Part shown: positions 1-64,000 of the stretch, one piece after another
Layout of the letters: each line of letters starts with the position of its first letter
How positions within the stretch are numbered: the first letter of the stretch is position 1
Virus record (IMG/VR): IMGVR_UViG_3300025626_000015
Location: 1-64,000 of that record
Source of the DNA: a virus
Length of the DNA stretch: 64,000 nucleotides
Reading direction: 5' to 3' (one strand)
Program-made: the position numbers and the translations under genes
Notes under the pieces: generated by a model
The model's database searches: none
Seen by the model: only the letters and a program-made list of their open reading frames with translations
Told to the model about the DNA's origin: nothing

Positions 1-726
1 ACGACTGGCGCGGTGGTGACGGATACACCTAGCGTCAAAAAGTATATGGGAGAAATTAAGAAGGCTCCTTTATTAGATAGAGATACAGAAACGGCATTAG
101 CAACTAAAGCTTTAGCTGGAGATAAGAAAGCACAAAATAAATTGGTTGAGTCTAATTTGAGATTTGCAGTCCAAGTAGCTAAGCAATATCAGGGAATGGG
201 TATTGAATTAGAAGACTTAATAGGATTTGCTAACTTAGGATTATTTGAAGCAGCAAAGAGATTTGATCCAACTAGAGGTGTTAAATTTATTAGCTTTGCA
301 GTATGGTATGTGAGAGCTGAATTACAAAAGTGTCTCAATGACTTAAGCAGAGTGGTAAGGATACCATCACATAAGACTATGACAGAAGGCAAAAAGTTTG
401 GAACTATATCCACTTCAAGTAAAGTAGGTGATGATGAGGATAGTGAGACTTATGCAGATAGATATCTTCCAGGAGAGCAGGAGAAGCCAGAACATGATAG
501 CTCAGACTTAAAGACACAATTGGCAATTGCATTGAGTAGTCTTAAGACAAAGCAAAAAGAAGCTATTATGATGTTTTATGGTATTGGTAGAGACTACGCA
601 ATGCATATGGAGCACATAGCTGAGGAGTTAAATGTTACAGGCGAAAGAGCTAGACAATTAGTTAGACAGGCAGAAAAGGCTCTTAAGGCAGTACCCGGCA
701 TAGAAAAATTATTAAAATATGTTTAA
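1..726 (+). CDS. RNA polymerase sigma-70 family factor, 5' partial
   Basis: A primary-type sigma factor that would direct host RNA polymerase to phage promoters. The frame is open from base 1, with GTG codons at 13 and 16, so the true start probably lies upstream of the window. Visible parts in order are a region 1.2-like segment (SVKKYMGEI, close to the SLEKYLQEI of Bacteroidota RpoD), a full region 2 (DLIGFANLGLFEAAKRFD, then KFISFAVWYVRAELQ), and a C-terminal region 4 helix-turn-helix (HIAEELNVTGERARQLVRQ). At about 240 residues it is shorter than a housekeeping RpoD, with a reduced region 3. A second, gp55-like sigma lies at 18341-19042, so early/middle and late transcription may use different factors. 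Family assignment is confident. The role in timing is inferred. Confidence 0.9.
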   Translation, partial: TTGAVVTDTPSVKKYMGEIKKAPLLDRDTETALATKALAGDKKAQNKLVESNLRFAVQVAKQYQGMGIELEDLIGFANLGLFEAAKRFDPTRGVKFISFAVWYVRAELQKCLNDLSRVVRIPSHKTMTEGKKFGTISTSSKVGDDEDSETYADRYLPGEQEKPEHDSSDLKTQLAIALSSLKTKQKEAIMMFYGIGRDYAMHMEHIAEELNVTGERARQLVRQAEKALKAVPGIEKLLKYV

Positions 727-743
727 ACTTTTCTGGTAAAAGA

Positions 744-773
744 TTAGGATCCTATCAGAATTTACCTTATATT
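744..773 (+). promoter_or_regulatory. sigma70-like promoter P1
   Basis: TTAGGA (744-749), an 18-base spacer, then TATATT (768-773). It lies inside an 80-base module (721-801) that recurs at 966-1045 with nearly identical ends. It drives the small gene at 799. Confidence 0.6.
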
Positions 774-798
774 TAAGTATAATTTAAAAAATAGAGAT

Positions 799-954
799 AT
801 GTATAGTTTATGTGCTAAGTATTATGATAAAGAGTTCGCAACGGTAGACGAACTGATGAATGACGTAATGTTATCCGGAATGGATCCGAATTACGAAATT
901 ACCCTGAACGGCGGAGGTACCGGTGAGATGGCCTGCGATTTGTTAGTATTCTAA
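799..954 (+). CDS. small hypothetical protein (51 aa)
   Basis: A 51-codon frame that starts ATG directly after AGAGAT, the same context as the starts at 1043 and 2060. The product is acidic with a Gly-rich segment (LNGGGTGEMACD) near the C-terminus and a mid-region MNDVMLSGMDP. I do not recognise a family. Its own sigma70-like promoter just upstream and a second one just downstream make it an independent short transcription unit and support it as a real gene. Its base composition is less AT-rich than its neighbours, which may indicate a different origin. Function unknown, probably early or middle. Confidence 0.6.
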   Translation: MYSLCAKYYDKEFATVDELMNDVMLSGMDPNYEITLNGGGTGEMACDLLVF

Positions 955-989
955 TAGGAAAAAAAGTTTAAACTTTTCTTGCAAAAAGG

Positions 990-1018
990 TTGACACGCAC
1001 GGATATTTTCCTTATATT
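990..1018 (+). promoter_or_regulatory. sigma70 promoter P2 (consensus -35)
   Basis: A perfect TTGACA (990-995), a 17-base spacer and TATATT (1013-1018), followed by the shared downstream string TAAGTATAATTTAAAA. It drives the AAA+ ATPase at 1043. This is the clearest promoter in the window. Confidence 0.75.
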
Positions 1019-1042
1019 TAAGTATAATTTAAAATTAGAGAT

Positions 1043-1978
1043 ATGAATAACATTTATAAGCCGGCCAGGATAGATGGCAAATTAGTAGCAAAGAATGTAG
1101 CTACCGGGAGCATAGCTCCAGAAAACTTAATAAGATATATACAAATTAGAAACGCTGAAAAGAATAAAGAGTTGCTAGTTGTTAATGGTAATGGTAGAGT
1201 AAGCAGAATGCATAATACCAATTACAAAAGCAATGAGCCGCAGAAGCTAAGCTTTATGTCAGTAGTGGAGAAAAGAGATCCGAAGGTTATGTTTAATAAC
1301 TTGGAAAGACTTACTAAGATGGTAGGTAGAGGTATTCAGCCGTCCTTAGTTATTACAGGAGGTGCCGGATTGGGTAAGACGTATTTGGTTAAGAAGACAT
1401 TAACTGATATGGGATTAGAAGAAGCAAAGCAATTTGTTCATTTCAAAGGTAGAGCTACCGCAGCAGGATTGTTTGTAACGCTTTATGAGAATAGCGATAA
1501 GATAATTGTGTTAGACGATTGTGATAGTGTATTCAAAGACATGGATGCTGTTAATATGTTGAAGGCTGCATTGGATAGCTATGACACTAGAAAGCTTAGC
1601 TATATTAGTACTAAGCCATTGAAGGATGCCTATGGTGATCCAGTTCCTAGACACTTTGAGTTTACCGGTAAGATAATCTTTATCTCTAATATATCTCAAA
1701 GCAAATTAGATGACGCTATTAAAAGTAGATCCTTTGTAAGTGATATTAGTATGAATACCAAGCAAATGTTCCAAAGAATAGATGACTTGAAAGATCAGAT
1801 TGAAACTAAGATTCCCAATGAGGTTAAGGATAAGGCTTTGGAAATAATGAAAGGCTTGGAGAAGAAGTATGATGGAGTAGAGATTAATCTAAGATCCTTT
1901 ATCAAAGCTTGTAGAATATGCGCAATGGGATTTGAGAACGCTGAAGGAATGGTAGCGGAGCAGATTATTAAGGCTTAA
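1043..1978 (+). CDS. AAA+ ATPase
   Basis: A 311-residue single-domain P-loop ATPase. Visible motifs are Walker A GGAGLGKT (residues 106-113), Walker B IIVLDDCD (154-161), a sensor-1-like IFISN (212-216) and a possible arginine finger in KSRS (227-230). The first 100 residues are lower in conservation signals and may be a partner-binding domain. The C-terminal helical lid ends near residue 305. AAA+ proteins of this size in phages act as remodelling or loader ATPases, but no paired gene (helicase, protease) is adjacent, so the substrate is unknown. It has its own consensus promoter (P2). The ATPase fold is confident and the role is not assigned. Confidence 0.85.
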   Translation: MNNIYKPARIDGKLVAKNVATGSIAPENLIRYIQIRNAEKNKELLVVNGNGRVSRMHNTNYKSNEPQKLSFMSVVEKRDPKVMFNNLERLTKMVGRGIQPSLVITGGAGLGKTYLVKKTLTDMGLEEAKQFVHFKGRATAAGLFVTLYENSDKIIVLDDCDSVFKDMDAVNMLKAALDSYDTRKLSYISTKPLKDAYGDPVPRHFEFTGKIIFISNISQSKLDDAIKSRSFVSDISMNTKQMFQRIDDLKDQIETKIPNEVKDKALEIMKGLEKKYDGVEINLRSFIKACRICAMGFENAEGMVAEQIIKA

Positions 1979-2006
1979 AACTTTTTTAAAAATAATAGGC
2001 AAATGA

Positions 2007-2040
2007 TTAGGACTTACGGATTATTTGCCTTATATTTATA
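2007..2040 (+). promoter_or_regulatory. sigma70-like promoter P3
   Basis: TTAGGA (2007-2012), an 18-base spacer and TATATT (2031-2036), matching P1. The -10 overlaps a TATTTATA element (2033-2040), the motif that precedes many late genes elsewhere in the window. Drives the genes at 2060 and 2196. Confidence 0.6.
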
Positions 2041-2059
2041 TAAATAAAAAATAAGAGAT

Positions 2060-2188
2060 ATGAGCAATGAAAAACAATTAGTAGGCCAAGAGTTAGTAGA
2101 CTTCTTAATGAGTCGATGGAATATGACTGAAGACGAAGCTCTTCAAAACTTAGCAGAGAATATTGGTAACGTTAACTTAAATAAATAA
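2060..2188 (+). CDS. small hypothetical protein (42 aa)
   Basis: A 42-codon frame starting ATG after AAGAGAT, the same start context as the genes at 799 and 1043. The product is a short acidic helical protein (QELVDFLMSRWNMTEDEALQNLAENIG) without cysteines or membrane segments. The MTEDEALQNLAE stretch looks like a small helix-turn-helix or UBA-like hairpin, but it is too short to assign. It sits between promoter P3 and the gene at 2196, eight bases apart, so the two are likely one transcript. Support comes from the promoter and the start context. Function unknown. Confidence 0.55.
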   Translation: MSNEKQLVGQELVDFLMSRWNMTEDEALQNLAENIGNVNLNK

Positions 2189-2195
2189 TACGGAT

Positions 2196-2561
2196 ATGAA
2201 GATAAAAGAAAATATAGAAGCAGGTATGTACTTCACCTTTAAGAAGACACATAGACATTATAGCGACGACTATGTATATAAATTTGAAATAAGTCCTAGT
2301 TCAGGCTTTATGCATTTAATAAAGTATCATACACATAGCAAGACAGGAGAGTATGTATTCAATGACTTAGTATCAGTTAGACGTATAGGAGAGAATAGCT
2401 TAGACTATTATAAGCATGACATGTTTGGTAAGAGAACGAGAGGTAGAATACATTATGATAATATTGATTCGTTCTTCTATATTAAACAAGACGTAGAAGG
2501 TAAAGCATATACTAAGATAGAGAAGTGTCCTATACCTGGGATACACGCAATAGCAGTATAG
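2196..2561 (+). CDS. hypothetical protein (121 aa)
   Basis: I do not recognise this protein. It is rich in aromatic residues, His and Lys/Arg, and it reads as mostly beta strand (YVYKFEISPSSGFMHLIKYHTHS and similar alternating segments), suggesting a small beta-barrel-like fold. No signal peptide, membrane segment or cysteine cluster is present except a single Cys near the end (EKCPIPGIHAI). It is the second gene of the P3 transcript and the last gene before the hairpin and G-rich island, so it ends this early/middle block. No function is proposed. Confidence 0.7.
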   Translation: MKIKENIEAGMYFTFKKTHRHYSDDYVYKFEISPSSGFMHLIKYHTHSKTGEYVFNDLVSVRRIGENSLDYYKHDMFGKRTRGRIHYDNIDSFFYIKQDVEGKAYTKIEKCPIPGIHAIAV

Positions 2562-2620
2562 TATTATATATTATAACAAGACGCCTGGACTATATTATAT
2601 ATAAGTCATAAGCAAGGGCA

Positions 2621-2665
2621 AGGATAGACTCGGGACTCCTTTTAATAAGACCCCGGGTCTATTCT
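2621..2665 (+). terminator. 14-bp hairpin, likely terminator or RNA structure
   Basis: Arms 2621-2634 and 2652-2665 pair over 14 positions with only G-U wobble exceptions, around a 17-base loop. No clean U-run follows, so it may be a structured RNA end or processing site and not a classic rho-independent terminator. It separates the genes before 2561 from the G-rich island. Confidence 0.55.
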
Positions 2666-2916
2666 ACGTTCTAAGGGTATAGGGTAGGGGTTAGGGGTCT
2701 AAGGGGTAGAACTAGGGGGAGGGTGGGTCAAACCGGGGGCTATAGGGGGCTAAATAGGGGGGTAGGGGGGAGTTTCATTAAAACCCCTCCCCCTCATCTA
2801 GAAGAAGGTGGTGTTATATCAAAAATTATTGTGAGCATAGATTTTTTGCTATATAGGTGCTCTTTATTAGATATACAGCGTATATACATTCTAGTACATA
2901 TTATATTTAATAATAT
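2666..2916. other. G-rich non-coding island
   Basis: Together with 2562-2620 this is the only gene-free stretch over 300 bases. From about 2672 to 2775 the plus strand carries many runs of three to six G, then a complementary C-rich patch (AACCCCTCCCCCT) at about 2781-2797. The composition is unlike the rest of the AT-rich window. It could form G-quadruplexes or an imperfect G/C hairpin. The last roughly 100 bases return to normal AT-rich sequence and lead into the gene at 2917. A 65-codon frame at 2723-2920 crosses it but looks spurious. Confidence 0.6.
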
Positions 2917-3135
2917 ATGAAAAGTACCATCCTAATCTCGATTCTGTGTTTATACGGAATCACCCTATCGTGTAGCACCAAAAGGTTTCCACAAAAGCAG
3001 AGTGCCTGGCAAAGTCACATAGAACGTAAAATCACCCATACTACCCCTAGAAGTTCATATCATGACAAGGCCACGACGCGTCGGATCCGCTTAGTTCGAG
3101 GACATGAGTCATATACCTCGTATCCTACTAAATAA
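2917..3135 (+). CDS. putative lipoprotein / small secreted protein
   Basis: A 72-residue protein with an N-terminal hydrophobic signal (ILISILCLYGITLSC) that ends in Cys-Ser. This fits a relaxed Bacteroidota lipobox, with modification predicted at Cys19. The mature part is short, hydrophilic and basic (KRFPQKQSAWQSHIERK, RRIRLVRGH). Small phage lipoproteins can be outer-membrane spanins (Rz1-like) or superinfection-exclusion proteins. The next gene encodes a small membrane protein, which would suit a lysis pair. This is inferred from size and context only, because no family was recognised. Confidence 0.5.
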   Translation: MKSTILISILCLYGITLSCSTKRFPQKQSAWQSHIERKITHTTPRSSYHDKATTRRIRLVRGHESYTSYPTK

Positions 3136-3188
3136 AAAGTTCATACTTCTTTGATTATATAAAGTATTTCAGTATAATATATATAAAC

Positions 3189-3452
3189 ATGATAGACTCT
3201 TTAATATATGGCATAATAGCATCTAGCTTCGTGATAGGCATAACCCGCAGCGTATTGCTCTTATATAAGCGGTTTCCTCATTTAGGGTTTGGGTTAGTAT
3301 ATGGATCGTTAGGCGTTAAGATGTTCGCTTTAGGAGCATTTACGCTGTTAGCTAGGCCTTACATTGAAAATGTTATAATATATTGTTTCATAATATTATC
3401 TTCTATTATATATAGCAATGTATACCTTGCATTGAAACTTCACCGAAAATAA
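3189..3452 (+). CDS. small integral membrane protein, holin-like
   Basis: An 87-residue protein dominated by hydrophobic segments at about residues 5-25, 31-55 and 58-82, with basic residues between them (RSVLLLYKRF) and a basic tail (KLHRK). The topology of two or three membrane passes and the small size are typical of phage holins, but no family is recognised. It follows the lipoprotein-like gene at 2917 and precedes the J-domain gene, which has its own promoter-like element. A lysis role is only a possibility. It could equally modify the host envelope. Confidence 0.55.
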   Translation: MIDSLIYGIIASSFVIGITRSVLLLYKRFPHLGFGLVYGSLGVKMFALGAFTLLARPYIENVIIYCFIILSSIIYSNVYLALKLHRK

Positions 3453-3460
3453 TATTTATA
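3453..3460 (+). promoter_or_regulatory. TATTTATA element
   Basis: Exact copy of the recurrent element, only 9 bases before the ATG at 3470. If it is a -10 box, the transcript would be nearly leaderless. Confidence 0.5.
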
Positions 3461-3469
3461 TTAAACTCA

Positions 3470-3997
3470 ATGTCTCTTCGTAAATGGTTATATAAGTACA
3501 AATATCTTCATGCCGAATATTCTGAGCTAGATGAAATAAATCAAGACTATATAACTAAATTTGACTCTTCATTCCGAAGCAAACAATCCGAAGACAATAT
3601 ATTATCACCGGAAGAATCTATATCTCAACATGAATCGTCAAGCAAGTCTCCTTCTACAAAAAATTCCGGATCAAAAGATTTATACAAGCAATTAAGCAAA
3701 CACACTCACCCGGATGTTGGAGGATCAACTGAACAATTTCGTGAAATCAACAAGTTATACGAATCTGAAGACATACTAGGGTTGATTGTGAAAGCCGAAG
3801 AACATGACATAGATTTAAGTTCTATAGAATATTCGGAATTGGATCTAGAACGTTCTTGCCTAAAGCTACAAAATAAATGTGAAAGCATAAAAAGTACATT
3901 GGCTTGGCAATGGGCAACAGCTAAGCCGGAAGATCAAGATTTTTTAAAAATGCAATATGCTGCCATGCATGGATTAGAATATATTAGCAATGATTGA
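3470..3997 (+). CDS. J-domain (DnaJ-like) protein
   Basis: A 175-residue protein with a compact J-domain at about residues 69-108: LYKQLSKHTHPDVGGSTEQFREINKLYE. It contains the invariant HPD tripeptide (80-82) that stimulates Hsp70 (DnaK) ATPase activity. The first 65 residues are a polar Ser-rich linker, and the C-terminal 65 residues are helical (LKLQNKCESIKSTLAWQWATAKPEDQDF). It would recruit the host DnaK to a phage process such as replication or assembly. J-proteins of this type are known from T4-like marine phages. The J-domain is confident and the target is unknown. Its last codons overlap the next gene by 8 bases. Confidence 0.8.
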   Translation: MSLRKWLYKYKYLHAEYSELDEINQDYITKFDSSFRSKQSEDNILSPEESISQHESSSKSPSTKNSGSKDLYKQLSKHTHPDVGGSTEQFREINKLYESEDILGLIVKAEEHDIDLSSIEYSELDLERSCLKLQNKCESIKSTLAWQWATAKPEDQDFLKMQYAAMHGLEYISND

Positions 3998-4169
3998 ATG
4001 GATAGGAATATACTTAGGTATAGGTTTAGTATGGATTTTAATACTAGAATATTCTGTATACACTTTACCGGAAGATGAATTAGACACGGCAACTGTGATA
4101 ATTAATTTGCTGTTATGGCCGATGATCATTGTGTACCTATTAGAAGAAATGCGAAAGCGTAATCAATAG
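3990..4169 (+). CDS. small membrane protein (59 aa)
   Basis: A 59-codon frame overlapping the end of the J-domain gene by 8 bases, which suggests translational coupling. It has two hydrophobic segments, about residues 4-20 (WIGIYLGIGLVWILILE) and 35-51 (TVIINLLLWPMIIVYLL), with an acidic loop (LPEDELD) between them and a basic C-terminus (MRKRNQ). It looks like a two-pass inner membrane protein with both ends cytoplasmic. No family is recognised. Size and topology would fit a holin or antiholin, but nothing in the sequence decides this. Confidence 0.55.
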   Translation: MIEWIGIYLGIGLVWILILEYSVYTLPEDELDTATVIINLLLWPMIIVYLLEEMRKRNQ

Positions 4170-4217
4170 TATGGCCTGGAAGGACGTACGTACTAGCGAA
4201 CTATCGTACTAACGTTA

Positions 4218-4225
4218 TATTTATT
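4218..4225 (+). promoter_or_regulatory. TATTTATT, variant of the late element
   Basis: One mismatch to TATTTATA, 21 bases before the ATG at 4247, with AAGGA in between. It stands at the head of the leader-bearing cargo cluster. Confidence 0.4.
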
Positions 4226-4246
4226 AATAAATTCAAGGATACTCAA

Positions 4247-4426
4247 ATGAATGAACTAGAAAAAAACATGAAACGTATCGGAACAAAAAATATTTCTGAA
4301 CAAGATTCTGGACGTCAATTTGTTTCTACAAGTCAAAAACAATTACAATTATTAGAAGAACTTGTAAAAATTAATCGTCAAATGTTAATTGAATTACAAA
4401 AAATGCCAAAGAAAATTGGATCATGA
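4247..4426 (+). CDS. small leader-bearing protein, second leader type
   Basis: A 59-residue protein whose first 19 residues (MKRIGTKNISEQ at 8-19) match the start of the gene at 5063 (MKRFKTKNLDEQ). Both end in an (I/L)-x-E|Q site of the kind cut by T4 gp21-type prohead proteases. This appears to be a second type of capsid-targeting leader, different from MIKLKDILNE. The remainder is a short helical, Gln/Leu-rich segment (KQLQLLEELVKINRQMLIELQ). It opens the cargo cluster behind a TATTTATT element and an AAGGA site. Its stop overlaps the next start (ATGA). Packaging in the head is inferred from the leader. Confidence 0.6.
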   Translation: MNELEKNMKRIGTKNISEQDSGRQFVSTSQKQLQLLEELVKINRQMLIELQKMPKKIGS

Positions 4427-4926
4427 TTAAATTAAAAGATTTATTAGAACAACAACTTCCTGATGCATCTGCGACAGATTTGGCTCAAGGTTTAAATAGA
4501 GATCCAAAGACCGGAAATCCACTTCCTGGAGGAGCTGGTGGTAACGTTAATTTAAATTATAAAGAAATTAATTTAGATCAATTGAAATTTGATGATCTTG
4601 TAAAAATGTTTAGAGTCAAAGATTATTATAATGATGTTCATTTCAACAGAATGCAACCAGATGGTAAAGAAGGCCCATATTATAGAGATGGATTAAGTTT
4701 TCCTAATCCAAATGATACATCATCAATTATTGGAGATATGAAGTCATTGGAAAATTGGAAAGAAAGAACCAAAAGAAGATTTGGTAATATTAAAATAATA
4801 TTAAATCCAGATGCAGAAGAGCATTGGGAAAAAGTTAAAATTGAAGATGATAAATTTGATCAAGACAAAAAAGATGCAGATCAAGCAAAAATGGATACAT
4901 TAAAATCATGGGGAACCTCATCATGA
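4423..4926 (+). CDS. leader-bearing putative internal head protein
   Basis: 167 residues beginning MIKLKDLLEQQ, a canonical copy of the shared leader with a predicted cut L-L-E|Q after residue 9. The body is unrelated to other known proteins as far as I can tell. It is acidic and Asp/Lys rich, with a Gly-rich turn (GGAGGNVNLNYKEINLDQL) and a charged helical tail (DKFDQDKKDADQAKMDTL). It is coupled by ATGA overlaps to the genes on both sides. By analogy with T4 internal proteins (IPI-III, Alt) it would be packaged in the prohead and trimmed. The body's function is unknown. Confidence 0.65.
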   Translation: MIKLKDLLEQQLPDASATDLAQGLNRDPKTGNPLPGGAGGNVNLNYKEINLDQLKFDDLVKMFRVKDYYNDVHFNRMQPDGKEGPYYRDGLSFPNPNDTSSIIGDMKSLENWKERTKRRFGNIKIILNPDAEEHWEKVKIEDDKFDQDKKDADQAKMDTLKSWGTSS

Positions 4927-5066
4927 ATTGGATAAATAGCTGGAAAGCATATAACAAAAAAAGCGTATTTGAAATTAATATTAGAATAGGTACATTAACT
5001 ATATTAGAAATAGTAACTTCGCCTAAATTAAAAATAATGATATTAAACTTTGGAGTAGAAATATGA
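4923..5066 (+). CDS. short ORF with a duplicated 3' end, possible remnant
   Basis: A 47-codon frame linked by ATGA overlaps to both neighbours (starts in the stop of 4423-4926, ends in the start of 5063). Its last 15 codons (TSPKLKIMILNFGVEI region, 5022-5066) are nearly identical in DNA to 5463-5507, the end of the orphan leader ORF upstream of 5504. The N-terminal part (MNWINSWKAYNKKSVFEINI) is not recognised. It could be a small real protein, or a relic kept because the overlapping stop/start couples translation of the next gene. I lean towards a relic of cassette duplication. Confidence 0.45.
   Translation: MNWINSWKAYNKKSVFEINIRIGTLTILEIVTSPKLKIMILNFGVEI
5022..5066. repeat. 45-bp direct repeat, copy 1
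   Basis: Matches 5463-5507 at 43 of 45 positions. Both copies encode the C-terminal PKLKIMILNFG(V/I)EI and end in the ATGA that starts a leader-bearing gene, so the duplicated unit includes the coupling junction. Confidence 0.85.
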
Positions 5067-5389
5067 ATTTAAAAGAATCAATGAAAAGATTTAAAACTAA
5101 AAATCTTGATGAACAAATTTTTCAATCTGTAGCAGACCAACATCTATATAGATATAAAAATGATCCAGAATATAAAGCAATGATAGATAAACGAGAAGCT
5201 CAATCAGAAAGAGAAATAGAATTATTTAAAAATAAAATAAATAAATCAATAAAATATATATCTATAGAATTAAAAAAATTTATGCGATCTTCAAATGATA
5301 TAGCTCAAGATAGATATAAAAATGATCCAGAATTTAAAGCAATGATTGATAAATTAGCTCAAGGAATAATAGACTTGAAAAATAAATAA
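5063..5389 (+). CDS. leader-bearing protein with internal repeat
   Basis: 108 residues starting MNLKESMKRFKTKNLDEQ, the second leader type, with a predicted cut L-D-E|Q after residue 17. The mature part contains two near-identical segments, YRYKNDPEYKAMIDK (about residue 29) and DRYKNDPEFKAMIDK (about residue 82). They are separated by a basic helical linker (ELFKNKINKSIKYISIELKKFM), so the protein grew by internal duplication. It is highly charged and helical with no cysteines. It is probably a small encapsidated protein. Nothing indicates its activity. Confidence 0.6.
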   Translation: MNLKESMKRFKTKNLDEQIFQSVADQHLYRYKNDPEYKAMIDKREAQSEREIELFKNKINKSIKYISIELKKFMRSSNDIAQDRYKNDPEFKAMIDKLAQGIIDLKNK

Positions 5390-5405
5390 TTAAACTCAAA
5401 AACAT

Positions 5406-5468
5406 TTGATTAAACTCAAAGACATATTAATAGAACAAATAGGATTCCAAATTCCAGGATCTCCTAAA
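5406..5468. repeat. 63-bp perfect direct repeat, copy 1 (leader cassette)
   Basis: Identical to 6453-6515. It covers the TTG start, the whole leader and the next eleven codons (QIGFQIPGSPK). The perfect identity suggests a recent duplication or gene conversion of the leader. Confidence 0.95.
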
Positions 5469-5507
5469 TTAAAAATAATGATTTTAAACTTTGGAATAGA
5501 AATATGA
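5463..5507. repeat. 45-bp direct repeat, copy 2
   Basis: Partner of 5022-5066 (two mismatches). It overlaps the 63-bp leader repeat by six bases (5463-5468), which places a recombination junction there. Confidence 0.85.
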
Positions 5508-6436
5508 TTAAATTAAAAAAATTATTACCAGAACGCCAATTAAATGAATTAAGTTTAAAAAGTGTAGGAAATACAGTTAAAACTTTATTAAACAAAATAG
5601 CATTAAAAAGAGGTAAAAAAACTGCAGAAGATTTAAAACAATCAGACATAGCTGCAGCTATACCTAGTACAAGTCTTAGAAAATATTTAGGACAGTTAAA
5701 ATCAATTATAACTCCATTATATGCATTAGCAGTAATGGGTGATCAAGAACAAACCGAATCATGTAGAGCTATAGCATTAAAGATGGGGGTGATTAAATTA
5801 ATGAAAGGTTCCGGAGATTTTAATTCACCTGATGGAAATTTTGCTAGTGACAAATATCATGCACCAAAGATTAACGGAAGTGTAGAAGCAGTTAAGGATT
5901 TAATCTTTCGAATGCATCAAGATATGAAAAAAGAATTAAATAAGGTTGATTCAGCAGCTGCAGCTACATTTTCAATCACAGATGCAATTGAAATGTTATA
6001 TTTTAAATATAGCACTGAAAAAAGTGCATTAATGACAATTGCTCAAGGCATACAAAAAGCGGTAGGTCAATTTACATTAGACGGACGAATTTTTAGAATA
6101 TTGCAAAACGAAATAAGAAAATCTTTTCCTAATGAATCCGGAAGATTATTAAATTCAATAATGGCAGATTTTATAGGAAGTGTTGCAACTATTAGTAGTG
6201 ATTATGGTGGTAAAGCGTGCGTTGCATACTTTGACGGAATACGAAAACAAATTAACACTTTAAGTTATCAGTTTGGAGATACTGGTGCACCAGATGGTGG
6301 CTATAAGAAATATTGGAATGATGGCGATATAGATTGGAATATTTCAGTTAGTTGTATGGGAGATTGTACAACTTCAGAACCTAGGAATGTTTTAGATTCA
6401 TATGAAATTTCCAATAGAAAAAAGAATATTAAATAA
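5504..6436 (+). CDS. leader-bearing putative internal head protein (310 aa)
   Basis: Starts MIKLKKLLPERQLNEL, a diverged leader with candidate cuts L-P-E|R (residue 10) or L-N-E|L (residue 15). The 295-residue body is not recognised. It is mainly helical, with a segment around residues 70-130 (YALAVMGDQEQTESCRAIALKMG, then GSGDFNSPDGNFASDKYH) and a C-terminal region with three cysteines (GKACVAYFDGI, VSCMGDCTTSEP). It starts in the ATGA junction of the orphan leader ORF and ends just before the TTG start of the next cargo gene. It is probably packaged cargo of unknown activity. Confidence 0.65.
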   Translation: MIKLKKLLPERQLNELSLKSVGNTVKTLLNKIALKRGKKTAEDLKQSDIAAAIPSTSLRKYLGQLKSIITPLYALAVMGDQEQTESCRAIALKMGVIKLMKGSGDFNSPDGNFASDKYHAPKINGSVEAVKDLIFRMHQDMKKELNKVDSAAAATFSITDAIEMLYFKYSTEKSALMTIAQGIQKAVGQFTLDGRIFRILQNEIRKSFPNESGRLLNSIMADFIGSVATISSDYGGKACVAYFDGIRKQINTLSYQFGDTGAPDGGYKKYWNDGDIDWNISVSCMGDCTTSEPRNVLDSYEISNRKKNIK

Positions 6437-6452
6437 TTTTAAAGATTTAGAA

Positions 6453-6515
6453 TTGATTAAACTCAAAGACATATTAATAGAACAAATAGGATTCCAAATT
6501 CCAGGATCTCCTAAA
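6453..6515. repeat. 63-bp perfect direct repeat, copy 2 (leader cassette)
   Basis: Identical to 5406-5468. Here the leader is fused to a full cargo body, while copy 1 has lost its body. Confidence 0.95.
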
Positions 6516-6968
6516 CAAAAAAATATTGGACGTAAAACACGTCAGGAATTTGCTAAATTTTTCAATAACTTTGAAGCAGGCAATACAAAAACTGCTATAT
6601 CAGGTTATGCTGAGCAAATAATGAGATCAGATGCGCCTGATGAAGTAAAAGAAAATGCATCTAAAATATTAAATGAAATGGAGAAAGTAGCAATAGATAT
6701 CCAAGACGAATTACATACAAGGCAAATAAGTGACGATGAAGTTGCTGAAACAATATTTGATTATGTTAATTCTGAAATGGATGCTTCCGATTCAATTGAA
6801 TTTGAACAATTATTATGGTATGACAATCAAATTGATTCGAGTATCAACTCCGGAATGATAGAAAATGCTGTTGCTATAATGGACCAGTTACTTCACCAAT
6901 TAGAATTCATACGTGGTTTTATCTTACAAGAATTTCCAAAAATCTCTCCTGCAGGATTTAAAAGATAA
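6453..6968 (+). CDS. leader-bearing putative internal head protein (TTG start)
   Basis: I place the start at TTG 6453. From there the protein reads (M)IKLKDILIEQIGFQIPG, the standard leader with cut I-L-I-E|Q. An ATG at 6402 adds 17 residues unlike any leader and overlaps the previous gene. The 171-residue product is helical and acidic (KTRQEFAKFFNNFEAGNTKTAISGYAEQ; later ELHTRQISDDEVAETIFDYV), with a C-terminal helix pair. No family is recognised. The first 63 bases duplicate 5406-5468 exactly. It is probably packaged, trimmed cargo. Confidence 0.6.
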   Translation: MIKLKDILIEQIGFQIPGSPKQKNIGRKTRQEFAKFFNNFEAGNTKTAISGYAEQIMRSDAPDEVKENASKILNEMEKVAIDIQDELHTRQISDDEVAETIFDYVNSEMDASDSIEFEQLLWYDNQIDSSINSGMIENAVAIMDQLLHQLEFIRGFILQEFPKISPAGFKR

Positions 6969-6991
6969 AACTAATCTAGAAACATAACTAT

Positions 6992-7132
6992 ATGAAACAT
7001 ACAAGGTTTACTACTATCCTTACATACATACTGTGCGGAAAGTGCAAAAATAAATGGTTTACTAAAGGATATTTTGTTAACGAAATATGTCCAAAGTGTA
7101 AACATGAAGATACAACCGGTAATTCATTATAA
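6992..7132 (+). CDS. small zinc-ribbon protein (46 aa)
   Basis: A 46-codon frame encoding a two-knuckle zinc ribbon: CGKC (residues 15-18) and CPKC (33-36), spaced by a basic linker (KNKWFTKGYFVNEI). There is no leader sequence, so it is probably not packaged by the same route. It lies between two leader-bearing genes and resembles the zinc-ribbon portion of the protein at 7704 (CGNC...CHKC). Such mini zinc ribbons occur widely in T4-like phages as free proteins or as domains. The metal-binding fold is reasonably sure and the role is unknown. Confidence 0.6.
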   Translation: MKHTRFTTILTYILCGKCKNKWFTKGYFVNEICPKCKHEDTTGNSL

Positions 7133-7137
7133 AGTAA

Positions 7138-7145
7138 TATTTATA
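7138..7145 (+). promoter_or_regulatory. TATTTATA element
   Basis: Exact copy ending only 4 bases before the ATG at 7150. As a -10 box this would place transcription start at or inside the start codon. Confidence 0.5.
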
Positions 7146-7149
7146 TAAA

Positions 7150-7707
7150 ATGATTAAGCTCAAAGATATATTATTAGATGAAGGCACTCGCTGTTGGAAG
7201 GGATTCGAAAAAAAAGGCACTAAAGAAAAATATGGAAAACGTGTTCCTAATTGTGTTAAAAAAGAATCTAAATTACCCGATGAAGGATTTTCAGATCCAG
7301 ATCAAATGAGAATGTATGAAACAGACATTGACGAAGATTTAAGAAGATGGGCAAAAGAAAAGTGGACAGATCAACATGGTAATCCATGTGGTAGCTCTAA
7401 ATCTAAAGGAGTATTCAAATGCCGGCCATCTAAAAAAGTTTCTAAAAAAAGTCCAAAAACATGGAGTCAAGTTAACAAGAAAAAAGAAGTTGCTAAAAAG
7501 CGTAGGGTTGGAATGGGTAAAAGAACTAAGAAAGCTGAAGTTGTAATACCAATAAAAGAGAAAAAGAAAAACGCCAAAAGAGACGCATGTTATCACAAAG
7601 TAAAATCTAGGTATGAAATTTGGCCATCAGCCCGCGCGTCCCAAGCATTAGTTAAATGCAGAAAAACGGGAGCAAAGAATTGGGGTAAAACTACCACCAA
7701 AAAATGA
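7150..7707 (+). CDS. leader-bearing basic protein, DUF5872-like
   Basis: Leader MIKLKDILLDEG (cut L-D-E|G). Behind it come a Cys-containing segment (TRCWKGFEKKGTKEKYGKRVPNCVKKE), a RRWAKEKWTDQHGNPCGSSK region resembling the DUF5872 family of marine T4-like phages, and a strongly basic centre of Lys/Arg. The C-terminal module (DACYHKVKSRYEIWPSARAS, then ALVKCRKTG) is also common in those phages. The charge suggests binding to packaged DNA or RNA. It starts 4 bases after a TATTTATA element and is coupled to the next gene by overlap. Family resemblance is moderately sure. Packaging is inferred from the leader. Confidence 0.7.
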   Translation: MIKLKDILLDEGTRCWKGFEKKGTKEKYGKRVPNCVKKESKLPDEGFSDPDQMRMYETDIDEDLRRWAKEKWTDQHGNPCGSSKSKGVFKCRPSKKVSKKSPKTWSQVNKKKEVAKKRRVGMGKRTKKAEVVIPIKEKKKNAKRDACYHKVKSRYEIWPSARASQALVKCRKTGAKNWGKTTTKK

Positions 7708-8480
7708 TTAAGCTTAAAGACATATTAAACGAAATAATTGCAGGAAATAGAATACAATGTGGTAACTGTGATTGGAATTGGAAAATTGTAGATGGCGGAG
7801 CTGACTTATATGTGTGTCATAAATGTGGACATGACAATACTCCAACATTAAAAGAAAAAGAACAAGTAGTTCAAACAGATGATCCTTCAAAAATTAAAAA
7901 GCTTCGTATTGTATTTGCAAATGATACAAAAATAGAAAATGCATTGTCTGGACTATTCGTTCGTTTAGGTCTTGTTACAAAAACTTTTACTTCTATACAA
8001 GATGCAATTCAATATGTTATGGAATTACGAGATCTAGGAGTTTCTGATCTAGAAGAGTTAGTTATTGGCTCACATGGAACAACAACTGGTACAAAATTAA
8101 TAGGATCTTCTGAAAAGGATCAATTACGTGGTCGAGATTTTGAATATGAAGATGGATCTAAAAAATGGCATAATTATGATGAAGCTTTATTAATAGCGTG
8201 TAAAGATTTAATTAATTCTTCTACCAATGTATTTTTTACTGCGTGTTATGGTGCAGATCAACTTAATATTTTAGTTCATGCTGCGAATGTATTAGGAGTT
8301 ACTGTATATGGAGCAGCTGGTGTTAGCGCTCCTGGATTAAATAAAATATTAAATAAATTTTCAAAAAAGATTTTTAAATGTAAACCTGCACAAGAAGGGT
8401 TATCAAATGAAATATATTTAGAAAAACAAATTTGTTCTAATACAAATTCGCCAATACGATGGCTACGAGTAAAAGCATGA
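7704..8480 (+). CDS. leader-bearing zinc ribbon plus caspase/CHAT-like protein
   Basis: 258 residues in three parts. First the leader MIKLKDILNE|I. Second a zinc ribbon (C19, C22, C38, C41: CGNCDWNW ... YVCHKCGHDN), common in marine phage proteins. Third an alpha/beta domain from about residue 66 that resembles clan CD peptidases and DUF4347: ELVIGSHGTTTGTKL with His124, then NVFFTACYGADQL with Cys181, followed by a VTVYGAAG strand. His-Gly and Ala-Cys at strand ends are the catalytic dyad of caspase/CHAT-type proteases. If packaged and injected it could cleave a host protein early in infection. The zinc ribbon is clear. The protease call is by motif only. Confidence 0.6.
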   Translation: MIKLKDILNEIIAGNRIQCGNCDWNWKIVDGGADLYVCHKCGHDNTPTLKEKEQVVQTDDPSKIKKLRIVFANDTKIENALSGLFVRLGLVTKTFTSIQDAIQYVMELRDLGVSDLEELVIGSHGTTTGTKLIGSSEKDQLRGRDFEYEDGSKKWHNYDEALLIACKDLINSSTNVFFTACYGADQLNILVHAANVLGVTVYGAAGVSAPGLNKILNKFSKKIFKCKPAQEGLSNEIYLEKQICSNTNSPIRWLRVKA

Positions 8481-9478
8481 TAAAGCTTAAAGACATATTA
8501 AATGAACAAATTCCTAGTATGAATTTTGCATATCCATCTGCTCAAGCAGCAACATCTATAGAAAAAACTATTAGTCCATTTGTTACAGATGTAATGGAAT
8601 GGATTAAAAAAAACGATCATCTTTTAATAGACATATCAGCTTTAATAACATCTGCGATACCAGGCGGTATGCCAATGGCCATTGGATTAGAATTAACAAA
8701 TGCTGCTTTATATTTTAAAAAAGGTGACAAATTAATGGGAACTATATCTACTATATTTGCTGCTCTACCTATTATAGGATCAATTCCTGGTGTGAAACAA
8801 GCTATAGGATTTGGTTTAAAAACAGGAACTAAATATTCTTTAAGTCAAATAAAAAAGATTTTAGAAGTAGTAGTTAAATATAAAAGTAAGATACGAAGAC
8901 AAATGTTAGTAATAGAGTCGATGATTAAAAAATTTCCTCATTTAAATTTAGATAAATATTTAGACGAGTTAATTGCCGGCAAAATTGATGCTACATCGTT
9001 TTATAAAAATTTTAAAGGTTATAATAATACAATGAAAGTTATAAAAATAGATAAAGCTATGCCATTACAACATGTTTCTCCAGATCCTAATTTAACAATT
9101 AACAAATTAAACTTAACTGGATTTTTAGATAATATTAAAAATTTAACTCGTCCAAATTCTTTTAAGAGAAGGGTAGGCACAGATGCATTAAATAAACCAG
9201 GTGGATTATATACTACAAATCCACAAACTGCATCGCCATTTTATCAGCCAACAGGAAAAAAACCATATTATAATTTTGAATTAAAATCTGGAGCCAGGGG
9301 ACTAGATTTACAAAATACTGGAGGAATAATTGATGGAATGTCTGTTGGAAATTTAACTAAATATATGAATGATGGATTTGATTTTATAATAGGAACAGGA
9401 ATGTTAGGTAAACCTGAAGTCATTCCTTTAAATAAATCTGTAATACAAAATTGGAGAAAGGGAGTTCCATTTAAATAA
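8477..9478 (+). CDS. leader-bearing protein with hydrophobic domain and possible ART domain
   Basis: The start chosen is ATG 8477, which gives the exact leader MIKLKDILNE|Q and an ATGA overlap. ATG 8459 only adds six residues. Residues 50-113 are hydrophobic and Gly/Pro rich (ALITSAIPGGMPMAIGLEL, IFAALPIIGSIPGVKQ), perhaps membrane-active. The C-terminal 145 residues have an order of motifs that could be an H-Y-E ADP-ribosyltransferase core: LQHVS (H199), GGLYTT (Y245), KPEVIPL (E314). T4 Alt is also a head-packaged ART, which makes the idea attractive, but the similarity is weak. Alternatives are a pore-forming or RES-like toxin. Confidence 0.5.
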   Translation: MIKLKDILNEQIPSMNFAYPSAQAATSIEKTISPFVTDVMEWIKKNDHLLIDISALITSAIPGGMPMAIGLELTNAALYFKKGDKLMGTISTIFAALPIIGSIPGVKQAIGFGLKTGTKYSLSQIKKILEVVVKYKSKIRRQMLVIESMIKKFPHLNLDKYLDELIAGKIDATSFYKNFKGYNNTMKVIKIDKAMPLQHVSPDPNLTINKLNLTGFLDNIKNLTRPNSFKRRVGTDALNKPGGLYTTNPQTASPFYQPTGKKPYYNFELKSGARGLDLQNTGGIIDGMSVGNLTKYMNDGFDFIIGTGMLGKPEVIPLNKSVIQNWRKGVPFK

Positions 9479-9479
9479 T

Positions 9480-9776
9480 ATGATTAAACTAGAAAACATA
9501 TTAAAAAGCATTCCAAATCAAGAAATAGTTGAATCTCATCTCGGTCAATGGGAATATCCTGGTAGAATAACAAGAATACCAAGTAACACTATAACAATGC
9601 AGCCTGATCCTAGAACAGGTAAAGAAATAGAACATATATTATTAATAATAGGCGATCAATCAGGTGAAAAACAAATAGGTATTCCTAATGGACCAAATTT
9701 ATTTTTTCCTAACGATCAATCAGTTACGGAGTATCCAATTGGAAAATCAGAAGTTTATAAAAGTCGTAAAAAATAA
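9480..9776 (+). CDS. leader-bearing small protein, diverged leader
   Basis: 98 residues starting MIKLENILKSIPNQEIVES. The usual cleavage Glu at position 10 is replaced by Ser, but I-V-E|S (residues 16-18) offers an alternative (I/L/V)-x-E site. The body looks like a small beta-rich domain (EYPGRITRIPSNTITMQPDP, HILLIIGDQSGEKQIGIPN) with a basic end (KSRKK). No family is recognised. It begins two bases after the previous stop, inside the same transcription unit. Packaging is less certain than for its neighbours because the leader is degenerate. Confidence 0.55.
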   Translation: MIKLENILKSIPNQEIVESHLGQWEYPGRITRIPSNTITMQPDPRTGKEIEHILLIIGDQSGEKQIGIPNGPNLFFPNDQSVTEYPIGKSEVYKSRKK

Positions 9777-9924
9777 TAACTCACAAGTTTATTTAAATAT
9801 TAATCATATATCAACATTTTATACTGGTAATGATTCTGAATCAACTGTATTAAACTTTAAGGATGGTAAACGAATGTTTATTAAAGAACATATAGATATA
9901 TTCGCAGACAGAATTTCCATGTAA
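9688..9924 (+). CDS. small beta-rich protein overlapping the previous gene
   Basis: A 78-codon frame in a different phase from 9480-9776. The part after about residue 30 reads like a genuine small domain: VYLNINHISTFYTGNDSES, then TVLNFKDGKRMFIKEHIDIFADRI. This pattern recalls FlbD-like or LytTR-like mini-domains. The first 17 residues overlap the preceding gene and look like its shadow, so the true start may be the in-frame TTG at 9739 (MENQKFIKVVKNNN). No leader and no membrane segment. The existence of the downstream domain is fairly likely. The start is uncertain. Confidence 0.5.
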   Translation: MDQIYFFLTINQLRSIQLENQKFIKVVKNNNSQVYLNINHISTFYTGNDSESTVLNFKDGKRMFIKEHIDIFADRISM

Positions 9925-9938
9925 ATTTAGTAAATCAA

Positions 9939-9946
9939 TATTTATA
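9939..9946 (+). promoter_or_regulatory. TATTTATA element
   Basis: Exact copy 22 bases before the ATG at 9969, followed by an AAAAAGG ribosome-site-like string. Confidence 0.55.
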
Positions 9947-9968
9947 TTTAAATAAAAAGGTATTTAAC

Positions 9969-10154
9969 ATGACATCGAAAGAAATTTGTGAAGAAATGAA
10001 AGTATATTGGGAAGTATTTCTAGAGAATCATGAAAGATTTAATAATAAAAACGTTAAAGCGGCTGGCGTAAGAGCAAGAAAGTCTATTAACGAAATAAAA
10101 AAATTGGCTTCAAAATATAGAAGTACATGTTTAGCCGAGTCAAAAGAAATATGA
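9969..10154 (+). CDS. histone H1/Hc1-like small protein, copy 1
   Basis: 61 residues: helical N-half (MTSKEICEEMKVYWEVFLEN), then NKNVKAAGVRARKSINEIKKLASKYR. The K-AAG-RARK-I-EIKKL pattern is that of the Hc1/histone H1-like family common in Bacteroidota, which binds DNA or modulates nucleoid structure. A paralogue with the same core sits at 12664-12834. The proteins lack the long Lys/Ala tail of chlamydial Hc1. Preceded by a TATTTATA element and coupled by ATGA overlap to the leader-bearing gene at 10151. The family call is moderately confident. A DNA-binding role is inferred from the family. Confidence 0.65.
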   Translation: MTSKEICEEMKVYWEVFLENHERFNNKNVKAAGVRARKSINEIKKLASKYRSTCLAESKEI

Positions 10155-10864
10155 ACGAATCATCTTTAAGACATATTATACGTGAATATTTAACATCTAT
10201 GTTAATAGAGCAAGATATTGAAACATCATTATTTAGTCCAGCTGAAGAAAAGTTTTTAGCAACCTTTGTTAAATTAGAATCTAATAGTTTAGGTATATTA
10301 TATGCTAAAAGTTTAACTGGAATACGTGAATTTTTAAATAGAAGTGGCAAAGACTTCAATTTAACACCTGCAATTTTAAATAATCTACTAAAAAACAAAA
10401 CAATTTCCATAGTTCCTTATGGTGGTTATTCAAGAAATGAGGATTATACCATTCAATTGAACATACCATTAGAAGATTTAGCAGGAATTAAAGGCTCTGA
10501 AGGCGATGATGCATCAGACACTGCTGCAGAACCTCCTGTTGCTGAAGAAAGTGTTCAAAGTTTAGCTCAAAATATTGTAGCAGAAGCAAAAAAATCAAAA
10601 AAAAAGAAAAAAAGTAAGGTTCATACCAGCAAATCTAGAGCATTAAAGCGATTACCTAGAGGATATGTCACTTATTTAGAGAAAATTATCCAAGTTTTAG
10701 GCGAAAAAGTGAAAAATGACATGGAAAAGGAGCATTTGGTTGCAGATATCCTTGATAACCTGTCTCATAACTTTGGTTTAACACCTAAACAAGTATATCG
10801 ATCCTATATTTATTATAAATCGCAGAATAGATTATCAAATTTAGTGAAAGACAACAATGATTAA
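10151..10864 (+). CDS. leader-bearing protein with basic linker
   Basis: I start it at ATG 10151, in the ATGA overlap. The upstream ATG 10127 adds eight residues inside the H1-like gene. The N-terminus MNESSLRHIIREYLTSMLIE|QD is a third leader style with the same I-E|Q end. Then come a globular region (residues 30-115), an acidic Ala/Pro/Glu linker, a run of eleven Lys/Ser residues (KKSKKKKKSK), and a helical C-terminal domain (VTYLEKIIQVLGEKVKNDME, then DNLSHNFGLTPKQVYRSYIYY). The basic run suggests contact with packaged DNA. No family is recognised. Confidence 0.6.
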   Translation: MNESSLRHIIREYLTSMLIEQDIETSLFSPAEEKFLATFVKLESNSLGILYAKSLTGIREFLNRSGKDFNLTPAILNNLLKNKTISIVPYGGYSRNEDYTIQLNIPLEDLAGIKGSEGDDASDTAAEPPVAEESVQSLAQNIVAEAKKSKKKKKSKVHTSKSRALKRLPRGYVTYLEKIIQVLGEKVKNDMEKEHLVADILDNLSHNFGLTPKQVYRSYIYYKSQNRLSNLVKDNND

Positions 10865-11957
10865 ATTAAAAAACTTATTATTTGAACAACAATTGGATGC
10901 TTACAAAGAAAAAGGATTTCCAACATTTTCAAAATGGGTATCAGCTACATTTCCTGCTAGATATGTAAACTTATTAGCAAGGCCTGGCCAATTTCCTGCA
11001 AAATCTAGAGTAGCAGTGCAGCAATTTTCAGAAGATTCAATAAAAACAATGGCGTCTGACTGGGATGAATGGGTCGAATCTACAGGACCAAAAAAAGTTG
11101 AAAGAAAAAAAGCTAGAGTAGTAGCTTCATTTCAAAAAATACCTGGAGAAATAATACCTGGCGAACCTCCTGAAATTATAAAACGAAAAATAGTTATTGA
11201 TACAAACTCTGTATATAAAGATAAACAAACTTCAGATGGACAACCATCCGCAGCTTTAGTACTTACTAAATTAAAAGAGCAGATGCAGTTGATTGGTCAA
11301 GATAATCCTCCAGAAGAAGGAGTAAAACTAGTAGTAGGAATAGCAGATTATCAAGTATATGCATCTACTAGCACAGTTCCTTCAAATCCTCCAAATTCAC
11401 AATTAGTTAAACAAAGAGCTGGTGATATGACTAATGCATTTAAATCAGCTGTTGCACAATTACAAAGTGAGATGGGGTTGTATCTAGGAGACATGAAAGA
11501 AGTAGATCCAATTCTAGCGCCTAACCAAGGTCCAGAATGGCCGTCTAAAGATGCGGCAGGTAATGATGTTGCAAATACAAGTGCAGCAAAAACTGCAGCA
11601 TATGGACCAGTTGGGAATCGTAACGATTTTTATGAAAAAACATATGGTGAATTTAGAAAAGCATATATTACTGTTAGTATAAATATAACAAAAATAATAG
11701 AAGAAACTGAAGAAAAAAGAGGAGAAGGATCTGAAAATAGTAATTGGGCATTTACAATTGCAGAAAAACCTAAAAAAGTTCCACCACCAAAACCTCCAAG
11801 AGTTCCACCCGGAATATTTGTTTCAAAACAAAAGCCAGGAACATGTTTTTCTTTTAAAGATCCATCAAAACTTAAACGAATTGCTCCATTTATGGCATTT
11901 GGTAAAGGTACAAGATCTTCTGAAAAATCTTTTGCAAAACAAAAAAGAAATCTTTAA
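10857..11957 (+). CDS. leader-bearing putative internal head protein (366 aa)
   Basis: Leader MIKLKNLLFE|QQ (cut L-F-E|Q). The body is not recognised. It is an alpha/beta protein with Pro-rich segments (EIIPGEPPEIIK, KPKKVPPPKPPRVPPG) and a basic C-terminus (GKGTRSSEKSFAKQKRNL). The middle region around residues 118-215 (KIVIDTNSVYKDKQTSDGQP, later VVGIADYQVYASTSTVP) alternates strands and helices. It is the last and longest gene of the cargo cluster and overlaps the preceding gene by 8 bases. Probably packaged and trimmed. The body function is unknown. Confidence 0.65.
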   Translation: MIKLKNLLFEQQLDAYKEKGFPTFSKWVSATFPARYVNLLARPGQFPAKSRVAVQQFSEDSIKTMASDWDEWVESTGPKKVERKKARVVASFQKIPGEIIPGEPPEIIKRKIVIDTNSVYKDKQTSDGQPSAALVLTKLKEQMQLIGQDNPPEEGVKLVVGIADYQVYASTSTVPSNPPNSQLVKQRAGDMTNAFKSAVAQLQSEMGLYLGDMKEVDPILAPNQGPEWPSKDAAGNDVANTSAAKTAAYGPVGNRNDFYEKTYGEFRKAYITVSINITKIIEETEEKRGEGSENSNWAFTIAEKPKKVPPPKPPRVPPGIFVSKQKPGTCFSFKDPSKLKRIAPFMAFGKGTRSSEKSFAKQKRNL

Positions 11958-12014
11958 TATAAAATAACTTGGATATTTAATTTTTATTTCTTATTATAAA
12001 GAAAATAAAAAGAT

Positions 12015-12593
12015 ATGAAAAAGTTATTAATATTATTAATTTTACCATTATACACATATGGTCATGGTCAATTATTAAAAGAATCAAAAAGATCTGCAGA
12101 TGAACAATTTAGAGATTCTGTTAAAATTCATTTATATAGTTTAGTTAATCAATATAGACTCGAAAATGGTTTAAATGAATTAGATATTGATCTTGCATTA
12201 GAAACATCATGCAAAATACATGCTCAATATATTTTATCTGAATTTATACCTGGAAAAAAATTTACTATGCATTGGGACTTAAATAAAAAAAATCCTTACT
12301 ATCAAGGCAAAGAGCCATGGGAAAGAGCTAATTGTAAAAGTGAAAATATGGCTTTATATAACGATGTTGGAGTTCAATATATGGGTATAATACCAAAAAA
12401 TGCAAAAGAAATAGCATATCAATTTTTTAAACAATGGAAAGGATCTCCAAGTCATAATGAAAACATGTTGGATCCTAAATGGACTGTAACTGGATTTGAT
12501 TATTATGCTACAATTACATATTGGGATAATGAAGGAAAACTTGAAATAACTGATAAAATGAATCAATTCATTGCTGGTCAATTATTTAGATAG
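12015..12593 (+). CDS. secreted CAP/SCP-domain protein
   Basis: 192 residues with a classic Sec signal (MKKLLILLILPLYTYGHGQ) and a CAP superfamily domain (CAP1/SCP, PF00188-like). Visible are LVNQYRLENGLNELDIDLAL, CKIHAQY with the first His, SENMALY, and the signature SPSHNENMLDPKWTVTGF holding the second His. Bacterial CAP proteins are exported, and their biochemical role is poorly known (ligand binding or envelope-associated). In a phage it would act in the periplasm or outside the infected cell. No leader for head packaging is present. It stands alone between the cargo cluster and the second H1-like gene. Domain call confident. Confidence 0.8.
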   Translation: MKKLLILLILPLYTYGHGQLLKESKRSADEQFRDSVKIHLYSLVNQYRLENGLNELDIDLALETSCKIHAQYILSEFIPGKKFTMHWDLNKKNPYYQGKEPWERANCKSENMALYNDVGVQYMGIIPKNAKEIAYQFFKQWKGSPSHNENMLDPKWTVTGFDYYATITYWDNEGKLEITDKMNQFIAGQLFR

Positions 12594-12663
12594 TCTTTGA
12601 ATAATGAAATATTTTCATTATAATAATAGTAAGTTAAATAAATAAAAAAGAAAAAACAAAGTT

Positions 12664-12834
12664 ATGGCAACATCACAAGAATTATTCGATCAGATAAAAG
12701 ATTTATTTGTAGAATTTGAAGAAAATCACAATGGTTCAACTAAAGCTGCTAAAGGCAGAGCAAGAAAAGCTATTGGAGAAGTAAAAAAGTTAGTGACTGA
12801 ATATAGAAAGCAGTCTGTAGCAGAAAATAAATAA
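12664..12834 (+). CDS. histone H1/Hc1-like small protein, copy 2
   Basis: 56 residues: MATSQELFDQIKDLFVEFEEN followed by STKAAKGRARKAIGEVKKLVTEYRKQS. It matches the protein at 9969 in the core (KAA-G-RARK-I-E-KKL) and the Bacteroidota H1-like family better than copy 1 does. The start ATG follows AAAGTT, with no obvious ribosome-binding site. The two copies flank the last part of the cargo cluster. It probably binds DNA, either the host nucleoid or the phage genome. The role is inferred from the family. Confidence 0.7.
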   Translation: MATSQELFDQIKDLFVEFEENHNGSTKAAKGRARKAIGEVKKLVTEYRKQSVAENK

Positions 12835-12856
12835 TAAACAATTAAAATTAATAAAA

Positions 12857-13054
12857 ATGGGTTATTACACCGCAAAAGTCCAGTTAAGAGATGACTCTAC
12901 TGGCAAAATGAAGAAAGTTACTGAAATGTATCTTGTTGAAGCAATGTCTGTCACCGAAGCAGAAGCTAAAGTAGTTGGAGATTTTGGATCTACTACCTTG
13001 GAATATGAAGTAAAGGCGGTGTCTGCAAGTAAAATCATTAAAATTATAGGATAA
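12857..13054 (+). CDS. DUF4494-like protein
   Basis: 65 residues: YYTAKVQLRDDSTGKMKKV, TEMYLVEAMSVTEAEAKV, then LEYEVKAVSASKIIKI. The order (short strand pair, TE-YLV-A-S-TEAEA helix, two final strands) is that of DUF4494, a small alpha/beta family found mainly in Bacteroidota and their phages. Biochemical function is unknown. The next gene starts in its stop codon (TAATG), so both belong to one operon running to about 14645. The presence of this family supports a Bacteroidota host. Moderately confident. Confidence 0.7.
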   Translation: MGYYTAKVQLRDDSTGKMKKVTEMYLVEAMSVTEAEAKVVGDFGSTTLEYEVKAVSASKIIKIIG

Positions 13055-13350
13055 TGTATAATCAAGGAGAAACAGTAATTGTTACAGAGTATATCAATAA
13101 GAAAGCAAACGAAGTAAAACATTCAGTAGGTGTCATAATGAGACCCTTTATTCATAAAAAACAAACTTTTTATGATGTTTTATTAGAAAGAAGGACCGGA
13201 TTATCCTTTCTGAATACAGCAAAATCATCCAAGCAATCATTTATTAACAGAGAATTAACTACCAAATTAATTGACTCTGATAGTATCAAAACTACCATTC
13301 CGTTCAAGGCTATGTTAGAATTTGAAGAACTTCCTATAATGATTGCATAA
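13054..13350 (+). CDS. hypothetical protein (98 aa)
   Basis: Unrecognised. A mildly basic, strand-rich protein: ETVIVTEYINKKANEVKHSV, then GVIMRPFIHKKQTFYDVLLE, reminiscent of a small SH3-like or beta-barrel fold, followed by a helical or loop region with Ser/Lys. No cysteine, signal or membrane segment. The start overlaps the stop of the DUF4494-like gene by one base, and its own stop overlaps the next ATG by one base, so translation is coupled through the three genes. No function is proposed. Confidence 0.65.
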   Translation: MYNQGETVIVTEYINKKANEVKHSVGVIMRPFIHKKQTFYDVLLERRTGLSFLNTAKSSKQSFINRELTTKLIDSDSIKTTIPFKAMLEFEELPIMIA

Positions 13351-13652
13351 TGGCTAGACCAAAATTACCAGAAATAGACAAATTAAAGAAAAGAGTCAGG
13401 AAAAGATATCCTGGCTCTTATTGTGTGCAAGATTCATTAGGTGAATACTACATAACGTGGAATGAAACTAATTTAAATGAAACATTTTTATTAGATAATA
13501 CATCTACTGAAATAAAAGCATGGGAACAAGCTAGTATAACCGCTAAACACGAACAGCATATAAATCGTACACATCCTTTAAAAGCATTAATGTCTCAAGA
13601 ACAAAAGAATTTAAATAAAGAACGTATAACAAAAAGAATAAGAAAATTATGA
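13350..13652 (+). CDS. hypothetical basic protein (100 aa)
   Basis: Unrecognised, strongly basic protein (KLKKRVRKRYPGSYCVQD at the start; KERITKRIRKL at the end). The centre has a strand pair (GEYYITWNE) and a helical stretch (STEIKAWEQASITAKHEQHI). The basic ends would suit nucleic acid binding, but no known motif is visible. It is translationally coupled on both sides (TAATG before it, ATGATAG after it). Probably a cytoplasmic accessory protein. Confidence 0.65.
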   Translation: MARPKLPEIDKLKKRVRKRYPGSYCVQDSLGEYYITWNETNLNETFLLDNTSTEIKAWEQASITAKHEQHINRTHPLKALMSQEQKNLNKERITKRIRKL

Positions 13653-14044
13653 TAGTAAAAAGCGTAAATAACTCATGGGCCATTCCAGATTCAATGGTAG
13701 AACGATATGGCAAAACGTGGGCCAATATTGATTTTGAAGTAAATCCTAGATTATCAAACTATGCATTATATAATGATCCTATGAATACAATTGTAGGTCA
13801 ATTATGCTTAAATGGTAAGAAATTAGATGCATCAATGAAACAGTTAAGAACATTGAAAACAGTATTGGAACATGTATTAGTAGATATTAAACTTTTACAT
13901 GGAAATACCAATAGTTCAATTGATGTTCCGGTATTAAATAATACATTTTATTTGAAGTCTAGAGAAATTACTAGATTATATGAAACAATTGAAGATTCTA
14001 TCAATACAATTAATAAATCTTATAAGTTAGGATTATATTTATAA
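13649..14044 (+). CDS. hypothetical protein (131 aa)
   Basis: Unrecognised. The N-terminal 40 residues (NNSWAIPDSMVERYGKTWAN) are followed by a helical region (GKKLDASMKQLRTLKTVLEH) and a final helix (SREITRLYETIEDSINTINK). The protein lacks cysteine clusters, signal or membrane segments. It overlaps the preceding gene by 4 bases (ATGA-type coupling) and closes the short coupled series that begins at 12857. The helical hairpin near the C-terminus may mediate oligomerisation. Confidence 0.65.
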   Translation: MIVKSVNNSWAIPDSMVERYGKTWANIDFEVNPRLSNYALYNDPMNTIVGQLCLNGKKLDASMKQLRTLKTVLEHVLVDIKLLHGNTNSSIDVPVLNNTFYLKSREITRLYETIEDSINTINKSYKLGLYL

Positions 14045-14056
14045 TAAAATAGTAAT

Positions 14057-14221
14057 ATGAAAACATTTAAATATTTTTTTTTATCAGACACAAATAAAGA
14101 ACCTATAGGAAATGTAACTGCTAATGATTTACAAGAAGCTTATATTAAAGCGTCGTATATTAAAAAATTAGCTCCAATGCATTTCAAAGAATTGTTTAAA
14201 ATAGAAGAAATTAATGAATAG
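14057..14221 (+). CDS. small hypothetical protein (54 aa)
   Basis: A 54-codon frame: MKTFKYFFLSDTNKEPIGNV, then TANDLQEAYIKASYIKKLAP. The pattern is an initial strand followed by a helix that begins after a turn. This is similar in layout to small phage proteins of the DUF4494 type, but not close enough to name. It overlaps the next gene by 8 bases, which suggests coupling. Evidence is the open frame, the overlap and protein-like composition. Confidence 0.5.
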   Translation: MKTFKYFFLSDTNKEPIGNVTANDLQEAYIKASYIKKLAPMHFKELFKIEEINE

Positions 14222-14645
14222 TCATCTAGATGCCATAGAAGTTCAGTTACCAGAATTTAACTTTTTTCAACAGCTAACTAGCAACGAAAAATTTTTATAT
14301 TTAACTGAAATATATGATTTAGAGACAAGAAAAAATTCTGATATAGATATAACAGAGAATCTTCAAACATTTTTTGATGACATAACTGAATTACAGCAAT
14401 ATGATGTATTAAATACAGGCGGTGAAGAATTTGATAAAGTTGATGTTTTAGTTGACAATGAAAATTTAGTACTAGAATCAAATAGTTTAAGTGCGGTTAG
14501 GCAAATTAAAAATAGATTCATGGATGAAGGATATGTTTTAGCAAGAGATTCTGAAATAGAAAAAATGTTTAAGAAAAATAAAATAACACGATATTTACGT
14601 GTTTATAAAATTATAGGACGAGTTTTTCATTTGTGCTATAATTAA
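14214..14645 (+). CDS. hypothetical acidic protein (143 aa)
   Basis: Unrecognised. Acidic N-terminal two thirds (LPEFNFFQQLTSNEKFLYLT, EIYDLETRKNSDIDITENLQ) with many Asp/Glu, then a basic C-terminal helix and strand (VRQIKNRFMDEGYVLARDSE, MFKKNKITRYLRVYKIIGRV). No signal or membrane part. It is the last gene before a small terminator-like hairpin at 14656-14682 and the separately controlled Hsp20 gene, so it ends this operon. Confidence 0.65.
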   Translation: MNSHLDAIEVQLPEFNFFQQLTSNEKFLYLTEIYDLETRKNSDIDITENLQTFFDDITELQQYDVLNTGGEEFDKVDVLVDNENLVLESNSLSAVRQIKNRFMDEGYVLARDSEIEKMFKKNKITRYLRVYKIIGRVFHLCYN

Positions 14646-14655
14646 TAATATAAGC

Positions 14656-14682
14656 ATTGAGTCACGGTAGGTCTCAATTTTT
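14656..14682 (+). terminator. weak rho-independent terminator
   Basis: ATTGAG (14656-14661) pairs with CTCAAT (14673-14678) across an 11-base loop and runs into TTTTT. It separates the operon ending at 14645 from hsp20. Confidence 0.5.
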
Positions 14683-14729
14683 ATAAAATTTAAATTTAAC
14701 AACGGTTAGCTAATGCAACCAAAAAACAC

Positions 14730-14736
14730 AGGAGGT
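14730..14736 (+). promoter_or_regulatory. strong Shine-Dalgarno AGGAGGT
   Basis: A full AGGAGG, 6 bases before the ATG of hsp20. This is unusual here, where most starts have at best AAGGA. Confidence 0.8.
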
Positions 14737-14741
14737 TTAAA

Positions 14742-15155
14742 ATGACACATTTTAAAGAAACACTATTATTCAACGATTTCGATTTAGTTTGGAAAAACTT
14801 TTTCGATCACAAATCATCTTTTTTACCGGTAACATCAAATAAAATGAATTATCCAGTTGATATATTTTCAACTGATAATGGAATACGATTTGAAATTGCT
14901 GCAGTAGGTAAAGACAAATCAGATATTGAAATTTTAACTGAAGGAGAGACGTTAAGAATTCGATATGACAAAGAATCAGATCCAAAGCGTGAATTTATTC
15001 ACAAAGGAATTGCTAAACGGGCTTTTGATTTTGCTTGGAAAATATCTAAAGAATTAGATTTAACAAAAGCAAATGCTACAATGGATAAAGGATTGTTATC
15101 AATTGATATTCCATATGCTAAGGATAGAGCACCAAAGCGATTAACAATAAAATAA
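14742..15155 (+). CDS. Hsp20 family small heat shock protein
   Basis: 137 residues forming an alpha-crystallin (Hsp20) domain. The core beta sandwich begins at MNYPVDIFSTDNGIRFEIAA, continues with VGKDKSDIEILTEGETLRIR, and ends with NATMDKGLLSIDIPYAKDRA and the C-terminal PKRLTIK, where an I/L-x-I-type anchoring motif is expected. Hsp20 proteins are ATP-independent holdases, and homologues are a hallmark of T4-like marine phages, where they are expressed during virion production. It has the strongest Shine-Dalgarno site in the window and follows a terminator, so it is separately regulated. Confident. Confidence 0.9.
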   Translation: MTHFKETLLFNDFDLVWKNFFDHKSSFLPVTSNKMNYPVDIFSTDNGIRFEIAAVGKDKSDIEILTEGETLRIRYDKESDPKREFIHKGIAKRAFDFAWKISKELDLTKANATMDKGLLSIDIPYAKDRAPKRLTIK

Positions 15156-15160
15156 GTTAC

Positions 15161-15364
15161 ATGAGACCTACCAACTCAATATATATTCCACCAACAATTG
15201 AATTTCAACATAAACGATTTAATGTAAAACGTCTTGTAAAAGATGATCCAAATGAAAATATAGAATATTGGAAAAACATTATAGAACATGATACCGTTTT
15301 ACGTAAAGATGGTTATTTATGGTTTTTAATTGAAATAACACCTGTTGAAATAATTGAAGAATGA
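15161..15364 (+). CDS. small hypothetical protein (67 aa)
   Basis: Unrecognised 67-residue protein: NSIYIPPTIEFQHKRFNVKR, LVKDDPNENIEYWKNIIEHD, then GYLWFLIEITPVEIIEE. It reads as strand-helix-strand with an aromatic-rich end. The start is 5 bases after hsp20, and the last bases (GAATGA) overlap the next ATG by 4 bases. Probably part of an hsp20 operon. No function is proposed. Confidence 0.6.
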   Translation: MRPTNSIYIPPTIEFQHKRFNVKRLVKDDPNENIEYWKNIIEHDTVLRKDGYLWFLIEITPVEIIEE

Positions 15365-15861
15365 AAAAAAAGAAATTACCAAAATATATTCAACAAATAT
15401 TTACAAAACCACAATTTAAAAAAGACGATCTTGTTAAATATGAATTTCTAGGAGACTCTGGATGGGGAATTGTTAAAAAGATAATAAATGCAAATGATAA
15501 AATTACTTACATGGTTAAAGGAAATGGTTACACGTATCCGTGCGGCATTCAAATCAAAGAATACAGCAGTTACTACGCCGGATCCATCGATTTCGAAACT
15601 TCAAAAGCTAGATCAAATAATGCAACAGCCGGCGATGCAGAAATTAAAAAACGAATTAACAATTCAACAAGGAAACGAGTTTCTGGATTTAATAGCAACA
15701 CAATATCAGATACAGGATCTGGATATGGGACAACGATTCGTTCTAGGAATGGCAATGAACAACACATTGGATCAGATTCAAAAAGCAAAAAATCAAATAA
15801 ATCAAGTGCATTAGACAAAGAAATTGATAAACAACGTAATTTTTTGCGCAAATTTTCATAA
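15361..15861 (+). CDS. hypothetical protein with SH3-like N-terminal domain
   Basis: 166 residues. Residues 1-75 look like a genuine SH3-like beta barrel: FKKDDLVKYEFLGDSGWGIV, ITYMVKGNGYTYPCGIQIKE, YYAGSIDFE. From about residue 80 the sequence becomes a polar Ser/Asn/Lys/Arg-rich, disordered-looking tail that shares its DNA with the nested frame 15488-15814 in another phase. The final 17 residues (ALDKEIDKQRNFLRKFS) again look structured. The gene is coupled to 15161-15364 by overlap. The barrel is plausible. Whether the tail is real depends on the overlapping frame. Confidence 0.6.
   Translation: MKKKKLPKYIQQIFTKPQFKKDDLVKYEFLGDSGWGIVKKIINANDKITYMVKGNGYTYPCGIQIKEYSSYYAGSIDFETSKARSNNATAGDAEIKKRINNSTRKRVSGFNSNTISDTGSGYGTTIRSRNGNEQHIGSDSKSKKSNKSSALDKEIDKQRNFLRKFS
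15488..15814 (+). CDS. overlapping ORF nested in 15361-15861
   Basis: A 108-codon frame wholly inside the previous gene, +1 phase. From about residue 24 its product looks more like a folded protein than the host frame does: ISKLQKLDQIMQQPAMQKLK, NEFLDLIATQYQIQDLDMGQ, RFVLGMAMNNTLDQIQKAKN. It is a helical, Leu/Met/Gln-rich sequence with amphipathic spacing. The start is uncertain (ATG 15488 or 15494). It is either an overprinted gene, an independent gene whose neighbour's tail is extended by chance, or the second half of a frameshifted protein. Confidence 0.45.
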   Translation: MQMIKLLTWLKEMVTRIRAAFKSKNTAVTTPDPSISKLQKLDQIMQQPAMQKLKNELTIQQGNEFLDLIATQYQIQDLDMGQRFVLGMAMNNTLDQIQKAKNQINQVH

Positions 15862-15866
15862 TACAA

Positions 15867-15874
15867 TATTTATA
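15867..15874 (+). promoter_or_regulatory. TATTTATA element
   Basis: Exact copy 24 bases before the ATG at 15899. AAAGAAAGG follows as a weak ribosome site. Confidence 0.55.
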
Positions 15875-15898
15875 TAAAACAAAAAGAAAGGTTATAAA

Positions 15899-16075
15899 AT
15901 GGCAAATTTTGTACACAAAGACGCGGTTAGAGACTTAATAGTTGATTCAGCTGATATAGTTAGATCAATGGGTAGAGCTATTGAAAATGGTCATATAGAC
16001 ACAAATTCAGCTCTAAATAATTTAGGTTCAGCTTTAAGAAAACTAGAAGCTGCTGCAGAATATTTAAGAAAATAA
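15899..16075 (+). CDS. small helical protein (58 aa)
   Basis: A 58-codon frame: MANFVHKDAVRDLIVDSADI, VRSMGRAIENGHIDTNSALN, NLGSALRKLEAAAEYLRK. It is entirely helical and resembles a two-helix bundle. It has its own TATTTATA element, and its stop overlaps the next start by one base (TAATG), so it is translationally coupled to the membrane protein at 16075. No family is recognised. Evidence is strong for a real gene, and the function is unknown. Confidence 0.65.
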   Translation: MANFVHKDAVRDLIVDSADIVRSMGRAIENGHIDTNSALNNLGSALRKLEAAAEYLRK

Positions 16076-17121
16076 TGAAACGTGGATTTCCGTATTTAGT
16101 ATTTATATCAGCAATAGCATTAGCTTCAAGCGCTGCATATTATAGTGTATACGGAATTAGTAAATTATTTTCTGCACAAGCAGTAGCAGTAGCCATAATG
16201 GCTGGGACTTTAGAAGTTTCTAAATTAATTGCTGCTACTTATTTACATCGTTATTGGAAAAAAATTAATTTTTTATTTAAATTATATTTAACGTCAGCTG
16301 TATTAATATTAATGCTAATAACATCTATAGGTATATATGGATTTTTAACAGCATCATATCAAACAACTGCGAATGAATTATTTGTAATGGATAAACAAAT
16401 ATCTGTTATAGAAATGAAAAAATCTAGATATAATGAACAACTAAATGGATATACCTCTGAAAAAACACAATTAGCAAGTTCTATTACAGAATTAACAAAG
16501 GGTTTATCTAATAATAAGGTTCAATGGAGAGATAAAGAAACTGGCCAAATTATTACATCTACTTCAAGTAAAACAAGAAAAGTATTACAAAGTCAATTAA
16601 ATGACTTTAAAACACAAAGAGATAAAGTATCGTTGAAAATTGAAAATCTTACCGACTCAGTGACTAAATTAGATTTACAAGTTTTAGATCTCCAATCTAA
16701 TTCAGAAGTGGCTAATGAAATTGGACCTTTAAAATATGTTTCTGAATTATTAGATAGGCCTATGAATCAAGTAGTAAATTGGTTTATATTAATTTTCATA
16801 TTTGTATTTGATCCATTAGCAGTAGTGTTATTAATTGCAGCTAATAAAGCTTTTGATATTTTAACTCCAGATACAAAAGAAAATATATATGGAGAACAAG
16901 TTATAAAAAATAATAATCCGGAAGCATTTAGGCCTCCACATCCAAGTGATGCAGTTGATATCGATAATATAAAATCATCTGCAGAAATTGATTCATATAA
17001 AATATGGAATGAAGATGAATCAGATAAACGTATGGATATAATTGCCCAAAATGGAAATGATGGATTACATTACAAGGATACGGAAACACCTCGTCCAGGA
17101 AAAACAAAAGTTATATCATGA
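16075..17121 (+). CDS. membrane protein with periplasmic/cytoplasmic coiled coil
   Basis: 348 residues. Hydrophobic segments lie at about residues 5-24, 32-55, 68-93 and 236-260. A long coiled coil between the third and fourth (about 100-215: VIEMKKSRYNEQLNGYTSEK, QLNDFKTQRDKVSLKIENLT) would form a stalk. The C-terminal 90 residues are polar and acidic. No family is recognised. The architecture suggests an envelope-anchored scaffold, perhaps affecting the host membrane, superinfection or lysis timing. It is coupled to the small genes on both sides (TAATG and ATGA). Confidence 0.65.
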   Translation: MKRGFPYLVFISAIALASSAAYYSVYGISKLFSAQAVAVAIMAGTLEVSKLIAATYLHRYWKKINFLFKLYLTSAVLILMLITSIGIYGFLTASYQTTANELFVMDKQISVIEMKKSRYNEQLNGYTSEKTQLASSITELTKGLSNNKVQWRDKETGQIITSTSSKTRKVLQSQLNDFKTQRDKVSLKIENLTDSVTKLDLQVLDLQSNSEVANEIGPLKYVSELLDRPMNQVVNWFILIFIFVFDPLAVVLLIAANKAFDILTPDTKENIYGEQVIKNNNPEAFRPPHPSDAVDIDNIKSSAEIDSYKIWNEDESDKRMDIIAQNGNDGLHYKDTETPRPGKTKVIS

Positions 17122-17276
17122 GAAAATTAATTAAAAAAAGTACAGCAACTAAAAAATTACAATGTAGATGCAAAAATTGTACTAATATAGTAGAAGTTGC
17201 TTCTACATCATTATCAGTTGTATGCTCTTCTTGCACATTTAAAATGGCAGAAGGTATATTGGAATATTCCAAATAA
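17118..17276 (+). CDS. small zinc-ribbon protein (52 aa)
   Basis: A 52-codon frame with Cys residues arranged as CRCKNC (16-21) and CSSC (36-39), a likely zinc ribbon, preceded by a basic N-terminus (MRKLIKKSTATKKLQ). It starts in the ATGA overlap of the membrane protein gene. The fold is reminiscent of the small zinc-ribbon protein at 6992. Probably a nucleic acid or protein-binding adapter. The role is unknown. Confidence 0.6.
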   Translation: MRKLIKKSTATKKLQCRCKNCTNIVEVASTSLSVVCSSCTFKMAEGILEYSK

Positions 17277-17299
17277 TTTATTATAATAAATAAAAAGTT

Positions 17300-18076
17300 A
17301 TGTTAGAAGCAGAAAAAATTAAATCAAACTGGGATGAATATAGAAATAGAGTTAATACTTTATTTCCGGATAGAGCAGAAAAATTAAATAAATTATATGA
17401 TGAGTATGAAGACAGAATCGTAATGATGCCAGCTTCTTCTGTTGCTCATTATCATAATGCATTCGCAGGAGGATATATTGATCACGTACTTAGAGTCATG
17501 GATTGTACAGAAAAATTGTATAATTCTTGGGAAAGTATGGGATCTGATATGTCTGGATATGAGTATAACGAAATGATGTTTGCTGCAATGCATCATGATT
17601 TAGGGAAATGCGGATTTCCAGGAAAAGGAAGAGAAGTATATCAAGTTGAAACATCGGATTGGCATAGAAAAAATATGGGAAGGATGTATAAGCATAATGA
17701 AAATATTCCTTTCACAATGGTACCAGATCTTTCAATATATTTACTTCAAAAATATCAAGTTCAAATGTCTTGGAATGAATATCAGGCTATTAGAATACAT
17801 GATGGTATATATGACGATGCTAATAAACCATATTTTATTGCAAGATCAGCACAAGCTAAACTAAAAACTAATTTACCTTTATTATTACATCATGCAGATC
17901 ATATGGCATCTCAAATAGAATATGAAAGATGGAGATCTCATAAAAATAACTCACCTAATCCAATTAGTTCTAAAACGAAAGCTACTAAAAAAACAGCTAT
18001 TAAAAATTTAGCAGAACAAAATCCGGATATTGATAAATCAATTACAGACATATTTAAAACTTTTGGAGACTCATGA
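17300..18076 (+). CDS. HD-domain phosphohydrolase
   Basis: 258 residues with HD superfamily metal-binding motifs: AGGYIDHVLRVM (His62), MHHDLGKCG (His98, His99, Asp100), and a later LLLHHADHMAS, where the last conserved Asp/His are expected. HD proteins hydrolyse phosphate esters of nucleotides such as dNTPs, ppGpp or cyclic nucleotides, and T4-like marine phages often carry one. The substrate cannot be told from sequence. The C-terminus (SKTKATKKTAIKNLAEQNPD) is basic. It overlaps the next gene by 4 bases and precedes the late sigma gene by one gene. Domain call confident. Confidence 0.8.
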   Translation: MLEAEKIKSNWDEYRNRVNTLFPDRAEKLNKLYDEYEDRIVMMPASSVAHYHNAFAGGYIDHVLRVMDCTEKLYNSWESMGSDMSGYEYNEMMFAAMHHDLGKCGFPGKGREVYQVETSDWHRKNMGRMYKHNENIPFTMVPDLSIYLLQKYQVQMSWNEYQAIRIHDGIYDDANKPYFIARSAQAKLKTNLPLLLHHADHMASQIEYERWRSHKNNSPNPISSKTKATKKTAIKNLAEQNPDIDKSITDIFKTFGDS

Positions 18077-18366
18077 TTACAATTATTTTTTTCATATTAG
18101 TATCAGGTATTGCTGCATATTTTATATATAGAGCATATACATTAGCTGGTGAATTATCAGATCAAGAAGATTATATAAATGAATTAGAAGATTATTCTCA
18201 ATATATGTATAATCAAATTGAAGCTTCATATAATCAATTAAAAAGAATTGATAGCAGAGGATCGTTTGAATCTGACGACGAAGCTGGAACAGTATTTGAA
18301 CAATTAAAACAAGTAATAACAAATTTACAGAAAGAATTTAATGCCGAGAAAAAAGAAAGCAAGTAA
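18073..18366 (+). CDS. single-pass membrane protein with coiled coil
   Basis: 97 residues: an N-terminal membrane segment (ITIIFFILVSGIAAYFIYRA, residues 2-21) followed by an acidic coiled coil (DQEDYINELEDYSQYMYNQI, then FEQLKQVITNLQKEFNAEKK). Probably anchored in the inner membrane with the coil in the cytoplasm. It overlaps the HD gene by 4 bases and the late sigma gene by 26 bases, so all three are co-translated. Homologous small proteins sit near gp55 in other T4-like marine phages as far as I recall. Function unknown. Confidence 0.65.
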   Translation: MITIIFFILVSGIAAYFIYRAYTLAGELSDQEDYINELEDYSQYMYNQIEASYNQLKRIDSRGSFESDDEAGTVFEQLKQVITNLQKEFNAEKKESK

Positions 18367-19042
18367 CCGTTATTGGACTAAAGTAACTGAATATTCAGTA
18401 GCTGCTTATAATCGTTGCAATGATCAACAAATACTAAAAGAAAAAATTTACAGAAGATTTATATATCCTGCTTTTATGAAATTAGCAGAAAATCTTATTA
18501 ATAAAATGAAACCAGATTATATAGACTCATCTTTTAAAGATTTACAAACAGATCTGGTTACATATTTAACAATGAGATTAGATAAGTTTAATCCCAATGC
18601 AGGTAAAGCATATTCATATTATACAAGAACTTCATTTAATTATTTAATTGCAGAAAATCAAAAAGCATATGCAAAATTAAAAAAAGAATCAGAGCCTATT
18701 GACATAGACGAAGAAAGAAATATACCGACTGAAATGCATAATAATGAAATGCAAGAAGTATTACACTATTTTATGAATGCTTATATTGAATATTGTTATG
18801 ATAATATTAACAGTATATTTACTAATCAGTCTGATATACATGTAGCAGATTCTATATTACATTTATTTGAAAATCGAGAAAATATAGAGCAATATAACAA
18901 AAAAGCTTTATATGTCTTTATACGTGAGCGTACGGGCCTACAAACTAATAATATTACCAAGGTAATTAAAATATTAAAACATATATATAATTCTAAATTC
19001 AAGGAATACGAGCAAAATGAGTACATGAATTTACCCTTTTAA
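18341..19042 (+). CDS. gp55-like late-transcription sigma factor
   Basis: 233 residues. The core (about residues 45-110) resembles T4 gp55: INKMKPDYIDSSFKDLQTDL, VTYLTMRLDKFNPNAGKAYS, YYTRTSFNYLIAENQKAYAK. This is a minimal sigma region 2 with the FAYFT-like element YSYYTRTSFNYLI. In T4, gp55 with gp33 and the sliding clamp reads the late promoter TATAAATA. Here the repeated TATTTATA element upstream of the structural operons is the obvious candidate target. The extra C-terminal 100 residues are helical. It overlaps the previous gene by 26 bases. Family assignment is fairly confident. Promoter pairing is inferred. Confidence 0.75.
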   Translation: MPRKKKASNRYWTKVTEYSVAAYNRCNDQQILKEKIYRRFIYPAFMKLAENLINKMKPDYIDSSFKDLQTDLVTYLTMRLDKFNPNAGKAYSYYTRTSFNYLIAENQKAYAKLKKESEPIDIDEERNIPTEMHNNEMQEVLHYFMNAYIEYCYDNINSIFTNQSDIHVADSILHLFENRENIEQYNKKALYVFIRERTGLQTNNITKVIKILKHIYNSKFKEYEQNEYMNLPF

Positions 19043-19050
19043 TATTTATA
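19043..19050 (+). promoter_or_regulatory. TATTTATA element
   Basis: Exact copy 17 bases before the ATG at 19068, immediately after the late sigma gene, with AAAGGA between. It heads the baseplate operon. Confidence 0.6.
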
Positions 19051-19067
19051 TTTAAAGGAATCATATT

Positions 19068-19499
19068 ATGGATATTAAGGAAGAATTATTCAAAGGAGTC
19101 AGTTTTTCTGATTTAATGTCAAATGTTTATCATAACTCCAAGAAAAAAGATAGACAAATTAATCAATTAATTTCTCAATTGCAACCACTGATAAGAAATG
19201 CATCGGATGCTACTATAATAGTTCCGTTAATAAAAGAATATTTAGATGTATCGGTAAAAAATGATGATCATATAGTCAAATTAACTGCAATTACACAAAG
19301 ATACATTTCAACTACTCAAACAATATCCGGAGAGTCTTCTTTATTAAGTGAAGATGAAAAGAAAGAACTTCTAGGAATGGCTTCAAAAGATTTTGAAGAT
19401 GAGTTAACAGAAGAAATTGAAAAAATTGACGAAGAAGACAAAATACTTCAAAGCAAAATTCAAAAAGCAAAAGAATTAGTGGAGAAGAATAATGGCTAA
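19068..19499 (+). CDS. helical protein upstream of the tail spike gene (143 aa)
   Basis: Mostly helical: QINQLISQLQPLIRNASDAT, IIVPLIKEYLDVSVKNDDHI, VKLTAITQRYISTTQ, then an acidic coiled coil (KDFEDELTEEIEKIDEEDKI). It is a small conserved-looking protein at the head of the baseplate operon. Size and layout (helical domain then acidic coil) would be compatible with a small terminase subunit (T4 gp16), but position and sequence do not settle this. It overlaps the spike gene by 8 bases. Unassigned. Confidence 0.6.
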   Translation: MDIKEELFKGVSFSDLMSNVYHNSKKKDRQINQLISQLQPLIRNASDATIIVPLIKEYLDVSVKNDDHIVKLTAITQRYISTTQTISGESSLLSEDEKKELLGMASKDFEDELTEEIEKIDEEDKILQSKIQKAKELVEKNNG

Positions 19500-20505
19500 T
19501 CCATTTCGTGTTGTATTTGAAATAGCTGAAGTAATTGACGTAGAACAGATCCGTACCGGAGAAAATATACAAAATTTATATTCTGTTTCCGCTGAAATTT
19601 ATAATACTGGCACTGTGCAACATGATGTAAATGTTAGGCCGGCTTCAATATCTATGCAAACTCCTCCTACTGTAGGAGAAATGATTTTAATATTTAATGG
19701 TCCAAATCAATATAGTGGAAAAAAGAAAGTAGAATTACAATGGTATTATTTATGCACATTGCCAATTCAATCTTCTGTATATAAAAATGTATTACCAAGT
19801 ATAGAGTCATCAAATATTAATGATAATGTATTACCAAATAAAATAATTAATCCATTACAGTTATTTGCTGGAGATACATTAATTCAAGGAAGATTTGGTA
19901 ATTCAATACGATTAGGAAGTTCTTCAATACCAAAAGAAATTTCACAATATGAATTAGGATCAGAATCTTCATGGAAAGGTACTATTTCTTCGAATACACT
20001 AACTTCAGATCCAATTATAATATTATCAAATACTACAAATCATTCTACAGACTCAGAAGATCCGTACGGTAGAAAATATACAGTTGAAAATTTAGCTACA
20101 GATGTATCTTCTTTATATTTAACTACAACACAAAAAATTAATACCTTAACATTGAATAAAAATATCGATAAATCTGGAGGATATCTAGATTATAATAATT
20201 CTCAATTAATAGGAACAGCTGATAGAATTATTCTGAGTTCGAAAACAGATAATATAATATTAGATTCTTCAAATAGGATAAGTTTAAATGCTGATGAAAT
20301 ATTATTAGGATCCGAGGATGCGTCAGAACCAATGGTTCATGGTAATGAACTAATACAAATACTAACATTAATAATGAATTCAATTCAAGCTGGAACATTT
20401 GGAAGTGGAGCTATTTATTCATTACCTGCAGATACATCATCAATTCCTCAAGCTCGAGAAAAATTAAAAAAGTTAACAAGTTCAAAATATTATATGAAAA
20501 AATAG
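19492..20505 (+). CDS. gp5-like baseplate central spike protein, no lysozyme domain
   Basis: 337 residues. N-terminal OB-fold-like domain (about 1-115: FRVVFEIAEVIDVEQIRTGE ... PTVGEMILIFNGPNQYSGKK), as in T4 gp5 and gpV spikes. The stretch from about residue 195 onward carries repeated short strands typical of a spike beta-helix (ADRIILSSKTDNIILDSSNR, ISLNADEILLGS). The T4-type lysozyme insertion is absent. It would form the trimeric central spike that pierces the outer membrane. It sits directly upstream of gp25- and gp6-like genes, as expected for a baseplate operon. Moderately confident. Confidence 0.7.
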   Translation: MANPFRVVFEIAEVIDVEQIRTGENIQNLYSVSAEIYNTGTVQHDVNVRPASISMQTPPTVGEMILIFNGPNQYSGKKKVELQWYYLCTLPIQSSVYKNVLPSIESSNINDNVLPNKIINPLQLFAGDTLIQGRFGNSIRLGSSSIPKEISQYELGSESSWKGTISSNTLTSDPIIILSNTTNHSTDSEDPYGRKYTVENLATDVSSLYLTTTQKINTLTLNKNIDKSGGYLDYNNSQLIGTADRIILSSKTDNIILDSSNRISLNADEILLGSEDASEPMVHGNELIQILTLIMNSIQAGTFGSGAIYSLPADTSSIPQAREKLKKLTSSKYYMKK

Positions 20506-20517
20506 AAAGTTATAAAT

Positions 20518-21354
20518 ATGCCAGTATCATTTCCATTAGATAAAGTTCCACAAATTCCACCTAGGCTAACCGCAGTTGCTGTTGAAAAAATTATTGAATA
20601 TTTAAATGAAATTTTAGATAAATTACTAAAACTAGTTGATGAAGCAATACAATTACCAGATGATTGTTTATGTAATGATCCTAGAATTGAATCATTAAAA
20701 CAATCATTAAATGACGTTATGGAATTAATTAAAAAATTACAAGAAATGATTCCAAAAATTCAAGAAATGATAACATTATTCAAAACATTAGCTGATATTG
20801 CTACAGCTGTTAAATCATCAATTTATTTAATACCAGTAGTAGGACAAGCAGTAGCAGCTGCTGATTTATCATTAGTTCAAACAATGACATTAGAAAATGC
20901 AAAGAAATCGTTGGAGCAATTAGAAACAATACCTAGTAGATTAAATATAGGAATCGATTTAGCTGTAGAACAATTAGCTAAAGTAGCTGATAGATTAGCT
21001 CAAGCTTGTAGCGGAGCAGGAGATATAGAATCTGATGTAATACAAGTTCCTCAACAAATAAAGGATTCATTAGATAAATTAAATCGTGATAGTGATTATT
21101 ATAATGATTTATTACCAAGTGAATTTTATCAATTAAAAAATGTATCAAATGATGATCTAGATTTAAGAGCAGATTCTATAAAAGAATTGATTGAACAACA
21201 ACGTGATTTATTAACGTCATTACAAGAAGCACCTTCTTCAGTATTATCAGGAGTTGGAGCTCCTCAAAATGATATAGGAAAATCAGGAGATTATTATGTT
21301 GATATATCATCAAATCAAGTTTATGGACCAAAGTTGAATATAGGATGGTCGTAA
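20518..21354 (+). CDS. helical tail/baseplate-associated protein
   Basis: 278 residues, predominantly helical with strong heptad character (IIEYLNEILDKLLKLVDEAI, LNDVMELIKKLQEMIPKIQE), a CLC motif (residues 50-52) and a hydrophobic stretch (SSIYLIPVVGQAVAAADLSL) near residue 101. The C-terminal 20 residues (GKSGDYYVDISSNQVYGPKL) look like the short DxxTxxxY-GP turn found at the tips of tail proteins. Its position between the spike and gp25-like genes makes a baseplate or hub component likely. No T4 equivalent is recognised. Confidence 0.6.
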   Translation: MPVSFPLDKVPQIPPRLTAVAVEKIIEYLNEILDKLLKLVDEAIQLPDDCLCNDPRIESLKQSLNDVMELIKKLQEMIPKIQEMITLFKTLADIATAVKSSIYLIPVVGQAVAAADLSLVQTMTLENAKKSLEQLETIPSRLNIGIDLAVEQLAKVADRLAQACSGAGDIESDVIQVPQQIKDSLDKLNRDSDYYNDLLPSEFYQLKNVSNDDLDLRADSIKELIEQQRDLLTSLQEAPSSVLSGVGAPQNDIGKSGDYYVDISSNQVYGPKLNIGWS

Positions 21355-21368
21355 ATTTATATGTTTAA

Positions 21369-21376
21369 TATTTATA
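21369..21376 (+). promoter_or_regulatory. TATTTATA element
   Basis: Exact copy 16 bases before the ATG at 21393. Confidence 0.55.
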
Positions 21377-21392
21377 ATAAAAAGAAATAACC

Positions 21393-21872
21393 ATGAAACA
21401 AGAAAAATTTATTAATACACTAAAAAAAGTTATAAACGAAGAAGTTCGTTCTGTTATAAAACAAGAATTAACAGAAATACTAACAAATGGGTTACAATCG
21501 TCAATTGATGAATTAAAAGAGTCTAAAAAGATAGAATCTAAACAAACTAATATTAAATCAGTTACTAATAATAAAGTTAAATTTCAAAAAAATAAGTTCT
21601 CTGATATATTAAATGAAACTAATAAACTTACTGAAAATAAAAGTTCTGCAGATTATGCATCGTTAATGAATGAAGATATTGTTATGACATCAAAAGATGC
21701 ACAAGGATTTGGAATGAGAAGATCTATAGATAATAATACTTCGATAATGCAAGATCCAGAGTCTGGTAAATCTTTAAAAGTTGATCCAGTTATACAAAAA
21801 GCAATGACTCGAGATTATTCATCATTAATGAAAGCAATTGATAAGAAAAAAGGCAATGGCGTACCGGTTTGA
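21393..21872 (+). CDS. hypothetical charged protein in the baseplate operon (159 aa)
   Basis: Charged, mostly helical N-terminal half (KFINTLKKVINEEVRSVIKQ, ELTEILTNGLQSSIDELKES), then a Ser/Lys/Asn-rich linker and a final segment (GFGMRRSIDNNTSIMQDPES). The N-terminal KVINEEVRSV loosely resembles the third leader style seen at 10151, but there is no clear (I/L)-x-E|Q end. It overlaps the gp25-like gene by 17 bases. Unrecognised. It is probably a tail assembly helper given its place. Confidence 0.6.
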   Translation: MKQEKFINTLKKVINEEVRSVIKQELTEILTNGLQSSIDELKESKKIESKQTNIKSVTNNKVKFQKNKFSDILNETNKLTENKSSADYASLMNEDIVMTSKDAQGFGMRRSIDNNTSIMQDPESGKSLKVDPVIQKAMTRDYSSLMKAIDKKKGNGVPV

Positions 21873-22290
21873 AAATAAAGAAATATTAATTGATCAAGAT
21901 ATAGCAATTGGAATAAAGTTTCCATTTAATGGACAACGTATATTTAATTCTACCTTTACAACGTTAGAACAGTCTAATAGTAATATTAAAAATTTATTAT
22001 TAACAGGTAAGGGTGAACGATTTCAATTAAATGAATTTGGTACTGTATTAAAATATCTTCTTTTTGAACAACAATCAACTGAATTAAAGATAGCTATCGA
22101 TGAAGAAATACGAAATGCTGTTAATAGATGGTTGCCATATGTTAGTATAGAATCTATAGAAACTAATTATAATAGTCCTGCTGATACGTATATTACTATA
22201 AAAATTACATATATTGTTTCAAATATAGAAGCAGAACAATCATTAACATTATCGTCTAAAGAAGATGGATCGATAAATATAAATCCTTAA
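21856..22290 (+). CDS. baseplate wedge protein gp25-like
   Basis: I start it at ATG 21856 (MAYRFENKEILIDQDIAIGI). The ATG at 21838 only adds residues encoded inside the preceding gene. The 144-residue product has the gp25/IraD-type fold pattern: GIKFPFNGQRIFNSTFTTLE, SNIKNLLLTGKGERFQLNEF, GTVLKYLLFEQ (equivalent to the conserved G--L---LFE of gp25), and a C-terminal strand pair (SPADTYITIKITYIV). gp25 clamps gp6 in the baseplate wedge, and the gp6-like gene follows 10 bases downstream. Confident. Confidence 0.85.
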   Translation: MAYRFENKEILIDQDIAIGIKFPFNGQRIFNSTFTTLEQSNSNIKNLLLTGKGERFQLNEFGTVLKYLLFEQQSTELKIAIDEEIRNAVNRWLPYVSIESIETNYNSPADTYITIKITYIVSNIEAEQSLTLSSKEDGSININP

Positions 22291-22300
22291 GGAATAACAA

Positions 22301-24181
22301 ATGGATGTAGTGAAAGATGTAAAATATTTAAATAAAGATTTTAATCAATTTCGAAAAAATCTAATAGAATTTACAAAACAATATTTTCCTAATCAATATA
22401 CTGATTTTAATGAGTCATCTCCCGGCATGTTATTTGTTGAATTAGCTGCATATGTTGGAGATGTATTATCATTTTATACTGATACTAATTTAAAAGAATC
22501 TATATTAAGTCAAGCTCAAGAGCGTGGTAACATTATAAATCTAGCAAATATGTTAGGATATAAACCAATGAATTCAGTATCAGCTCAAGTCAAATTAAAT
22601 GTATTTCAGTTAATACCAGCAAAAGGTTCTGGAGTTAATAATAAACCTAATTATGATTTTGCATTGTCTATTGCGCCAGGTTTAGTAGTGAAACAAGAAG
22701 TTGGTTCTGCTGAGTTTAGAACAATAGATGTAGTAGATTTTAATTTATCATCATCTATTAGTCCAACAGAAGTTACAATTTACGAAGTAGATCCAAGCAC
22801 AAACGAACCGGTATATTATTTATTAAAGAAACAAGCACAAGCTATTTCTGGAAATAAAAAAACAAAAACATTTAAATTTGAATCTGCTAAATCATATGAT
22901 AAAATAGTATTACCAGAAAGTAATATTATAGAAATAATATCTGTAACAGAAGCTGATGGAGATAATTGGACAGAAGTACCATATTTAGCACAAGATACTA
23001 TTTTTGAAGAAGTATTAAATGTAAAAGAAAATGATCCAGACACATATCAATATCGTGATTCGTCTCCATATTTGTTAAAAATGAAAAAAGTAGCAAAACG
23101 ATTTATAACAAGATTGCGATCTGATAATAAAATTGAATTGCAATTTGGTTCTGGAGTTAGTGATAATAATGATGAAGAAATTATTCCTAATCCTAGTAAT
23201 GTTGGAAATGGATTAGAAAGATTAAGAAAAAATGTTAATGTAGATATAGACCCATCAAATTTTTTATATACTAAAGCGTATGGAGAAGCTCCGTCTAATA
23301 CTACATTAACTGTAACATATACAATAGGAAACGGAATTTCAGATAATATTGATAGTAATACTATTAAAAAAATTGACTTTATAGAATTTAATGATGATCC
23401 AAATGCTACAACATCACAATCAATGATGAATTTTGTAAAGTCTAGCGTTACTATTAATAACGATACTCCAGCGCGGGGAGGAAAGTCTGCAGATTCGTTG
23501 CAAGATATAAAAAATAATGCAGCTTCTAATTTTGCTACTCAAAACAGATTAGTAACAAAACAAGATTATATAGTTAGATCATATTCAATGCCTTCTAAAT
23601 TTGGAAGTGTTGCAAAGTCATATATAGTACCAGATGATCAAATATCACAAAATGATCTAGAAGACACTAGAATACCTAATCCGCTAGCTATGAATTTATA
23701 TGTTTTAGGTTTTAATTCGTCTAAACAATTAAGCCCATTAAATACAGCTGTGAAAAATAATTTAAAAACATATTTAGATTATTATAGAATTTTAACAGAT
23801 GCAGTCAATATTAAAGATGCGTTTATTATTAACTTTGGAATTGATTTTGAAATAACAGTATTACCTAATTATAATTCTAATGAAGTTTTATTGAAGTGTA
23901 TTGATACTTTACAAGTATATTTTAATATTGATAAATGGCAGATAAATCAACCAATTATTAAGTCTGAAGTAATGAATACATTAGCTAATACAGATGGGGT
24001 TCAAAGTGTAGTAGGATTAGAATTTAAAAATTTATATGATACTAATCAACGATATTCTGGAAATATTTATGATTTTACTACATCAACAAGACAAGGTATC
24101 ATTTATCCTAGCTTAGACCCTAGTATCTTTGAATTAAAATTTCCTAAAAAAGATATTAAAGGAAAAGTAACAACATATTAA
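22301..24181 (+). CDS. baseplate wedge protein gp6-like (gpJ family)
   Basis: 626 residues, close to T4 gp6 (660). The N-terminus is diagnostic: QYFPNQYTDFNESSPGMLFV, ELAAYVGDVLSFYTDTNLKE, ILSQAQERGNIINLANMLGY. The central domain has long strands (RFITRLRSDNKIELQFGSGV), and the C-terminal part has the gpJ-like NRLVTKQDYIVRSYSMPSKF. gp6 dimerises to form the iris-like ring that holds the six wedges together. It is preceded by AAGGA at the ribosome site and directly follows gp25. Confident. Confidence 0.9.
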   Translation: MDVVKDVKYLNKDFNQFRKNLIEFTKQYFPNQYTDFNESSPGMLFVELAAYVGDVLSFYTDTNLKESILSQAQERGNIINLANMLGYKPMNSVSAQVKLNVFQLIPAKGSGVNNKPNYDFALSIAPGLVVKQEVGSAEFRTIDVVDFNLSSSISPTEVTIYEVDPSTNEPVYYLLKKQAQAISGNKKTKTFKFESAKSYDKIVLPESNIIEIISVTEADGDNWTEVPYLAQDTIFEEVLNVKENDPDTYQYRDSSPYLLKMKKVAKRFITRLRSDNKIELQFGSGVSDNNDEEIIPNPSNVGNGLERLRKNVNVDIDPSNFLYTKAYGEAPSNTTLTVTYTIGNGISDNIDSNTIKKIDFIEFNDDPNATTSQSMMNFVKSSVTINNDTPARGGKSADSLQDIKNNAASNFATQNRLVTKQDYIVRSYSMPSKFGSVAKSYIVPDDQISQNDLEDTRIPNPLAMNLYVLGFNSSKQLSPLNTAVKNNLKTYLDYYRILTDAVNIKDAFIINFGIDFEITVLPNYNSNEVLLKCIDTLQVYFNIDKWQINQPIIKSEVMNTLANTDGVQSVVGLEFKNLYDTNQRYSGNIYDFTTSTRQGIIYPSLDPSIFELKFPKKDIKGKVTTY

Positions 24182-24189
24182 CATGAAAA

Positions 24190-24197
24190 TATTTATA
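24190..24197 (+). promoter_or_regulatory. TATTTATA element
   Basis: Exact copy only 7 bases before the ATG at 24205, another potentially leaderless case. Confidence 0.5.
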
Positions 24198-24204
24198 TAA
24201 AATT

Positions 24205-24834
24205 ATGGCACTAACATTATCAACATCAGGAATAACTAATTCAGAAACAATTCAAGCATCTCATGTATCGCAATCAATTGATGCATTAAAAGGAACTCAT
24301 GCGTATAATTTAACTCCATCTGGATCATTTACGTTTACAGGAAATACAGTTTTTGCTGGAAAAGTACAAGGAGCAATTTCAAATATAGTTAGTGAAGCGG
24401 TTAGATCTGCTAGTACAGTAACTGTAAATATAAATGATAGATCAACTTCTGTATATGTTTTATCAGCTAATGCTGATGGGAATCAGGGATCGAATCAAAT
24501 TTCATATCAATTACCTAGACCAACCAGTACTACTCCTGGAACTACATATAGAATTATAATTGGACAAATAGGAGCTAGCGCTACAAGTCCTGATGCATTA
24601 TCAAGACCATTTTCAATTATAATTGAATCAAGTACTCAAGCATTATTAGGAAGTATTGTTGGTATTAGTAGTGATGCTCAAACTGTGTTACAACGAAGTA
24701 ATGGTCCTTTTGTTTCTTTAGCAATTGCTTCAGATAGATTAAACACCGGAGATTCTTTTGATTTATTTTGCGACGGATCATATTGGTATGTAACAGGCTT
24801 TATAAATTCTCCTAGTGTTAGTTATTCAAATTAA
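24205..24834 (+). CDS. tail structural protein, Ser/Thr-rich beta protein
   Basis: 209 residues, rich in Ser/Thr/Gly and strands (TVTVNINDRSTSVYVLSANA, QISYQLPRPTSTTPGTTYRI), with a final motif FDLFCDGSYWYVTGFINSPS, resembling the DGxxWxV element at the end of many tail fibre head domains. No chaperone or peptidase signature. It follows gp6 and precedes the large adhesin-like genes, so a baseplate-proximal fibre or wedge accessory is likely. Not recognised at family level. Confidence 0.6.
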   Translation: MALTLSTSGITNSETIQASHVSQSIDALKGTHAYNLTPSGSFTFTGNTVFAGKVQGAISNIVSEAVRSASTVTVNINDRSTSVYVLSANADGNQGSNQISYQLPRPTSTTPGTTYRIIIGQIGASATSPDALSRPFSIIIESSTQALLGSIVGISSDAQTVLQRSNGPFVSLAIASDRLNTGDSFDLFCDGSYWYVTGFINSPSVSYSN

Positions 24835-24848
24835 TAGAAAAATAAAAA

Positions 24849-26000
24849 ATGTTTAAAATATTATACCCATCTCAGGACACAACTATTTTAGAAGCTTCTA
24901 AAACACTTAATGCTGGTTTAGATGAAATTTTAGCAATAGGAAAATCAGATTCTACAGGTGGTACAAATTATTTAAAATCAAGATCATTAGTTAAATTTGA
25001 TATTACTCAAGTTAACACAGCGTTAACAAAATATAATGTTGCTATTGAAAATTGTAAATTCTTTTTACAATTATATACAACTCATGCAGTTAATTTACCT
25101 TCTTCTTATACTATAGAAGGAAAAGTATTAGGGGATGATTGGGATAATGGATTAGGATATGTTAATTCTTCACCAATTATTACAGATGGATGTACTTGGT
25201 CGTATCCTAAATCAGGAAGTTATTGGACTTCAGGATCTCAAAACCAAGAAATTGCTGCAGGAAGTAATTTAATAATTAAAGGATTAGGATATGGAGGAAG
25301 TTTTCTAGAACAATCTCCTAATTCTGGATTACAATTAGAATTTTCGCAATCATTTACAAGAGTTACAGATTTAGATTCAGCTTCTAGTACTAGAAATACA
25401 GATATCTATATGGATGTAACATCTGCAATTAGAATTTGGCAATCAGGATCAAATGGAGTTTCTATACCAAATAATGGATTTTTACTTCAATTTTCTGATA
25501 CAGACGAAGCATTGGTAAATAAATTTGGATCTATTAAATTTTTTAGTAGAGAAACTCATACCATATATGTTCCCAAATTATTAATGTTATTTGATAAATC
25601 ATCGTTCTCAACAGGATCTTTATCTGAATTTAATATTGAATCATATAAAATATATACTGATTTACAAAAAGAATATAAAGACACTAGTGTAAATAAAGTT
25701 AGAATTTTTGCAAGAGATAGATATCCACAAAAGTCGCCAACAAATTTATTTCCAGAAGAGTCTGTTAAATTTTTACCTACTGGATCATTATATTCAATAA
25801 GAGATGCAGGAACAGAAGAAGTTGTAATTCCTTTCAATGAAACATATACTAAAATTAGTTGTGATTCAATTAGTAATTTTATTAGTTTAGATATGACAGG
25901 TTTAATGCCAGAACGGTATTATAGATTATGTTTTAAAGTGACATCTGGAATATATGACGAGTTTATAGAAGATGACTTCTATTTTAAAATAGTAAGATAA
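24849..26000 (+). CDS. tail structural protein with DNRLRE-like N-terminal domain
   Basis: 383 residues. The first about 200 residues follow the DNRLRE/CBM96-like pattern: DTTILEASKTLNAGLDEILA, NYLKSRSLVKFDITQV, and later MDVTSAIRIWQSGSNG, with a final FLLQFSDTDEA and IKFFSRET. This beta-sandwich module is found in adhesive proteins. The C-terminal part (KVRIFARDRYPQKSPTNLFP) is conserved-looking and may bind the baseplate. Placed between gp6 and other tail genes, it is likely a baseplate or fibre-base protein. Confidence 0.6.
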   Translation: MFKILYPSQDTTILEASKTLNAGLDEILAIGKSDSTGGTNYLKSRSLVKFDITQVNTALTKYNVAIENCKFFLQLYTTHAVNLPSSYTIEGKVLGDDWDNGLGYVNSSPIITDGCTWSYPKSGSYWTSGSQNQEIAAGSNLIIKGLGYGGSFLEQSPNSGLQLEFSQSFTRVTDLDSASSTRNTDIYMDVTSAIRIWQSGSNGVSIPNNGFLLQFSDTDEALVNKFGSIKFFSRETHTIYVPKLLMLFDKSSFSTGSLSEFNIESYKIYTDLQKEYKDTSVNKVRIFARDRYPQKSPTNLFPEESVKFLPTGSLYSIRDAGTEEVVIPFNETYTKISCDSISNFISLDMTGLMPERYYRLCFKVTSGIYDEFIEDDFYFKIVR

Positions 26001-26001
26001 T

Positions 26002-27393
26002 ATGTTAATACATAAATTAAAATTATATCCTAATCAGTCTCAAGGCGGAGCTTATGCAGCTAATTCAGGAGGATCTGGTCCTCAACCAACTGGTAACGGT
26101 TATACTCCTGGTGGTGAATATATAGATGGCACAGGAGCTGATTATGTAGGAGCATGGCATTCACATTCAAATGGTGTTATTACAAAAGGAACAATTCAAT
26201 CTCATACTAATATTTCTAATGAAGATGTATTATTTCCAATTAATACATCTACTCCAAATGCGCCTGATCCATACTCTCTACCACCTAGTACTAATTCAGC
26301 AACAGTCGCAACTAATAATTCTATACAAGGAAATTCTGGAATACAACTAGCAACTCCAAATACTTCTGGAATACAACTAGCAACTCCAAATACTTCTGGT
26401 CCTTCTGGAGCAGGAAGAACAGGAACAAATACTCCTAGTAATTCTGGACCATTGTTTTTACCCGTACAATTTGTTCCAACTGGATCTGTAACGTCAAATG
26501 CTATTTATCAGCAACCGCCATTTATAGCTACTAATATTCAAGAAGAATATATACAAAATGGAATAACATTTAAATCTAATGATTCTTTAGTAAACAATAG
26601 AAATTCCGCCGGAAATTTAGTATTCGAAGAAAATTCACAAAATAATCAAAATTTATTAATAGACTCAGCAATTGAAACATATACCAATAAATCGTTTATT
26701 GAAGCAGTTAATACACAATTTAATTATTTTAAATTTCCAGCTAAAATTGGAATTGATTCTACTTTAGATTTATCATTTAACTCTACATTTGATGTAGAAG
26801 ATACAGGAGTTGATCCAGCAACAAGCTATAATATATTAAATCCTAAAGCATCAGATGGAACTACAATAAATGATTATGCAATAACTAGTACGTCTACTGG
26901 GGATGGAATGAGATTAATACCATTTAATAAAACATTAGCCGGTGCACCTATAGACAATGACTTATCTGCTTTTGTATTAACTCCAGAAAAAATAAAATAT
27001 ATTAAAGAATCAAATAAAGCAATAAAAATTACTGCAGCTGCAAGTCATAGACCACAAAGTGATATTAATACAGGATTTGTATTAGGATTAGGAAGAAAAA
27101 TGCCGTTGGCATATAGATCCTGGCCACAAAACGCCGGGGCATTATATAGTAATAAATTTCCATATGTATCAAAAACTACTTTACAACTAGGTGGAGGTAG
27201 CTCACAAGATCATTTTGATACATATGTTTATCTTAGAATAGATTATGTAATCGATCCGGATGATATGGTGCCATATGATCAATATAGTGTTTATAATTGT
27301 AGTGGTAATGCAGCTTGGTATTTAAGACAATCTGCTAGATTTCAAATTTCATTAATAGATGATCCAGGACCAACTGGATATGGTAAGGTATAA
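26002..27393 (+). CDS. tail structural protein with tandem repeat
   Basis: 463 residues. The N-terminus MLIHKLKLYPNQS resembles that of the protein at 31836 (ENLKKLPNQK), suggesting a shared attachment tag. Residues 5-150 are Gly/Asn/Ser/Pro-rich and low complexity (GGEYIDGTGADYVGAWHSHS), including the decapeptide GIQLATPNTS repeated twice. The C-terminal half is a folded beta protein (YVYLRIDYVIDPDDMVPYDQ, NCSGNAAWYLRQSARFQISL). It starts one base after the previous stop. Likely a baseplate-associated protein. No family is recognised. Confidence 0.6.
   Translation: MLIHKLKLYPNQSQGGAYAANSGGSGPQPTGNGYTPGGEYIDGTGADYVGAWHSHSNGVITKGTIQSHTNISNEDVLFPINTSTPNAPDPYSLPPSTNSATVATNNSIQGNSGIQLATPNTSGIQLATPNTSGPSGAGRTGTNTPSNSGPLFLPVQFVPTGSVTSNAIYQQPPFIATNIQEEYIQNGITFKSNDSLVNNRNSAGNLVFEENSQNNQNLLIDSAIETYTNKSFIEAVNTQFNYFKFPAKIGIDSTLDLSFNSTFDVEDTGVDPATSYNILNPKASDGTTINDYAITSTSTGDGMRLIPFNKTLAGAPIDNDLSAFVLTPEKIKYIKESNKAIKITAAASHRPQSDINTGFVLGLGRKMPLAYRSWPQNAGALYSNKFPYVSKTTLQLGGGSSQDHFDTYVYLRIDYVIDPDDMVPYDQYSVYNCSGNAAWYLRQSARFQISLIDDPGPTGYGKV
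26335..26394. repeat. 30-bp tandem repeat, two perfect copies
   Basis: 26335-26364 and 26365-26394 are identical and in frame, each encoding the decapeptide SGIQLATPNT. The perfect identity indicates a recent slippage or unequal recombination event. Confidence 0.95.
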
Positions 27394-27399
27394 TATAAT

Positions 27400-30300
27400 A
27401 TGTTAAAACAATATTCAAATATTGATCAAATATTAAATTCAAAAGAATCTTTATCTGCAAAACGATTACCTAATGTAGATTATGAATTATTAGATTATCC
27501 AGACTATCGTATAAGTTACGCTCCTGTATTAAATACAACTAGTAATCAAAAAACAGAATTTCATATATATTCAAATAATTCATGGATAACAGGAAATCAT
27601 TCAATACAATCTAATAATATATCTCCTCAAATTCCAAATGTTACATTTCCTATACCAGTATTAGATATAAATTTATATCATGAATTTGAATCATTAGGAA
27701 TTACTGGAGGTAATTTTAGGATTGTTTTAAACTTTTTTGAAAATTTAATTGGAAGTTATGATAATCAATATCTAAAAGTATCAGAAATATCTCCGGACCG
27801 TACTGAAATAAAGTTATCATTAATTGATAATACAAATCAATCAGCATTAACTCAGTTAGTTAATTTTATTGACGATGTAAATCAGACACAATTAAATGAT
27901 AATATAATTAATCCAAATGTAACAGAAACATATTTATTAAACTTTAGTCAGAATAATTGTATACAATTTGTTAATAGTGTTGTAGTTGGATCTAATTTAT
28001 ATGTAAAATTATTAAAACCATTACCAGTTGATATTGATTTAAAATTCAAATGTTGGGTAGTACAAGAAAAAAAATTACCATATATTGATACTGTTGAAAT
28101 AACACCAGAATCATTATTATCAACATTGACAACATTATCTGGTCCTAATTGGCAAGCAAATACAAATGCAGCAAATATTTCTACTGAAACAGATTTAAAA
28201 TCATGGAATGATTTATTAGGATCATCAATTCAAACATCTCAACAAATAATTGATTCATATTTTTCTGGATCATTATCTGGAATTGATTTAAATATAGATT
28301 ATTCTGATTTTAATAATTTTATTTTTTATAGTTCTGCAGCAGAACGATTAGCTAATTTCAGATACAAATTAGGATTAATTGAAACATATACATCACAATC
28401 TGTAGTTATTTCAAATATTAACAGTGCTGTTAGCACAACTAATGCTAATGATTATACTCAATTAAAAACAAATTTAATTTCTGGATTTGATGAGTTTGAA
28501 AATTATCTTTACTATGAGTCATCGTCATTATTATTCACTCATGATCAATATAATTCATATGATGTAACTGTTTCAGAATTAACAGGGAGTTATGTACAAC
28601 CAGCTCCAAAAAATAATTCTACTAAACCATATTCATTAATGTCTGTTACTAGTAGTAATTTTATTACATGGTATGATTCATTATATACATCAGCTAGTTT
28701 ATATGATAGTTTTAATACAAATATATTAACCAATGGTATTCCGGAATTTATAAGATTTGATTCTGATAACTCTGATATGAGTGTATTTGTTAATATGTTA
28801 GGTCATCATTTTGATATTTTATATACATATATTAGATATCTATCAAAAATATATGATAGAGATGAACATCCAAAAAGAGGAGTTCCAAATCAACTATTAT
28901 ATAATGTAGCAAAACAATTTGGATGGAATTTATCAGAAGGAAGTCAAGGATCTGATTTATGGGAATATTTATTTGGAACTAATGAACAAGGAATTCCAAT
29001 AACAGGATCATTATCTGTTGGAGATCCTGCAGTTTCGAAACGAGATACAACATATAGTATATGGAGAAGAATTGTTAATAATTTACCATTATTATTGAAA
29101 TCAAAAGGAACTAAGCGTAGTATACGGGCTATGTTATCATGTTATGGAATACCACAATCGTTAATTTCGATTAATGAATACGGAGGCCCTAGAATTGAAA
29201 GAGCTCCTATATATGAAACACAAGAATTTAATTATGCATTAGATTTGATAAATAATGCTGCAGGGACAGTTACTGTAAATTATACAAAACCAATCCAGGC
29301 TGTAGAATTAAGATTCCGAACTGATAATGTACTCAAAAATCCTTCGGTACCATCTACCATGAATTTATTTTCAATTGGTGGAAACGATGTTACAATTGAT
29401 TTTAACAGCGGAACATTAGGTACTATTAGAGTTAATACGACTGCGTCTGGATTAATTGACTGTTTTGATGGAGAATATTTGAATACATTATTAAGATCTG
29501 GTTCAAATGGGTCATTGGAAATATTAGCACAAAAATCAAAATATGGAAAAATAATATCTACTGTATCAGCTTCGATAACTGGAAGTTTTCCGGATACTGG
29601 ACAATTGACTTTAGGTGGAACTACCGGAGGTTCTAGATTATACGGACAATTGCAAGAATTAAGATTTTGGAGTTCTAGTTTAAACATAGCACCATTTTCA
29701 AATCATACAAAAGCTCCTGGAGCGTATGATGGTAATGTCGACACATATGAAGAATTAGTAGCAAGATTTCCATTAAATGAAAAAGTTAATCATTCTGTAA
29801 CGTCTAGTTTACAAGGTGTTGAACCAAACTATTCTAGAATATCTGCTTCGTTTAATAGTTGGTCTACTGCTGAGCCATATAATTCTCAAGAAGAAACATA
29901 TTATTATGATGCTATTTCTGTAGGAAATGATACTTTAGATGATAATAAAATTAGATTAGAAGATAATAAATTAATAAGTACATTATCTCCGGATAGTAGA
30001 GCAGAACAAAGTCAATACGACAAAGCTCCTTTAGATTCAGCAAAGTTAGGAATATTTTATTCTCCGCAGACAATGATTAATGAAGATATTATTGCTCAAT
30101 TAGGATTTGTAGATTTAGAAGATTATATTGGAGATCCTGCAGATCAAGATTCTAGATCATATCCAGCTTTAGAAAAATTTTCTGAAACATATTGGAAAAA
30201 ATATTCAGATAAAAATAATATTAATGAATTTTTACGTATATTTAGTTTATTTGATTTATCATTCTTTTCACAAATTGAACAGTTATTACCAGCAAGAGTT

Positions 30301-31089
30301 GAAAAAATAACTGGATTATTAATACAACCAAATTTATTAGAACGAAGTAAAGATAGTACAAATACAGGATATATTGAAAAGTTTAATGAAACATATAATA
30401 CTACTTTAATTGTTTCAACTGATACAAAAAATATAACGTCATCATATCATGTTATCGATTCAGATTTAATTATAAACTCTGAAACTGCATCTGTTATAAG
30501 TGCAGAAAATATTGATAATTATACTGGATTTTTAACTAGTAGTACTTCATATACATCAACACCATATTCATATGATATAGTTTATCGTTATAATGGTGCA
30601 TGGGTAACAGGATCAACTCCATATTGGACTTCTGAAGCAACTCTTCCGACTATCACCGGATCAAGAATATCTGAAATATTTAAAACAATGATTAAATCTT
30701 CTAGTATTAGTATGGAAGGATATGGTTCTAGCACATATGGATCTTCTACATATGGTAGTGATGCAAGTTCTGGAGTTATAAGATATTTTAATTTAACTAG
30801 TTCATTTGCAGAAGTACAAGATTTTTTACCAATTGGAACTGAGAATCATAGATATAATGGATGTAAATTAATAGGTAAAGATTTTAATATAGAGCCATCT
30901 AGATTTACTGGAGATTTTAAAACAGTTGATGGCGGACCTGTAGTAGAATTCACAGATGTTAATTCAAATCAAATAACGATTAGTACTCCAAGTAATGAAG
31001 GTAATTTTGTAGTAGAAAAGATACGAGAAAGAAAACAACGAAAGAAAAAACGAAAATCTGGAGAAGAACCAGAAGAGTTTTTTAAGTAA
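27400..31089 (+). CDS. large tail protein with LamG-like domain (1229 aa)
   Basis: The longest protein of the window. The N-terminal 500 residues are unassigned. Residues 480-560 (MLGHHFDILYTYIRYLSKIY, NQLLYNVAKQFGWNLSEGSQ, NNLPLLLKSKGTKRSIRAML) resemble the phage P2 gpI/tail-tip-like helical region that docks on the baseplate. Residues 615-790 form a concanavalin/LamG-like sandwich (AVELRFRTDNVLKNPSVPST, GQLTLGGTTGGSRLYGQLQE, LRFWSSSLN). The C-terminus is basic. It probably links baseplate to receptor-binding fibres. The LamG part is fairly clear, the rest is inferred. Confidence 0.65.
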   Translation: MLKQYSNIDQILNSKESLSAKRLPNVDYELLDYPDYRISYAPVLNTTSNQKTEFHIYSNNSWITGNHSIQSNNISPQIPNVTFPIPVLDINLYHEFESLGITGGNFRIVLNFFENLIGSYDNQYLKVSEISPDRTEIKLSLIDNTNQSALTQLVNFIDDVNQTQLNDNIINPNVTETYLLNFSQNNCIQFVNSVVVGSNLYVKLLKPLPVDIDLKFKCWVVQEKKLPYIDTVEITPESLLSTLTTLSGPNWQANTNAANISTETDLKSWNDLLGSSIQTSQQIIDSYFSGSLSGIDLNIDYSDFNNFIFYSSAAERLANFRYKLGLIETYTSQSVVISNINSAVSTTNANDYTQLKTNLISGFDEFENYLYYESSSLLFTHDQYNSYDVTVSELTGSYVQPAPKNNSTKPYSLMSVTSSNFITWYDSLYTSASLYDSFNTNILTNGIPEFIRFDSDNSDMSVFVNMLGHHFDILYTYIRYLSKIYDRDEHPKRGVPNQLLYNVAKQFGWNLSEGSQGSDLWEYLFGTNEQGIPITGSLSVGDPAVSKRDTTYSIWRRIVNNLPLLLKSKGTKRSIRAMLSCYGIPQSLISINEYGGPRIERAPIYETQEFNYALDLINNAAGTVTVNYTKPIQAVELRFRTDNVLKNPSVPSTMNLFSIGGNDVTIDFNSGTLGTIRVNTTASGLIDCFDGEYLNTLLRSGSNGSLEILAQKSKYGKIISTVSASITGSFPDTGQLTLGGTTGGSRLYGQLQELRFWSSSLNIAPFSNHTKAPGAYDGNVDTYEELVARFPLNEKVNHSVTSSLQGVEPNYSRISASFNSWSTAEPYNSQEETYYYDAISVGNDTLDDNKIRLEDNKLISTLSPDSRAEQSQYDKAPLDSAKLGIFYSPQTMINEDIIAQLGFVDLEDYIGDPADQDSRSYPALEKFSETYWKKYSDKNNINEFLRIFSLFDLSFFSQIEQLLPARVEKITGLLIQPNLLERSKDSTNTGYIEKFNETYNTTLIVSTDTKNITSSYHVIDSDLIINSETASVISAENIDNYTGFLTSSTSYTSTPYSYDIVYRYNGAWVTGSTPYWTSEATLPTITGSRISEIFKTMIKSSSISMEGYGSSTYGSSTYGSDASSGVIRYFNLTSSFAEVQDFLPIGTENHRYNGCKLIGKDFNIEPSRFTGDFKTVDGGPVVEFTDVNSNQITISTPSNEGNFVVEKIRERKQRKKKRKSGEEPEEFFK

Positions 31090-31115
31090 AAAATAACAAA
31101 AATTTTATATGATAA

Positions 31116-31123
31116 TATTTATT
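31116..31123 (+). promoter_or_regulatory. TATTTATT, variant of the late element
   Basis: One mismatch to TATTTATA, 20 bases before the ATG at 31144, followed by AAAAGGT. Confidence 0.45.
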
Positions 31124-31143
31124 AAAAATAAAAGGTACATACA

Positions 31144-31818
31144 ATGGGATATTTAAATAATAGTACAATTACAGTAGATGCTATTTTAACTAAAAAAGGA
31201 AGAGAGTTATTAGCAGCTGGTAGTTCTGACTTTAATATTACTCAGTTTGCATTAGGCGACGATGAAGTTGATTATGGATTATGGAATATTAATCATCCAT
31301 TAGGATCAAGTTACTATGGAGTATTGATAGAAAATATGCCATTAGTAGAAGCAATACCTGATGAAACTCAAGCATTAAAATATAAATTAGTTACATTACC
31401 AAAACAATCAACAAGAATACCAGTAATAACAGTTGGAAATCCTTCGATTACATTACAGTCGGCTGGAGATACTGCAGTTATAACTCCAAATACAAGTAAT
31501 TTTGCTTCTGGAAATTCGACTTTTGGATATACTGCTATTTTAGCAGATAATACAATTGCAGACATTAGCGTTGTTCAACCATTAGCTAATCCAGGTACGT
31601 TACCAACTACCCCAACATTAATTGGTAATAGCACAGACGCACAAAGTGTTGCAGTAGCAGGATTTGCATTTCAAATTACTGCAAAGAATTTATTAGAAGA
31701 TAAAACAACGACAGTTAGTATTATCGCAAATGAAACTGGTGGAAGTACTACAGTTAATGTAACTGTTAATAAACAAACAATTGCTAGCAATGTAGCAACT
31801 AGTAATGTTAGTTTTTAA
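31144..31818 (+). CDS. tail structural protein with Ig-like C-terminal part
   Basis: 224 residues. The N-terminal half (GYLNNSTITVDAILTKKGRE, LLAAGSSDFNITQFALGDDE, VDYGLWNINHP) is a pattern I recognise from baseplate/tail proteins of marine T4-like phages. The C-terminal half has an Ig/BIG-like strand layout (FQITAKNLLEDKTTTVSIIA, NETGGSTTVNVTVNKQ). It has its own promoter-like element, so it starts a new tail transcript. Function is probably structural, without a T4 counterpart. Confidence 0.6.
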   Translation: MGYLNNSTITVDAILTKKGRELLAAGSSDFNITQFALGDDEVDYGLWNINHPLGSSYYGVLIENMPLVEAIPDETQALKYKLVTLPKQSTRIPVITVGNPSITLQSAGDTAVITPNTSNFASGNSTFGYTAILADNTIADISVVQPLANPGTLPTTPTLIGNSTDAQSVAVAGFAFQITAKNLLEDKTTTVSIIANETGGSTTVNVTVNKQTIASNVATSNVSF

Positions 31819-31835
31819 AACATAGAGTTAAAAAA

Positions 31836-33017
31836 ATGAAAATAATTGAAAATTTAAAAAAATTACCAAATCAAAAACAAACTGCAGAAAATGCGCCACA
31901 AGGAATACAACCAGCAGCCGGACCACCTGCTACAACTACGGTTAATGTTTCTGGGCAGACATATTCTAGATTTAATACTAGTGAAGATGTTGTAAATCAA
32001 CAAAAAGAATTAGTAACAGCTGGATTATGGAGTGGAGGCACTGGTACATTAACTACATTTTTTACATCTTCTGTACAAACAGTATCACAAAAAAGACATT
32101 ATATCGATGTTTTAAACGCAGCACCGGATGTTGAAACTAGAGCAACTCAATTTGCGTTAGCATTTGGTCACGCAGAAGGAAGTGGATCTTCTAAATTAGG
32201 AACTTTGGAAAGTCCTTCATCTCAAGCAGTATATTCTCAATACAAACAACTATTATTAAATAAAACATCTAATAGGTTTGTTACAGCTGGATCAGGTAGT
32301 ACTGATTATATTTATGCTGTAAATATTGAAAGAGCTAGACAAAAAGAAAATATAGATTTTGGTAATTGGGAAATTCCATTACAAAATGTAACAGCACATA
32401 GTTCAAATGCATCTGGTAGTGTTACAGTTGGAACATCTAGAATTACATTAATAGATGATTCATCTATTATTCCAGGCGGAACGACTACAGAATCTGGAGT
32501 TGTATATAATATAGTATCAGGAAGTGTTGATAATGGAGTACATAACTCAACAAATCCTGTTTATTATGGATTATTTTATCCATTGCATGGAGTAATGATT
32601 TTAGACGGAAAAATGTTAGATCAACAATTAGGATTTCAAACTAATTTATCTGCATCAAATTCTGCTACTGCCGAAGGAAATAATCATTTTTTATTATTTA
32701 ACTCAATATCAGGATCAGCTGCTGCTGCTGGTGGAAATGTTGGATTTGAAGCAAGAAATGAGCAAGAAATTACAAGTACTCATTATTTTGTAAGAGTTAA
32801 AAATGGAAGTTTTAATTTTTCAAATAATCCATCTTTCGTAACTGGATCTGCAGGAGATTTAAAAAATTCATCATTTGTTGGAAATCCAAAGTCGTATATA
32901 ACAACGGTTGGATTATATAATGATTCAAATCAATTATTAGCTGTAGCTAAATTAAGTAAGCCGTTATTAAAATCATTTTCTAGAGAAGCGTTATTACGTG
33001 TGAAATTAGATTTTTAA
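31836..33017 (+). CDS. tail structural protein with shared C-terminal module
   Basis: 393 residues. The N-terminal tag KIIENLKKLPNQKQ resembles the tag at 26002. The centre (KRHYIDVLNAAPDVETRATQ, FALAFGHAEGSGSS) looks like a conserved core of this protein type. The C-terminal about 70 residues (SYITTVGLYNDSNQLLAVAK, LSKPLLKSFSREALLRVKLD) match the C-terminus of the protein at 33080 in pattern (YITT-GLYND--QLL---K---P-K). The module may anchor both proteins to the same baseplate site. Followed by a strong terminator. Structural role inferred. Confidence 0.6.
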   Translation: MKIIENLKKLPNQKQTAENAPQGIQPAAGPPATTTVNVSGQTYSRFNTSEDVVNQQKELVTAGLWSGGTGTLTTFFTSSVQTVSQKRHYIDVLNAAPDVETRATQFALAFGHAEGSGSSKLGTLESPSSQAVYSQYKQLLLNKTSNRFVTAGSGSTDYIYAVNIERARQKENIDFGNWEIPLQNVTAHSSNASGSVTVGTSRITLIDDSSIIPGGTTTESGVVYNIVSGSVDNGVHNSTNPVYYGLFYPLHGVMILDGKMLDQQLGFQTNLSASNSATAEGNNHFLLFNSISGSAAAAGGNVGFEARNEQEITSTHYFVRVKNGSFNFSNNPSFVTGSAGDLKNSSFVGNPKSYITTVGLYNDSNQLLAVAKLSKPLLKSFSREALLRVKLDF

Positions 33018-33037
33018 AAAACATCATTGAATTTAAG

Positions 33038-33073
33038 CCCGTTATATTTATATTAAAGATATAACGGGTTTTT
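33038..33073 (+). terminator. rho-independent terminator containing a TATTTATA element
   Basis: CCCGTTATAT (33038-33047) pairs perfectly with ATATAACGGG (33059-33068), then TTTTT (33069-33073). The left arm and loop hold an exact TATTTATA (33045-33052). Confidence 0.85.
33045..33052 (+). promoter_or_regulatory. TATTTATA element inside a terminator hairpin
   Basis: Exact copy 27 bases before the ATG at 33080. It is positioned so that termination of the upstream transcript and initiation of the downstream one use the same 36 bases. Confidence 0.5.
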
Positions 33074-33079
33074 ACTAGT

Positions 33080-34672
33080 ATGAGCAATCAAAATTCAGAC
33101 ATAACTACATATTACGGTGCCCCACCTACAGTATTAAAAAAGATCGATCCAACTGATTATAAAGTTAATCTATTTGAAGCTAATAAAACTTTTTCATTTA
33201 CATCTGCTTCTGCTGAATCTAATAATTTTTTACCATTATTAGGAATTTATCAAAAAATATTGCCAAATGTTTCAGCTTCATCATTTACATCTCCATTAAA
33301 TTCAGATGGATCCTATCAATTTCAAACATATTATTCGATTAATCATTTATTCTATCAATATAAAAATGAACCTACAAAAACGTATGGTCCAACTGATTTA
33401 AACAAAATATCAAAATTTTTATATCAATCTGCATCTGTTTTTAGTATACCACAAATTAAATTTGGAGAAGGAATAAAACCTGATTCATTTACTTATGTTT
33501 CTAGTTCTGGATTAACATTAAATTCAGATCGATTTGGTAATATATTTGATACCTCAATTAATACTGGATCGTTTCCTTTAAATGAAATATTTTATGAAGG
33601 ATTCAATGAATATTTTGATTTAACAAAAATTTCATATACAAATTATAATAATTTAAAATTTGAAAATGGTGTATCTACAACTACGGGTCAACAATTACCA
33701 ATTGGATTATCAGCTAGATTTACAGGATCTAGTTATATTGAAACAAATTTAAATGGATATTATGATAGAGATCATGATTATTCTATATCATTTTATATAA
33801 AACCAAATTCTTCACAATTTGGAAATGGACAATTAATATTAGGTAAAACAACAATTGTTAGTAGTCAACAATATCCATTTAAAATCGAATTATCAGGATC
33901 TGGTAATTTAAAATTTACAACACAAGGATCTGAAAATTTAATTGCATCTATAACTTCGTCTGTTATTAGTACAAGTGATTGGAGTCATGTTATATGTCAA
34001 AAAACTGGAAGTAATTTAGAATTATTTACAAACACGGTAAAAAATAGTTCTGGGAGTTTTAATTTTATAAATACCCCTATTGATATATTAACTACATCGT
34101 CTGTTTATATTAATAATGACAATAACTTGTCAATTGGCGGATATCAAGTTGATAATTCCATAGGAGATTCTAAATATTTAAATGCTGATCTAGATGAAAT
34201 TAGAATTTATAATAAATCATTAACACAAGATCAAGTAAATTCATTAGGTAATCGAACAGAAGTTTCAAAACAAATATTACAAACAAATCGTGTTGGTAAT
34301 GTATTTGATAAATCTGGATTTTTTATAATTTCTAGTCCTAATTATCGATATAAAGACTTAATTAATTCAGATTATACTATAACATATAAAAGTACTGTTA
34401 GAAGATATGAACATTCTGTATTTTTAACAATAGATCAAGGCGATTTTAATGCAACTTTAAATCCAACTACTTTATTAGATGATAATATTAATATGAAATC
34501 ATTTGCTACTAGTAGTTTATTTAATCCATATATAACTACTATAGGATTGTATAATGATAAAGGACAGTTGTTAATGATTGGTAAAACTGGTACTCCTATA
34601 AAAAATAGAAATGACATTGATTTAAACTTTCAATTGAAAATAGATTTAGATAAACCTCGAGGAATTTTATAA
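33080..34672 (+). CDS. tail protein with LamG-like domain and shared C-terminal module
   Basis: 530 residues. Residues about 205-390 form a LamG/concanavalin-like sandwich (GLSARFTGSSYIETNLNGYY, DYSISFYIKPNSSQFGNGQL, YLNADLDEIRIYNKSLTQDQ), a pattern of carbohydrate-binding laminin-G folds. The last 70 residues carry the module shared with 31836 (PYITTIGLYNDKGQLLMIGK). The N-terminal 200 residues are unassigned but begin with a Pro-rich tag (APPTVLKKIDPTDYKVNLFE). It probably binds host surface glycans. The stop overlaps the start of the next gene by one base. Confidence 0.65.
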   Translation: MSNQNSDITTYYGAPPTVLKKIDPTDYKVNLFEANKTFSFTSASAESNNFLPLLGIYQKILPNVSASSFTSPLNSDGSYQFQTYYSINHLFYQYKNEPTKTYGPTDLNKISKFLYQSASVFSIPQIKFGEGIKPDSFTYVSSSGLTLNSDRFGNIFDTSINTGSFPLNEIFYEGFNEYFDLTKISYTNYNNLKFENGVSTTTGQQLPIGLSARFTGSSYIETNLNGYYDRDHDYSISFYIKPNSSQFGNGQLILGKTTIVSSQQYPFKIELSGSGNLKFTTQGSENLIASITSSVISTSDWSHVICQKTGSNLELFTNTVKNSSGSFNFINTPIDILTTSSVYINNDNNLSIGGYQVDNSIGDSKYLNADLDEIRIYNKSLTQDQVNSLGNRTEVSKQILQTNRVGNVFDKSGFFIISSPNYRYKDLINSDYTITYKSTVRRYEHSVFLTIDQGDFNATLNPTTLLDDNINMKSFATSSLFNPYITTIGLYNDKGQLLMIGKTGTPIKNRNDIDLNFQLKIDLDKPRGIL

Positions 34673-35217
34673 TGTTAAAATTAAAAAATATATTAAATGA
34701 AATTTCAGAAGACGAAGCTACACGTTTATTAAGTAAAATTAAAAATAAAGAATTAACATTCCTAGGTAGTGGAGATAATGGAAAGGTATATTCTATTAAT
34801 GGCGAAGATTTATTATTTAAGATTACAACTGAACCGGAAGAATTAGCAATTGCTGATGTTATTGTAGGAAGACCAAATGAATTTGATGCATTTATACCAG
34901 TATATTATTCTGACTCACAAAAACGTATGTATATAATGAATCGAGCTAGTGAATTACCTAATAATTTAAAATCAGAATTAGATAGATATTATGAAGATTA
35001 TAAAGAATTTGCTAGAAGTCAAGGTTTAGAAACTAGTATATTTGATTATTTAAATACAGAAGCTTCTAGAAAATATAATCCTAGGATTATTACATTTTTA
35101 CGAGCATTAGAACAACAAGTTAAAAAAACCGGAATAGGCGACATAGAATACTCGTTAGATTTCAGGCCTGAAAATATTATGTCTTGGAATGGTAATCTAG
35201 TTATGATAGACTGGTAA
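34672..35217 (+). CDS. leader-bearing protein kinase-like protein
   Basis: 181 residues. The first ten (MLKLKNILNE) are a copy of the capsid-targeting leader, with cut L-N-E|I, far from the main cargo cluster. The rest has a minimal protein-kinase-like fold: Gly loop LGSGDNGKVY (31-40), Lys50 in LLFKI, a catalytic-loop-like LDFRPENIM (162-170; Asp163, Asn168), and a terminal VMIDW (Asp180), equivalent to the metal-binding DFG. The C-lobe is drastically shortened and ends right at the DFG-equivalent. It may phosphorylate or otherwise modify a host target when injected. Kinase-like motifs are clear. Activity is unproven. Confidence 0.65.
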   Translation: MLKLKNILNEISEDEATRLLSKIKNKELTFLGSGDNGKVYSINGEDLLFKITTEPEELAIADVIVGRPNEFDAFIPVYYSDSQKRMYIMNRASELPNNLKSELDRYYEDYKEFARSQGLETSIFDYLNTEASRKYNPRIITFLRALEQQVKKTGIGDIEYSLDFRPENIMSWNGNLVMIDW

Positions 35218-35226
35218 AGGAAAGTT

Positions 35227-35715
35227 ATGAAGAATCATTGGCACTCTAATAATAAACAACGCCAAGCAGCGTATAAATATGGATATCGTTCTGGATTAGA
35301 ACTAAAGGTTGCAGATCAAATTAAAGAAGCAAAATATCCTGTAAATTATGAAACTGAAACATTAAAATATATTGTTCCGCAAAAAAATTCAAAATATACA
35401 CCAGATTTTATTTTTACTAAAAAAGATGGTAAAACGATGTATATTGAAACAAAAGGACGTTGGACTAGTACTGATAGACAAAAAATGAAAAATATATTAG
35501 CTTCAAATCCAGATATTGATTTAAGAATAATATTTCAAAATCCTAATCAAAAAATTTCAAAAGGATCTAAAACAACATATGAAGCATATGCTATGAAAAT
35601 TGGTATCGTATATGTTGCAAAAAAAGATATACCATTAGAATGGTTAAATGAGTGTTGTAAAATAGATGAAGCACCAAAAAAAATAAAAATTTTAAATGAT
35701 TGGTTGGATAATTGA
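35227..35715 (+). CDS. T7 endonuclease I-like Holliday junction resolvase
   Basis: 162 residues with the full catalytic pattern of T7 gp3: YRSGLELKVADQ (Glu25), KYTPDFIF (Asp60), MYIETKGRW (Glu74, Lys76). In T7 endonuclease I the active site is E20, D55, E65 and K67, so the spacing matches well. It would resolve branched DNA before packaging, the job done in T4 by gp49. It is preceded by AAAGGA and sits between the kinase-like gene and the primase. Confident. Confidence 0.85.
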   Translation: MKNHWHSNNKQRQAAYKYGYRSGLELKVADQIKEAKYPVNYETETLKYIVPQKNSKYTPDFIFTKKDGKTMYIETKGRWTSTDRQKMKNILASNPDIDLRIIFQNPNQKISKGSKTTYEAYAMKIGIVYVAKKDIPLEWLNECCKIDEAPKKIKILNDWLDN

Positions 35716-35881
35716 AAAATAATCATTATTTTCTTTATGTAAGTTAATAAAAGATGAAATCGTTTAATATAATGTATATTATTAAATGATGATTCGTTAG
35801 ACCGATTATATTGTGTCTAACCTATATAATATAATAACCAATCCTTTTGATCTTTCAGTAAATTTTATTATAATAAATTAT
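35716..35881. other. intergenic region with hairpins upstream of primase
   Basis: About 166 bases without a gene. A 7-bp hairpin, GTTAGAC (35796-35802) with GTCTAAC (35815-35821), and a looser AT-rich inverted repeat around 35762-35790 are visible. A weak termination hairpin follows the resolvase stop. The longer primase frame from 35813 covers part of it and is probably not translated. Confidence 0.4.
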
Positions 35882-36823
35882 ATGAAGAACCTAAAATTAC
35901 TTCAATTATTAGAATCTGTATTAGGTAAAGGTAAACAAACTTCTGGAAATAATATTGCATTTTTTTCACCATTTGTATCTCATTATAAACCTAAATTAGA
36001 AATTGACTTAAATACAACATCTGAAGGACAAAATGCATGGCATTGTTGGATATCTGATAAAAAAGGTAGATCTATACATTCGTTATTTAAACAGTTAAAA
36101 TTATCAAAAGAAAAATTTGATAAACTTAGTCGTATAATAGAAGTAACTAAATATAGAAATAATTCTGTAGAAAAAATTGAATATTCATTAGAATTACCAA
36201 CTGAATATCAACCATTATGGATAAAAAAGAATACTCCAGATTATCGTAATGCAATACATTATTTAAAAAATCGTGGAATAAATATATTTGATATTATACG
36301 ATATAGAATAGGATATGCTGATGCTGGTCAATATTCTGGAAAAATAATAATTCCTAGTTATGATATAAATGGTCAATTGAATTATTTTGTTTCTCGAGCA
36401 TATTATATAAATGATCCTCATAAACATAAAAATCCTCAAATATCAAAAGACATAATTGGTTTTGAAATGTTAATTAATTGGAATGAGCCAATTGTATTAT
36501 GTGAAGGGGCCTTTGATGCTATTACAATTAAAAGAAACGCTATACCATTATTTGGAAAACTTATACAACCTACACTTCAAAAGAAAATTATACAAGAGCA
36601 TGTAACTGATATATACATATGTTTAGATCCAGACGCTATAACAAATGCAATTAATATTGCAGAAAAATTTATGGCCGAAGGATTAAATGTTTATTTTATC
36701 GAATTAAATGACTTAGACCCTAATGAATTAGGATATAAAAAAATTACAGAACAAATTCAAGACACATATAAATTCTCTTTCGAACGAATGATGGAATTAA
36801 AAATGAATACATTATGGAAATAA
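35882..36823 (+). CDS. DnaG-type DNA primase with TOPRIM domain
   Basis: I start it at ATG 35882 (MKNLKLLQLLESVLGK). The upstream ATG 35813 adds a hydrophobic 23 residues over an intergenic hairpin. The N-terminal part (NAWHCWISDKKGRSIHSLFK) keeps the shape of the primase zinc-ribbon domain but lacks most of its Cys/His ligands. The TOPRIM core is clear: PIVLCEGAFDAITIKRNAIP (Glu208) and IYICLDPDAI (Asp249, Asp251). It resembles T4 gp61 in role and makes RNA primers for lagging-strand synthesis. Its stop overlaps the start of the next gene by 10 bases. Confidence 0.75.
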   Translation: MKNLKLLQLLESVLGKGKQTSGNNIAFFSPFVSHYKPKLEIDLNTTSEGQNAWHCWISDKKGRSIHSLFKQLKLSKEKFDKLSRIIEVTKYRNNSVEKIEYSLELPTEYQPLWIKKNTPDYRNAIHYLKNRGINIFDIIRYRIGYADAGQYSGKIIIPSYDINGQLNYFVSRAYYINDPHKHKNPQISKDIIGFEMLINWNEPIVLCEGAFDAITIKRNAIPLFGKLIQPTLQKKIIQEHVTDIYICLDPDAITNAINIAEKFMAEGLNVYFIELNDLDPNELGYKKITEQIQDTYKFSFERMMELKMNTLWK

Positions 36824-39800
36824 CCCAACTTAAAAGTAATATTAATAGTGTTGATAAAATATTTCATATTTCTGATATACATATTCGTACATTAAAACGA
36901 CATAAAGAATATCAAGAAGTATTTGATACATTATTTTTACATATTGCTCAACATGCAACCGACTCAAGTATTTGTGTAATAACTGGAGATATAGTACATT
37001 CAAAATTAGATATGTCTCCAGAATTAATTAATATGTTAACAAAGTTTTTTAATGGATTTCATATACCTACAATTGTTATATTAGGTAATCATGATATGAA
37101 TTTAAATAATTTATATAGATTAGATGCAATATCTCCAATACTAGATGTTATTAATAATGATAATATTCATTTTATTAAAGAAAATGGATTGTTTAGTTTT
37201 GCAAATGTTGTATTTAATCATATGGCAGTAGATGTTGCTCCAAAAGATTATATTCAAGCAAAAGACTTTGATGCTCATTACAAAATAGCTTTACATCACG
37301 GAGCTGTACATAATGCTAAAACTGATATAGGATTTCAAATTTCAAATGAACATGTTACTACTGATTTATTTGAAGGACATGACTTAACATTACTAGGCGA
37401 TATACATAAGCCTGCACAGTTTTTAAACAACGAAAAAACTATTGGATATCCTGGATCACTAATACAACAAAACCACGGAGAAGCACTTGATCATGGCATA
37501 TTAGTATGGGATCTTCCAGATCGTACATCAGAATTCATAGAAATACAAAATGATTATGGATATGTTACTTTTGAAGTAGAAAATGCAAAAATTAAAAAAT
37601 CTCCACATAGAGTACCTGCAAAACCTAGAGTCAGAATTAAATTTACTGATACAGATGCATCTGATATTAAAAAATTAATAGCAACTATACGTAAAAAATA
37701 TAAAGTTCAAGACGTATCGATACAACGTACTGCAAATCATATTGAAAGTAATAAAAATGGATCTATTGCAATAGGTAATGTTCGAGATGTAGAACATCAA
37801 AATAACTTAATAACAAATTTTATAAACGAAAATTATCCAGATGCAAATAAAAAAGAATTAGATGCAATTAGGCATATTAATAGAACTATAAATTCTAAAC
37901 TACCGGTTTTAGAATCAGTTAGAAATGTAACATGGTATCCAGTTTCTTTTGAGTTTGATAATATGTTTTCATATGGAGAGAAAAATAAAGTAGATTTTTC
38001 TAAATTATCTGATGTTATAGGATTATTTGCTGCAAATGCATCTGGTAAATCATCTTTATTAGATGCTATAATATATACAATATTTGATAAATGTAGTAAA
38101 ACAAGTAAATCAAAAGAAGTTTTAAATAATAAAAAATCTGGATTTAAAGGTATCTTTAAATTTAAGTTAAATGATAAATTATATACAATTGAAAGAGAAG
38201 GAGTAACATTAAAACATGGTCATGTTAAAGTTAATGTTAACTTTTATAACGAAGATGCAAATTTAAATGGTGAAGAAAGAAGTGATACAAATAAAAGTAT
38301 AAGACGATATTTAGGAACATATGATGATTTTATTTTAACTGCATTTTCATTACAAGCTGATAATAATAATTTTATAGAAAAATCACAAAGAGAAAGAAAA
38401 GATTTATTGTCACAATTTTTAGACACTACAGTGTTTGAACAATTATATCATTTAGCATCAGAAGAAATAAAAGAAACAGCTGGAAAATTAAAAGCATATA
38501 AAAAAATAGATTTTGGTTCTATTATAAAAGAGTCTGATGATATTATTATTGAAAATCAAGATACTATAATAGAATTAGAAAAAAATGATAATGATTTACA
38601 AAATTCTAGAAATAATATACAAAATCAAATTGTTGAATTAATTGAATCAAAACAACCAATGTCATATGATGGACCAGATATTTCTGATTTAGAAAAAACA
38701 GAAAATCAATTAATTGATAATATAGAAAATATAGAAATATCTATAGAAGAATTAGAAGAAAAAATTGATTTGTTAAATGAAGAATCATTTGAATCAATAT
38801 CCATCGACCAATTAAATTTACAAAAAAATAAAAAAGAAATATTAAATAAAGATATAAAAATTGTAACAAAAGAGCTTACACAATTAGAACAACTAATTAA
38901 AATACAGCAACAAAAAATAGATCATCTATTAACACATGAATATGATCATACATGTAAATATTGTATTTCTAATATATTTGTTAAAGAAGCAGAAGAAGCA
39001 AAAATAGAATTACCAAAAAATAAAAAATTAGCAGATATTGCATTTACAAAACAATTTGACTTACAAACAAATCGTGATATAATTCAAGATACAATTTTAA
39101 AATATCAAGAACAAATAGACTTATCTAATAAATTAGAAAAATTTGAATTGCAATTACAAGTACTAGAAAGTGATTTACAAACAAAAGAATCTGAATTAGA
39201 AACAACTAATGAGCGTCAAGAATTATTTAAAAAGAATGAAACTGCTATTATTCATAATAAATCTATAGATGAAAAAATTAAAATAAAAAAGAATTTAATA
39301 ACTGATATTGTAAATACTTTAAAAACTATTACTAATAAAGTTAAATCAAATCATGGTGAAATAGAAGTTGCAAAAACTAAAAAGAAAACAGCTTTAGAAC
39401 AATTAGAAACATATAAACAATTAGAAACTGAATATAAAGCATATGAATATTATTTACAGTCTGTAAAAAGAGATGGTGTTCCATATGAATTAATTAAAAA
39501 AGCACTGCCTAAAATAGAAACTGAAATAAATAATGTTTTAGATCAAGTTGTTGATTTTAATATGGTATTAAATACAGATGGTAGAAATATTAATGGCTAT
39601 ATAATATATGATGAAGATAATTTCTGGCCATTAGAATTAACATCTGGAATGGAAAGATTTATTTCTTCGTTAGCAATCCGTGTAGCATTAATTAACGTAT
39701 CAGCTTTACCTAGACCTAATTTTATTGCAATTGATGAAGGATGGGGTAGTTTAGATAGAGAACATATTTCTTCTGTAACAAATTTGTTTGAATATTTTAG

Positions 39801-39915
39801 ATCAAAATTTGATTTTTCTATTATTATATCACATGTTGAATCAATGAGAGATATGGTAGACAACTTAATTGAAGTTAATAAAATTGAAAATTTCAGTCAT
39901 ATTCAACATGTATGA
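36814..39915 (+). CDS. fused SbcD-SbcC (Mre11-Rad50, gp47-gp46) recombination nuclease
   Basis: 1033 residues in one frame. Residues 1-350 are the Mre11/SbcD phosphoesterase: SDIHIR (20-25), TGDIVHSK (about 58), LGNHDM (about 91), HHGA and GDIH. From about 375 the Rad50/SbcC ATPase follows: ASGKSSLLDA (Walker A, Lys near 412), a long coiled coil, a zinc-hook CKYC (714-717), then TSGMERF (signature, about 943) and IAIDEGWGSLD (Walker B). T4 has two separate genes for these (gp47 339 aa, gp46 560 aa). It processes DNA ends for recombination-dependent replication. The fusion is directly seen. Confidence 0.9.
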   Translation: MEITQLKSNINSVDKIFHISDIHIRTLKRHKEYQEVFDTLFLHIAQHATDSSICVITGDIVHSKLDMSPELINMLTKFFNGFHIPTIVILGNHDMNLNNLYRLDAISPILDVINNDNIHFIKENGLFSFANVVFNHMAVDVAPKDYIQAKDFDAHYKIALHHGAVHNAKTDIGFQISNEHVTTDLFEGHDLTLLGDIHKPAQFLNNEKTIGYPGSLIQQNHGEALDHGILVWDLPDRTSEFIEIQNDYGYVTFEVENAKIKKSPHRVPAKPRVRIKFTDTDASDIKKLIATIRKKYKVQDVSIQRTANHIESNKNGSIAIGNVRDVEHQNNLITNFINENYPDANKKELDAIRHINRTINSKLPVLESVRNVTWYPVSFEFDNMFSYGEKNKVDFSKLSDVIGLFAANASGKSSLLDAIIYTIFDKCSKTSKSKEVLNNKKSGFKGIFKFKLNDKLYTIEREGVTLKHGHVKVNVNFYNEDANLNGEERSDTNKSIRRYLGTYDDFILTAFSLQADNNNFIEKSQRERKDLLSQFLDTTVFEQLYHLASEEIKETAGKLKAYKKIDFGSIIKESDDIIIENQDTIIELEKNDNDLQNSRNNIQNQIVELIESKQPMSYDGPDISDLEKTENQLIDNIENIEISIEELEEKIDLLNEESFESISIDQLNLQKNKKEILNKDIKIVTKELTQLEQLIKIQQQKIDHLLTHEYDHTCKYCISNIFVKEAEEAKIELPKNKKLADIAFTKQFDLQTNRDIIQDTILKYQEQIDLSNKLEKFELQLQVLESDLQTKESELETTNERQELFKKNETAIIHNKSIDEKIKIKKNLITDIVNTLKTITNKVKSNHGEIEVAKTKKKTALEQLETYKQLETEYKAYEYYLQSVKRDGVPYELIKKALPKIETEINNVLDQVVDFNMVLNTDGRNINGYIIYDEDNFWPLELTSGMERFISSLAIRVALINVSALPRPNFIAIDEGWGSLDREHISSVTNLFEYFRSKFDFSIIISHVESMRDMVDNLIEVNKIENFSHIQHV

Positions 39916-39923
39916 TATTTATA
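39916..39923 (+). promoter_or_regulatory. TATTTATA element
   Basis: Exact copy 17 bases before the ATG at 39941, overlapping the end of the recombination nuclease gene by one base. Confidence 0.55.
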
Positions 39924-39940
39924 AAAAAGAAACTTCATGA

Positions 39941-42900
39941 ATGGCTCGAAAACTTGCAACATATAAAGGGTATGATACTTTAAATACTTATTATACTGAT
40001 ACATCATTATTATCTCCGGATATTTTTGATATTAGTTTTTTTCCAAATACATTAACAGTAGGTAAGAATTTAATTAAGTTTCGTGGAAATTCTAACTCTT
40101 TAAAAGTAGGATCTATAATTGATATTGAAATTTTAGATTCAAACGGGGACACTATATATTCTGAATTTATAGATTATATAGACGATGATGGAGCAAGAGT
40201 TATATCAATTTTCATATATGAAGATACTGCGCCTGGAGACGCAACAGTATTTCTTGTAACAGAAATAACTAAAATTAATAATCAATTAGTTCCTAATATT
40301 TTTAAAAATCAATTAAATGCAAAATGGTCAAGAACTATACCAGTTAATCCATTAGACTTAAATACATCTACAATTATTTTTAATAACACTCCAAAAGTTA
40401 CTATTTCTGAAAATGTAGGAGTTCAATTAAATAGAACATATAACAACGGACAATTTCCAATATATAATACCGGACAGATAAGTTTTATATCACAAAATAA
40501 TCAACCAACTGCAATATTAACAGGAGGTAAATTTATTGGCGATATGATAAACGGTACATTGTCAGTACCAAATCCAATTAATCCATTACCTACAATTGAT
40601 ATTAATGCTAATTCAACTGTATATACTAGTACTATTAGTAAAGTTTTAAATGATACTACATTACAATTAGATTTTCCATATCAGGTTTTTGATACACAAA
40701 GTAATTTTTCACATACATTTAATAGTTTTGATAATTCAACATATCAAATTGAGTACGAAGCATCCCCTCAATATACTCCAACACAAAATTCTGAATCGTT
40801 TGCATTAATACAAATTTCTGACTTAGAACCTAACACAGGAGATATTTCTAGAATTAAAGTGTATTTAAATTCTGCAGGAACTGTAGGAACATTTGAGCAA
40901 GTTAATGATATATTACTACCAAATACTGAAATATTTATTGATTCAACATCATCATTGACTCCTGATAAATCTATAGGAATATTTGAAACTCAAAGTATTA
41001 TTAATACATATTGGGAAGGACATTCATACCAAGGTAATACAGAAATAGCAGCACCTACATTAACTTGGACAACAAGTTCAATAAATAATGCAACTGCAAT
41101 TACAGGAATATTAGATTTATCAAATTCAAATAACGTATATGCATTTCAATTAAAAGACCAATTTTCTGGTATTTTTGTAAGTCAATCAATGTATACAGTA
41201 ACATTAGATGCATTTGCACAACGTGGATCTGATAATTTAAATCCTATATTATCAATTTATGCATCTGGATCAGCATTTACATTTGATACAACAGATAATT
41301 TCAATCAATCATTACCAAAAAAATTAGGTAAAAAGATTGGTGAAATAGAGTGTTTAGGTAATTCAAAAAGATATGATGATATAACATTTGAATTTAATTC
41401 TGATCAATCTGGCAAGGGAGTATTATTATTTGTAATTGAATCAGGAAATTGGCAAATTTCTGATATTAGAACATTAACTGATGCAGAATATGGATATACT
41501 CCAAATTATACAAGATTTAGAACAGAAATACCAACTAAAATTAAATCTGGCAATCAATTATCTTTTAAAATTGAATATTATAATCGATTAGGAGATAAAT
41601 CAAATACTGTTAATTTTGTTAGAAATTTAAATTTTGAAGGTGGTAACAGATATATAGACGGCGGATTTTCAATGCTAACTGGATCTTTATTTGTTGCTAA
41701 TACATTATCATCAGGTGTAGAAATTGCCGGTTTGAAAAATACAGGATATGTTAGATCTCTAGGGTATAACGGATTTAATCAAGCCCTAGGAACCGGTTCA
41801 GGAGGATTCTTATTGTTTTCCGGATCCGCATTACCATATCAAACTGAAACTACATATCAAGGTGTAGGATTAGAAATGGTATCTAATGCAAATAATTATT
41901 TTAGATATAGAACAACTCCTAGTATTTTAGATATACACACAGAAACATTTTTCTTAGGTAATCCATCTACTCAATTCGTAAGCGGATCATCTGGTCAATT
42001 GGAAATATCATCTTCTGGATATCATATACAAGCAAATGGAGATATAACAGCTTCTAGATTTTTAATGGATGGCGGAACTATAACAGATAACGTAACAATA
42101 CTAGGATCATTATCTGCAAATAGTATTTTAACTCCTGCTACAATTAATGGATCGCCGTCAACACCAGCAAATGCATCTTCTTCAATTAGTACAGATGGAT
42201 TCGCAATATTTAAATCAGCTTCAATAGCAGGATTTACAATAACAGACGGAGAAATAATTTCTGCAGGTGCAGCAGAAGCATCGTCTAGTATAACAAATAC
42301 AAATGTTAGCTTAACTAATTTTACTTTAACAGGCGGTATAGGAATAAATAATCCGGCGATATCATTACAAACATATTCTGGATCTCCAACCAATGGATAT
42401 GTCTTCTCCGGATACATTTCAAATGCAGGAGCTTCATTTAAAATAGGAGCAACATCATATGAAGTAGCACCTGCAACATATACAGTTGGAGCTGGAACAA
42501 TAACTTTAACGGGGGCATATCAAACTGGAGATCCATTTGGAGAAGGCTCACAAGGAAATTTTAGTTTTTACCAAACAGATGCTCCATCTAACACAACATT
42601 TTTATCTGGATCAACAACAAATTTTCCAGCAATAGAATCTCCTATAGTATTAAAAGCATTAGGAGAAATAACTGCTAGCGCAGGAAAAATAGGAGGATTT
42701 CAAATTGGAACTTCATCACTTTCAACTGCAGGAGTAGAGATTAATGATTCTTCACAAAACTCATTTATTAGTTCTAGCAATTTCAATGTTAAACATACTG
42801 GTATAATGACTGCAAGTAATGCATTATTTGAAGGAGTTGCATTAGCAAATATTATTAGAGATAAAGCAGTAGTTATAACTGCAGCTAATTCTTCTTCATA

Positions 42901-43198
42901 TTTACAGTTTAATCCTCAAGTTGGTACTCCTCCTAGCGCTACAACAGCAGCTTTTTATAATATAGTATTAGATGGCTCTTTGGGAGGAGAAAAAGTTAGG
43001 AGAGCATTAATAGGATGTCCATTAAAAACAATAAGTAGCGGCGGAGGTCCGCCTACTACATATACTGTTGCTATAGCAGGAGTCAAACTACCAGATATTG
43101 GATCAACCACTTCTTTAGAATGTATAATAGAAATTTCTGGTTCTGGGATTGCTTTTCGAAATGATGTAGGACCATTTGCAGCTGGATTTTTAACATGA
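39941..43198 (+). CDS. tail fibre-like protein (1085 aa)
   Basis: Large Ser/Thr/Asn/Gly-rich beta protein. The first 150 residues (FDISFFPNTLTVGKNLIKFR, GDTIYSEFIDYIDDDGARVI) look like a conserved baseplate-attachment region. The middle has repeated strand motifs, and around residue 670-730 (SQFVSGSSGQLEISSSGYHI, QANGDITASRFLMDGGTITD) it has the GDI-AS-F pattern typical of trimeric phage fibres with repeated beta units. It ends with an Ala/Gly-rich globular-like part. No chaperone domain is visible. It probably forms a receptor-binding fibre. Confidence 0.65.
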   Translation: MARKLATYKGYDTLNTYYTDTSLLSPDIFDISFFPNTLTVGKNLIKFRGNSNSLKVGSIIDIEILDSNGDTIYSEFIDYIDDDGARVISIFIYEDTAPGDATVFLVTEITKINNQLVPNIFKNQLNAKWSRTIPVNPLDLNTSTIIFNNTPKVTISENVGVQLNRTYNNGQFPIYNTGQISFISQNNQPTAILTGGKFIGDMINGTLSVPNPINPLPTIDINANSTVYTSTISKVLNDTTLQLDFPYQVFDTQSNFSHTFNSFDNSTYQIEYEASPQYTPTQNSESFALIQISDLEPNTGDISRIKVYLNSAGTVGTFEQVNDILLPNTEIFIDSTSSLTPDKSIGIFETQSIINTYWEGHSYQGNTEIAAPTLTWTTSSINNATAITGILDLSNSNNVYAFQLKDQFSGIFVSQSMYTVTLDAFAQRGSDNLNPILSIYASGSAFTFDTTDNFNQSLPKKLGKKIGEIECLGNSKRYDDITFEFNSDQSGKGVLLFVIESGNWQISDIRTLTDAEYGYTPNYTRFRTEIPTKIKSGNQLSFKIEYYNRLGDKSNTVNFVRNLNFEGGNRYIDGGFSMLTGSLFVANTLSSGVEIAGLKNTGYVRSLGYNGFNQALGTGSGGFLLFSGSALPYQTETTYQGVGLEMVSNANNYFRYRTTPSILDIHTETFFLGNPSTQFVSGSSGQLEISSSGYHIQANGDITASRFLMDGGTITDNVTILGSLSANSILTPATINGSPSTPANASSSISTDGFAIFKSASIAGFTITDGEIISAGAAEASSSITNTNVSLTNFTLTGGIGINNPAISLQTYSGSPTNGYVFSGYISNAGASFKIGATSYEVAPATYTVGAGTITLTGAYQTGDPFGEGSQGNFSFYQTDAPSNTTFLSGSTTNFPAIESPIVLKALGEITASAGKIGGFQIGTSSLSTAGVEINDSSQNSFISSSNFNVKHTGIMTASNALFEGVALANIIRDKAVVITAANSSSYLQFNPQVGTPPSATTAAFYNIVLDGSLGGEKVRRALIGCPLKTISSGGGPPTTYTVAIAGVKLPDIGSTTSLECIIEISGSGIAFRNDVGPFAAGFLT

Positions 43199-43220
43199 TT
43201 ATAATAGAAAGAAATATTTT

Positions 43221-43754
43221 ATGGGATTAACAAGCTACGTAACAATTGATGACGGCACTGTCTTAAAAGCAACTCCAATTAATGGTAATCCTAATGCAAT
43301 TGGAATCGTAACAGGCACTCAAGAACCATTTACTAAAACATTTAAAGATGGAATAACTGTAGAAGGTTCGTTAGGAACAGATATAAATTTAAAAAGTAAT
43401 GTTCATATAAGTGGGAGTATCACATATCAAAATATTAACCGATATAGTGGAGGAACTACTACAATTGGTTCTAATTTAAGTTCAAATCAATCAATATATT
43501 TATTATCTCCAACTAGTGGTACAGTTACTATTGCTTTACCATATTTAGGAGGAGCAAGTACTAACTATGATTCCCAATTAATAATAATAAAAAAACTAAC
43601 CAGTACTGGTACTGTATCAATTAATCCAGCTGGTCCAACAACAGTAGACGGATCTACCAGTATGTCAGCAACAGCACAATATTCATTTATACAATTATTA
43701 CAAGATGGTCCTTCTAATAGTTGGATTGTAATTGCAAACAATGGATTTTCATAA
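43221..43754 (+). CDS. small tail fibre-like protein
   Basis: 177 residues. N-terminal TSYVTIDDGTVLKATPINGN, FKDGITVEGSLGTDINLKSN and VHISGSITYQN form a string of beta units like those in the preceding large fibre protein. The C-terminal domain (YLLSPTSGTVTIALPYLGGA, SYDSQLIIIKKL-type strands, ending LLQDGPSNSWIVIANNG) matches the Gly/Ser-rich head domain that closes many phage tail fibre genes. It may be the distal fibre subunit of the gene at 39941, 22 bases downstream. Confidence 0.6.
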   Translation: MGLTSYVTIDDGTVLKATPINGNPNAIGIVTGTQEPFTKTFKDGITVEGSLGTDINLKSNVHISGSITYQNINRYSGGTTTIGSNLSSNQSIYLLSPTSGTVTIALPYLGGASTNYDSQLIIIKKLTSTGTVSINPAGPTTVDGSTSMSATAQYSFIQLLQDGPSNSWIVIANNGFS

Positions 43755-43760
43755 CAAACA

Positions 43761-43768
43761 TATTTATA
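43761..43768 (+). promoter_or_regulatory. TATTTATA element
   Basis: Exact copy ending 4 bases before the ATG at 43773, the same close spacing as at 7138. Confidence 0.5.
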
Positions 43769-43772
43769 TAAA

Positions 43773-46046
43773 ATGAATAACGTAACAGTATTATTTCCAG
43801 GAGGCTTCAAGCCAATAACCGGAGCACATATGGCTCTTGCTCAAAGATACGCTCAAAATCCTAGTGTTGACAAAGTTATCATGTTAATAGGTCCTAAAGA
43901 GCGAGACGGTATAACAAGAAATACAAGTATTAAAATGTTTAATTTGTTAAATAGAAACAATAATATTGAAATACAATCAACAGATTTTAATTCGCCTATT
44001 ATGGCTGCATATGAATATCTATTTTCATTACCAGAAAACGCTCAAGGTCAATTTGCATTAGCTGCATCAGAAAAAGATGAAGATTATGTTCGAGTAAAAA
44101 CATTTCTACCAAATGTAGATAAGTATAAATTAACTGGTGATAGAAAAGGAAGAAAAATCCCAGTTGGTATTGATGCAGTTGAATTAACAGTTTCTGTAGA
44201 CCCTTTAAAATATGATGATGGTAATGCAATATCAGCATCTGCCGTAAGAGCAGCCTTAAATGCAGATGCATATAGTAAATTTAAAGAAAGTTATCCTGGA
44301 TATGATGAATCTATTATAAAAAATATTTGGCAAATGCTTGGCGGAGCTCCAACATATGGAGATGTAATGGGATCTGAAATTAAAAAAAGCATTAAAGACA
44401 TTGAAGATGGTGATGTAATATTATTAGACAATGGTAATAAGTTTAAGGTAGATTATATAGATCCATGGAGTGCCGGCGGTAGAATAATTAACGGTACAGA
44501 TCTTGAAACAGGTAAAAAAGGAAAGTTAAAAATTAAGTTCTTAACACCAAGAGGGAATACAGGCCTCGCAGATGATACCATGTTAACAGTATTAAAAGAA
44601 TCATTAACTATGAAAGAATGGTTCTTGCAAGAATTTGAAAATAATGCAAATGAAATAGCAGAACAAATGGGAGTTGGATATATGACTCCAAAGGGAGCTG
44701 TAGCACATCAAAAGAAAATTAAAAAACTTAGAAAATTTCTTGACAAGAAAAATGATCGTGGATTTACATATGATTTTGATGAATATCCGAAAACTGTATT
44801 TGGAACAAAATATTTAAATGAAGGTGGATTAGCTGGTCATATGTCACATCCATTTGATATGAATAGATCACAATCATTAACATTTGCAGATTTCAAAGAA
44901 ATGATCGCACGTGGATTACAAGGTAGATTAGATATTGAAAACACCGTTACTGAAAAAACAGATGGACAAAATATTTTTATGACTTTTAAAGACGGAGCAG
45001 TTAAATTTGCTAGAAATGGCGGAGAACGTGTAAATCCATTAACTGTTAAAGAATTACAAGCAAAGTTTGCAGGAAGAGGTAATATATCAGACGCATTTGG
45101 AGAAGCCGGAACAGATTTAGCAGCTGCTTTTGCAAAAGTAGGATTAGAAAAATTACAAAGTATTTTTCAAAATGGCAAGGTATTTGCTAATATGGAAATT
45201 ATATATCCGCCAACAAAAAATGTTATATCATATGAAGCAGCATATTTGCAATTTCATAATCTTGTAGAATTTGATGAAAAAGGAAAAATTGTACAAACTG
45301 ATTTAACCGGTGGTGCTGTTGTACAAAAAGCTGTAACAGACGCAAACTCAGATTTACAAAATACATTTAATTTAATTCCACCTCAAAAAATTAAATTAGG
45401 CCAAATTGAAAATTTTCAAGACTATCAAGATGCATTATTCAATGAATTAAATCAACTACGTGACAAATATAATCTAAAAGACACAGATACAGTTTCAGAG
45501 TATCACAAATCATGGTGGAGAGATATTATACGAGCTAAAGCAAATGAGTTTAATTATAATATACCTAACGAAGTAATAGATATATTAATGAATAGATGGG
45601 CATATAATATTAAATCACCTAACGTCTCTGCAGTAGCTAAAATGATAGACAATGCAGAGTTTGTAGAATGGATGAGAGGGTTTGATAAAAAAGACTTTAA
45701 AAAATATATAAAAGACAATATACAGCCATTTGAATCAATATTCTTAAAATTAGGTGCAGAAATAATGAAGAATGTATCTAATTTTTTAGCACCGAATCCT
45801 GCAAAAGCTGTACAAGATATTAGAAAAGAAATTGCACAAATAATTCGCACATTGAGATCTACTAATGATATATCAAAAATGGAATTACTAAAAACTCAAT
45901 TGGATAAAATTAAAAGATTAGGCGGATTCGAAAAAATAGTTCCGGTAGAAGGAATTGTATTTGTATATGGAGGTAATACATATAAACTAACTGGAGCATT
46001 TGCTCCGCTAAACCAAATATTAGGAACATTAAAGTATTCTAGATAA
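43773..46046 (+). CDS. nucleotidyltransferase fused to ligase-like domain
   Basis: 757 residues. N-terminal domain: FPGGFKPITGAHMALAQRYA (residues 8-27; TGAH replaces the HxGH of NMNAT/cytidylyltransferases), then ISASAVRAAL (near 155), equivalent to the ISSSxxR motif of NadR/NMNAT. The middle part begins YMTPKGAVAHQKKIKKLR. The C-terminal half carries GGLAGHMSHPFDMNRSQSLT and TEKTDGQNIFMTFKDGAVKF (Lys395), the KTDGQN motif of a ligase-like adenylation domain found in T4-like marine phages. It may handle NAD or nucleotide chemistry together with adenylation of an RNA/DNA end. Domains are recognised. The substrate is not. Confidence 0.7.
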   Translation: MNNVTVLFPGGFKPITGAHMALAQRYAQNPSVDKVIMLIGPKERDGITRNTSIKMFNLLNRNNNIEIQSTDFNSPIMAAYEYLFSLPENAQGQFALAASEKDEDYVRVKTFLPNVDKYKLTGDRKGRKIPVGIDAVELTVSVDPLKYDDGNAISASAVRAALNADAYSKFKESYPGYDESIIKNIWQMLGGAPTYGDVMGSEIKKSIKDIEDGDVILLDNGNKFKVDYIDPWSAGGRIINGTDLETGKKGKLKIKFLTPRGNTGLADDTMLTVLKESLTMKEWFLQEFENNANEIAEQMGVGYMTPKGAVAHQKKIKKLRKFLDKKNDRGFTYDFDEYPKTVFGTKYLNEGGLAGHMSHPFDMNRSQSLTFADFKEMIARGLQGRLDIENTVTEKTDGQNIFMTFKDGAVKFARNGGERVNPLTVKELQAKFAGRGNISDAFGEAGTDLAAAFAKVGLEKLQSIFQNGKVFANMEIIYPPTKNVISYEAAYLQFHNLVEFDEKGKIVQTDLTGGAVVQKAVTDANSDLQNTFNLIPPQKIKLGQIENFQDYQDALFNELNQLRDKYNLKDTDTVSEYHKSWWRDIIRAKANEFNYNIPNEVIDILMNRWAYNIKSPNVSAVAKMIDNAEFVEWMRGFDKKDFKKYIKDNIQPFESIFLKLGAEIMKNVSNFLAPNPAKAVQDIRKEIAQIIRTLRSTNDISKMELLKTQLDKIKRLGGFEKIVPVEGIVFVYGGNTYKLTGAFAPLNQILGTLKYSR

Positions 46047-46054
46047 TATTTATA
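46047..46054 (+). promoter_or_regulatory. TATTTATA element
   Basis: Exact copy 27 bases before the ATG at 46082, with AACAGGA between. It heads the head-morphogenesis region. Confidence 0.6.
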
Positions 46055-46081
46055 TAAAAGAAAATAACAGGACATAATAAT

Positions 46082-46948
46082 ATGGCAAAGTATAAACAAC
46101 CAAAAAATGATAAGTATAAATCCAGAAAAGATTTAAAAGATTATACAATTGATAAAGATGTTGAAGGAATGGTACCAAATGCATCTGGAGAACCAATGCC
46201 TGAAGTTCCTAGAAAAGACGATAAAGAAGTTATTGACGATGTTGAAAACATGGTACCTAAAGTAAAAGATTCTGATAAAATATATATTACTAAAGAATTG
46301 CAAGACGGTGATCCTAAAATGCCATCTAATGCATTAAAAACATTAGTTAAAAATCAAGAAGAAGATGCAAAAGAATTAATTGATACATTATCAAAAAAGG
46401 ATGGTGGCTATATGACACAAATAGAAAAATTAACAAAAGAACAAAAAGAAAAGCTAGTTAAAGAAATTGTAAAAAGAAAAGTTTCAAAATTTTTATCTGA
46501 GCAAGCTTTAAACACATTAAAAAATGAGCAAGATAAACAAACAGAGCCAGCAGACGAAGAACCAATAGAAGAACCCGTTGCTGATACTCCAGAACCTACT
46601 CCTGCTCCAGAAGCACCTGCAGAACCAGCTGATGCACCAGAAGCTCCAGTAGAACCAGAAGAAGCACCAGAACCAGAAGAGGCACCAGAACCAGAAGAGG
46701 AACCAATTCCAAATCCAGAAGGTGGAGAAGATGCCGAAAAACCTAATACAGGAGGAGATCCTAGAGTTTCTAAATTTATTGAAGCAATGGAACAAAAAGG
46801 CGGAACTTTAGCACAAGTTACATTAATGATGAAAACTATGAATCAATTTTTAGGCGAAAAAGAACCAAAAAATAAAATACAATTTTTAGCATTCATGAAA
46901 AAATTAGTTGATAAATCTTTACAAAAGATGGATCCTAAAGATTTATAA
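46082..46948 (+). CDS. acidic Pro/Glu-rich protein, possible head assembly factor
   Basis: 288 residues. Charged N-terminal half (NDKYKSRKDLKDYTIDKDVE), a helical segment (EKLTKEQKEKLVKEIVKRKV), then a low-complexity acidic linker of Pro, Glu and Ala repeats (EAPEPEEAPEPEEEPIPNPE) from about residue 155 to 220. The C-terminus is a folded helical domain (SKFIEAMEQKGGTLAQVTLM, MKTMNQFLGEKEPKNKIQFL). Acidic-linker proteins of this kind often occur in prohead cores. It precedes the terminase by four genes. A function in the prohead or packaging is a guess. Confidence 0.55.
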   Translation: MAKYKQPKNDKYKSRKDLKDYTIDKDVEGMVPNASGEPMPEVPRKDDKEVIDDVENMVPKVKDSDKIYITKELQDGDPKMPSNALKTLVKNQEEDAKELIDTLSKKDGGYMTQIEKLTKEQKEKLVKEIVKRKVSKFLSEQALNTLKNEQDKQTEPADEEPIEEPVADTPEPTPAPEAPAEPADAPEAPVEPEEAPEPEEAPEPEEEPIPNPEGGEDAEKPNTGGDPRVSKFIEAMEQKGGTLAQVTLMMKTMNQFLGEKEPKNKIQFLAFMKKLVDKSLQKMDPKDL

Positions 46949-46970
46949 TACAATAATTAAAATTTAATTT

Positions 46971-47603
46971 ATGGCAAAGAAGTTACAAAACGTTAAAGCC
47001 GTCCAAAAGATGTTGGATGGTACCCATGCTTTTCAAACAAAACGAACTCACGGATTTTCAGACGCAAAACAAAAAGCTGAAAAAAATAAAAAACGTGAAA
47101 TTGGAGAAATTTGGGAAGAAGAAATAAATGGTACTATATATACTATAGAACAACAAAATGGATTTCGTGTAAAAAAACCAAAAAACTCAGTAGCTAACGA
47201 GATACGAGATTATCTTAAATCATATCCAAATTGTCAAAAAACCTGTTGTAAAACAGAATTTGGCGCAGTTGATGAAAAAATGAGAGTTATTCATGGAATG
47301 TGTCTTGATTGTGTTATTGACATGGAACATGAATTAAAAAAACAAGGTAAATACGAAGAGTACGAGCGCAAAAAAATGACTGAAAATGCAATGTCTTGGT
47401 TAAAAAGAGCAGAACAAGATATTGAAATATTAAAAAAAGCATATACAGAAGCTTCGAGTAATGTAATGAATGCAGATGGATTATTAGAACATTGGTCAGC
47501 TAAAATGACCCAAGAAGAGTTTGATGAAAAAATACAAAACGGATTTAATGAATTTAAAGAAAAATTTTTAAATAATATAAACACAAAGGAAAAAAATGAT
47601 TAA
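46971..47603 (+). CDS. conserved T4-like phage protein with Cys cluster
   Basis: 210 residues. The N-terminal KAVQKMLDGTHAFQTKRTHG, FSDAKQKAEKNKKREIGEIW, and YTIEQQNGFRVKKPKN resemble a conserved hypothetical protein of marine T4-like phages. The middle holds four cysteines of a likely zinc site (PNCQKTCCKTEFG, and MCLDCVIDMEHEL). The C-terminal region is a helical bundle (MSWLKRAEQDIEILKKAYTE). It lies upstream of the terminase gene. Role unknown. Confidence 0.6.
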   Translation: MAKKLQNVKAVQKMLDGTHAFQTKRTHGFSDAKQKAEKNKKREIGEIWEEEINGTIYTIEQQNGFRVKKPKNSVANEIRDYLKSYPNCQKTCCKTEFGAVDEKMRVIHGMCLDCVIDMEHELKKQGKYEEYERKKMTENAMSWLKRAEQDIEILKKAYTEASSNVMNADGLLEHWSAKMTQEEFDEKIQNGFNEFKEKFLNNINTKEKND

Positions 47604-47916
47604 GAAATATTGGAAATTAATAGCAGGAGCAATTGCTGGAATATTTGGTTTACTTTTTATATTTGGAAAAAAGTCTAACAACAAAAAAGCTATAGCTGCA
47701 AAAAAGAAAATTGATACGAATAATGTAGAGATTAATAAATTAGATGGTAAAGTTGAAGAAATTAAAAAACAAAAAGCTGTTGCAAAGAAAAAAGTAACAA
47801 CCACAAAGAAACAATTGGAAGCAACAAAAACTAAAAAATCTGCTCCTAAAAAATCAGCACCAAAAAAATCAGTAAAATCTGCTAAGGCAAATATTAAAAA
47901 GAAAATTAGGAAATGA
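47596..47916 (+). CDS. membrane-anchored Lys-rich coiled-coil protein
   Basis: 106 residues: a hydrophobic segment near the N-terminus (YWKLIAGAIAGIFGLLFIFG, 5-24), then a very Lys/Ala-rich coil (KVEEIKKQKAVAKKKVTTTK) and a basic repeat tail (KKSAPKKSAPKKSVKSAKAN). The topology is type-II-like, with the basic part in the cytoplasm or periplasm. It overlaps the previous gene by 8 bases and the next by 4. Together with the next gene it resembles a spanin/membrane module, but there is no lipobox. Unassigned. Confidence 0.55.
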   Translation: MIKKYWKLIAGAIAGIFGLLFIFGKKSNNKKAIAAKKKIDTNNVEINKLDGKVEEIKKQKAVAKKKVTTTKKQLEATKTKKSAPKKSAPKKSVKSAKANIKKKIRK

Positions 47917-48293
47917 AACATATTTTTATTATAATATTATTATGGCCATTAGTTAATTTTAGCCAAATGCCAGATACTTGTTTTACTGAAAATGAAATTA
48001 TCGAAATTTCAGAAACATTGGATTCATTATATTATTTAGATTCAATTAACACTGAAATTATTTCACAACAAGAAGCATTAATATCTGAATTAGAAAGTAT
48101 AATAATATTAGATTCTGTTGAAATAATGTATATAAATCATAAATCAAAATTATTAAATGATAATATTGAATTATATATCGAACGTGAAAAATATTTAAAA
48201 CCTAAATGGTATGATAATAAATTTATATGGTTTAGTAGCGGAATATTAACAGCGGTATTAACAGGAAAGATGATAGTCGAAGTAGTACAATAG
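47913..48293 (+). CDS. exported coiled-coil protein with C-terminal membrane segment, spanin-like
   Basis: 126 residues with a Sec-like signal (MKHIFIIILLWPLVNFSQMP), two Cys-poor helical segments forming a periplasmic coil (ISETLDSLYYLDSINTEIIS, ELESIIILDSVEIMYINHKS) and a C-terminal membrane anchor (FIWFSSGILTAVLTGKMIV). This layout, a periplasmic coil between two hydrophobic ends, would suit a unimolecular spanin or a lysis-related protein. No family is recognised. It overlaps the terminase start by one base (TAGTG). Confidence 0.5.
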   Translation: MKHIFIIILLWPLVNFSQMPDTCFTENEIIEISETLDSLYYLDSINTEIISQQEALISELESIIILDSVEIMYINHKSKLLNDNIELYIEREKYLKPKWYDNKFIWFSSGILTAVLTGKMIVEVVQ

Positions 48294-49873
48294 TGAGTAA
48301 TAAACAAAATATAAAGCAAATAATACAGGAACAGTTTAAAAAATGTGCTGAAGATCCTGTTTATTTTATGCGTCAATATTGTTATATTCAACATCCTACT
48401 AAAGGAAAAATTAAATTTAATTTATTTCCATTTCAAGAAGAATCATTAACTACATTACAGAATAATAGATACAATGTTATTTTAAAATCAAGACAATTAG
48501 GTATATCAACACTATCAGCTGGATATGCTTTATGGTCAATGTTATTTAATGAAGATTTCAACGTATTAGTTATTGCCACTACCCAAGATGTAGCTAAAAA
48601 CTTAGTGAGTAAAGTTCAAATAATGAATGAAAACTTGCCAAGTTGGTTAAAAACAAATATAGTTACAAATAATAAATTATCATTAAAATTTGCAAATGGC
48701 TCTCAAATCAAAGCAATATCAAGTGCTTCAACAGGTGCACGATCGGAAGCATTATCACTATTAATAGTTGATGAAGCTGCATTTATTAGAAATATTGAAG
48801 AAATATGGGTAGCTTCTCAAGCAACATTATCTACTGGTGGAGGAGCTATAGTATTGTCTACTCCAAATGGTATTGGTAATTGGTTTCATCAAACATGGGC
48901 AGATGCTGAAACAGGAGTTAATGGGTTTGAAACAATTAAATTAGATTGGAAATTACATCCAGAGCGTGATCAATTATGGAGAGATGAGCAAACACAATTA
49001 TTAGGTGAGCGTGGAGCAGCACAAGAATGTGATTGTGATTTTATTTCATCTGGACATACTGTAGTAGATGGATTAATTTTACAAGAGTATGAATCAAAAT
49101 GTATAGAGCCAATTGAAAAGCGTGGTTATGATAATTCATATTGGATATGGGAGTATCCAGATTATTCAAAAGATTATTTAGTAGTAGCGGATGTTGCTAG
49201 GGGAGATGGAGCTGACTGGTCTGCATTTCATGTAATTGAAGTTCAATCAATAAAACAAGTTGCTGAATATAAAGGAAAAATTCCTCCTAAAGACTTTGGC
49301 AATATGTTAGTTACCGTTGCAACAGAATGGAATAATGCATTATTAGCTATTGAAAATGCTAATATAGGATGGGCTGCAATACAACCAGCATTAGATAGAA
49401 GTTATGAAAATTTATTTTATACATATAAAGACGATGGATATGTAGATTTAGATATACAACTTCGAAAAGGATATGATCAAAAAGATAAATCACAAATGGT
49501 ACCAGGAGTTTCAACAACGTCAAGAACAAGACCATTAATGATATCAGCATTAGAAATGTATATGCGAGAAAAAAGTCCCGTTATACATTCAAAAAGATTA
49601 ATACAAGAATTATTTGTTTTCGTTTGGTTAAATAGTAAACCTCAAGCACAAATAGGTTATAACGATGATTTAGTTATGAGTTTTGCAATTGCATTATGGT
49701 TACGAGATACTAGTTTAAAATTAAGACAACAAGGAATTGAATTAAATAAACGAGCTTTATCACAATTTCAAAAAACAGATACTACTATATATACTAACAA
49801 AGATAAGAATCCTAATGATACTTGGGATTGGAATAATGGTCAAGATAACGAAAATTTAACATGGCTTCTGTAG
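48293..49873 (+). CDS. terminase large subunit, gp17-like
   Basis: 526 residues beginning at GTG 48293, directly overlapping the previous stop. ATPase part: FNLFPFQEESL and ILKSRQLGISTLSA (Walker A-like, residues 63-76), LLIVDEAAFI (Walker B, about 156-165), SGGGAIVLSTPNG-type coupling motif (TGGGAIVLSTPNGIGNWFHQ). Nuclease part: VVADVARGDGADWSAF (Asp300) and a later YNDDLVMSFAIAL. It powers DNA translocation into the head and cuts the concatemer (T4 gp17). The portal follows. Confident. Confidence 0.9.
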   Translation: MSNKQNIKQIIQEQFKKCAEDPVYFMRQYCYIQHPTKGKIKFNLFPFQEESLTTLQNNRYNVILKSRQLGISTLSAGYALWSMLFNEDFNVLVIATTQDVAKNLVSKVQIMNENLPSWLKTNIVTNNKLSLKFANGSQIKAISSASTGARSEALSLLIVDEAAFIRNIEEIWVASQATLSTGGGAIVLSTPNGIGNWFHQTWADAETGVNGFETIKLDWKLHPERDQLWRDEQTQLLGERGAAQECDCDFISSGHTVVDGLILQEYESKCIEPIEKRGYDNSYWIWEYPDYSKDYLVVADVARGDGADWSAFHVIEVQSIKQVAEYKGKIPPKDFGNMLVTVATEWNNALLAIENANIGWAAIQPALDRSYENLFYTYKDDGYVDLDIQLRKGYDQKDKSQMVPGVSTTSRTRPLMISALEMYMREKSPVIHSKRLIQELFVFVWLNSKPQAQIGYNDDLVMSFAIALWLRDTSLKLRQQGIELNKRALSQFQKTDTTIYTNKDKNPNDTWDWNNGQDNENLTWLL

Positions 49874-49880
49874 TTAGTTA

Positions 49881-49888
49881 TATTTATA
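49881..49888 (+). promoter_or_regulatory. TATTTATA element
   Basis: Exact copy 20 bases before the portal ATG at 49909. Confidence 0.6.
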
Positions 49889-49908
49889 ATAAATTAAAAG
49901 AATAGATT

Positions 49909-51705
49909 ATGGCATCATTAAGAAAACGTTTGCAAAGATTATTTAGTACAAATGTAATCGTTAGAAAATATGGTAAAGATAAATTACGAGTTGTTGATAC
50001 AAATCGATTACAATCAACTGGTAATATAGCACAAAGTAAAATTACTGATCGATATTCAAGATTACATGGAAGTAACAGACATGGATATGGGTCATACGGT
50101 TCTGCTTATGGTGGATATGATGCAAATTATTATTCTCAACAAAACAGAAAACAATTATATGTTGATTATGAAATGATGGATAAAGATCCTATTATTTCAT
50201 CAGCGTTAGATATATATGCAGATGAATCTACATTAGAAGATCAATTTGGAGATATATTAACAATTAAAACAAATAAAACTAATATTCAAAAAATATTATA
50301 TAATTTATTTTATGATGTATTAAACATAGAATTTAATATGTGGCCATGGGTTCGTAATCTTGCTAAATATGGCGACTTCTTTTTGAAACTAGACGTGTCA
50401 GACGAAATTGGAATCATAAACGCAAGACCATTATCAGCATATGAAGTTGAAAGAATGGAAGAATTTAATCAAGAGTCTGGAGAATATAATATTAAATTTC
50501 AACATAATCTGTCAGATAATACAGTATATGATGTATTTGAATTAGCACATTTTAGAATGATATCAGATTCTAACTTTTTGCCGTATGGTAGATCAATGTT
50601 AGAAGGAGCTAGACAAGAATTTCAAAAATTAATGATGTTAGAAGATGCAATGTTAATTCATAGAATAATGCGTGCACCTGAAAAAAGAGTTTTTAAAATT
50701 GATATTGGTAATATTCCGCCAAATGAAGTTGATTCGTTTATGGAACAAATTGTTAATAAAATGAAAAAAGTTCCTTATGTCGACAAAAATACAGGAAATT
50801 ATAATTTAAAATTTAATTTAAATAACATGTTAGAAGATTATTATCTTCCAGTAAGAGGAGGAAATAGTCAAACACAAATAGATACATTACCAGGAATGAC
50901 TTTTACTGGTATCGAAGATATTGAATATGTTAAACATAAAATGATGGCTGCTTTAAAAATTCCAAAGCCATTTTTAGGATATGACGAAGGGGTTGAAGGA
51001 AAAACTACATTAGCTTCCATGGATATTAGATTTGCTAGAACAATTGAAAGAATTCAAAAAATTATTTGTTCTGAATTATCTAAAATTGCAATAGTTCATT
51101 TATATGCACAAGGGTTTGAAGGAGAAGATTTAATTGGTTTCGAATTATCATTAACACCTCCATCAATTATTTATGATCAACAAAAAGTTGCATTAATGAA
51201 TGAAAAAATTCAATTGGCTGTTGCAATGAAAGATTCTAAATTAGTTTCTGATAAATATGTTTACGAGTATATATTTAATATGTCTGAAGATGAATGGTTA
51301 GAAGAAAGAAATAATGTTGTAGAAGATTTAAAATTGAGATTTAGACAAAATCAAATTGAACAAGAAGGAAATGATCCTACCTTAACAGGCATATCATATG
51401 GTACACCACACGATTTAGCTTCAATGCATCAAAGCACTGATGACGTTATAGACACTGATAAAGGAGGACGTCCTCCAGAAGGAATAAAATATGGTCAACA
51501 TGCGAATGAATTAGGATGGGATCCAACTGGTGCAAAATCATTGAAACAAGCTAGCACGTTTCAGCCTCATACAAAAAAACGTACAAAAACTGAAAATGTT
51601 GAAATTCTTAAAAAAATTAAACAAAATAGATCTAAAATATTATTTGAAACTAAAAAAGAAACCGATGATACGGGGTCAATGTTGGATGAAAATAATATTT
51701 TATAA
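49909..51705 (+). CDS. portal protein, gp20-like
   Basis: 598 residues (T4 gp20: 524). Clear portal features include DYEMMDKDPIISSALDIYAD, HRIMRAPEKRVFKIDIGNIP, GGNSQTQIDTLPGMTFTGIE, YVKHKMMAALKIPKPFLGYD and SMDIRFARTIERIQKIICSE. These form the clip, stem and wing elements of a T4-type portal. The N-terminus contains a Gly/Tyr-rich stretch (GYGSYGSAYGGYDANYYSQQ). The dodecamer at one capsid vertex is the DNA channel and the start of head assembly. Adjacent to the terminase as expected. Confident. Confidence 0.9.
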   Translation: MASLRKRLQRLFSTNVIVRKYGKDKLRVVDTNRLQSTGNIAQSKITDRYSRLHGSNRHGYGSYGSAYGGYDANYYSQQNRKQLYVDYEMMDKDPIISSALDIYADESTLEDQFGDILTIKTNKTNIQKILYNLFYDVLNIEFNMWPWVRNLAKYGDFFLKLDVSDEIGIINARPLSAYEVERMEEFNQESGEYNIKFQHNLSDNTVYDVFELAHFRMISDSNFLPYGRSMLEGARQEFQKLMMLEDAMLIHRIMRAPEKRVFKIDIGNIPPNEVDSFMEQIVNKMKKVPYVDKNTGNYNLKFNLNNMLEDYYLPVRGGNSQTQIDTLPGMTFTGIEDIEYVKHKMMAALKIPKPFLGYDEGVEGKTTLASMDIRFARTIERIQKIICSELSKIAIVHLYAQGFEGEDLIGFELSLTPPSIIYDQQKVALMNEKIQLAVAMKDSKLVSDKYVYEYIFNMSEDEWLEERNNVVEDLKLRFRQNQIEQEGNDPTLTGISYGTPHDLASMHQSTDDVIDTDKGGRPPEGIKYGQHANELGWDPTGAKSLKQASTFQPHTKKRTKTENVEILKKIKQNRSKILFETKKETDDTGSMLDENNIL

Positions 51706-51714
51706 ACATTACTA

Positions 51715-51722
51715 TATTTATA
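51715..51722 (+). promoter_or_regulatory. TATTTATA element
   Basis: Exact copy 21 bases before the ATG at 51744. Confidence 0.55.
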
Positions 51723-51743
51723 TGAAAGAACTTGTGTATTAAC

Positions 51744-52598
51744 ATGAAAAACCTTAAACATTCAAAGTATAAAAATACGGCTATTCTTTTTGAAATGTTA
51801 GTCAGAAAACTTACATCAGAAACTTTGACTTCTGACAAAACAGTTACTGTTGAAATAATTAAAAAGTATTTTGGTAAAAATACTGCATTATCAAAAGAAT
51901 TACAATTATATAATGCATTAATAAAAGAAACATTAAAAACAGAAGCTCAAGCTTTAGATTATATAAGAAGTTGCAAAGTTACTCATAGTAAACTTAATAA
52001 AGGATTATTACGTAGACAACGTTATAATCTAGTTAAAGAAATTTCAGAAAATTTTGATTTTCAAAAAGTATCAAAAATTAGAATAAATAATTATAAAGAA
52101 CTAGCTTCTATATATAAATTATTTGAATATAGCGAAGCTGATAATCCAAAGGATTTATTAGAGTCAAAAACTGCTATTGTAGATCATTTATTAGGAAATA
52201 TAGAACAATCGCTTAAACTAAGTCCATTATTAGAAAAATATAAAGGATATGATACAGATGTTAGAATGTTATCATATAAGTTATTAGTAGATAAATTTAA
52301 TTCAAAATATTCTGGATTAGATGAAAATCAAAAAAAAGTATTAAATAAATATATTACACACGTTAATGATTCCGAATCAGTAAAACAATATTTTGAAAAA
52401 ATTATTCCTGGAATTAAAAAAGAACTAAAAGAGCAAGTATCATCAATATCAGATAAAGCAACAAAAATAAAAGTTGATAAATTATCTGAAATGCTTTGTA
52501 ACGTAGAAACAATTAAAATAATAAAAGAATCTCATGTTTTAACTATATTGAGATATTTTGATTTAATTAAAGAATTAAAACAGGTCAATTCAAAATGA
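51744..52598 (+). CDS. conserved helical protein between portal and protease, prohead core candidate
   Basis: I start it at ATG 51744 (MKNLKHSKYKNTAILFEMLV), leaving out four residues from ATG 51732. 284 residues, nearly all helical: ILFEMLVRKLTSETLTSDKT, SKELQLYNALIKETLKTEAQ, YNLVKEISENFDFQKVSKIR. It occupies the place of T4 gp67/gp68, and similar proteins sit here in marine T4-like phages. It is probably a prohead core or assembly helper. It is coupled to the next gene by 4 bases. Confidence 0.6.
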   Translation: MKNLKHSKYKNTAILFEMLVRKLTSETLTSDKTVTVEIIKKYFGKNTALSKELQLYNALIKETLKTEAQALDYIRSCKVTHSKLNKGLLRRQRYNLVKEISENFDFQKVSKIRINNYKELASIYKLFEYSEADNPKDLLESKTAIVDHLLGNIEQSLKLSPLLEKYKGYDTDVRMLSYKLLVDKFNSKYSGLDENQKKVLNKYITHVNDSESVKQYFEKIIPGIKKELKEQVSSISDKATKIKVDKLSEMLCNVETIKIIKESHVLTILRYFDLIKELKQVNSK

Positions 52599-53299
52599 AA
52601 TCATTTTTAAAAGAAATCGAATCTAAGTTTCAAGAAATAAACGAAAAAGATTGGGATGGCGACGGCGAACAAGAATCTGCTAGCGATGAATATATGGGCG
52701 TTAAAGATAAAGCTATAAAAAAAGCAATGAAGAAAGAAAACGCAAAACCAGACTTTTTAGATTTAGACAATGATGGTGACACTGAAGAAGATATGAAAGA
52801 TGCTGCTGCAGCTAACGAAGCTATTGTAGCAAAAGATGAGATTGAATTAGAAAAATTATCAAAAGACCCAAAATTCAAAGATCAAGATATTAAATTAGCA
52901 GAAGCAGATATAGAAGAACAAAATGTAACCGGAGCAATAGCCGGCTATCAGACACCAAATGCATTTTCAACAAAAGCACAAGCAAAAAAGAAAAAGCAAA
53001 TGAAATATGAGTCTGTACAAAAAGCACTTGACAAAAAATATGAAGCAATGATTGAATCATATTCTAGATTTGCAACAAGTAATCCAAAATCAACTCCATC
53101 TCAAACTGTTAATGGCACAATTAAAGAAGTAGCAAAAAAATTACAAGAAATAGAGCAATTAGTTAAATATACATCTAGATTAAAAACAGAATCTGGAATT
53201 GCCGGATCATCATATGGAAAGTCTACTCATAATGCATTATCAAAAATTTCTGAACGATTATTAAAAATATCAGAACGAGTAAGAAGTTTAGGAGAATAA
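52595..53299 (+). CDS. prohead core-like protein with EF-hand-like loops
   Basis: 234 residues. The N-terminus KSFLKEIESKFQEINEKDWD ends in a protease-like I-N-E|K site. Two Asp-rich loops of Ca-binding type follow: DWDGDGEQES (19-28) and LDLDNDGDTEED (near residue 55). Then come Lys/Ala-rich helical segments and a long helical C-terminus (SYSRFATSNPKSTPSQTVNG, KLQEIEQLVKYTSRLKTESG). Its location directly before the protease gene and its high charge suggest a core/scaffold component. The EF-hand-like loops are unusual for this position. Family not recognised. Confidence 0.6.
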   Translation: MKSFLKEIESKFQEINEKDWDGDGEQESASDEYMGVKDKAIKKAMKKENAKPDFLDLDNDGDTEEDMKDAAAANEAIVAKDEIELEKLSKDPKFKDQDIKLAEADIEEQNVTGAIAGYQTPNAFSTKAQAKKKKQMKYESVQKALDKKYEAMIESYSRFATSNPKSTPSQTVNGTIKEVAKKLQEIEQLVKYTSRLKTESGIAGSSYGKSTHNALSKISERLLKISERVRSLGE

Positions 53300-53300
53300 T

Positions 53301-53924
53301 ATGAGTAAGAATTTATTATTAGAATATATACCATTTAAGCCTATCGGCCCTGTTAATGAGCAAATGGCTTCACAATTTGGAGTTCCTGGCGGATTAGTAG
53401 TACAAGGGGTATTACAACGAGCAGGAGCTAAGAATCAAAACGGAAGAGTATATCCTAAACATATATTAGATAGAGAAGCTAAAAAATATCAAAAAGAATA
53501 TATTGATCAAAATAGAGCATTAGGGGAATTAGATCATCCTGAATCTTCTGTTGTTAATTTAAATAACGTTTCTCATAACATTTTAAAAATGTGGTGGGAT
53601 AAAGATGATTTAATGGGAGCCGTACAAATATTAGAAACACCAGCTGGAAAAATATTAAAATCATTATTCGATGCTGGTATTACATTAGGAATATCTAGTA
53701 GAGGATTAGGCTCAGTAAAAGAATTATATAAAGAATCTGCAGTAGAAGTGCAGGAAGATTTTGAATTAATTTGTTTTGATTTTGTTTCAAATCCTTCAAC
53801 CCATGGAGCATTTTTAAGACCAATGAATGAATCAGTAAACAAATCAACAAAAGATTATAAAAAAGTAAATGATATTATTACATCAATATTATGTGATAGT
53901 GGAAAATGTAGGATTTTACCATGA
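53301..53924 (+). CDS. prohead maturation protease, gp21-like
   Basis: 207 residues (T4 gp21: 212). The serine-protease signature of the family is visible: LVVQGVLQRAGAKNQNGRVY, RALGELDHPESSVVNLNNVS (His79), and LGISSRGLGSVKE (Ser132/133). The N-terminus (PFKPIGPVNE|Q) itself contains a candidate autocleavage site. In T4 this enzyme cuts scaffold, capsid and internal proteins after (I/L)-x-E. Here it is the likely processor of the leader-bearing cargo. An AGGAG lies 6-10 bases before the ATG. Confident. Confidence 0.9.
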   Translation: MSKNLLLEYIPFKPIGPVNEQMASQFGVPGGLVVQGVLQRAGAKNQNGRVYPKHILDREAKKYQKEYIDQNRALGELDHPESSVVNLNNVSHNILKMWWDKDDLMGAVQILETPAGKILKSLFDAGITLGISSRGLGSVKELYKESAVEVQEDFELICFDFVSNPSTHGAFLRPMNESVNKSTKDYKKVNDIITSILCDSGKCRILP

Positions 53925-54286
53925 AATTTAAAGAAATATTAGAAGCATTAGAAAGAGAACCTGTAAAAGTAACAACTGAACAAAAGCGTGAATTTGTAGA
54001 AGCTGTAAAAGGATATTCACAATTAGGTGAATCTGTATATGGTAAAGGAGATCTTCAAGAATTATGCGAACGTGTTAAATATATGGTAGAAATGGCTCAG
54101 CAAGTAACATTATCAGAAGGAGATTGGTTTGACGGCATTACAGTTAACAGACACATGAAAGGCCTTAATGAATCATATAAAGTTTTTGAGAAAACTGCAA
54201 AAGAAATTTCACAGCTACAAGAAAGACTTTCTGCTTCATATGAAGATATTGGACAAGGATTAAATAAATATTTTGATGTAAATTAA
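53921..54286 (+). CDS. small helical protein after the protease (121 aa)
   Basis: N-terminus MKFKEILEALEREPVKVTTE, with an ILEALERE-like stretch that may hold a protease site, then helices (KREFVEAVKGYSQLGESVYG, LQELCERVKYMVEMAQQVTL, EKTAKEISQLQERLSASYED). It overlaps the protease gene by 4 bases, so both are made together. Not recognised. It probably takes part in head assembly because of its place between protease and scaffold. Confidence 0.6.
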   Translation: MKFKEILEALEREPVKVTTEQKREFVEAVKGYSQLGESVYGKGDLQELCERVKYMVEMAQQVTLSEGDWFDGITVNRHMKGLNESYKVFEKTAKEISQLQERLSASYEDIGQGLNKYFDVN

Positions 54287-54327
54287 TTTTGAACTTATAA
54301 AATAAATTATTATAATAAAGGAAATAG

Positions 54328-54699
54328 ATGTCAAACATTGATAACATGTATCATCAATATTTTGGAATGAAATCTCAAACTAATGAAGCTGATTTAATTA
54401 ATAAAATATCAGACTACAAAGGAGGATTTCTTTATAAATTAATTGATCCAGCAACAGCAGGAAATGTAAAAGCTGATATACAAGCATTTTTAAATAAAAA
54501 AGGAATGCATGTTATTAAAACTAAATTTGACGATGCATCTGGAAAAGGATTTTTTTATGTTAGATTAGGAGAAGATCCTGCAAAAGAATCTCAACGAATT
54601 CAAGGATTCATAAGTCAATTACCAGAAGTAGAAAAATTTAAGTTTACATTACGACCAATACAAAAACAACAAGTTACACCAAATCCTTCAAATGAATAA
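54328..54699 (+). CDS. hypothetical protein in the head operon (123 aa)
   Basis: Alpha/beta protein of 123 residues: MYHQYFGMKSQTNEADLINK, ISDYKGGFLYKLIDPATAGN, VKADIQAFLNKKGMHVIKTK, then GKGFFYVRLGEDPAKESQRI and LPEVEKFKFTLRPIQK. The arrangement of short helices and strands suggests a small ferredoxin-like fold. AAAGGA precedes the ATG. Overlaps the bS21-like gene by 8 bases. Function unknown. Confidence 0.6.
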   Translation: MSNIDNMYHQYFGMKSQTNEADLINKISDYKGGFLYKLIDPATAGNVKADIQAFLNKKGMHVIKTKFDDASGKGFFYVRLGEDPAKESQRIQGFISQLPEVEKFKFTLRPIQKQQVTPNPSNE

Positions 54700-54928
54700 A
54701 CAAATAAAACATCACAAATCTATAGTACCAGGCAAATCAAATTCAACTAAAGTTATTAACAAAGATATAAACTTTGCATTAAGACTTTGGAAGAAACAAT
54801 TAAAATCATCAGATTCAATTGATAAATTAAAATCTTTAAAAGAATTTGAAAAACCTAGTATCACTAAAAGACGACAAAAACAAGCAGCTATATATAAACA
54901 AAAAATATCTGATATGTATTCTGACTAA
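54692..54928 (+). CDS. rpsU: ribosomal protein bS21-like
   Basis: 78 residues. From residue 25: DINFALRLWKKQLKSSDSID, KLKSLKEFEKPSITKRRQKQ, AAIYKQK. This matches the bS21 pattern (ALKKFKRKF, then ELRSRQAFIKPSVTRRKE, ending AIY) of Bacteroidota S21 almost throughout, with a longer basic N-terminus. bS21 binds near the 16S rRNA 3' end. In Flavobacterium ribosomes it helps to sequester the anti-Shine-Dalgarno sequence. A phage copy could exchange into host ribosomes and alter start-site choice. It sits between protease and scaffold genes and is closed by a terminator. Family call fairly confident. Confidence 0.75.
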   Translation: MNKQIKHHKSIVPGKSNSTKVINKDINFALRLWKKQLKSSDSIDKLKSLKEFEKPSITKRRQKQAAIYKQKISDMYSD

Positions 54929-54954
54929 TACATTAATGTATTAATATATTTAAT

Positions 54955-54983
54955 AAGGTCCTGATTAAGTTCAGGACCTTTTT
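54955..54983 (+). terminator. rho-independent terminator
   Basis: AAGGTCCTGA (54955-54964) pairs perfectly with TCAGGACCTT (54971-54980), followed by a T-run. It ends the portal-protease-bS21 transcript and isolates the scaffold/capsid unit. Confidence 0.9.
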
Positions 54984-55004
54984 ACTGTTTTTTAACTTCA
55001 TCTA

Positions 55005-55012
55005 TATTTATA
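55005..55012 (+). promoter_or_regulatory. TATTTATA element, long leader
   Basis: Exact copy 101 bases before the scaffold ATG at 55114, directly after a terminator. It would give the longest untranslated leader in the window. Confidence 0.55.
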
Positions 55013-55099
55013 GTAAATACATTATCTCTATATATAATGTCAATATAATCAATTATTCTATTAAGATTACAAATAATCTTATTTCCAAAATAAAAATTT

Positions 55100-55105
55100 A
55101 AGGAG
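55100..55105 (+). promoter_or_regulatory. strong Shine-Dalgarno AAGGAG
   Basis: AAGGAG, 8 bases before the ATG of the scaffold gene. One of the few full-strength sites. Confidence 0.7.
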
Positions 55106-55113
55106 AACAAGTA

Positions 55114-56148
55114 ATGAACGGGAAATCGGACTTACTAAAAGAAGCAATTGCAGATGCCAAAGCCGTTAAGGAAACAGCATTAGCAAACGCTAAAATAGCT
55201 CTTGAAGAAGCTTTTGCTCCTAGAATCGAAGCAATGCTATCAACAAAACTTTCTGAAGATTTATACGAAGACGAAATGGAAGACGACGTCGCAGCTCCAG
55301 TAGCTGACGCACCTGTCGAAGAACATGACGTTATGTATGAGCCTGAAGCAGAAGGCGGAGAAGATATGGAAGCACCTGCACCAGAAATGGATGTTGAAAT
55401 GGATATGGAAATGCCTGCTGAAGAACCAGTAGTTGCAGATGACATGGAAATGGAAGGCATGATGTATGATGTAGATGAAGATCCATCTGATCCTAATAGT
55501 AGTGTTGAAGAAGATCTAGAATTAGAAGCAATCATAAGAGAGTTAGAAGAAGATTTAAATGAAGAAGAATTAACTGAAGATGGTCATAATAATGACGCAG
55601 CTGATTCTACAGACTCAAAAGGAAATGATTTAATGTCAGAACCAAAAGAAATGAAAAATGAAGAATTCAATATTGATGAAATCATTGAAGAAATTCTTTC
55701 GGAAGAAGACAAAGAAGAACCTAAAGAAAAAGTAGAAGAAGGTGAGCATGATGATAAAGAATCTAAAGAAAAAGTAGAAGAAATGACTGAAGAATTAACT
55801 GAAGCATATGACACTATTGAATCTTTAAGAGACACTATCAATGAAGTTAATCTTTTAAATGCAAAACTTCTTTACACGAATAAATTATTCAGAAATTTTG
55901 AATTATCAGAAAGTCAAAAAATGACAGTTATCGAAAATTTCGATAGAGCTGGTAATACAAGAGAAGTTAAATTAGTATTTAGTACATTAGCAGAAAATTT
56001 TACAGTTCCTGTAAAAAAGAGACAAATGGTAAAAGAAGGCTCAGCCTCTAAACCAGTTGAATCAACTGCACCTGTATCTAAATCAATAATCAATGAAGGT
56101 AATCAATTAGCTAACAGATGGAAGAAGTTAGCCGGATTACTAGATTAA
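55114..56148 (+). CDS. prohead core scaffold protein, gp22-like
   Basis: 344 residues. Charged helical N-terminus (SDLLKEAIADAKAVKETALA), a long acidic, Met/Glu/Asp-rich middle (EMDVEMDMEMPAEEPVVADD) and a conserved C-terminal domain (NEVNLLNAKLLYTNKLFRNF, ELSESQKMTVIENFDRAGNT, REVKLVFSTLAENF) that resembles the gp22 C-terminus in T4-like phages. It forms the prohead core and is degraded by the protease. It lies directly before the major capsid gene. It has its own terminator-isolated promoter and a strong ribosome site. Confident. Confidence 0.85.
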   Translation: MNGKSDLLKEAIADAKAVKETALANAKIALEEAFAPRIEAMLSTKLSEDLYEDEMEDDVAAPVADAPVEEHDVMYEPEAEGGEDMEAPAPEMDVEMDMEMPAEEPVVADDMEMEGMMYDVDEDPSDPNSSVEEDLELEAIIRELEEDLNEEELTEDGHNNDAADSTDSKGNDLMSEPKEMKNEEFNIDEIIEEILSEEDKEEPKEKVEEGEHDDKESKEKVEEMTEELTEAYDTIESLRDTINEVNLLNAKLLYTNKLFRNFELSESQKMTVIENFDRAGNTREVKLVFSTLAENFTVPVKKRQMVKEGSASKPVESTAPVSKSIINEGNQLANRWKKLAGLLD

Positions 56149-56165
56149 AAAAGGAAAATAAAAAA

Positions 56166-57827
56166 ATGGAAATTTCATCTTTATTAGAAGATAACAATCC
56201 TTCCCAAAGAAATGCAGCTAAAGCAACTGTTAATAAATGGGAAAGAACAGGACTCCTTGAAGGATTAAAAGGAGAAACTGAAAAAGCCGGAATGGCTCAG
56301 CTTCTAGAAAACCAGGCTAGACAACTTGTAAAAGAAGCGTCTGCAACTGGTACGACAGAAGGATCAGAAGAATGGGCTGGTGTAGCACTTCCATTGGTAA
56401 GAAGAATCTTTGCTGAATTTGCAGCAAAAGAATTTGTTTCTGTACAACCAATGAACTTGCCATCAGGACTAGTATTTTATTTGGATTTCAAATACGGTAC
56501 TGCACAACCAGGATTCGATGACGATAACGCAGACAGTTTAGCACAAACAGGTGATCCTTTTGGACCACAAAGTGCAGCTGATTCTATGTTTGGTATAACT
56601 ACTACCGAAAATGACCCATCAGGTGGTCTTTATGGTGCTGGTAGATTTGGATACTCAATCAATGAGATAGCAGTTACTGCTTCAGGTACTATTGGTACTG
56701 CAACATCATCATCTGTAAACTATGATTCTGCATATACTGATATATTAGCTGCCAACCCACATACGGTTGTTAGCATACCATTATCATCATTGTCTGGATC
56801 AGATACTACTGCAGTAAGATCATTTATTATTGCAACTGGTTCCGGTGGTACTGTTAATCAAGTAAGTGCATTTACAAAAGTAAACGCTGCTAAGACACAT
56901 GTTGAGTTTGTAATTACTGGTTCAAATAGCTTAAGTCCATCTGCTGGTGATTATATTGTAAAATATAGTGCTCAACCATCTGATATATCTAGAGGAGACT
57001 TTGAAGATTCAAATCCTTTCAAAGGTTCTGGTGCTGGTACAGGTATCAATAATGGTACTGATATTGACATTCCAGAAGTTAATTTAGAAATGCAATCAGA
57101 TCCTATAGTTGCTAAGACTAGAAAACTAAAGGCTGTTTGGACTCCTGAATTTGCTCAAGATTTAAATGCATACCATTCAATTGACGCTGAAGCTGAATTA
57201 ACTTCAATGTTAAGCGAATATGTATCAATGGAAATTGATCTTGAAATTTTAGATATGTTAATCAATGGTGCAGTAACAACTGAATATTGGTCAGCTGAAT
57301 CTAATCAATTCTTTTCTCCATCACAAAATAAATTTGTTGGAAAAGATGTAGCCGGTGGCGGATATTATAATACACAAGGAGAGTGGTTCCAAACTTTAGG
57401 AACTAAACTTCAAAAAGTATCTAACAAAATTCATCAAAAAACACTTAGAGGTGGTGCTAATTTCTTAGTTACTTCACCTGCTGTTGCAACTATCCTAGAA
57501 TCAATTCCTGGATTTGCTGCTGACACAGATGGTAACAAAATGGAATTTGCTGCTGGTGTTCAAAAAATTGGTGCAATCAATAATAGATACACAGTATATA
57601 AAAACCCTTACATGAAAGAGAACGTAATCCTTATGGGTTATAGAGGAGCACAATTCCTTGAAACTGGTGCAGTTTATTCACCATATGTTCCATTAATCAT
57701 GACTCCACTAGTATACGATCCTGTTAATTTCACCCCAAGAAAAGGTGTAATGACAAGATATGCTAAGAAAATGGTAAGACCAGAATTCTACGGTAAAGTA
57801 TATGTTGCTGGATTAAATTCTATTTAA
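56166..57827 (+). CDS. major capsid protein, gp23-like
   Basis: I start it at ATG 56166 (MEISSLLEDNNPSQRNAAKA). The ATG at 56118 lies in the end of the scaffold gene. 553 residues (T4 gp23: 521). The prohead-specific N-terminal region carries candidate protease sites (QLLE|N, LVKE|A), then EEWAGVALPLVRRIFAEFAA, VSVQPMNLPSGLVFYLDFKY and, late, KLQKVSNKIHQKTLRGGANF, ENVILMGYRGAQFLETGAVY, KKMVRPEFYGKVYVAGLNSI, all gp23-typical. It forms the hexamers of the shell. AAAAGGA precedes the start. Confident. Confidence 0.95.
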   Translation: MEISSLLEDNNPSQRNAAKATVNKWERTGLLEGLKGETEKAGMAQLLENQARQLVKEASATGTTEGSEEWAGVALPLVRRIFAEFAAKEFVSVQPMNLPSGLVFYLDFKYGTAQPGFDDDNADSLAQTGDPFGPQSAADSMFGITTTENDPSGGLYGAGRFGYSINEIAVTASGTIGTATSSSVNYDSAYTDILAANPHTVVSIPLSSLSGSDTTAVRSFIIATGSGGTVNQVSAFTKVNAAKTHVEFVITGSNSLSPSAGDYIVKYSAQPSDISRGDFEDSNPFKGSGAGTGINNGTDIDIPEVNLEMQSDPIVAKTRKLKAVWTPEFAQDLNAYHSIDAEAELTSMLSEYVSMEIDLEILDMLINGAVTTEYWSAESNQFFSPSQNKFVGKDVAGGGYYNTQGEWFQTLGTKLQKVSNKIHQKTLRGGANFLVTSPAVATILESIPGFAADTDGNKMEFAAGVQKIGAINNRYTVYKNPYMKENVILMGYRGAQFLETGAVYSPYVPLIMTPLVYDPVNFTPRKGVMTRYAKKMVRPEFYGKVYVAGLNSI

Positions 57828-57868
57828 TAGTTAAATAACTAATTAAATTTTATTTAAACTAATATCTG

Positions 57869-57897
57869 GAAGGGATGATTTATTTCATCCCTTTCTT
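57869..57897 (+). terminator. rho-independent terminator after the major capsid gene
   Basis: AAGGGATGA (57870-57878) pairs with TCATCCCTT (57885-57893) around a 6-base loop, then a T-rich tail. It ends the scaffold/capsid transcript. Confidence 0.85.
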
Positions 57898-57907
57898 ACT
57901 GTTTTGA

Positions 57908-57915
57908 TATTTATA
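57908..57915 (+). promoter_or_regulatory. TATTTATA element
   Basis: Exact copy 14 bases before the ATG at 57930. It begins the neck/tail-completion operon right after a terminator. Confidence 0.6.
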
Positions 57916-57929
57916 ATAAAAGAAGTACT

Positions 57930-58205
57930 ATGGCAGCCCCAAGAACAAAATATTCAATACAAGCAAGAATAAAATATAAAGGTAATTTAGTTGACGTTTT
58001 AGATAGAATACGAGCTATACGTATGGTATTAATGGTTCATATAGAACAAGATTTAGGCAAAGGATCTGAATTAATAACAATAAAAGTTTTATCTCCATAT
58101 TCAGCTAAAAAAACGTTTCAAGCAATTCAACAATTAAGTACAAGAAAAATTGAGACATTGGAACAAATGGCATTATTAAATAGTACACTAACAAAATTAC
58201 AATAA
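57930..58205 (+). CDS. small conserved protein between capsid and neck genes
   Basis: 91 residues: YSIQARIKYKGNLVDVLDRI, RAIRMVLMVHIEQDLGKGSE, LITIKVLSPYSAKKTFQAIQ, QLSTRKIETLEQMALLNSTL. The strand-helix-strand-strand-helix order suggests a ferredoxin-like fold. No T4 counterpart is recognised. It opens the gp13/gp14/gp15-like operon, so a role in neck or head completion is plausible. Confidence 0.6.
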   Translation: MAAPRTKYSIQARIKYKGNLVDVLDRIRAIRMVLMVHIEQDLGKGSELITIKVLSPYSAKKTFQAIQQLSTRKIETLEQMALLNSTLTKLQ

Positions 58206-58217
58206 GAAAGAATTATA

Positions 58218-59444
58218 ATGGCAGATTATAGTGTAAGTAAACCAATTTGGCCTGGAAGTTCATCTTTCACAACAGGATCAACACCATTTGGGTTTTTTGA
58301 TACAGATCCAATGTTCCAAACTCAAGCAGATAGTTTTGCAAATCACGCAGCACAAAACGTTGGATATCCAATTATGGATGTAGAACTACTAGATATAAAC
58401 TTTTATAATGCATTTGAATCATCTGTGATTGAATATTCAAATCAAGTTAATCAAGTTAATATTGCCAATAACTTATTAAACACATTAGGTATACAAACAG
58501 GATCTAATTTTTTAACAGATAACTCTTTTACTGACACATTAATAGGATCATCACTATCATATATTACAAAATTATCAAAAACATATGGTACGGAAGCTGA
58601 TTCTGGTGGTAATTTAAAATGGTATTCTGCTTCAATTGCAATTAAGCCAGGACAACAAACATATAGTATAAGAACAGCGGTATCAGAAAGTTTAGGAATT
58701 ATATTATCAAATACTAGTTCAATTGAAATTAAACGGGTTTTACATAATGTTCCTCCAGCTATTATAAGATATTTTGATCCATTTGTAGGAACAGGCTTAG
58801 GCTCTCAAAATTTAATGGATGCATTTGACTTTGGAGGATTTTCTCCGTCAGTTAATTTTATGATGATGCCATTACATCAAGATTTATTAAGAATACAAAC
58901 TATAGAATTTAATGATAGAATTAGAAAATCACATTTTTCTTTTGAAATACATGGTGATGATATAAGATTATATCCAACTCCTGGAACAACTGGAACTGCT
59001 GCAAGTCCATTTTATAAAAACGTTTGGTTTGAATTTTTATTTGAAGAAAAGAAAGCTGATGAAGCTATATTATTCGGTAATGCAGCTGCTATGACCGGAG
59101 CAGTATCAGACGGATCTAATATTCCATATACATATCAAAAATATTCTCAAATCAATGACGTAGGAAGATCATGGATATTTAGATATGGGTCTGCATTAGT
59201 GAAAGAAATGTTAGGATACGTACGAAGTAAATATTCTTCAGTACCAATTCCAAATTCAGAAGTAACATTAAACGGATCAGAATTAGTAACACAAGGTCAA
59301 TCTGAAAAAGACGCATTAATTACGCAATTACGAGAATTTCTAGACAAACTAACAAAGGAAAGTATGATGACACGACAACAAGCTGAAAATGATGCAATGA
59401 ATGAAGTTTTGTCAAAGATACCAACTAAAATATACGTAGGATAA
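58218..59444 (+). CDS. neck protein gp13-like
   Basis: 408 residues. Recognisable gp13 features are GYPIMDVELLDINFYNAFES and SVIEYSNQVNQVNIANNLLN near residue 50, a central region (FDPFVGTGLGSQNLMDAFDF, SFEIHGDDIRLYPTPGTTGT), and a C-terminal helical part (SWIFRYGSALVKEMLGYVRS, KDALITQLREFLDKLTKESM). In T4, gp13 and gp14 form the neck that joins head and tail and to which whiskers attach. The gp14-like gene follows 3 bases later. Confident. Confidence 0.8.
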   Translation: MADYSVSKPIWPGSSSFTTGSTPFGFFDTDPMFQTQADSFANHAAQNVGYPIMDVELLDINFYNAFESSVIEYSNQVNQVNIANNLLNTLGIQTGSNFLTDNSFTDTLIGSSLSYITKLSKTYGTEADSGGNLKWYSASIAIKPGQQTYSIRTAVSESLGIILSNTSSIEIKRVLHNVPPAIIRYFDPFVGTGLGSQNLMDAFDFGGFSPSVNFMMMPLHQDLLRIQTIEFNDRIRKSHFSFEIHGDDIRLYPTPGTTGTAASPFYKNVWFEFLFEEKKADEAILFGNAAAMTGAVSDGSNIPYTYQKYSQINDVGRSWIFRYGSALVKEMLGYVRSKYSSVPIPNSEVTLNGSELVTQGQSEKDALITQLREFLDKLTKESMMTRQQAENDAMNEVLSKIPTKIYVG

Positions 59445-59446
59445 AA

Positions 59447-59968
59447 ATGGCATTATTTGGTACTCAACGTGATGCAAAATTTTTAGCATCTATTAATGCA
59501 GAATTATTAAATGCAATAGTTGATACTGAAATAGAATTTTATAAATTAATAATCGAAGATTCAAATTCTAATATATACGGCGAATCAGTTAACAAAACAT
59601 ATTTTAATTATATATTAATTCCAGCTTTAATTACTAAAGAAGGAAAAACTTCTGAAATGGACGATTATGGTCACACATATACACGTACCGCTCAATTTGG
59701 AATATCTAGAGATATTTTAGAAAAAGCTTCATTTTATCCGGAAGTTGGAGATATTATCAAATGGGATAATGAATTTTATGAATTAGACAATGTAGATGCA
59801 AATCAATATTTCGCCGGCAAGAATCCTGACACATGGGCTAATGGTAATAAATTTGGATATAGCGTATCTGTTTTATGTGATGCTCACGTAACAAGACAAA
59901 CTCCAGCTAATATTAGAAAAATGAAATTTGGTGTAACAGATGATAAACAATCATATAAAGGATTTTAA
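59447..59968 (+). CDS. neck protein gp14-like
   Basis: 173 residues (T4 gp14: 256). The typical pattern is RDAKFLASINAELLNAIVDT, EIEFYKLIIEDSNSNIYGES, then KTYFNYILIPALI, TAQFGISRDILEKASFYPEV, GDIIKWDNEFYELDNVDANQ, ending in a beta domain. It partners gp13 in the neck. Its stop overlaps the next start by one base (TAATG). Confident. Confidence 0.8.
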   Translation: MALFGTQRDAKFLASINAELLNAIVDTEIEFYKLIIEDSNSNIYGESVNKTYFNYILIPALITKEGKTSEMDDYGHTYTRTAQFGISRDILEKASFYPEVGDIIKWDNEFYELDNVDANQYFAGKNPDTWANGNKFGYSVSVLCDAHVTRQTPANIRKMKFGVTDDKQSYKGF

Positions 59969-61203
59969 TGTCTAGATTTAAAAATTTTAATATAGATCGA
60001 AAACAAGACAAACCAGAATTGCGTAATTCTGAATCTGTTAGAGATGATCAAACATTTGATAGATCTTCACAAATTCGAAGAGATGATGATGTAATTAAAA
60101 CTCCTAGAAGAACCGTTTACAATATTGACTATGCATTAAAATGGTTTATAGAAAATTCAATACAACCTAAAATAACTGGAGCTGATAACAAATTAATTGA
60201 TGTTCCTGTAATTTATTCTAATGCAGAAAAGTGGGATAGTGTAAGAAGATTAGGTTATATACGAGATGAAAAAGGAATGTTACAATCTCCATTAATAATA
60301 TTAAAAAGAAATTCAATACAAGAAAGAGATCAATTAAAAAAGTTAGACGTTAATCGATTTGTACCTGGAAATAGTATTATATATAAACAACAATATAATT
60401 CTAGAAATCAATATATTGATCAAATATTCCCTATACCAGCTATACCAAAAGAAAATTCTGCAGAATTATATTCAGTCAATATACCGGAATATATTGATGT
60501 AGAATACGATCTTTTAATGTGGACTGATTTTACAACACAAATGAATGAATTAATAGAACAATTAATGCCATATGGCGGATTTGCATGGGGAAATGAATCT
60601 AATAAATATCGAACACATATAAGAAATTTAAGTTTCGAAACTGTAAATACAGTAGGAAATGATCGATTAGTTAGATGTACAGCTCCATTAACAGTTAATG
60701 GTACATTATTAGGAGAACAAGAATACAGATTATCAACAATACAAAAAAAATATTCTTTAAAACAATTAACATGGGATTTTGTAGTAGATGCAGATGAATT
60801 ATTTAATACAACCGATTTTGGCTCTTTATTACCAGCAGCTTCTCCCGAATTACCTGTTAGTTCACTAGTAAGAATAACAACCCCTGGAGGTGGCACTCCT
60901 ATAATAATAAACCCAGATCTTATGGAATATATAACAAAATTAAGAGAAGTAGTAGGCACTGCTCAAAACTCAACAACTGTCACTGTAAATGACACTGCAG
61001 GAACTAATCCATCAACATTAACAGTTGCTACAAAAGCAGAGTTTGATATTTATGTTAATGGTCAATATGTAGACAAAGCTTTATATACATGGACGCCGGC
61101 GTTAACTAGTCCACAAACAGTTGTTTTTAATACTGGTACAATGGGATATGATTTAGATACCGAAGATATAATTATAATAAATGGCAGATGGTCGTTAATT
61201 TAA
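59968..61203 (+). CDS. tail completion / sheath stabilizer, gp15-like
   Basis: 411 residues. The N-terminal half contains NIDYALKWFIENSIQPKITG, IDVPVIYSNAEKWDSVRRLG, YSVNIPEYIDVEYDLLMWTD and FTTQMNELIEQLMPYGGFAW, resembling T4 gp15 (FIRVPITYAS, YELSIFTRYEDDMFQIVEQI). In T4, gp15 caps tube and sheath and contacts the neck. It is longer than gp15 (272 aa) because of a C-terminal beta domain (TVTVNDTAGTNPSTLTVATK). Position after gp14 agrees with the T4 order. Moderately confident. Confidence 0.7.
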   Translation: MSRFKNFNIDRKQDKPELRNSESVRDDQTFDRSSQIRRDDDVIKTPRRTVYNIDYALKWFIENSIQPKITGADNKLIDVPVIYSNAEKWDSVRRLGYIRDEKGMLQSPLIILKRNSIQERDQLKKLDVNRFVPGNSIIYKQQYNSRNQYIDQIFPIPAIPKENSAELYSVNIPEYIDVEYDLLMWTDFTTQMNELIEQLMPYGGFAWGNESNKYRTHIRNLSFETVNTVGNDRLVRCTAPLTVNGTLLGEQEYRLSTIQKKYSLKQLTWDFVVDADELFNTTDFGSLLPAASPELPVSSLVRITTPGGGTPIIINPDLMEYITKLREVVGTAQNSTTVTVNDTAGTNPSTLTVATKAEFDIYVNGQYVDKALYTWTPALTSPQTVVFNTGTMGYDLDTEDIIIINGRWSLI

Positions 61204-61221
61204 TAATCAAGGAATACTAAA

Positions 61222-61446
61222 ATGGCAAGAAGAATTCGAGGAAAACAATTAGCAAAACATTTGGTATTAACAGGATCATTATCAATATCAGGTTCCGGAT
61301 CTACATTACCTAATTCAGCATCATTATCAATTGACGGGGGAGTAAACAGAAGTGATTCTGCAACAGATCAAATCTTAGGAAATTTTGATGCTGGAACGTT
61401 TCATGATGACCTACCGGCTTCTGGAAATAAACAAGTAATAATTTAA
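61222..61446 (+). CDS. small fibre-like structural protein
   Basis: 74 residues: basic N-terminus (MARRIRGKQLAKHLVLTGSL), then a Ser/Gly-rich strand region (SISGSGSTLPNSASLSIDGG) and a turn-rich end (GTFHDDLPASGNKQVII). The LTGSLSIS part matches the recurrent LTGSL unit in the tail fibre proteins of this window, so it looks like a stand-alone attachment piece of a fibre. AAGGA precedes the ATG. Possibly a whisker or fibre linker. Confidence 0.55.
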   Translation: MARRIRGKQLAKHLVLTGSLSISGSGSTLPNSASLSIDGGVNRSDSATDQILGNFDAGTFHDDLPASGNKQVII

Positions 61447-61467
61447 TAGTTTTTAATAATAGTTTTA

Positions 61468-61475
61468 TATTTATA
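61468..61475 (+). promoter_or_regulatory. TATTTATA element
   Basis: Exact copy 36 bases before the ATG at 61512. Confidence 0.55.
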
Positions 61476-61511
61476 TTAAATATTCAAAACACAACAAAAG
61501 GATTTTAATCA

Positions 61512-64000
61512 ATGTCTCAAATTATTCAGCATCGTAGAGGTAGTTTAGGTAATATCAAATCACTAAATACCAACGGCCCAATACATAGAGGTGAAATATT
61601 AGTAGCCACCGGATCTTTATATATATCTTCCGGATCATCTGACTCAGATAATTATCATTTATCCGCATCAATTTTCTTTGGAGGATCATTAACTCCTTCC
61701 GGAAATGAATACAAAGCATTAACACAAGTTATAAGTGGTTCTGGATTACCTTCTGTAACAACTGGAACATATGGAAGATCATTGGATGGTATTTTATATA
61801 TTAATACCGACGATAATAAATTATATAGATTAGTAGCTGAAGTAGATGCAAATCCTGCAACATCTGGAAACTTTACTGGATCTCATCAATTAATATCCGG
61901 AGGAGGCGGAGGCGGAGGATCTTCTGATTATCCTTCTATAGGAACACCAGATGATGGAACATATACTGATGGTGTATTTCCATTCACTTCTACCACGACA
62001 ATTGCAAATGCTATAGATCAAATAAATGAAGTATTAAAAGTAATTGCTCCATCTTCACCACCAAATTATCAAGGATTAAGTTTTGCTGCTAGTGGAACTA
62101 TCACCGGAAAATTATCTTTTGGTGATAATCATGCTATATCTGGTTACACAAATGTTGGAGACAATATTGGTCAAACATATGGTGGCTCTGATTATGCTAG
62201 TATTCAAACAGTTGTATTCGCAACGTCATCAGATGTACCATCTGTTGTTGCATCCGATAACACCGGTGGTTTTAAAGGAATATATGGAGATCCTAGTTCA
62301 ACTACAGGAACTGTTAATGATATTGCAACAAGATTAGGTAAAGGTAATCCTGCAGTAAGTGCTGGATCAAATGGATCATATGTTCAATATGCAGTAGGTG
62401 ATGGAAAAATTGGTGTTATGGCATTATATTTAAATGGAGCAAGATTTTTAACAGCTTCACTTTCTGGATCTGATGCAGCAGGTGTAGCTCAAATACAAGA
62501 TACAACTAGTAATGGTTCTAATTTAACATTATCAGCAACACAAAGTGTATTTTTTAGTGACGGAATAGCAAAACTAGAAGGAGCTGAATATAGAACATTT
62601 ACATATTCAATTGCCACTGCAGATATGAGAAATGGTCATAACTATCTAACTGTTAGACATGAATTAGCAGGAAGTACAAGAACAGCTACTAAACATGATT
62701 GGATTCATGACAATTTTTCAGGAACTATGGCTGCAACAGATAATGCAACTCATCCAATAACATCTTCATTGAGTGCAGCTCAAGGATTTGACACATCCAA
62801 AGTTCATTCTGTATCTGGAATTAAATTTTATACTCCAGGATTTGGAGCTAGTCTAGTTCAAGCATATACATCATCATTTACTGGAATATATCAAAATGTA
62901 TATCCATCAGCAACATCGGCTATTACAATGGGATCAAACAACATGACCATTGATTCTAGTACTAAAAAGATTGAAGGAAGTAAAATATCAACATTAACTG
63001 GAGCTTCTGCAAATAAATTTCCAGATTTAGATATAGCAAATCATCCAACTACCACAGAAGATAGTAACATGACAATGTCATTTGCAGCAACTGTCGATAT
63101 TACAGACACAGGCGTATTTCATGCACCAGGAAGTGGTACTACAAATGCTGCATGTTCATTTGGATTTAGTTCCGCAGTAACTCCATTGATGAGATCTGGT
63201 TTAAGTGCTCCATCGATTACAAATGAAAATAGATATTATTATAACTCAATTACATCTGGATCAACTAGCGAAGCTTATATTGAAACATTTAGAGGAGAAA
63301 TTTATAGACAAGCATATTCTGCTAATAGTATAGGATCAACATCTAATACATGGAATGGAACTACAGATTTATCTAATAGCACAGCAGGAGCGGTCCAAGC
63401 AGTACAATTTCAAACTAAACTAATAGATATAAAATCAGCTGGTAATAGTGGTGTTTTCACAACATTCCACGGTCCTTCTGGTCAACCAACATATTCTGCA
63501 GGTAATGTAGCTTCTGGAGACAGATCATATGTTAGATATTTTAAAGCTCCATTTGCATCTGGATATAAAGAATTTGCTATAGAATTTGTAGGCTCCGGAA
63601 AAATTGTTCCTGACGGATCATCATTATTTCAAGCCGATGATGAATATTTCAAAGTTCAAGTAATGAGAGGAACGACAGCTAATGGTGCTGGGGCTGGTGT
63701 AGCCAATGCATGGGCTGATCCAGTAGGAAATGGAACATTTTCTAGACTAAACACTTTAAATACTTCAAATCATTATGTACCATTAGCATCTTCAACTAGT
63801 AACATTAGTTATACTGAAAATGTTACTTTATCAGGAGGAACAACTGTACCAACCGGTGTTATTCCATGGAAAGACAACGCCGGCGGAGTTGTATCAGCTA
63901 ATGATATAATTGGTATTCATATTATATTGCCAGAAGGGTTTACCGGAAATATTGATGCTATAGCATTTAATTATACAAACGTTACATCAGGTAATGATGG
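61512..64000 (+). CDS. large fibre-like structural protein, 3' partial
   Basis: The frame opens at ATG 61512 (MSQIIQHRRGSLGNIKSLNT) and stays open for 829 codons to the window edge, so the gene is incomplete. The N-terminus (QHRRGSLGN, then HRGEILVATGSLYISSGSSD) resembles the attachment segment of phage fibre proteins with an R-G-T/S pattern. A Gly run (GGGGGGGSS, near residue 133) may be a hinge. The rest is Ser/Thr/Asn/Gly-rich beta structure. Likely a fibre, whisker or head decoration adhesin given its place after gp15. A 30-base AAAAGGA stretch precedes it. Confidence 0.65.
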   Translation, partial: MSQIIQHRRGSLGNIKSLNTNGPIHRGEILVATGSLYISSGSSDSDNYHLSASIFFGGSLTPSGNEYKALTQVISGSGLPSVTTGTYGRSLDGILYINTDDNKLYRLVAEVDANPATSGNFTGSHQLISGGGGGGGSSDYPSIGTPDDGTYTDGVFPFTSTTTIANAIDQINEVLKVIAPSSPPNYQGLSFAASGTITGKLSFGDNHAISGYTNVGDNIGQTYGGSDYASIQTVVFATSSDVPSVVASDNTGGFKGIYGDPSSTTGTVNDIATRLGKGNPAVSAGSNGSYVQYAVGDGKIGVMALYLNGARFLTASLSGSDAAGVAQIQDTTSNGSNLTLSATQSVFFSDGIAKLEGAEYRTFTYSIATADMRNGHNYLTVRHELAGSTRTATKHDWIHDNFSGTMAATDNATHPITSSLSAAQGFDTSKVHSVSGIKFYTPGFGASLVQAYTSSFTGIYQNVYPSATSAITMGSNNMTIDSSTKKIEGSKISTLTGASANKFPDLDIANHPTTTEDSNMTMSFAATVDITDTGVFHAPGSGTTNAACSFGFSSAVTPLMRSGLSAPSITNENRYYYNSITSGSTSEAYIETFRGEIYRQAYSANSIGSTSNTWNGTTDLSNSTAGAVQAVQFQTKLIDIKSAGNSGVFTTFHGPSGQPTYSAGNVASGDRSYVRYFKAPFASGYKEFAIEFVGSGKIVPDGSSLFQADDEYFKVQVMRGTTANGAGAGVANAWADPVGNGTFSRLNTLNTSNHYVPLASSTSNISYTENVTLSGGTTVPTGVIPWKDNAGGVVSANDIIGIHIILPEGFTGNIDAIAFNYTNVTSGND

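Follow-up and report, generated by a model that had tools for sequence, protein, structure and literature searches.

A kinase-like protein ending at the DFG-equivalent aspartate is a candidate internal head cargo of T4-like phages

By sequence and structure prediction, the analysed window (64,000 nucleotides of a virus record of 75,717 bases) encodes a protein with a kinase-like fold and active site, a conserved truncation at the DFG-equivalent aspartate and the pattern of a capsid-targeting leader; the gene has a conserved place in the gene order, and a prohead protease gene is present as well (Table 1). On balance, we favour the reading that this leader-bearing minimal kinase is an internal head cargo protein, packaged, ejected and acting on the host; its packaging, cleavage, ejection, activity and host target we infer. 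Two ideas would be joined here in one testable gene: kinases without the C-lobe, hitherto known from domains predicted in injected phage proteins, and the capsid-targeting leader of T4. A kinase ending at the DFG Asp, if active, may be among the smallest known, and would reveal how small a part of the kinase fold suffices for catalysis.

Table 1. Positions in the window of the kinase-like gene, its parts, its neighbours and other features
Feature	Position	Strand	Remarks
C-lobe-less kinase-like gene	34672..35217	+	181 aa, C-terminal end ...VMIDW*
Leader MLKLKNILNE, predicted capsid-targeting sequence	34672..34701	+	predicted (L/I)xE cleavage after Glu10
Gly-rich loop G34-D35-N36-G37	34771..34782	+	G34, N36, G37 64/64; D35 61/64
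K50, strand 3, predicted ATP-binding lysine	34819..34821	+	64/64
E54 to E57, start of helix C	34831..34842	+	both Glu 64/64
Catalytic loop D163-F-R-P-E-N168	35158..35175	+	D163, N168 64/64; K/R at 165 57/64
D180 (DFG-equivalent), W181, stop	35209..35217	+	92/92 IMG/VR complete ends
Upstream structural gene, LamG/concanavalin domain	33080..34672	+	530 aa
Downstream endonuclease I, T7 gp3 type	35227..35715	+	PF05367 E 1e-34
T4 gp21-type head maturation (prohead) protease	53301..53924	+	phrog_207 E 1.3e-56
Leader-bearing ORF cluster	4423..11957	+	same leader pattern, bodies mostly unnamed
Cluster ORF starts	4423, 5504, 6453 (TTG), 7150, 7704, 8477, 10857	+	leader pattern
TATTTATA copies before ORF starts, first eight of 13	3453, 7138, 9939, 19043, 21369, 24190, 33045, 39916	+	
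TATTTATA copies before ORF starts, remaining five	43761, 46047, 49881, 51715, 57908	+	

Judging by its genes (terminase, gp21-type protease, major head protein, gp46/47-like), the virus is of the T4-like type. The terminase is nearest to those of Microcystis phage Mel-JY01 and Flavobacterium phage immuto, and the sigma factor matches almost exclusively Bacteroidota genomes; hence the virus probably infects a bacterium of the Bacteroidota.

The ORF called in the sequence-only reading is exact in position and strand. The size given there, about 170 residues, agrees with the form predicted after processing (171) but not with the full ORF (181). Relatives were collected in three IMG/VR scans of environmental viral contigs (identity range 48–100%), the third of which confirmed 348 places for the family. 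The fetched loci contain 92 distinct relatives with complete ends, and all 92 terminate in (I/V)DW followed by a stop codon, which itself varies between TAA, TAG and TGA. The dN/dS ratio is about 0.08–0.38 (NG86, versus four relatives). Given the common end and this ratio, the ORF is to be taken as a real gene, and a chance ORF is ruled out on these grounds. A profile search of cultured phages yielded a sole match, in Flavobacterium phage immuto (E 6e-8); this isolate homologue (QQO91857.1) is shorter, 146 residues, ends in IIDV and, by our reading, has Ser at the D163 equivalent. No cultured-phage relatives were found by tblastn, and no family members were found in bacterial genomes. In a widespread group of T4-like phages the gene appears to be near-universal.

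The proposed leader, MLKLKNILNE|I, does stand at the N-terminus, and its hydrophobic residues 4, 7 and 8 and invariant Glu10 fit the T4 rule. In T4 IPIII, residues 4 and 7 serve capsid targeting, and residues 8 and 10 serve processing (PMC9026906). In the 64-sequence alignment, L4 is retained in 61 sequences, L or I at position 7 in all 64, L8 in 58 (L or I in 62) and E10 in all 64; positions 6 and 9 vary freely. The analogy with T4 supports a predicted leader function. Seven other ORFs in the window start with a like leader, and the strict pattern occurs neither on the minus strand of the window nor in residue shuffles. In a relative of 173 kb, leader-bearing ORFs make up a comparable set, whereas 345 kb of RaK2 yield three scattered weak matches. 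The gp21-type protease is encoded by the same genome as the leader-bearing kinase. The kinase shares with T4 IPI–III and Alt a leader of 10 residues whose functional positions correspond, and its phage encodes a protease of the T4 type. T4 Alt is an ejected ADP-ribosyltransferase, so that the logic of an enzyme as cargo is shared with the predicted kinase cargo. Unlike IPI–III and Alt, the kinase has a body of kinase-like fold, and it is a predicted cargo. Applied to uncultured T4-like phages, the leader rule offers a way of listing candidates for virion cargo.

The kinase ATG shares one base with the stop codon of the upstream gene, whose product matches Laminin_G_3 (E 8.8e-15) and a PHROG of virion structural proteins (E 4e-10). 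The kinase gene is situated directly 3' of the LamG gene, usually overlapping or abutting it, in 68 out of 69 contigs whose sequence extends far enough. The sole exception is contig L304, carrying the kinase listed as L018, where a leader-bearing metallopeptidase-like ORF stands between the two genes; this inserted ORF, after position 5524, has a HELTH metallopeptidase motif. On the other side, 38 of the 60 relatives checked have a non-endonuclease protein, mostly leader-bearing, directly 3' of the kinase, and in the others the endonuclease I gene stands there. Many of the proteins behind the kinase are 400–1000 residues long with LxE-type leaders, several have an exact MIKLK-type leader, and one leader-bearing protein contains a peptidoglycan-binding domain. 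Three leader-bearing proteins in this position (L015 10559–11782, L048 10559–11398, L034 from 7690) resemble, by eye, M15-type D,D-peptidases in their C-terminal part, with a HYDHIH-type motif; Pfam gave no significant match for the two of them that were searched. The earlier description of the gene as far from the cargo cluster is correct for the present genome, where the cluster at 4.4–12 kb is about 23 kb away, but it does not extend to over half of the relatives checked. Since leader-bearing proteins follow the kinase there, it is, by gene order, part of a cargo-bearing locus.

The same gene order bears on an alternative, that a packaged or late kinase has its target not in the host but among the phage's own proteins during assembly, in the head core, the tail or the LamG neighbour. 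The structural gene directly upstream in nearly all contigs is unlike the setting of a sporadic effector; moreover, the host-effector reading is weakened because effectors tend to be sporadic, near-universal presence and coupling to a structural gene being less typical of them. However, the leader class marks unrelated bodies, as expected of cargo, and we consider a phage-protein target unlikely.

The Gly loop, K50, D163, N168 and D180, named in the sequence-only reading, are all present. When conservation is scored on the 64-sequence family alignment, G34, N36, G37, K50, E54, E57, D163, N168 and D180 are invariant (64/64). The AlphaFold model has a helix at residues 55–64, and E54 or E57 is a candidate partner of the lysine. 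The catalytic loop pattern, D-F-[KR]-x-[DE]-N, resembles the loop of ordinary protein kinases. The claimed end at the DFG-equivalent is borne out by the stop codon after D180-W181, here and in the 92 relatives, and so is the claimed lack of the activation segment and the C-lobe: as the protein ends one residue past D180, the activation segment, APE and helices F–I are absent. A programmed frameshift or a split gene supplying the C-lobe was rejected, as the downstream genes vary among relatives and no C-lobe follows. To our knowledge no solved kinase stops at the DFG Asp, and therefore the enzyme activity is uncertain. A pseudokinase, or a nucleotide-binding scaffold without phosphotransfer, would agree with the missing C-lobe and with the loss of the D163 equivalent in the immuto homologue. 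However, the invariance of K50, D163, N168 and D180 in all 64 sequences is hard to explain without catalysis, which makes this alternative rather improbable.

While an earlier AF2 model from 10 sequences was poor, the AlphaFold model from 64 family sequences has a pLDDT of 89.6 and a pTM of 0.84; residues 1–9, with pLDDT<50, are unstructured. In the Foldseek search of the PDB, APH(2'')-IVa supplies the three matches at E <= 0.001 and is followed by Lpg2603, 5-methylthioribose kinase, RIO1, LicA and PRPK; the best 50 matches also include protein kinases. The viral matches include kinases of the T7 type as well as several small proteins of jumbo phages. The TM-scores are modest, as expected because the fold is without much of the kinase domain. 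The model and the matches agree with the kinase-like fold claimed earlier; the predicted fold with its conserved active site is well supported. The Pfam and NCBIfam kinase models do not match the protein, and PDB sequence matches to S100-A9 and pyrophosphatase were judged to be due to chance. APH(2''), RIO1 and PRPK/Bud32, among the best fold matches, keep residues past the DFG-equivalent. The small jumbo-phage kinase-like proteins matched in structure (RaK2 H6X4G3; CBB; Yaphecito) have 168–194 aa; what is likely to be the RaK2 protein continues about 30 residues past its DYG motif and is without a leader of the present type.

The analogy with T7 gp0.7, drawn in the sequence-only reading, is reasonable for activity but not for timing. 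A weak PHROG match to the gp0.7 family is seen in three of the 64 family members (best E 0.0056), and the T7-type structural matches agree with it; gp0.7, JSS1_004 and the present protein are alike in being phage proteins of kinase-like fold whose targets are presumed to lie in the host. However, gp0.7 and JSS1_004 continue into a C-terminal shutoff domain and are synthesized early after infection, whereas the present protein ends at the DFG-equivalent, and the analogy in timing fails because its gene overlaps a structural gene. The PHROG and structural matches, and the fact that the phage kinase JSS1_004 blocks DndFGH defence (PMC12345140), would suit a cytoplasmic takeover kinase made after infection and left unpackaged, the leader being incidental. 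Against this stand the selective conservation of leader positions 4, 7, 8 and 10 in a disordered stretch and the overlap with the structural gene, and we give such a kinase little credence. A search of the literature on phage kinases that are injected gave no match. An AMPylase-like (SelO) or HipA/Fic-like enzyme, whose sole support is the earlier suggestion, is highly improbable, as no such protein occurs among the best 50 PDB matches and the catalytic loop has the D-x4-N form usual in kinases.

Iyer and colleagues described the Kinase-PolyVal domains (PF18762), from which the C-terminal subdomain of the kinase is lost entirely; these are found in injected polyvalent phage proteins, in Bacteroidetes phages, and also stand-alone (PMC5512222). 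A Kinase-PolyVal member is present in 11 out of 395 Bacteroidota genomes. Both families have lost this subdomain and kept the ATP-binding and phosphotransfer residues. However, the fetched Kinase-PolyVal members end about 7–12 residues after the DFG-equivalent Asp, whereas the present family ends after one residue and, unlike them, has a T4-type leader. The Glu N-terminal to strand 2 (GAEQ in Kinase-PolyVal) corresponds to GDNG, and the Gln of the last N-lobe strand (AVVEQ) to YIM[NSK][RK]A. Kinase-PolyVal has an insert between the phosphotransfer His and Asp; the present family is without His before D163, and the insert is unplaceable. The PF18762 model does not match the virus record at E<=10, nor does hmmscan yield it. 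In the profile alignment of the two families the catalytic residues are in register, and the score of 20.0, reached in 6 out of 100 column shuffles, is not significant. We suggest that the family works like Kinase-PolyVal, the likeness being in architecture, with the sequence signatures and the Pfam model unmatched. Our C-lobe-less kinase is a new and more extreme form of a known kind of protein, and is probably delivered by the virion.

As internal head cargo, the protein would be a catalytically competent minimal protein-kinase-like phosphotransferase, synthesized late by translational coupling to the structural gene. The 10-residue leader would bring it to the core of the prohead and would be cut off after Glu10 by the gp21-type protease of the phage; the enzyme of about 171 residues would then be ejected along with the DNA and phosphorylate some component of the host as infection begins. 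Since the activation segment and helices F–I are absent, substrate binding would have to fall to the unusual helical region between the hinge and the catalytic loop (residues 97–153), or to a partner. The cargo reading is supported by the invariant catalytic set, the confident model and the kinase-fold matches; by the leader at the T4 IPIII positions, the other leader-bearing ORFs and the encoded protease; by the adjacent structural gene and the leader-bearing proteins behind the kinase in many relatives; and by the published C-lobe-less kinase domains of injected phage proteins (PMC5512222). It is weakened by the lack of Pfam and NCBIfam kinase matches and by the immuto homologue without the D163 equivalent. 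More tentatively, as a possibility rather than an expectation, we propose that a gene near-universal in a widespread T4-like phage group encodes an active kinase ending at the DFG Asp that is packaged by its leader, injected and immediately phosphorylates a host target.

Several other features of the window were observed. The sequence TATTTATA is a candidate promoter and reads as the T4 late box reversed; the plus strand has 19 copies of it and the minus strand five. Its total count is not above chance; its placement looks non-random, 13 of the 19 plus-strand copies being situated 12–35 bases before an ORF start. The box is also seen 3' of the kinase stop codon in many relatives. The endonuclease I downstream of the kinase is a T7-type enzyme inside a T4-like phage. 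The major head protein ORF (56118–57827) runs into the preceding gene at its listed start, so that the true start is probably an internal Met (MEISSLLEDN). Finally, the region 43773–46046 encodes a 757-residue protein with a nucleotidyltransferase-like N-terminal stretch (GGFKPITGAHM), to be compared with the gene downstream of primase in phage immuto, annotated as NMN adenylyltransferase.
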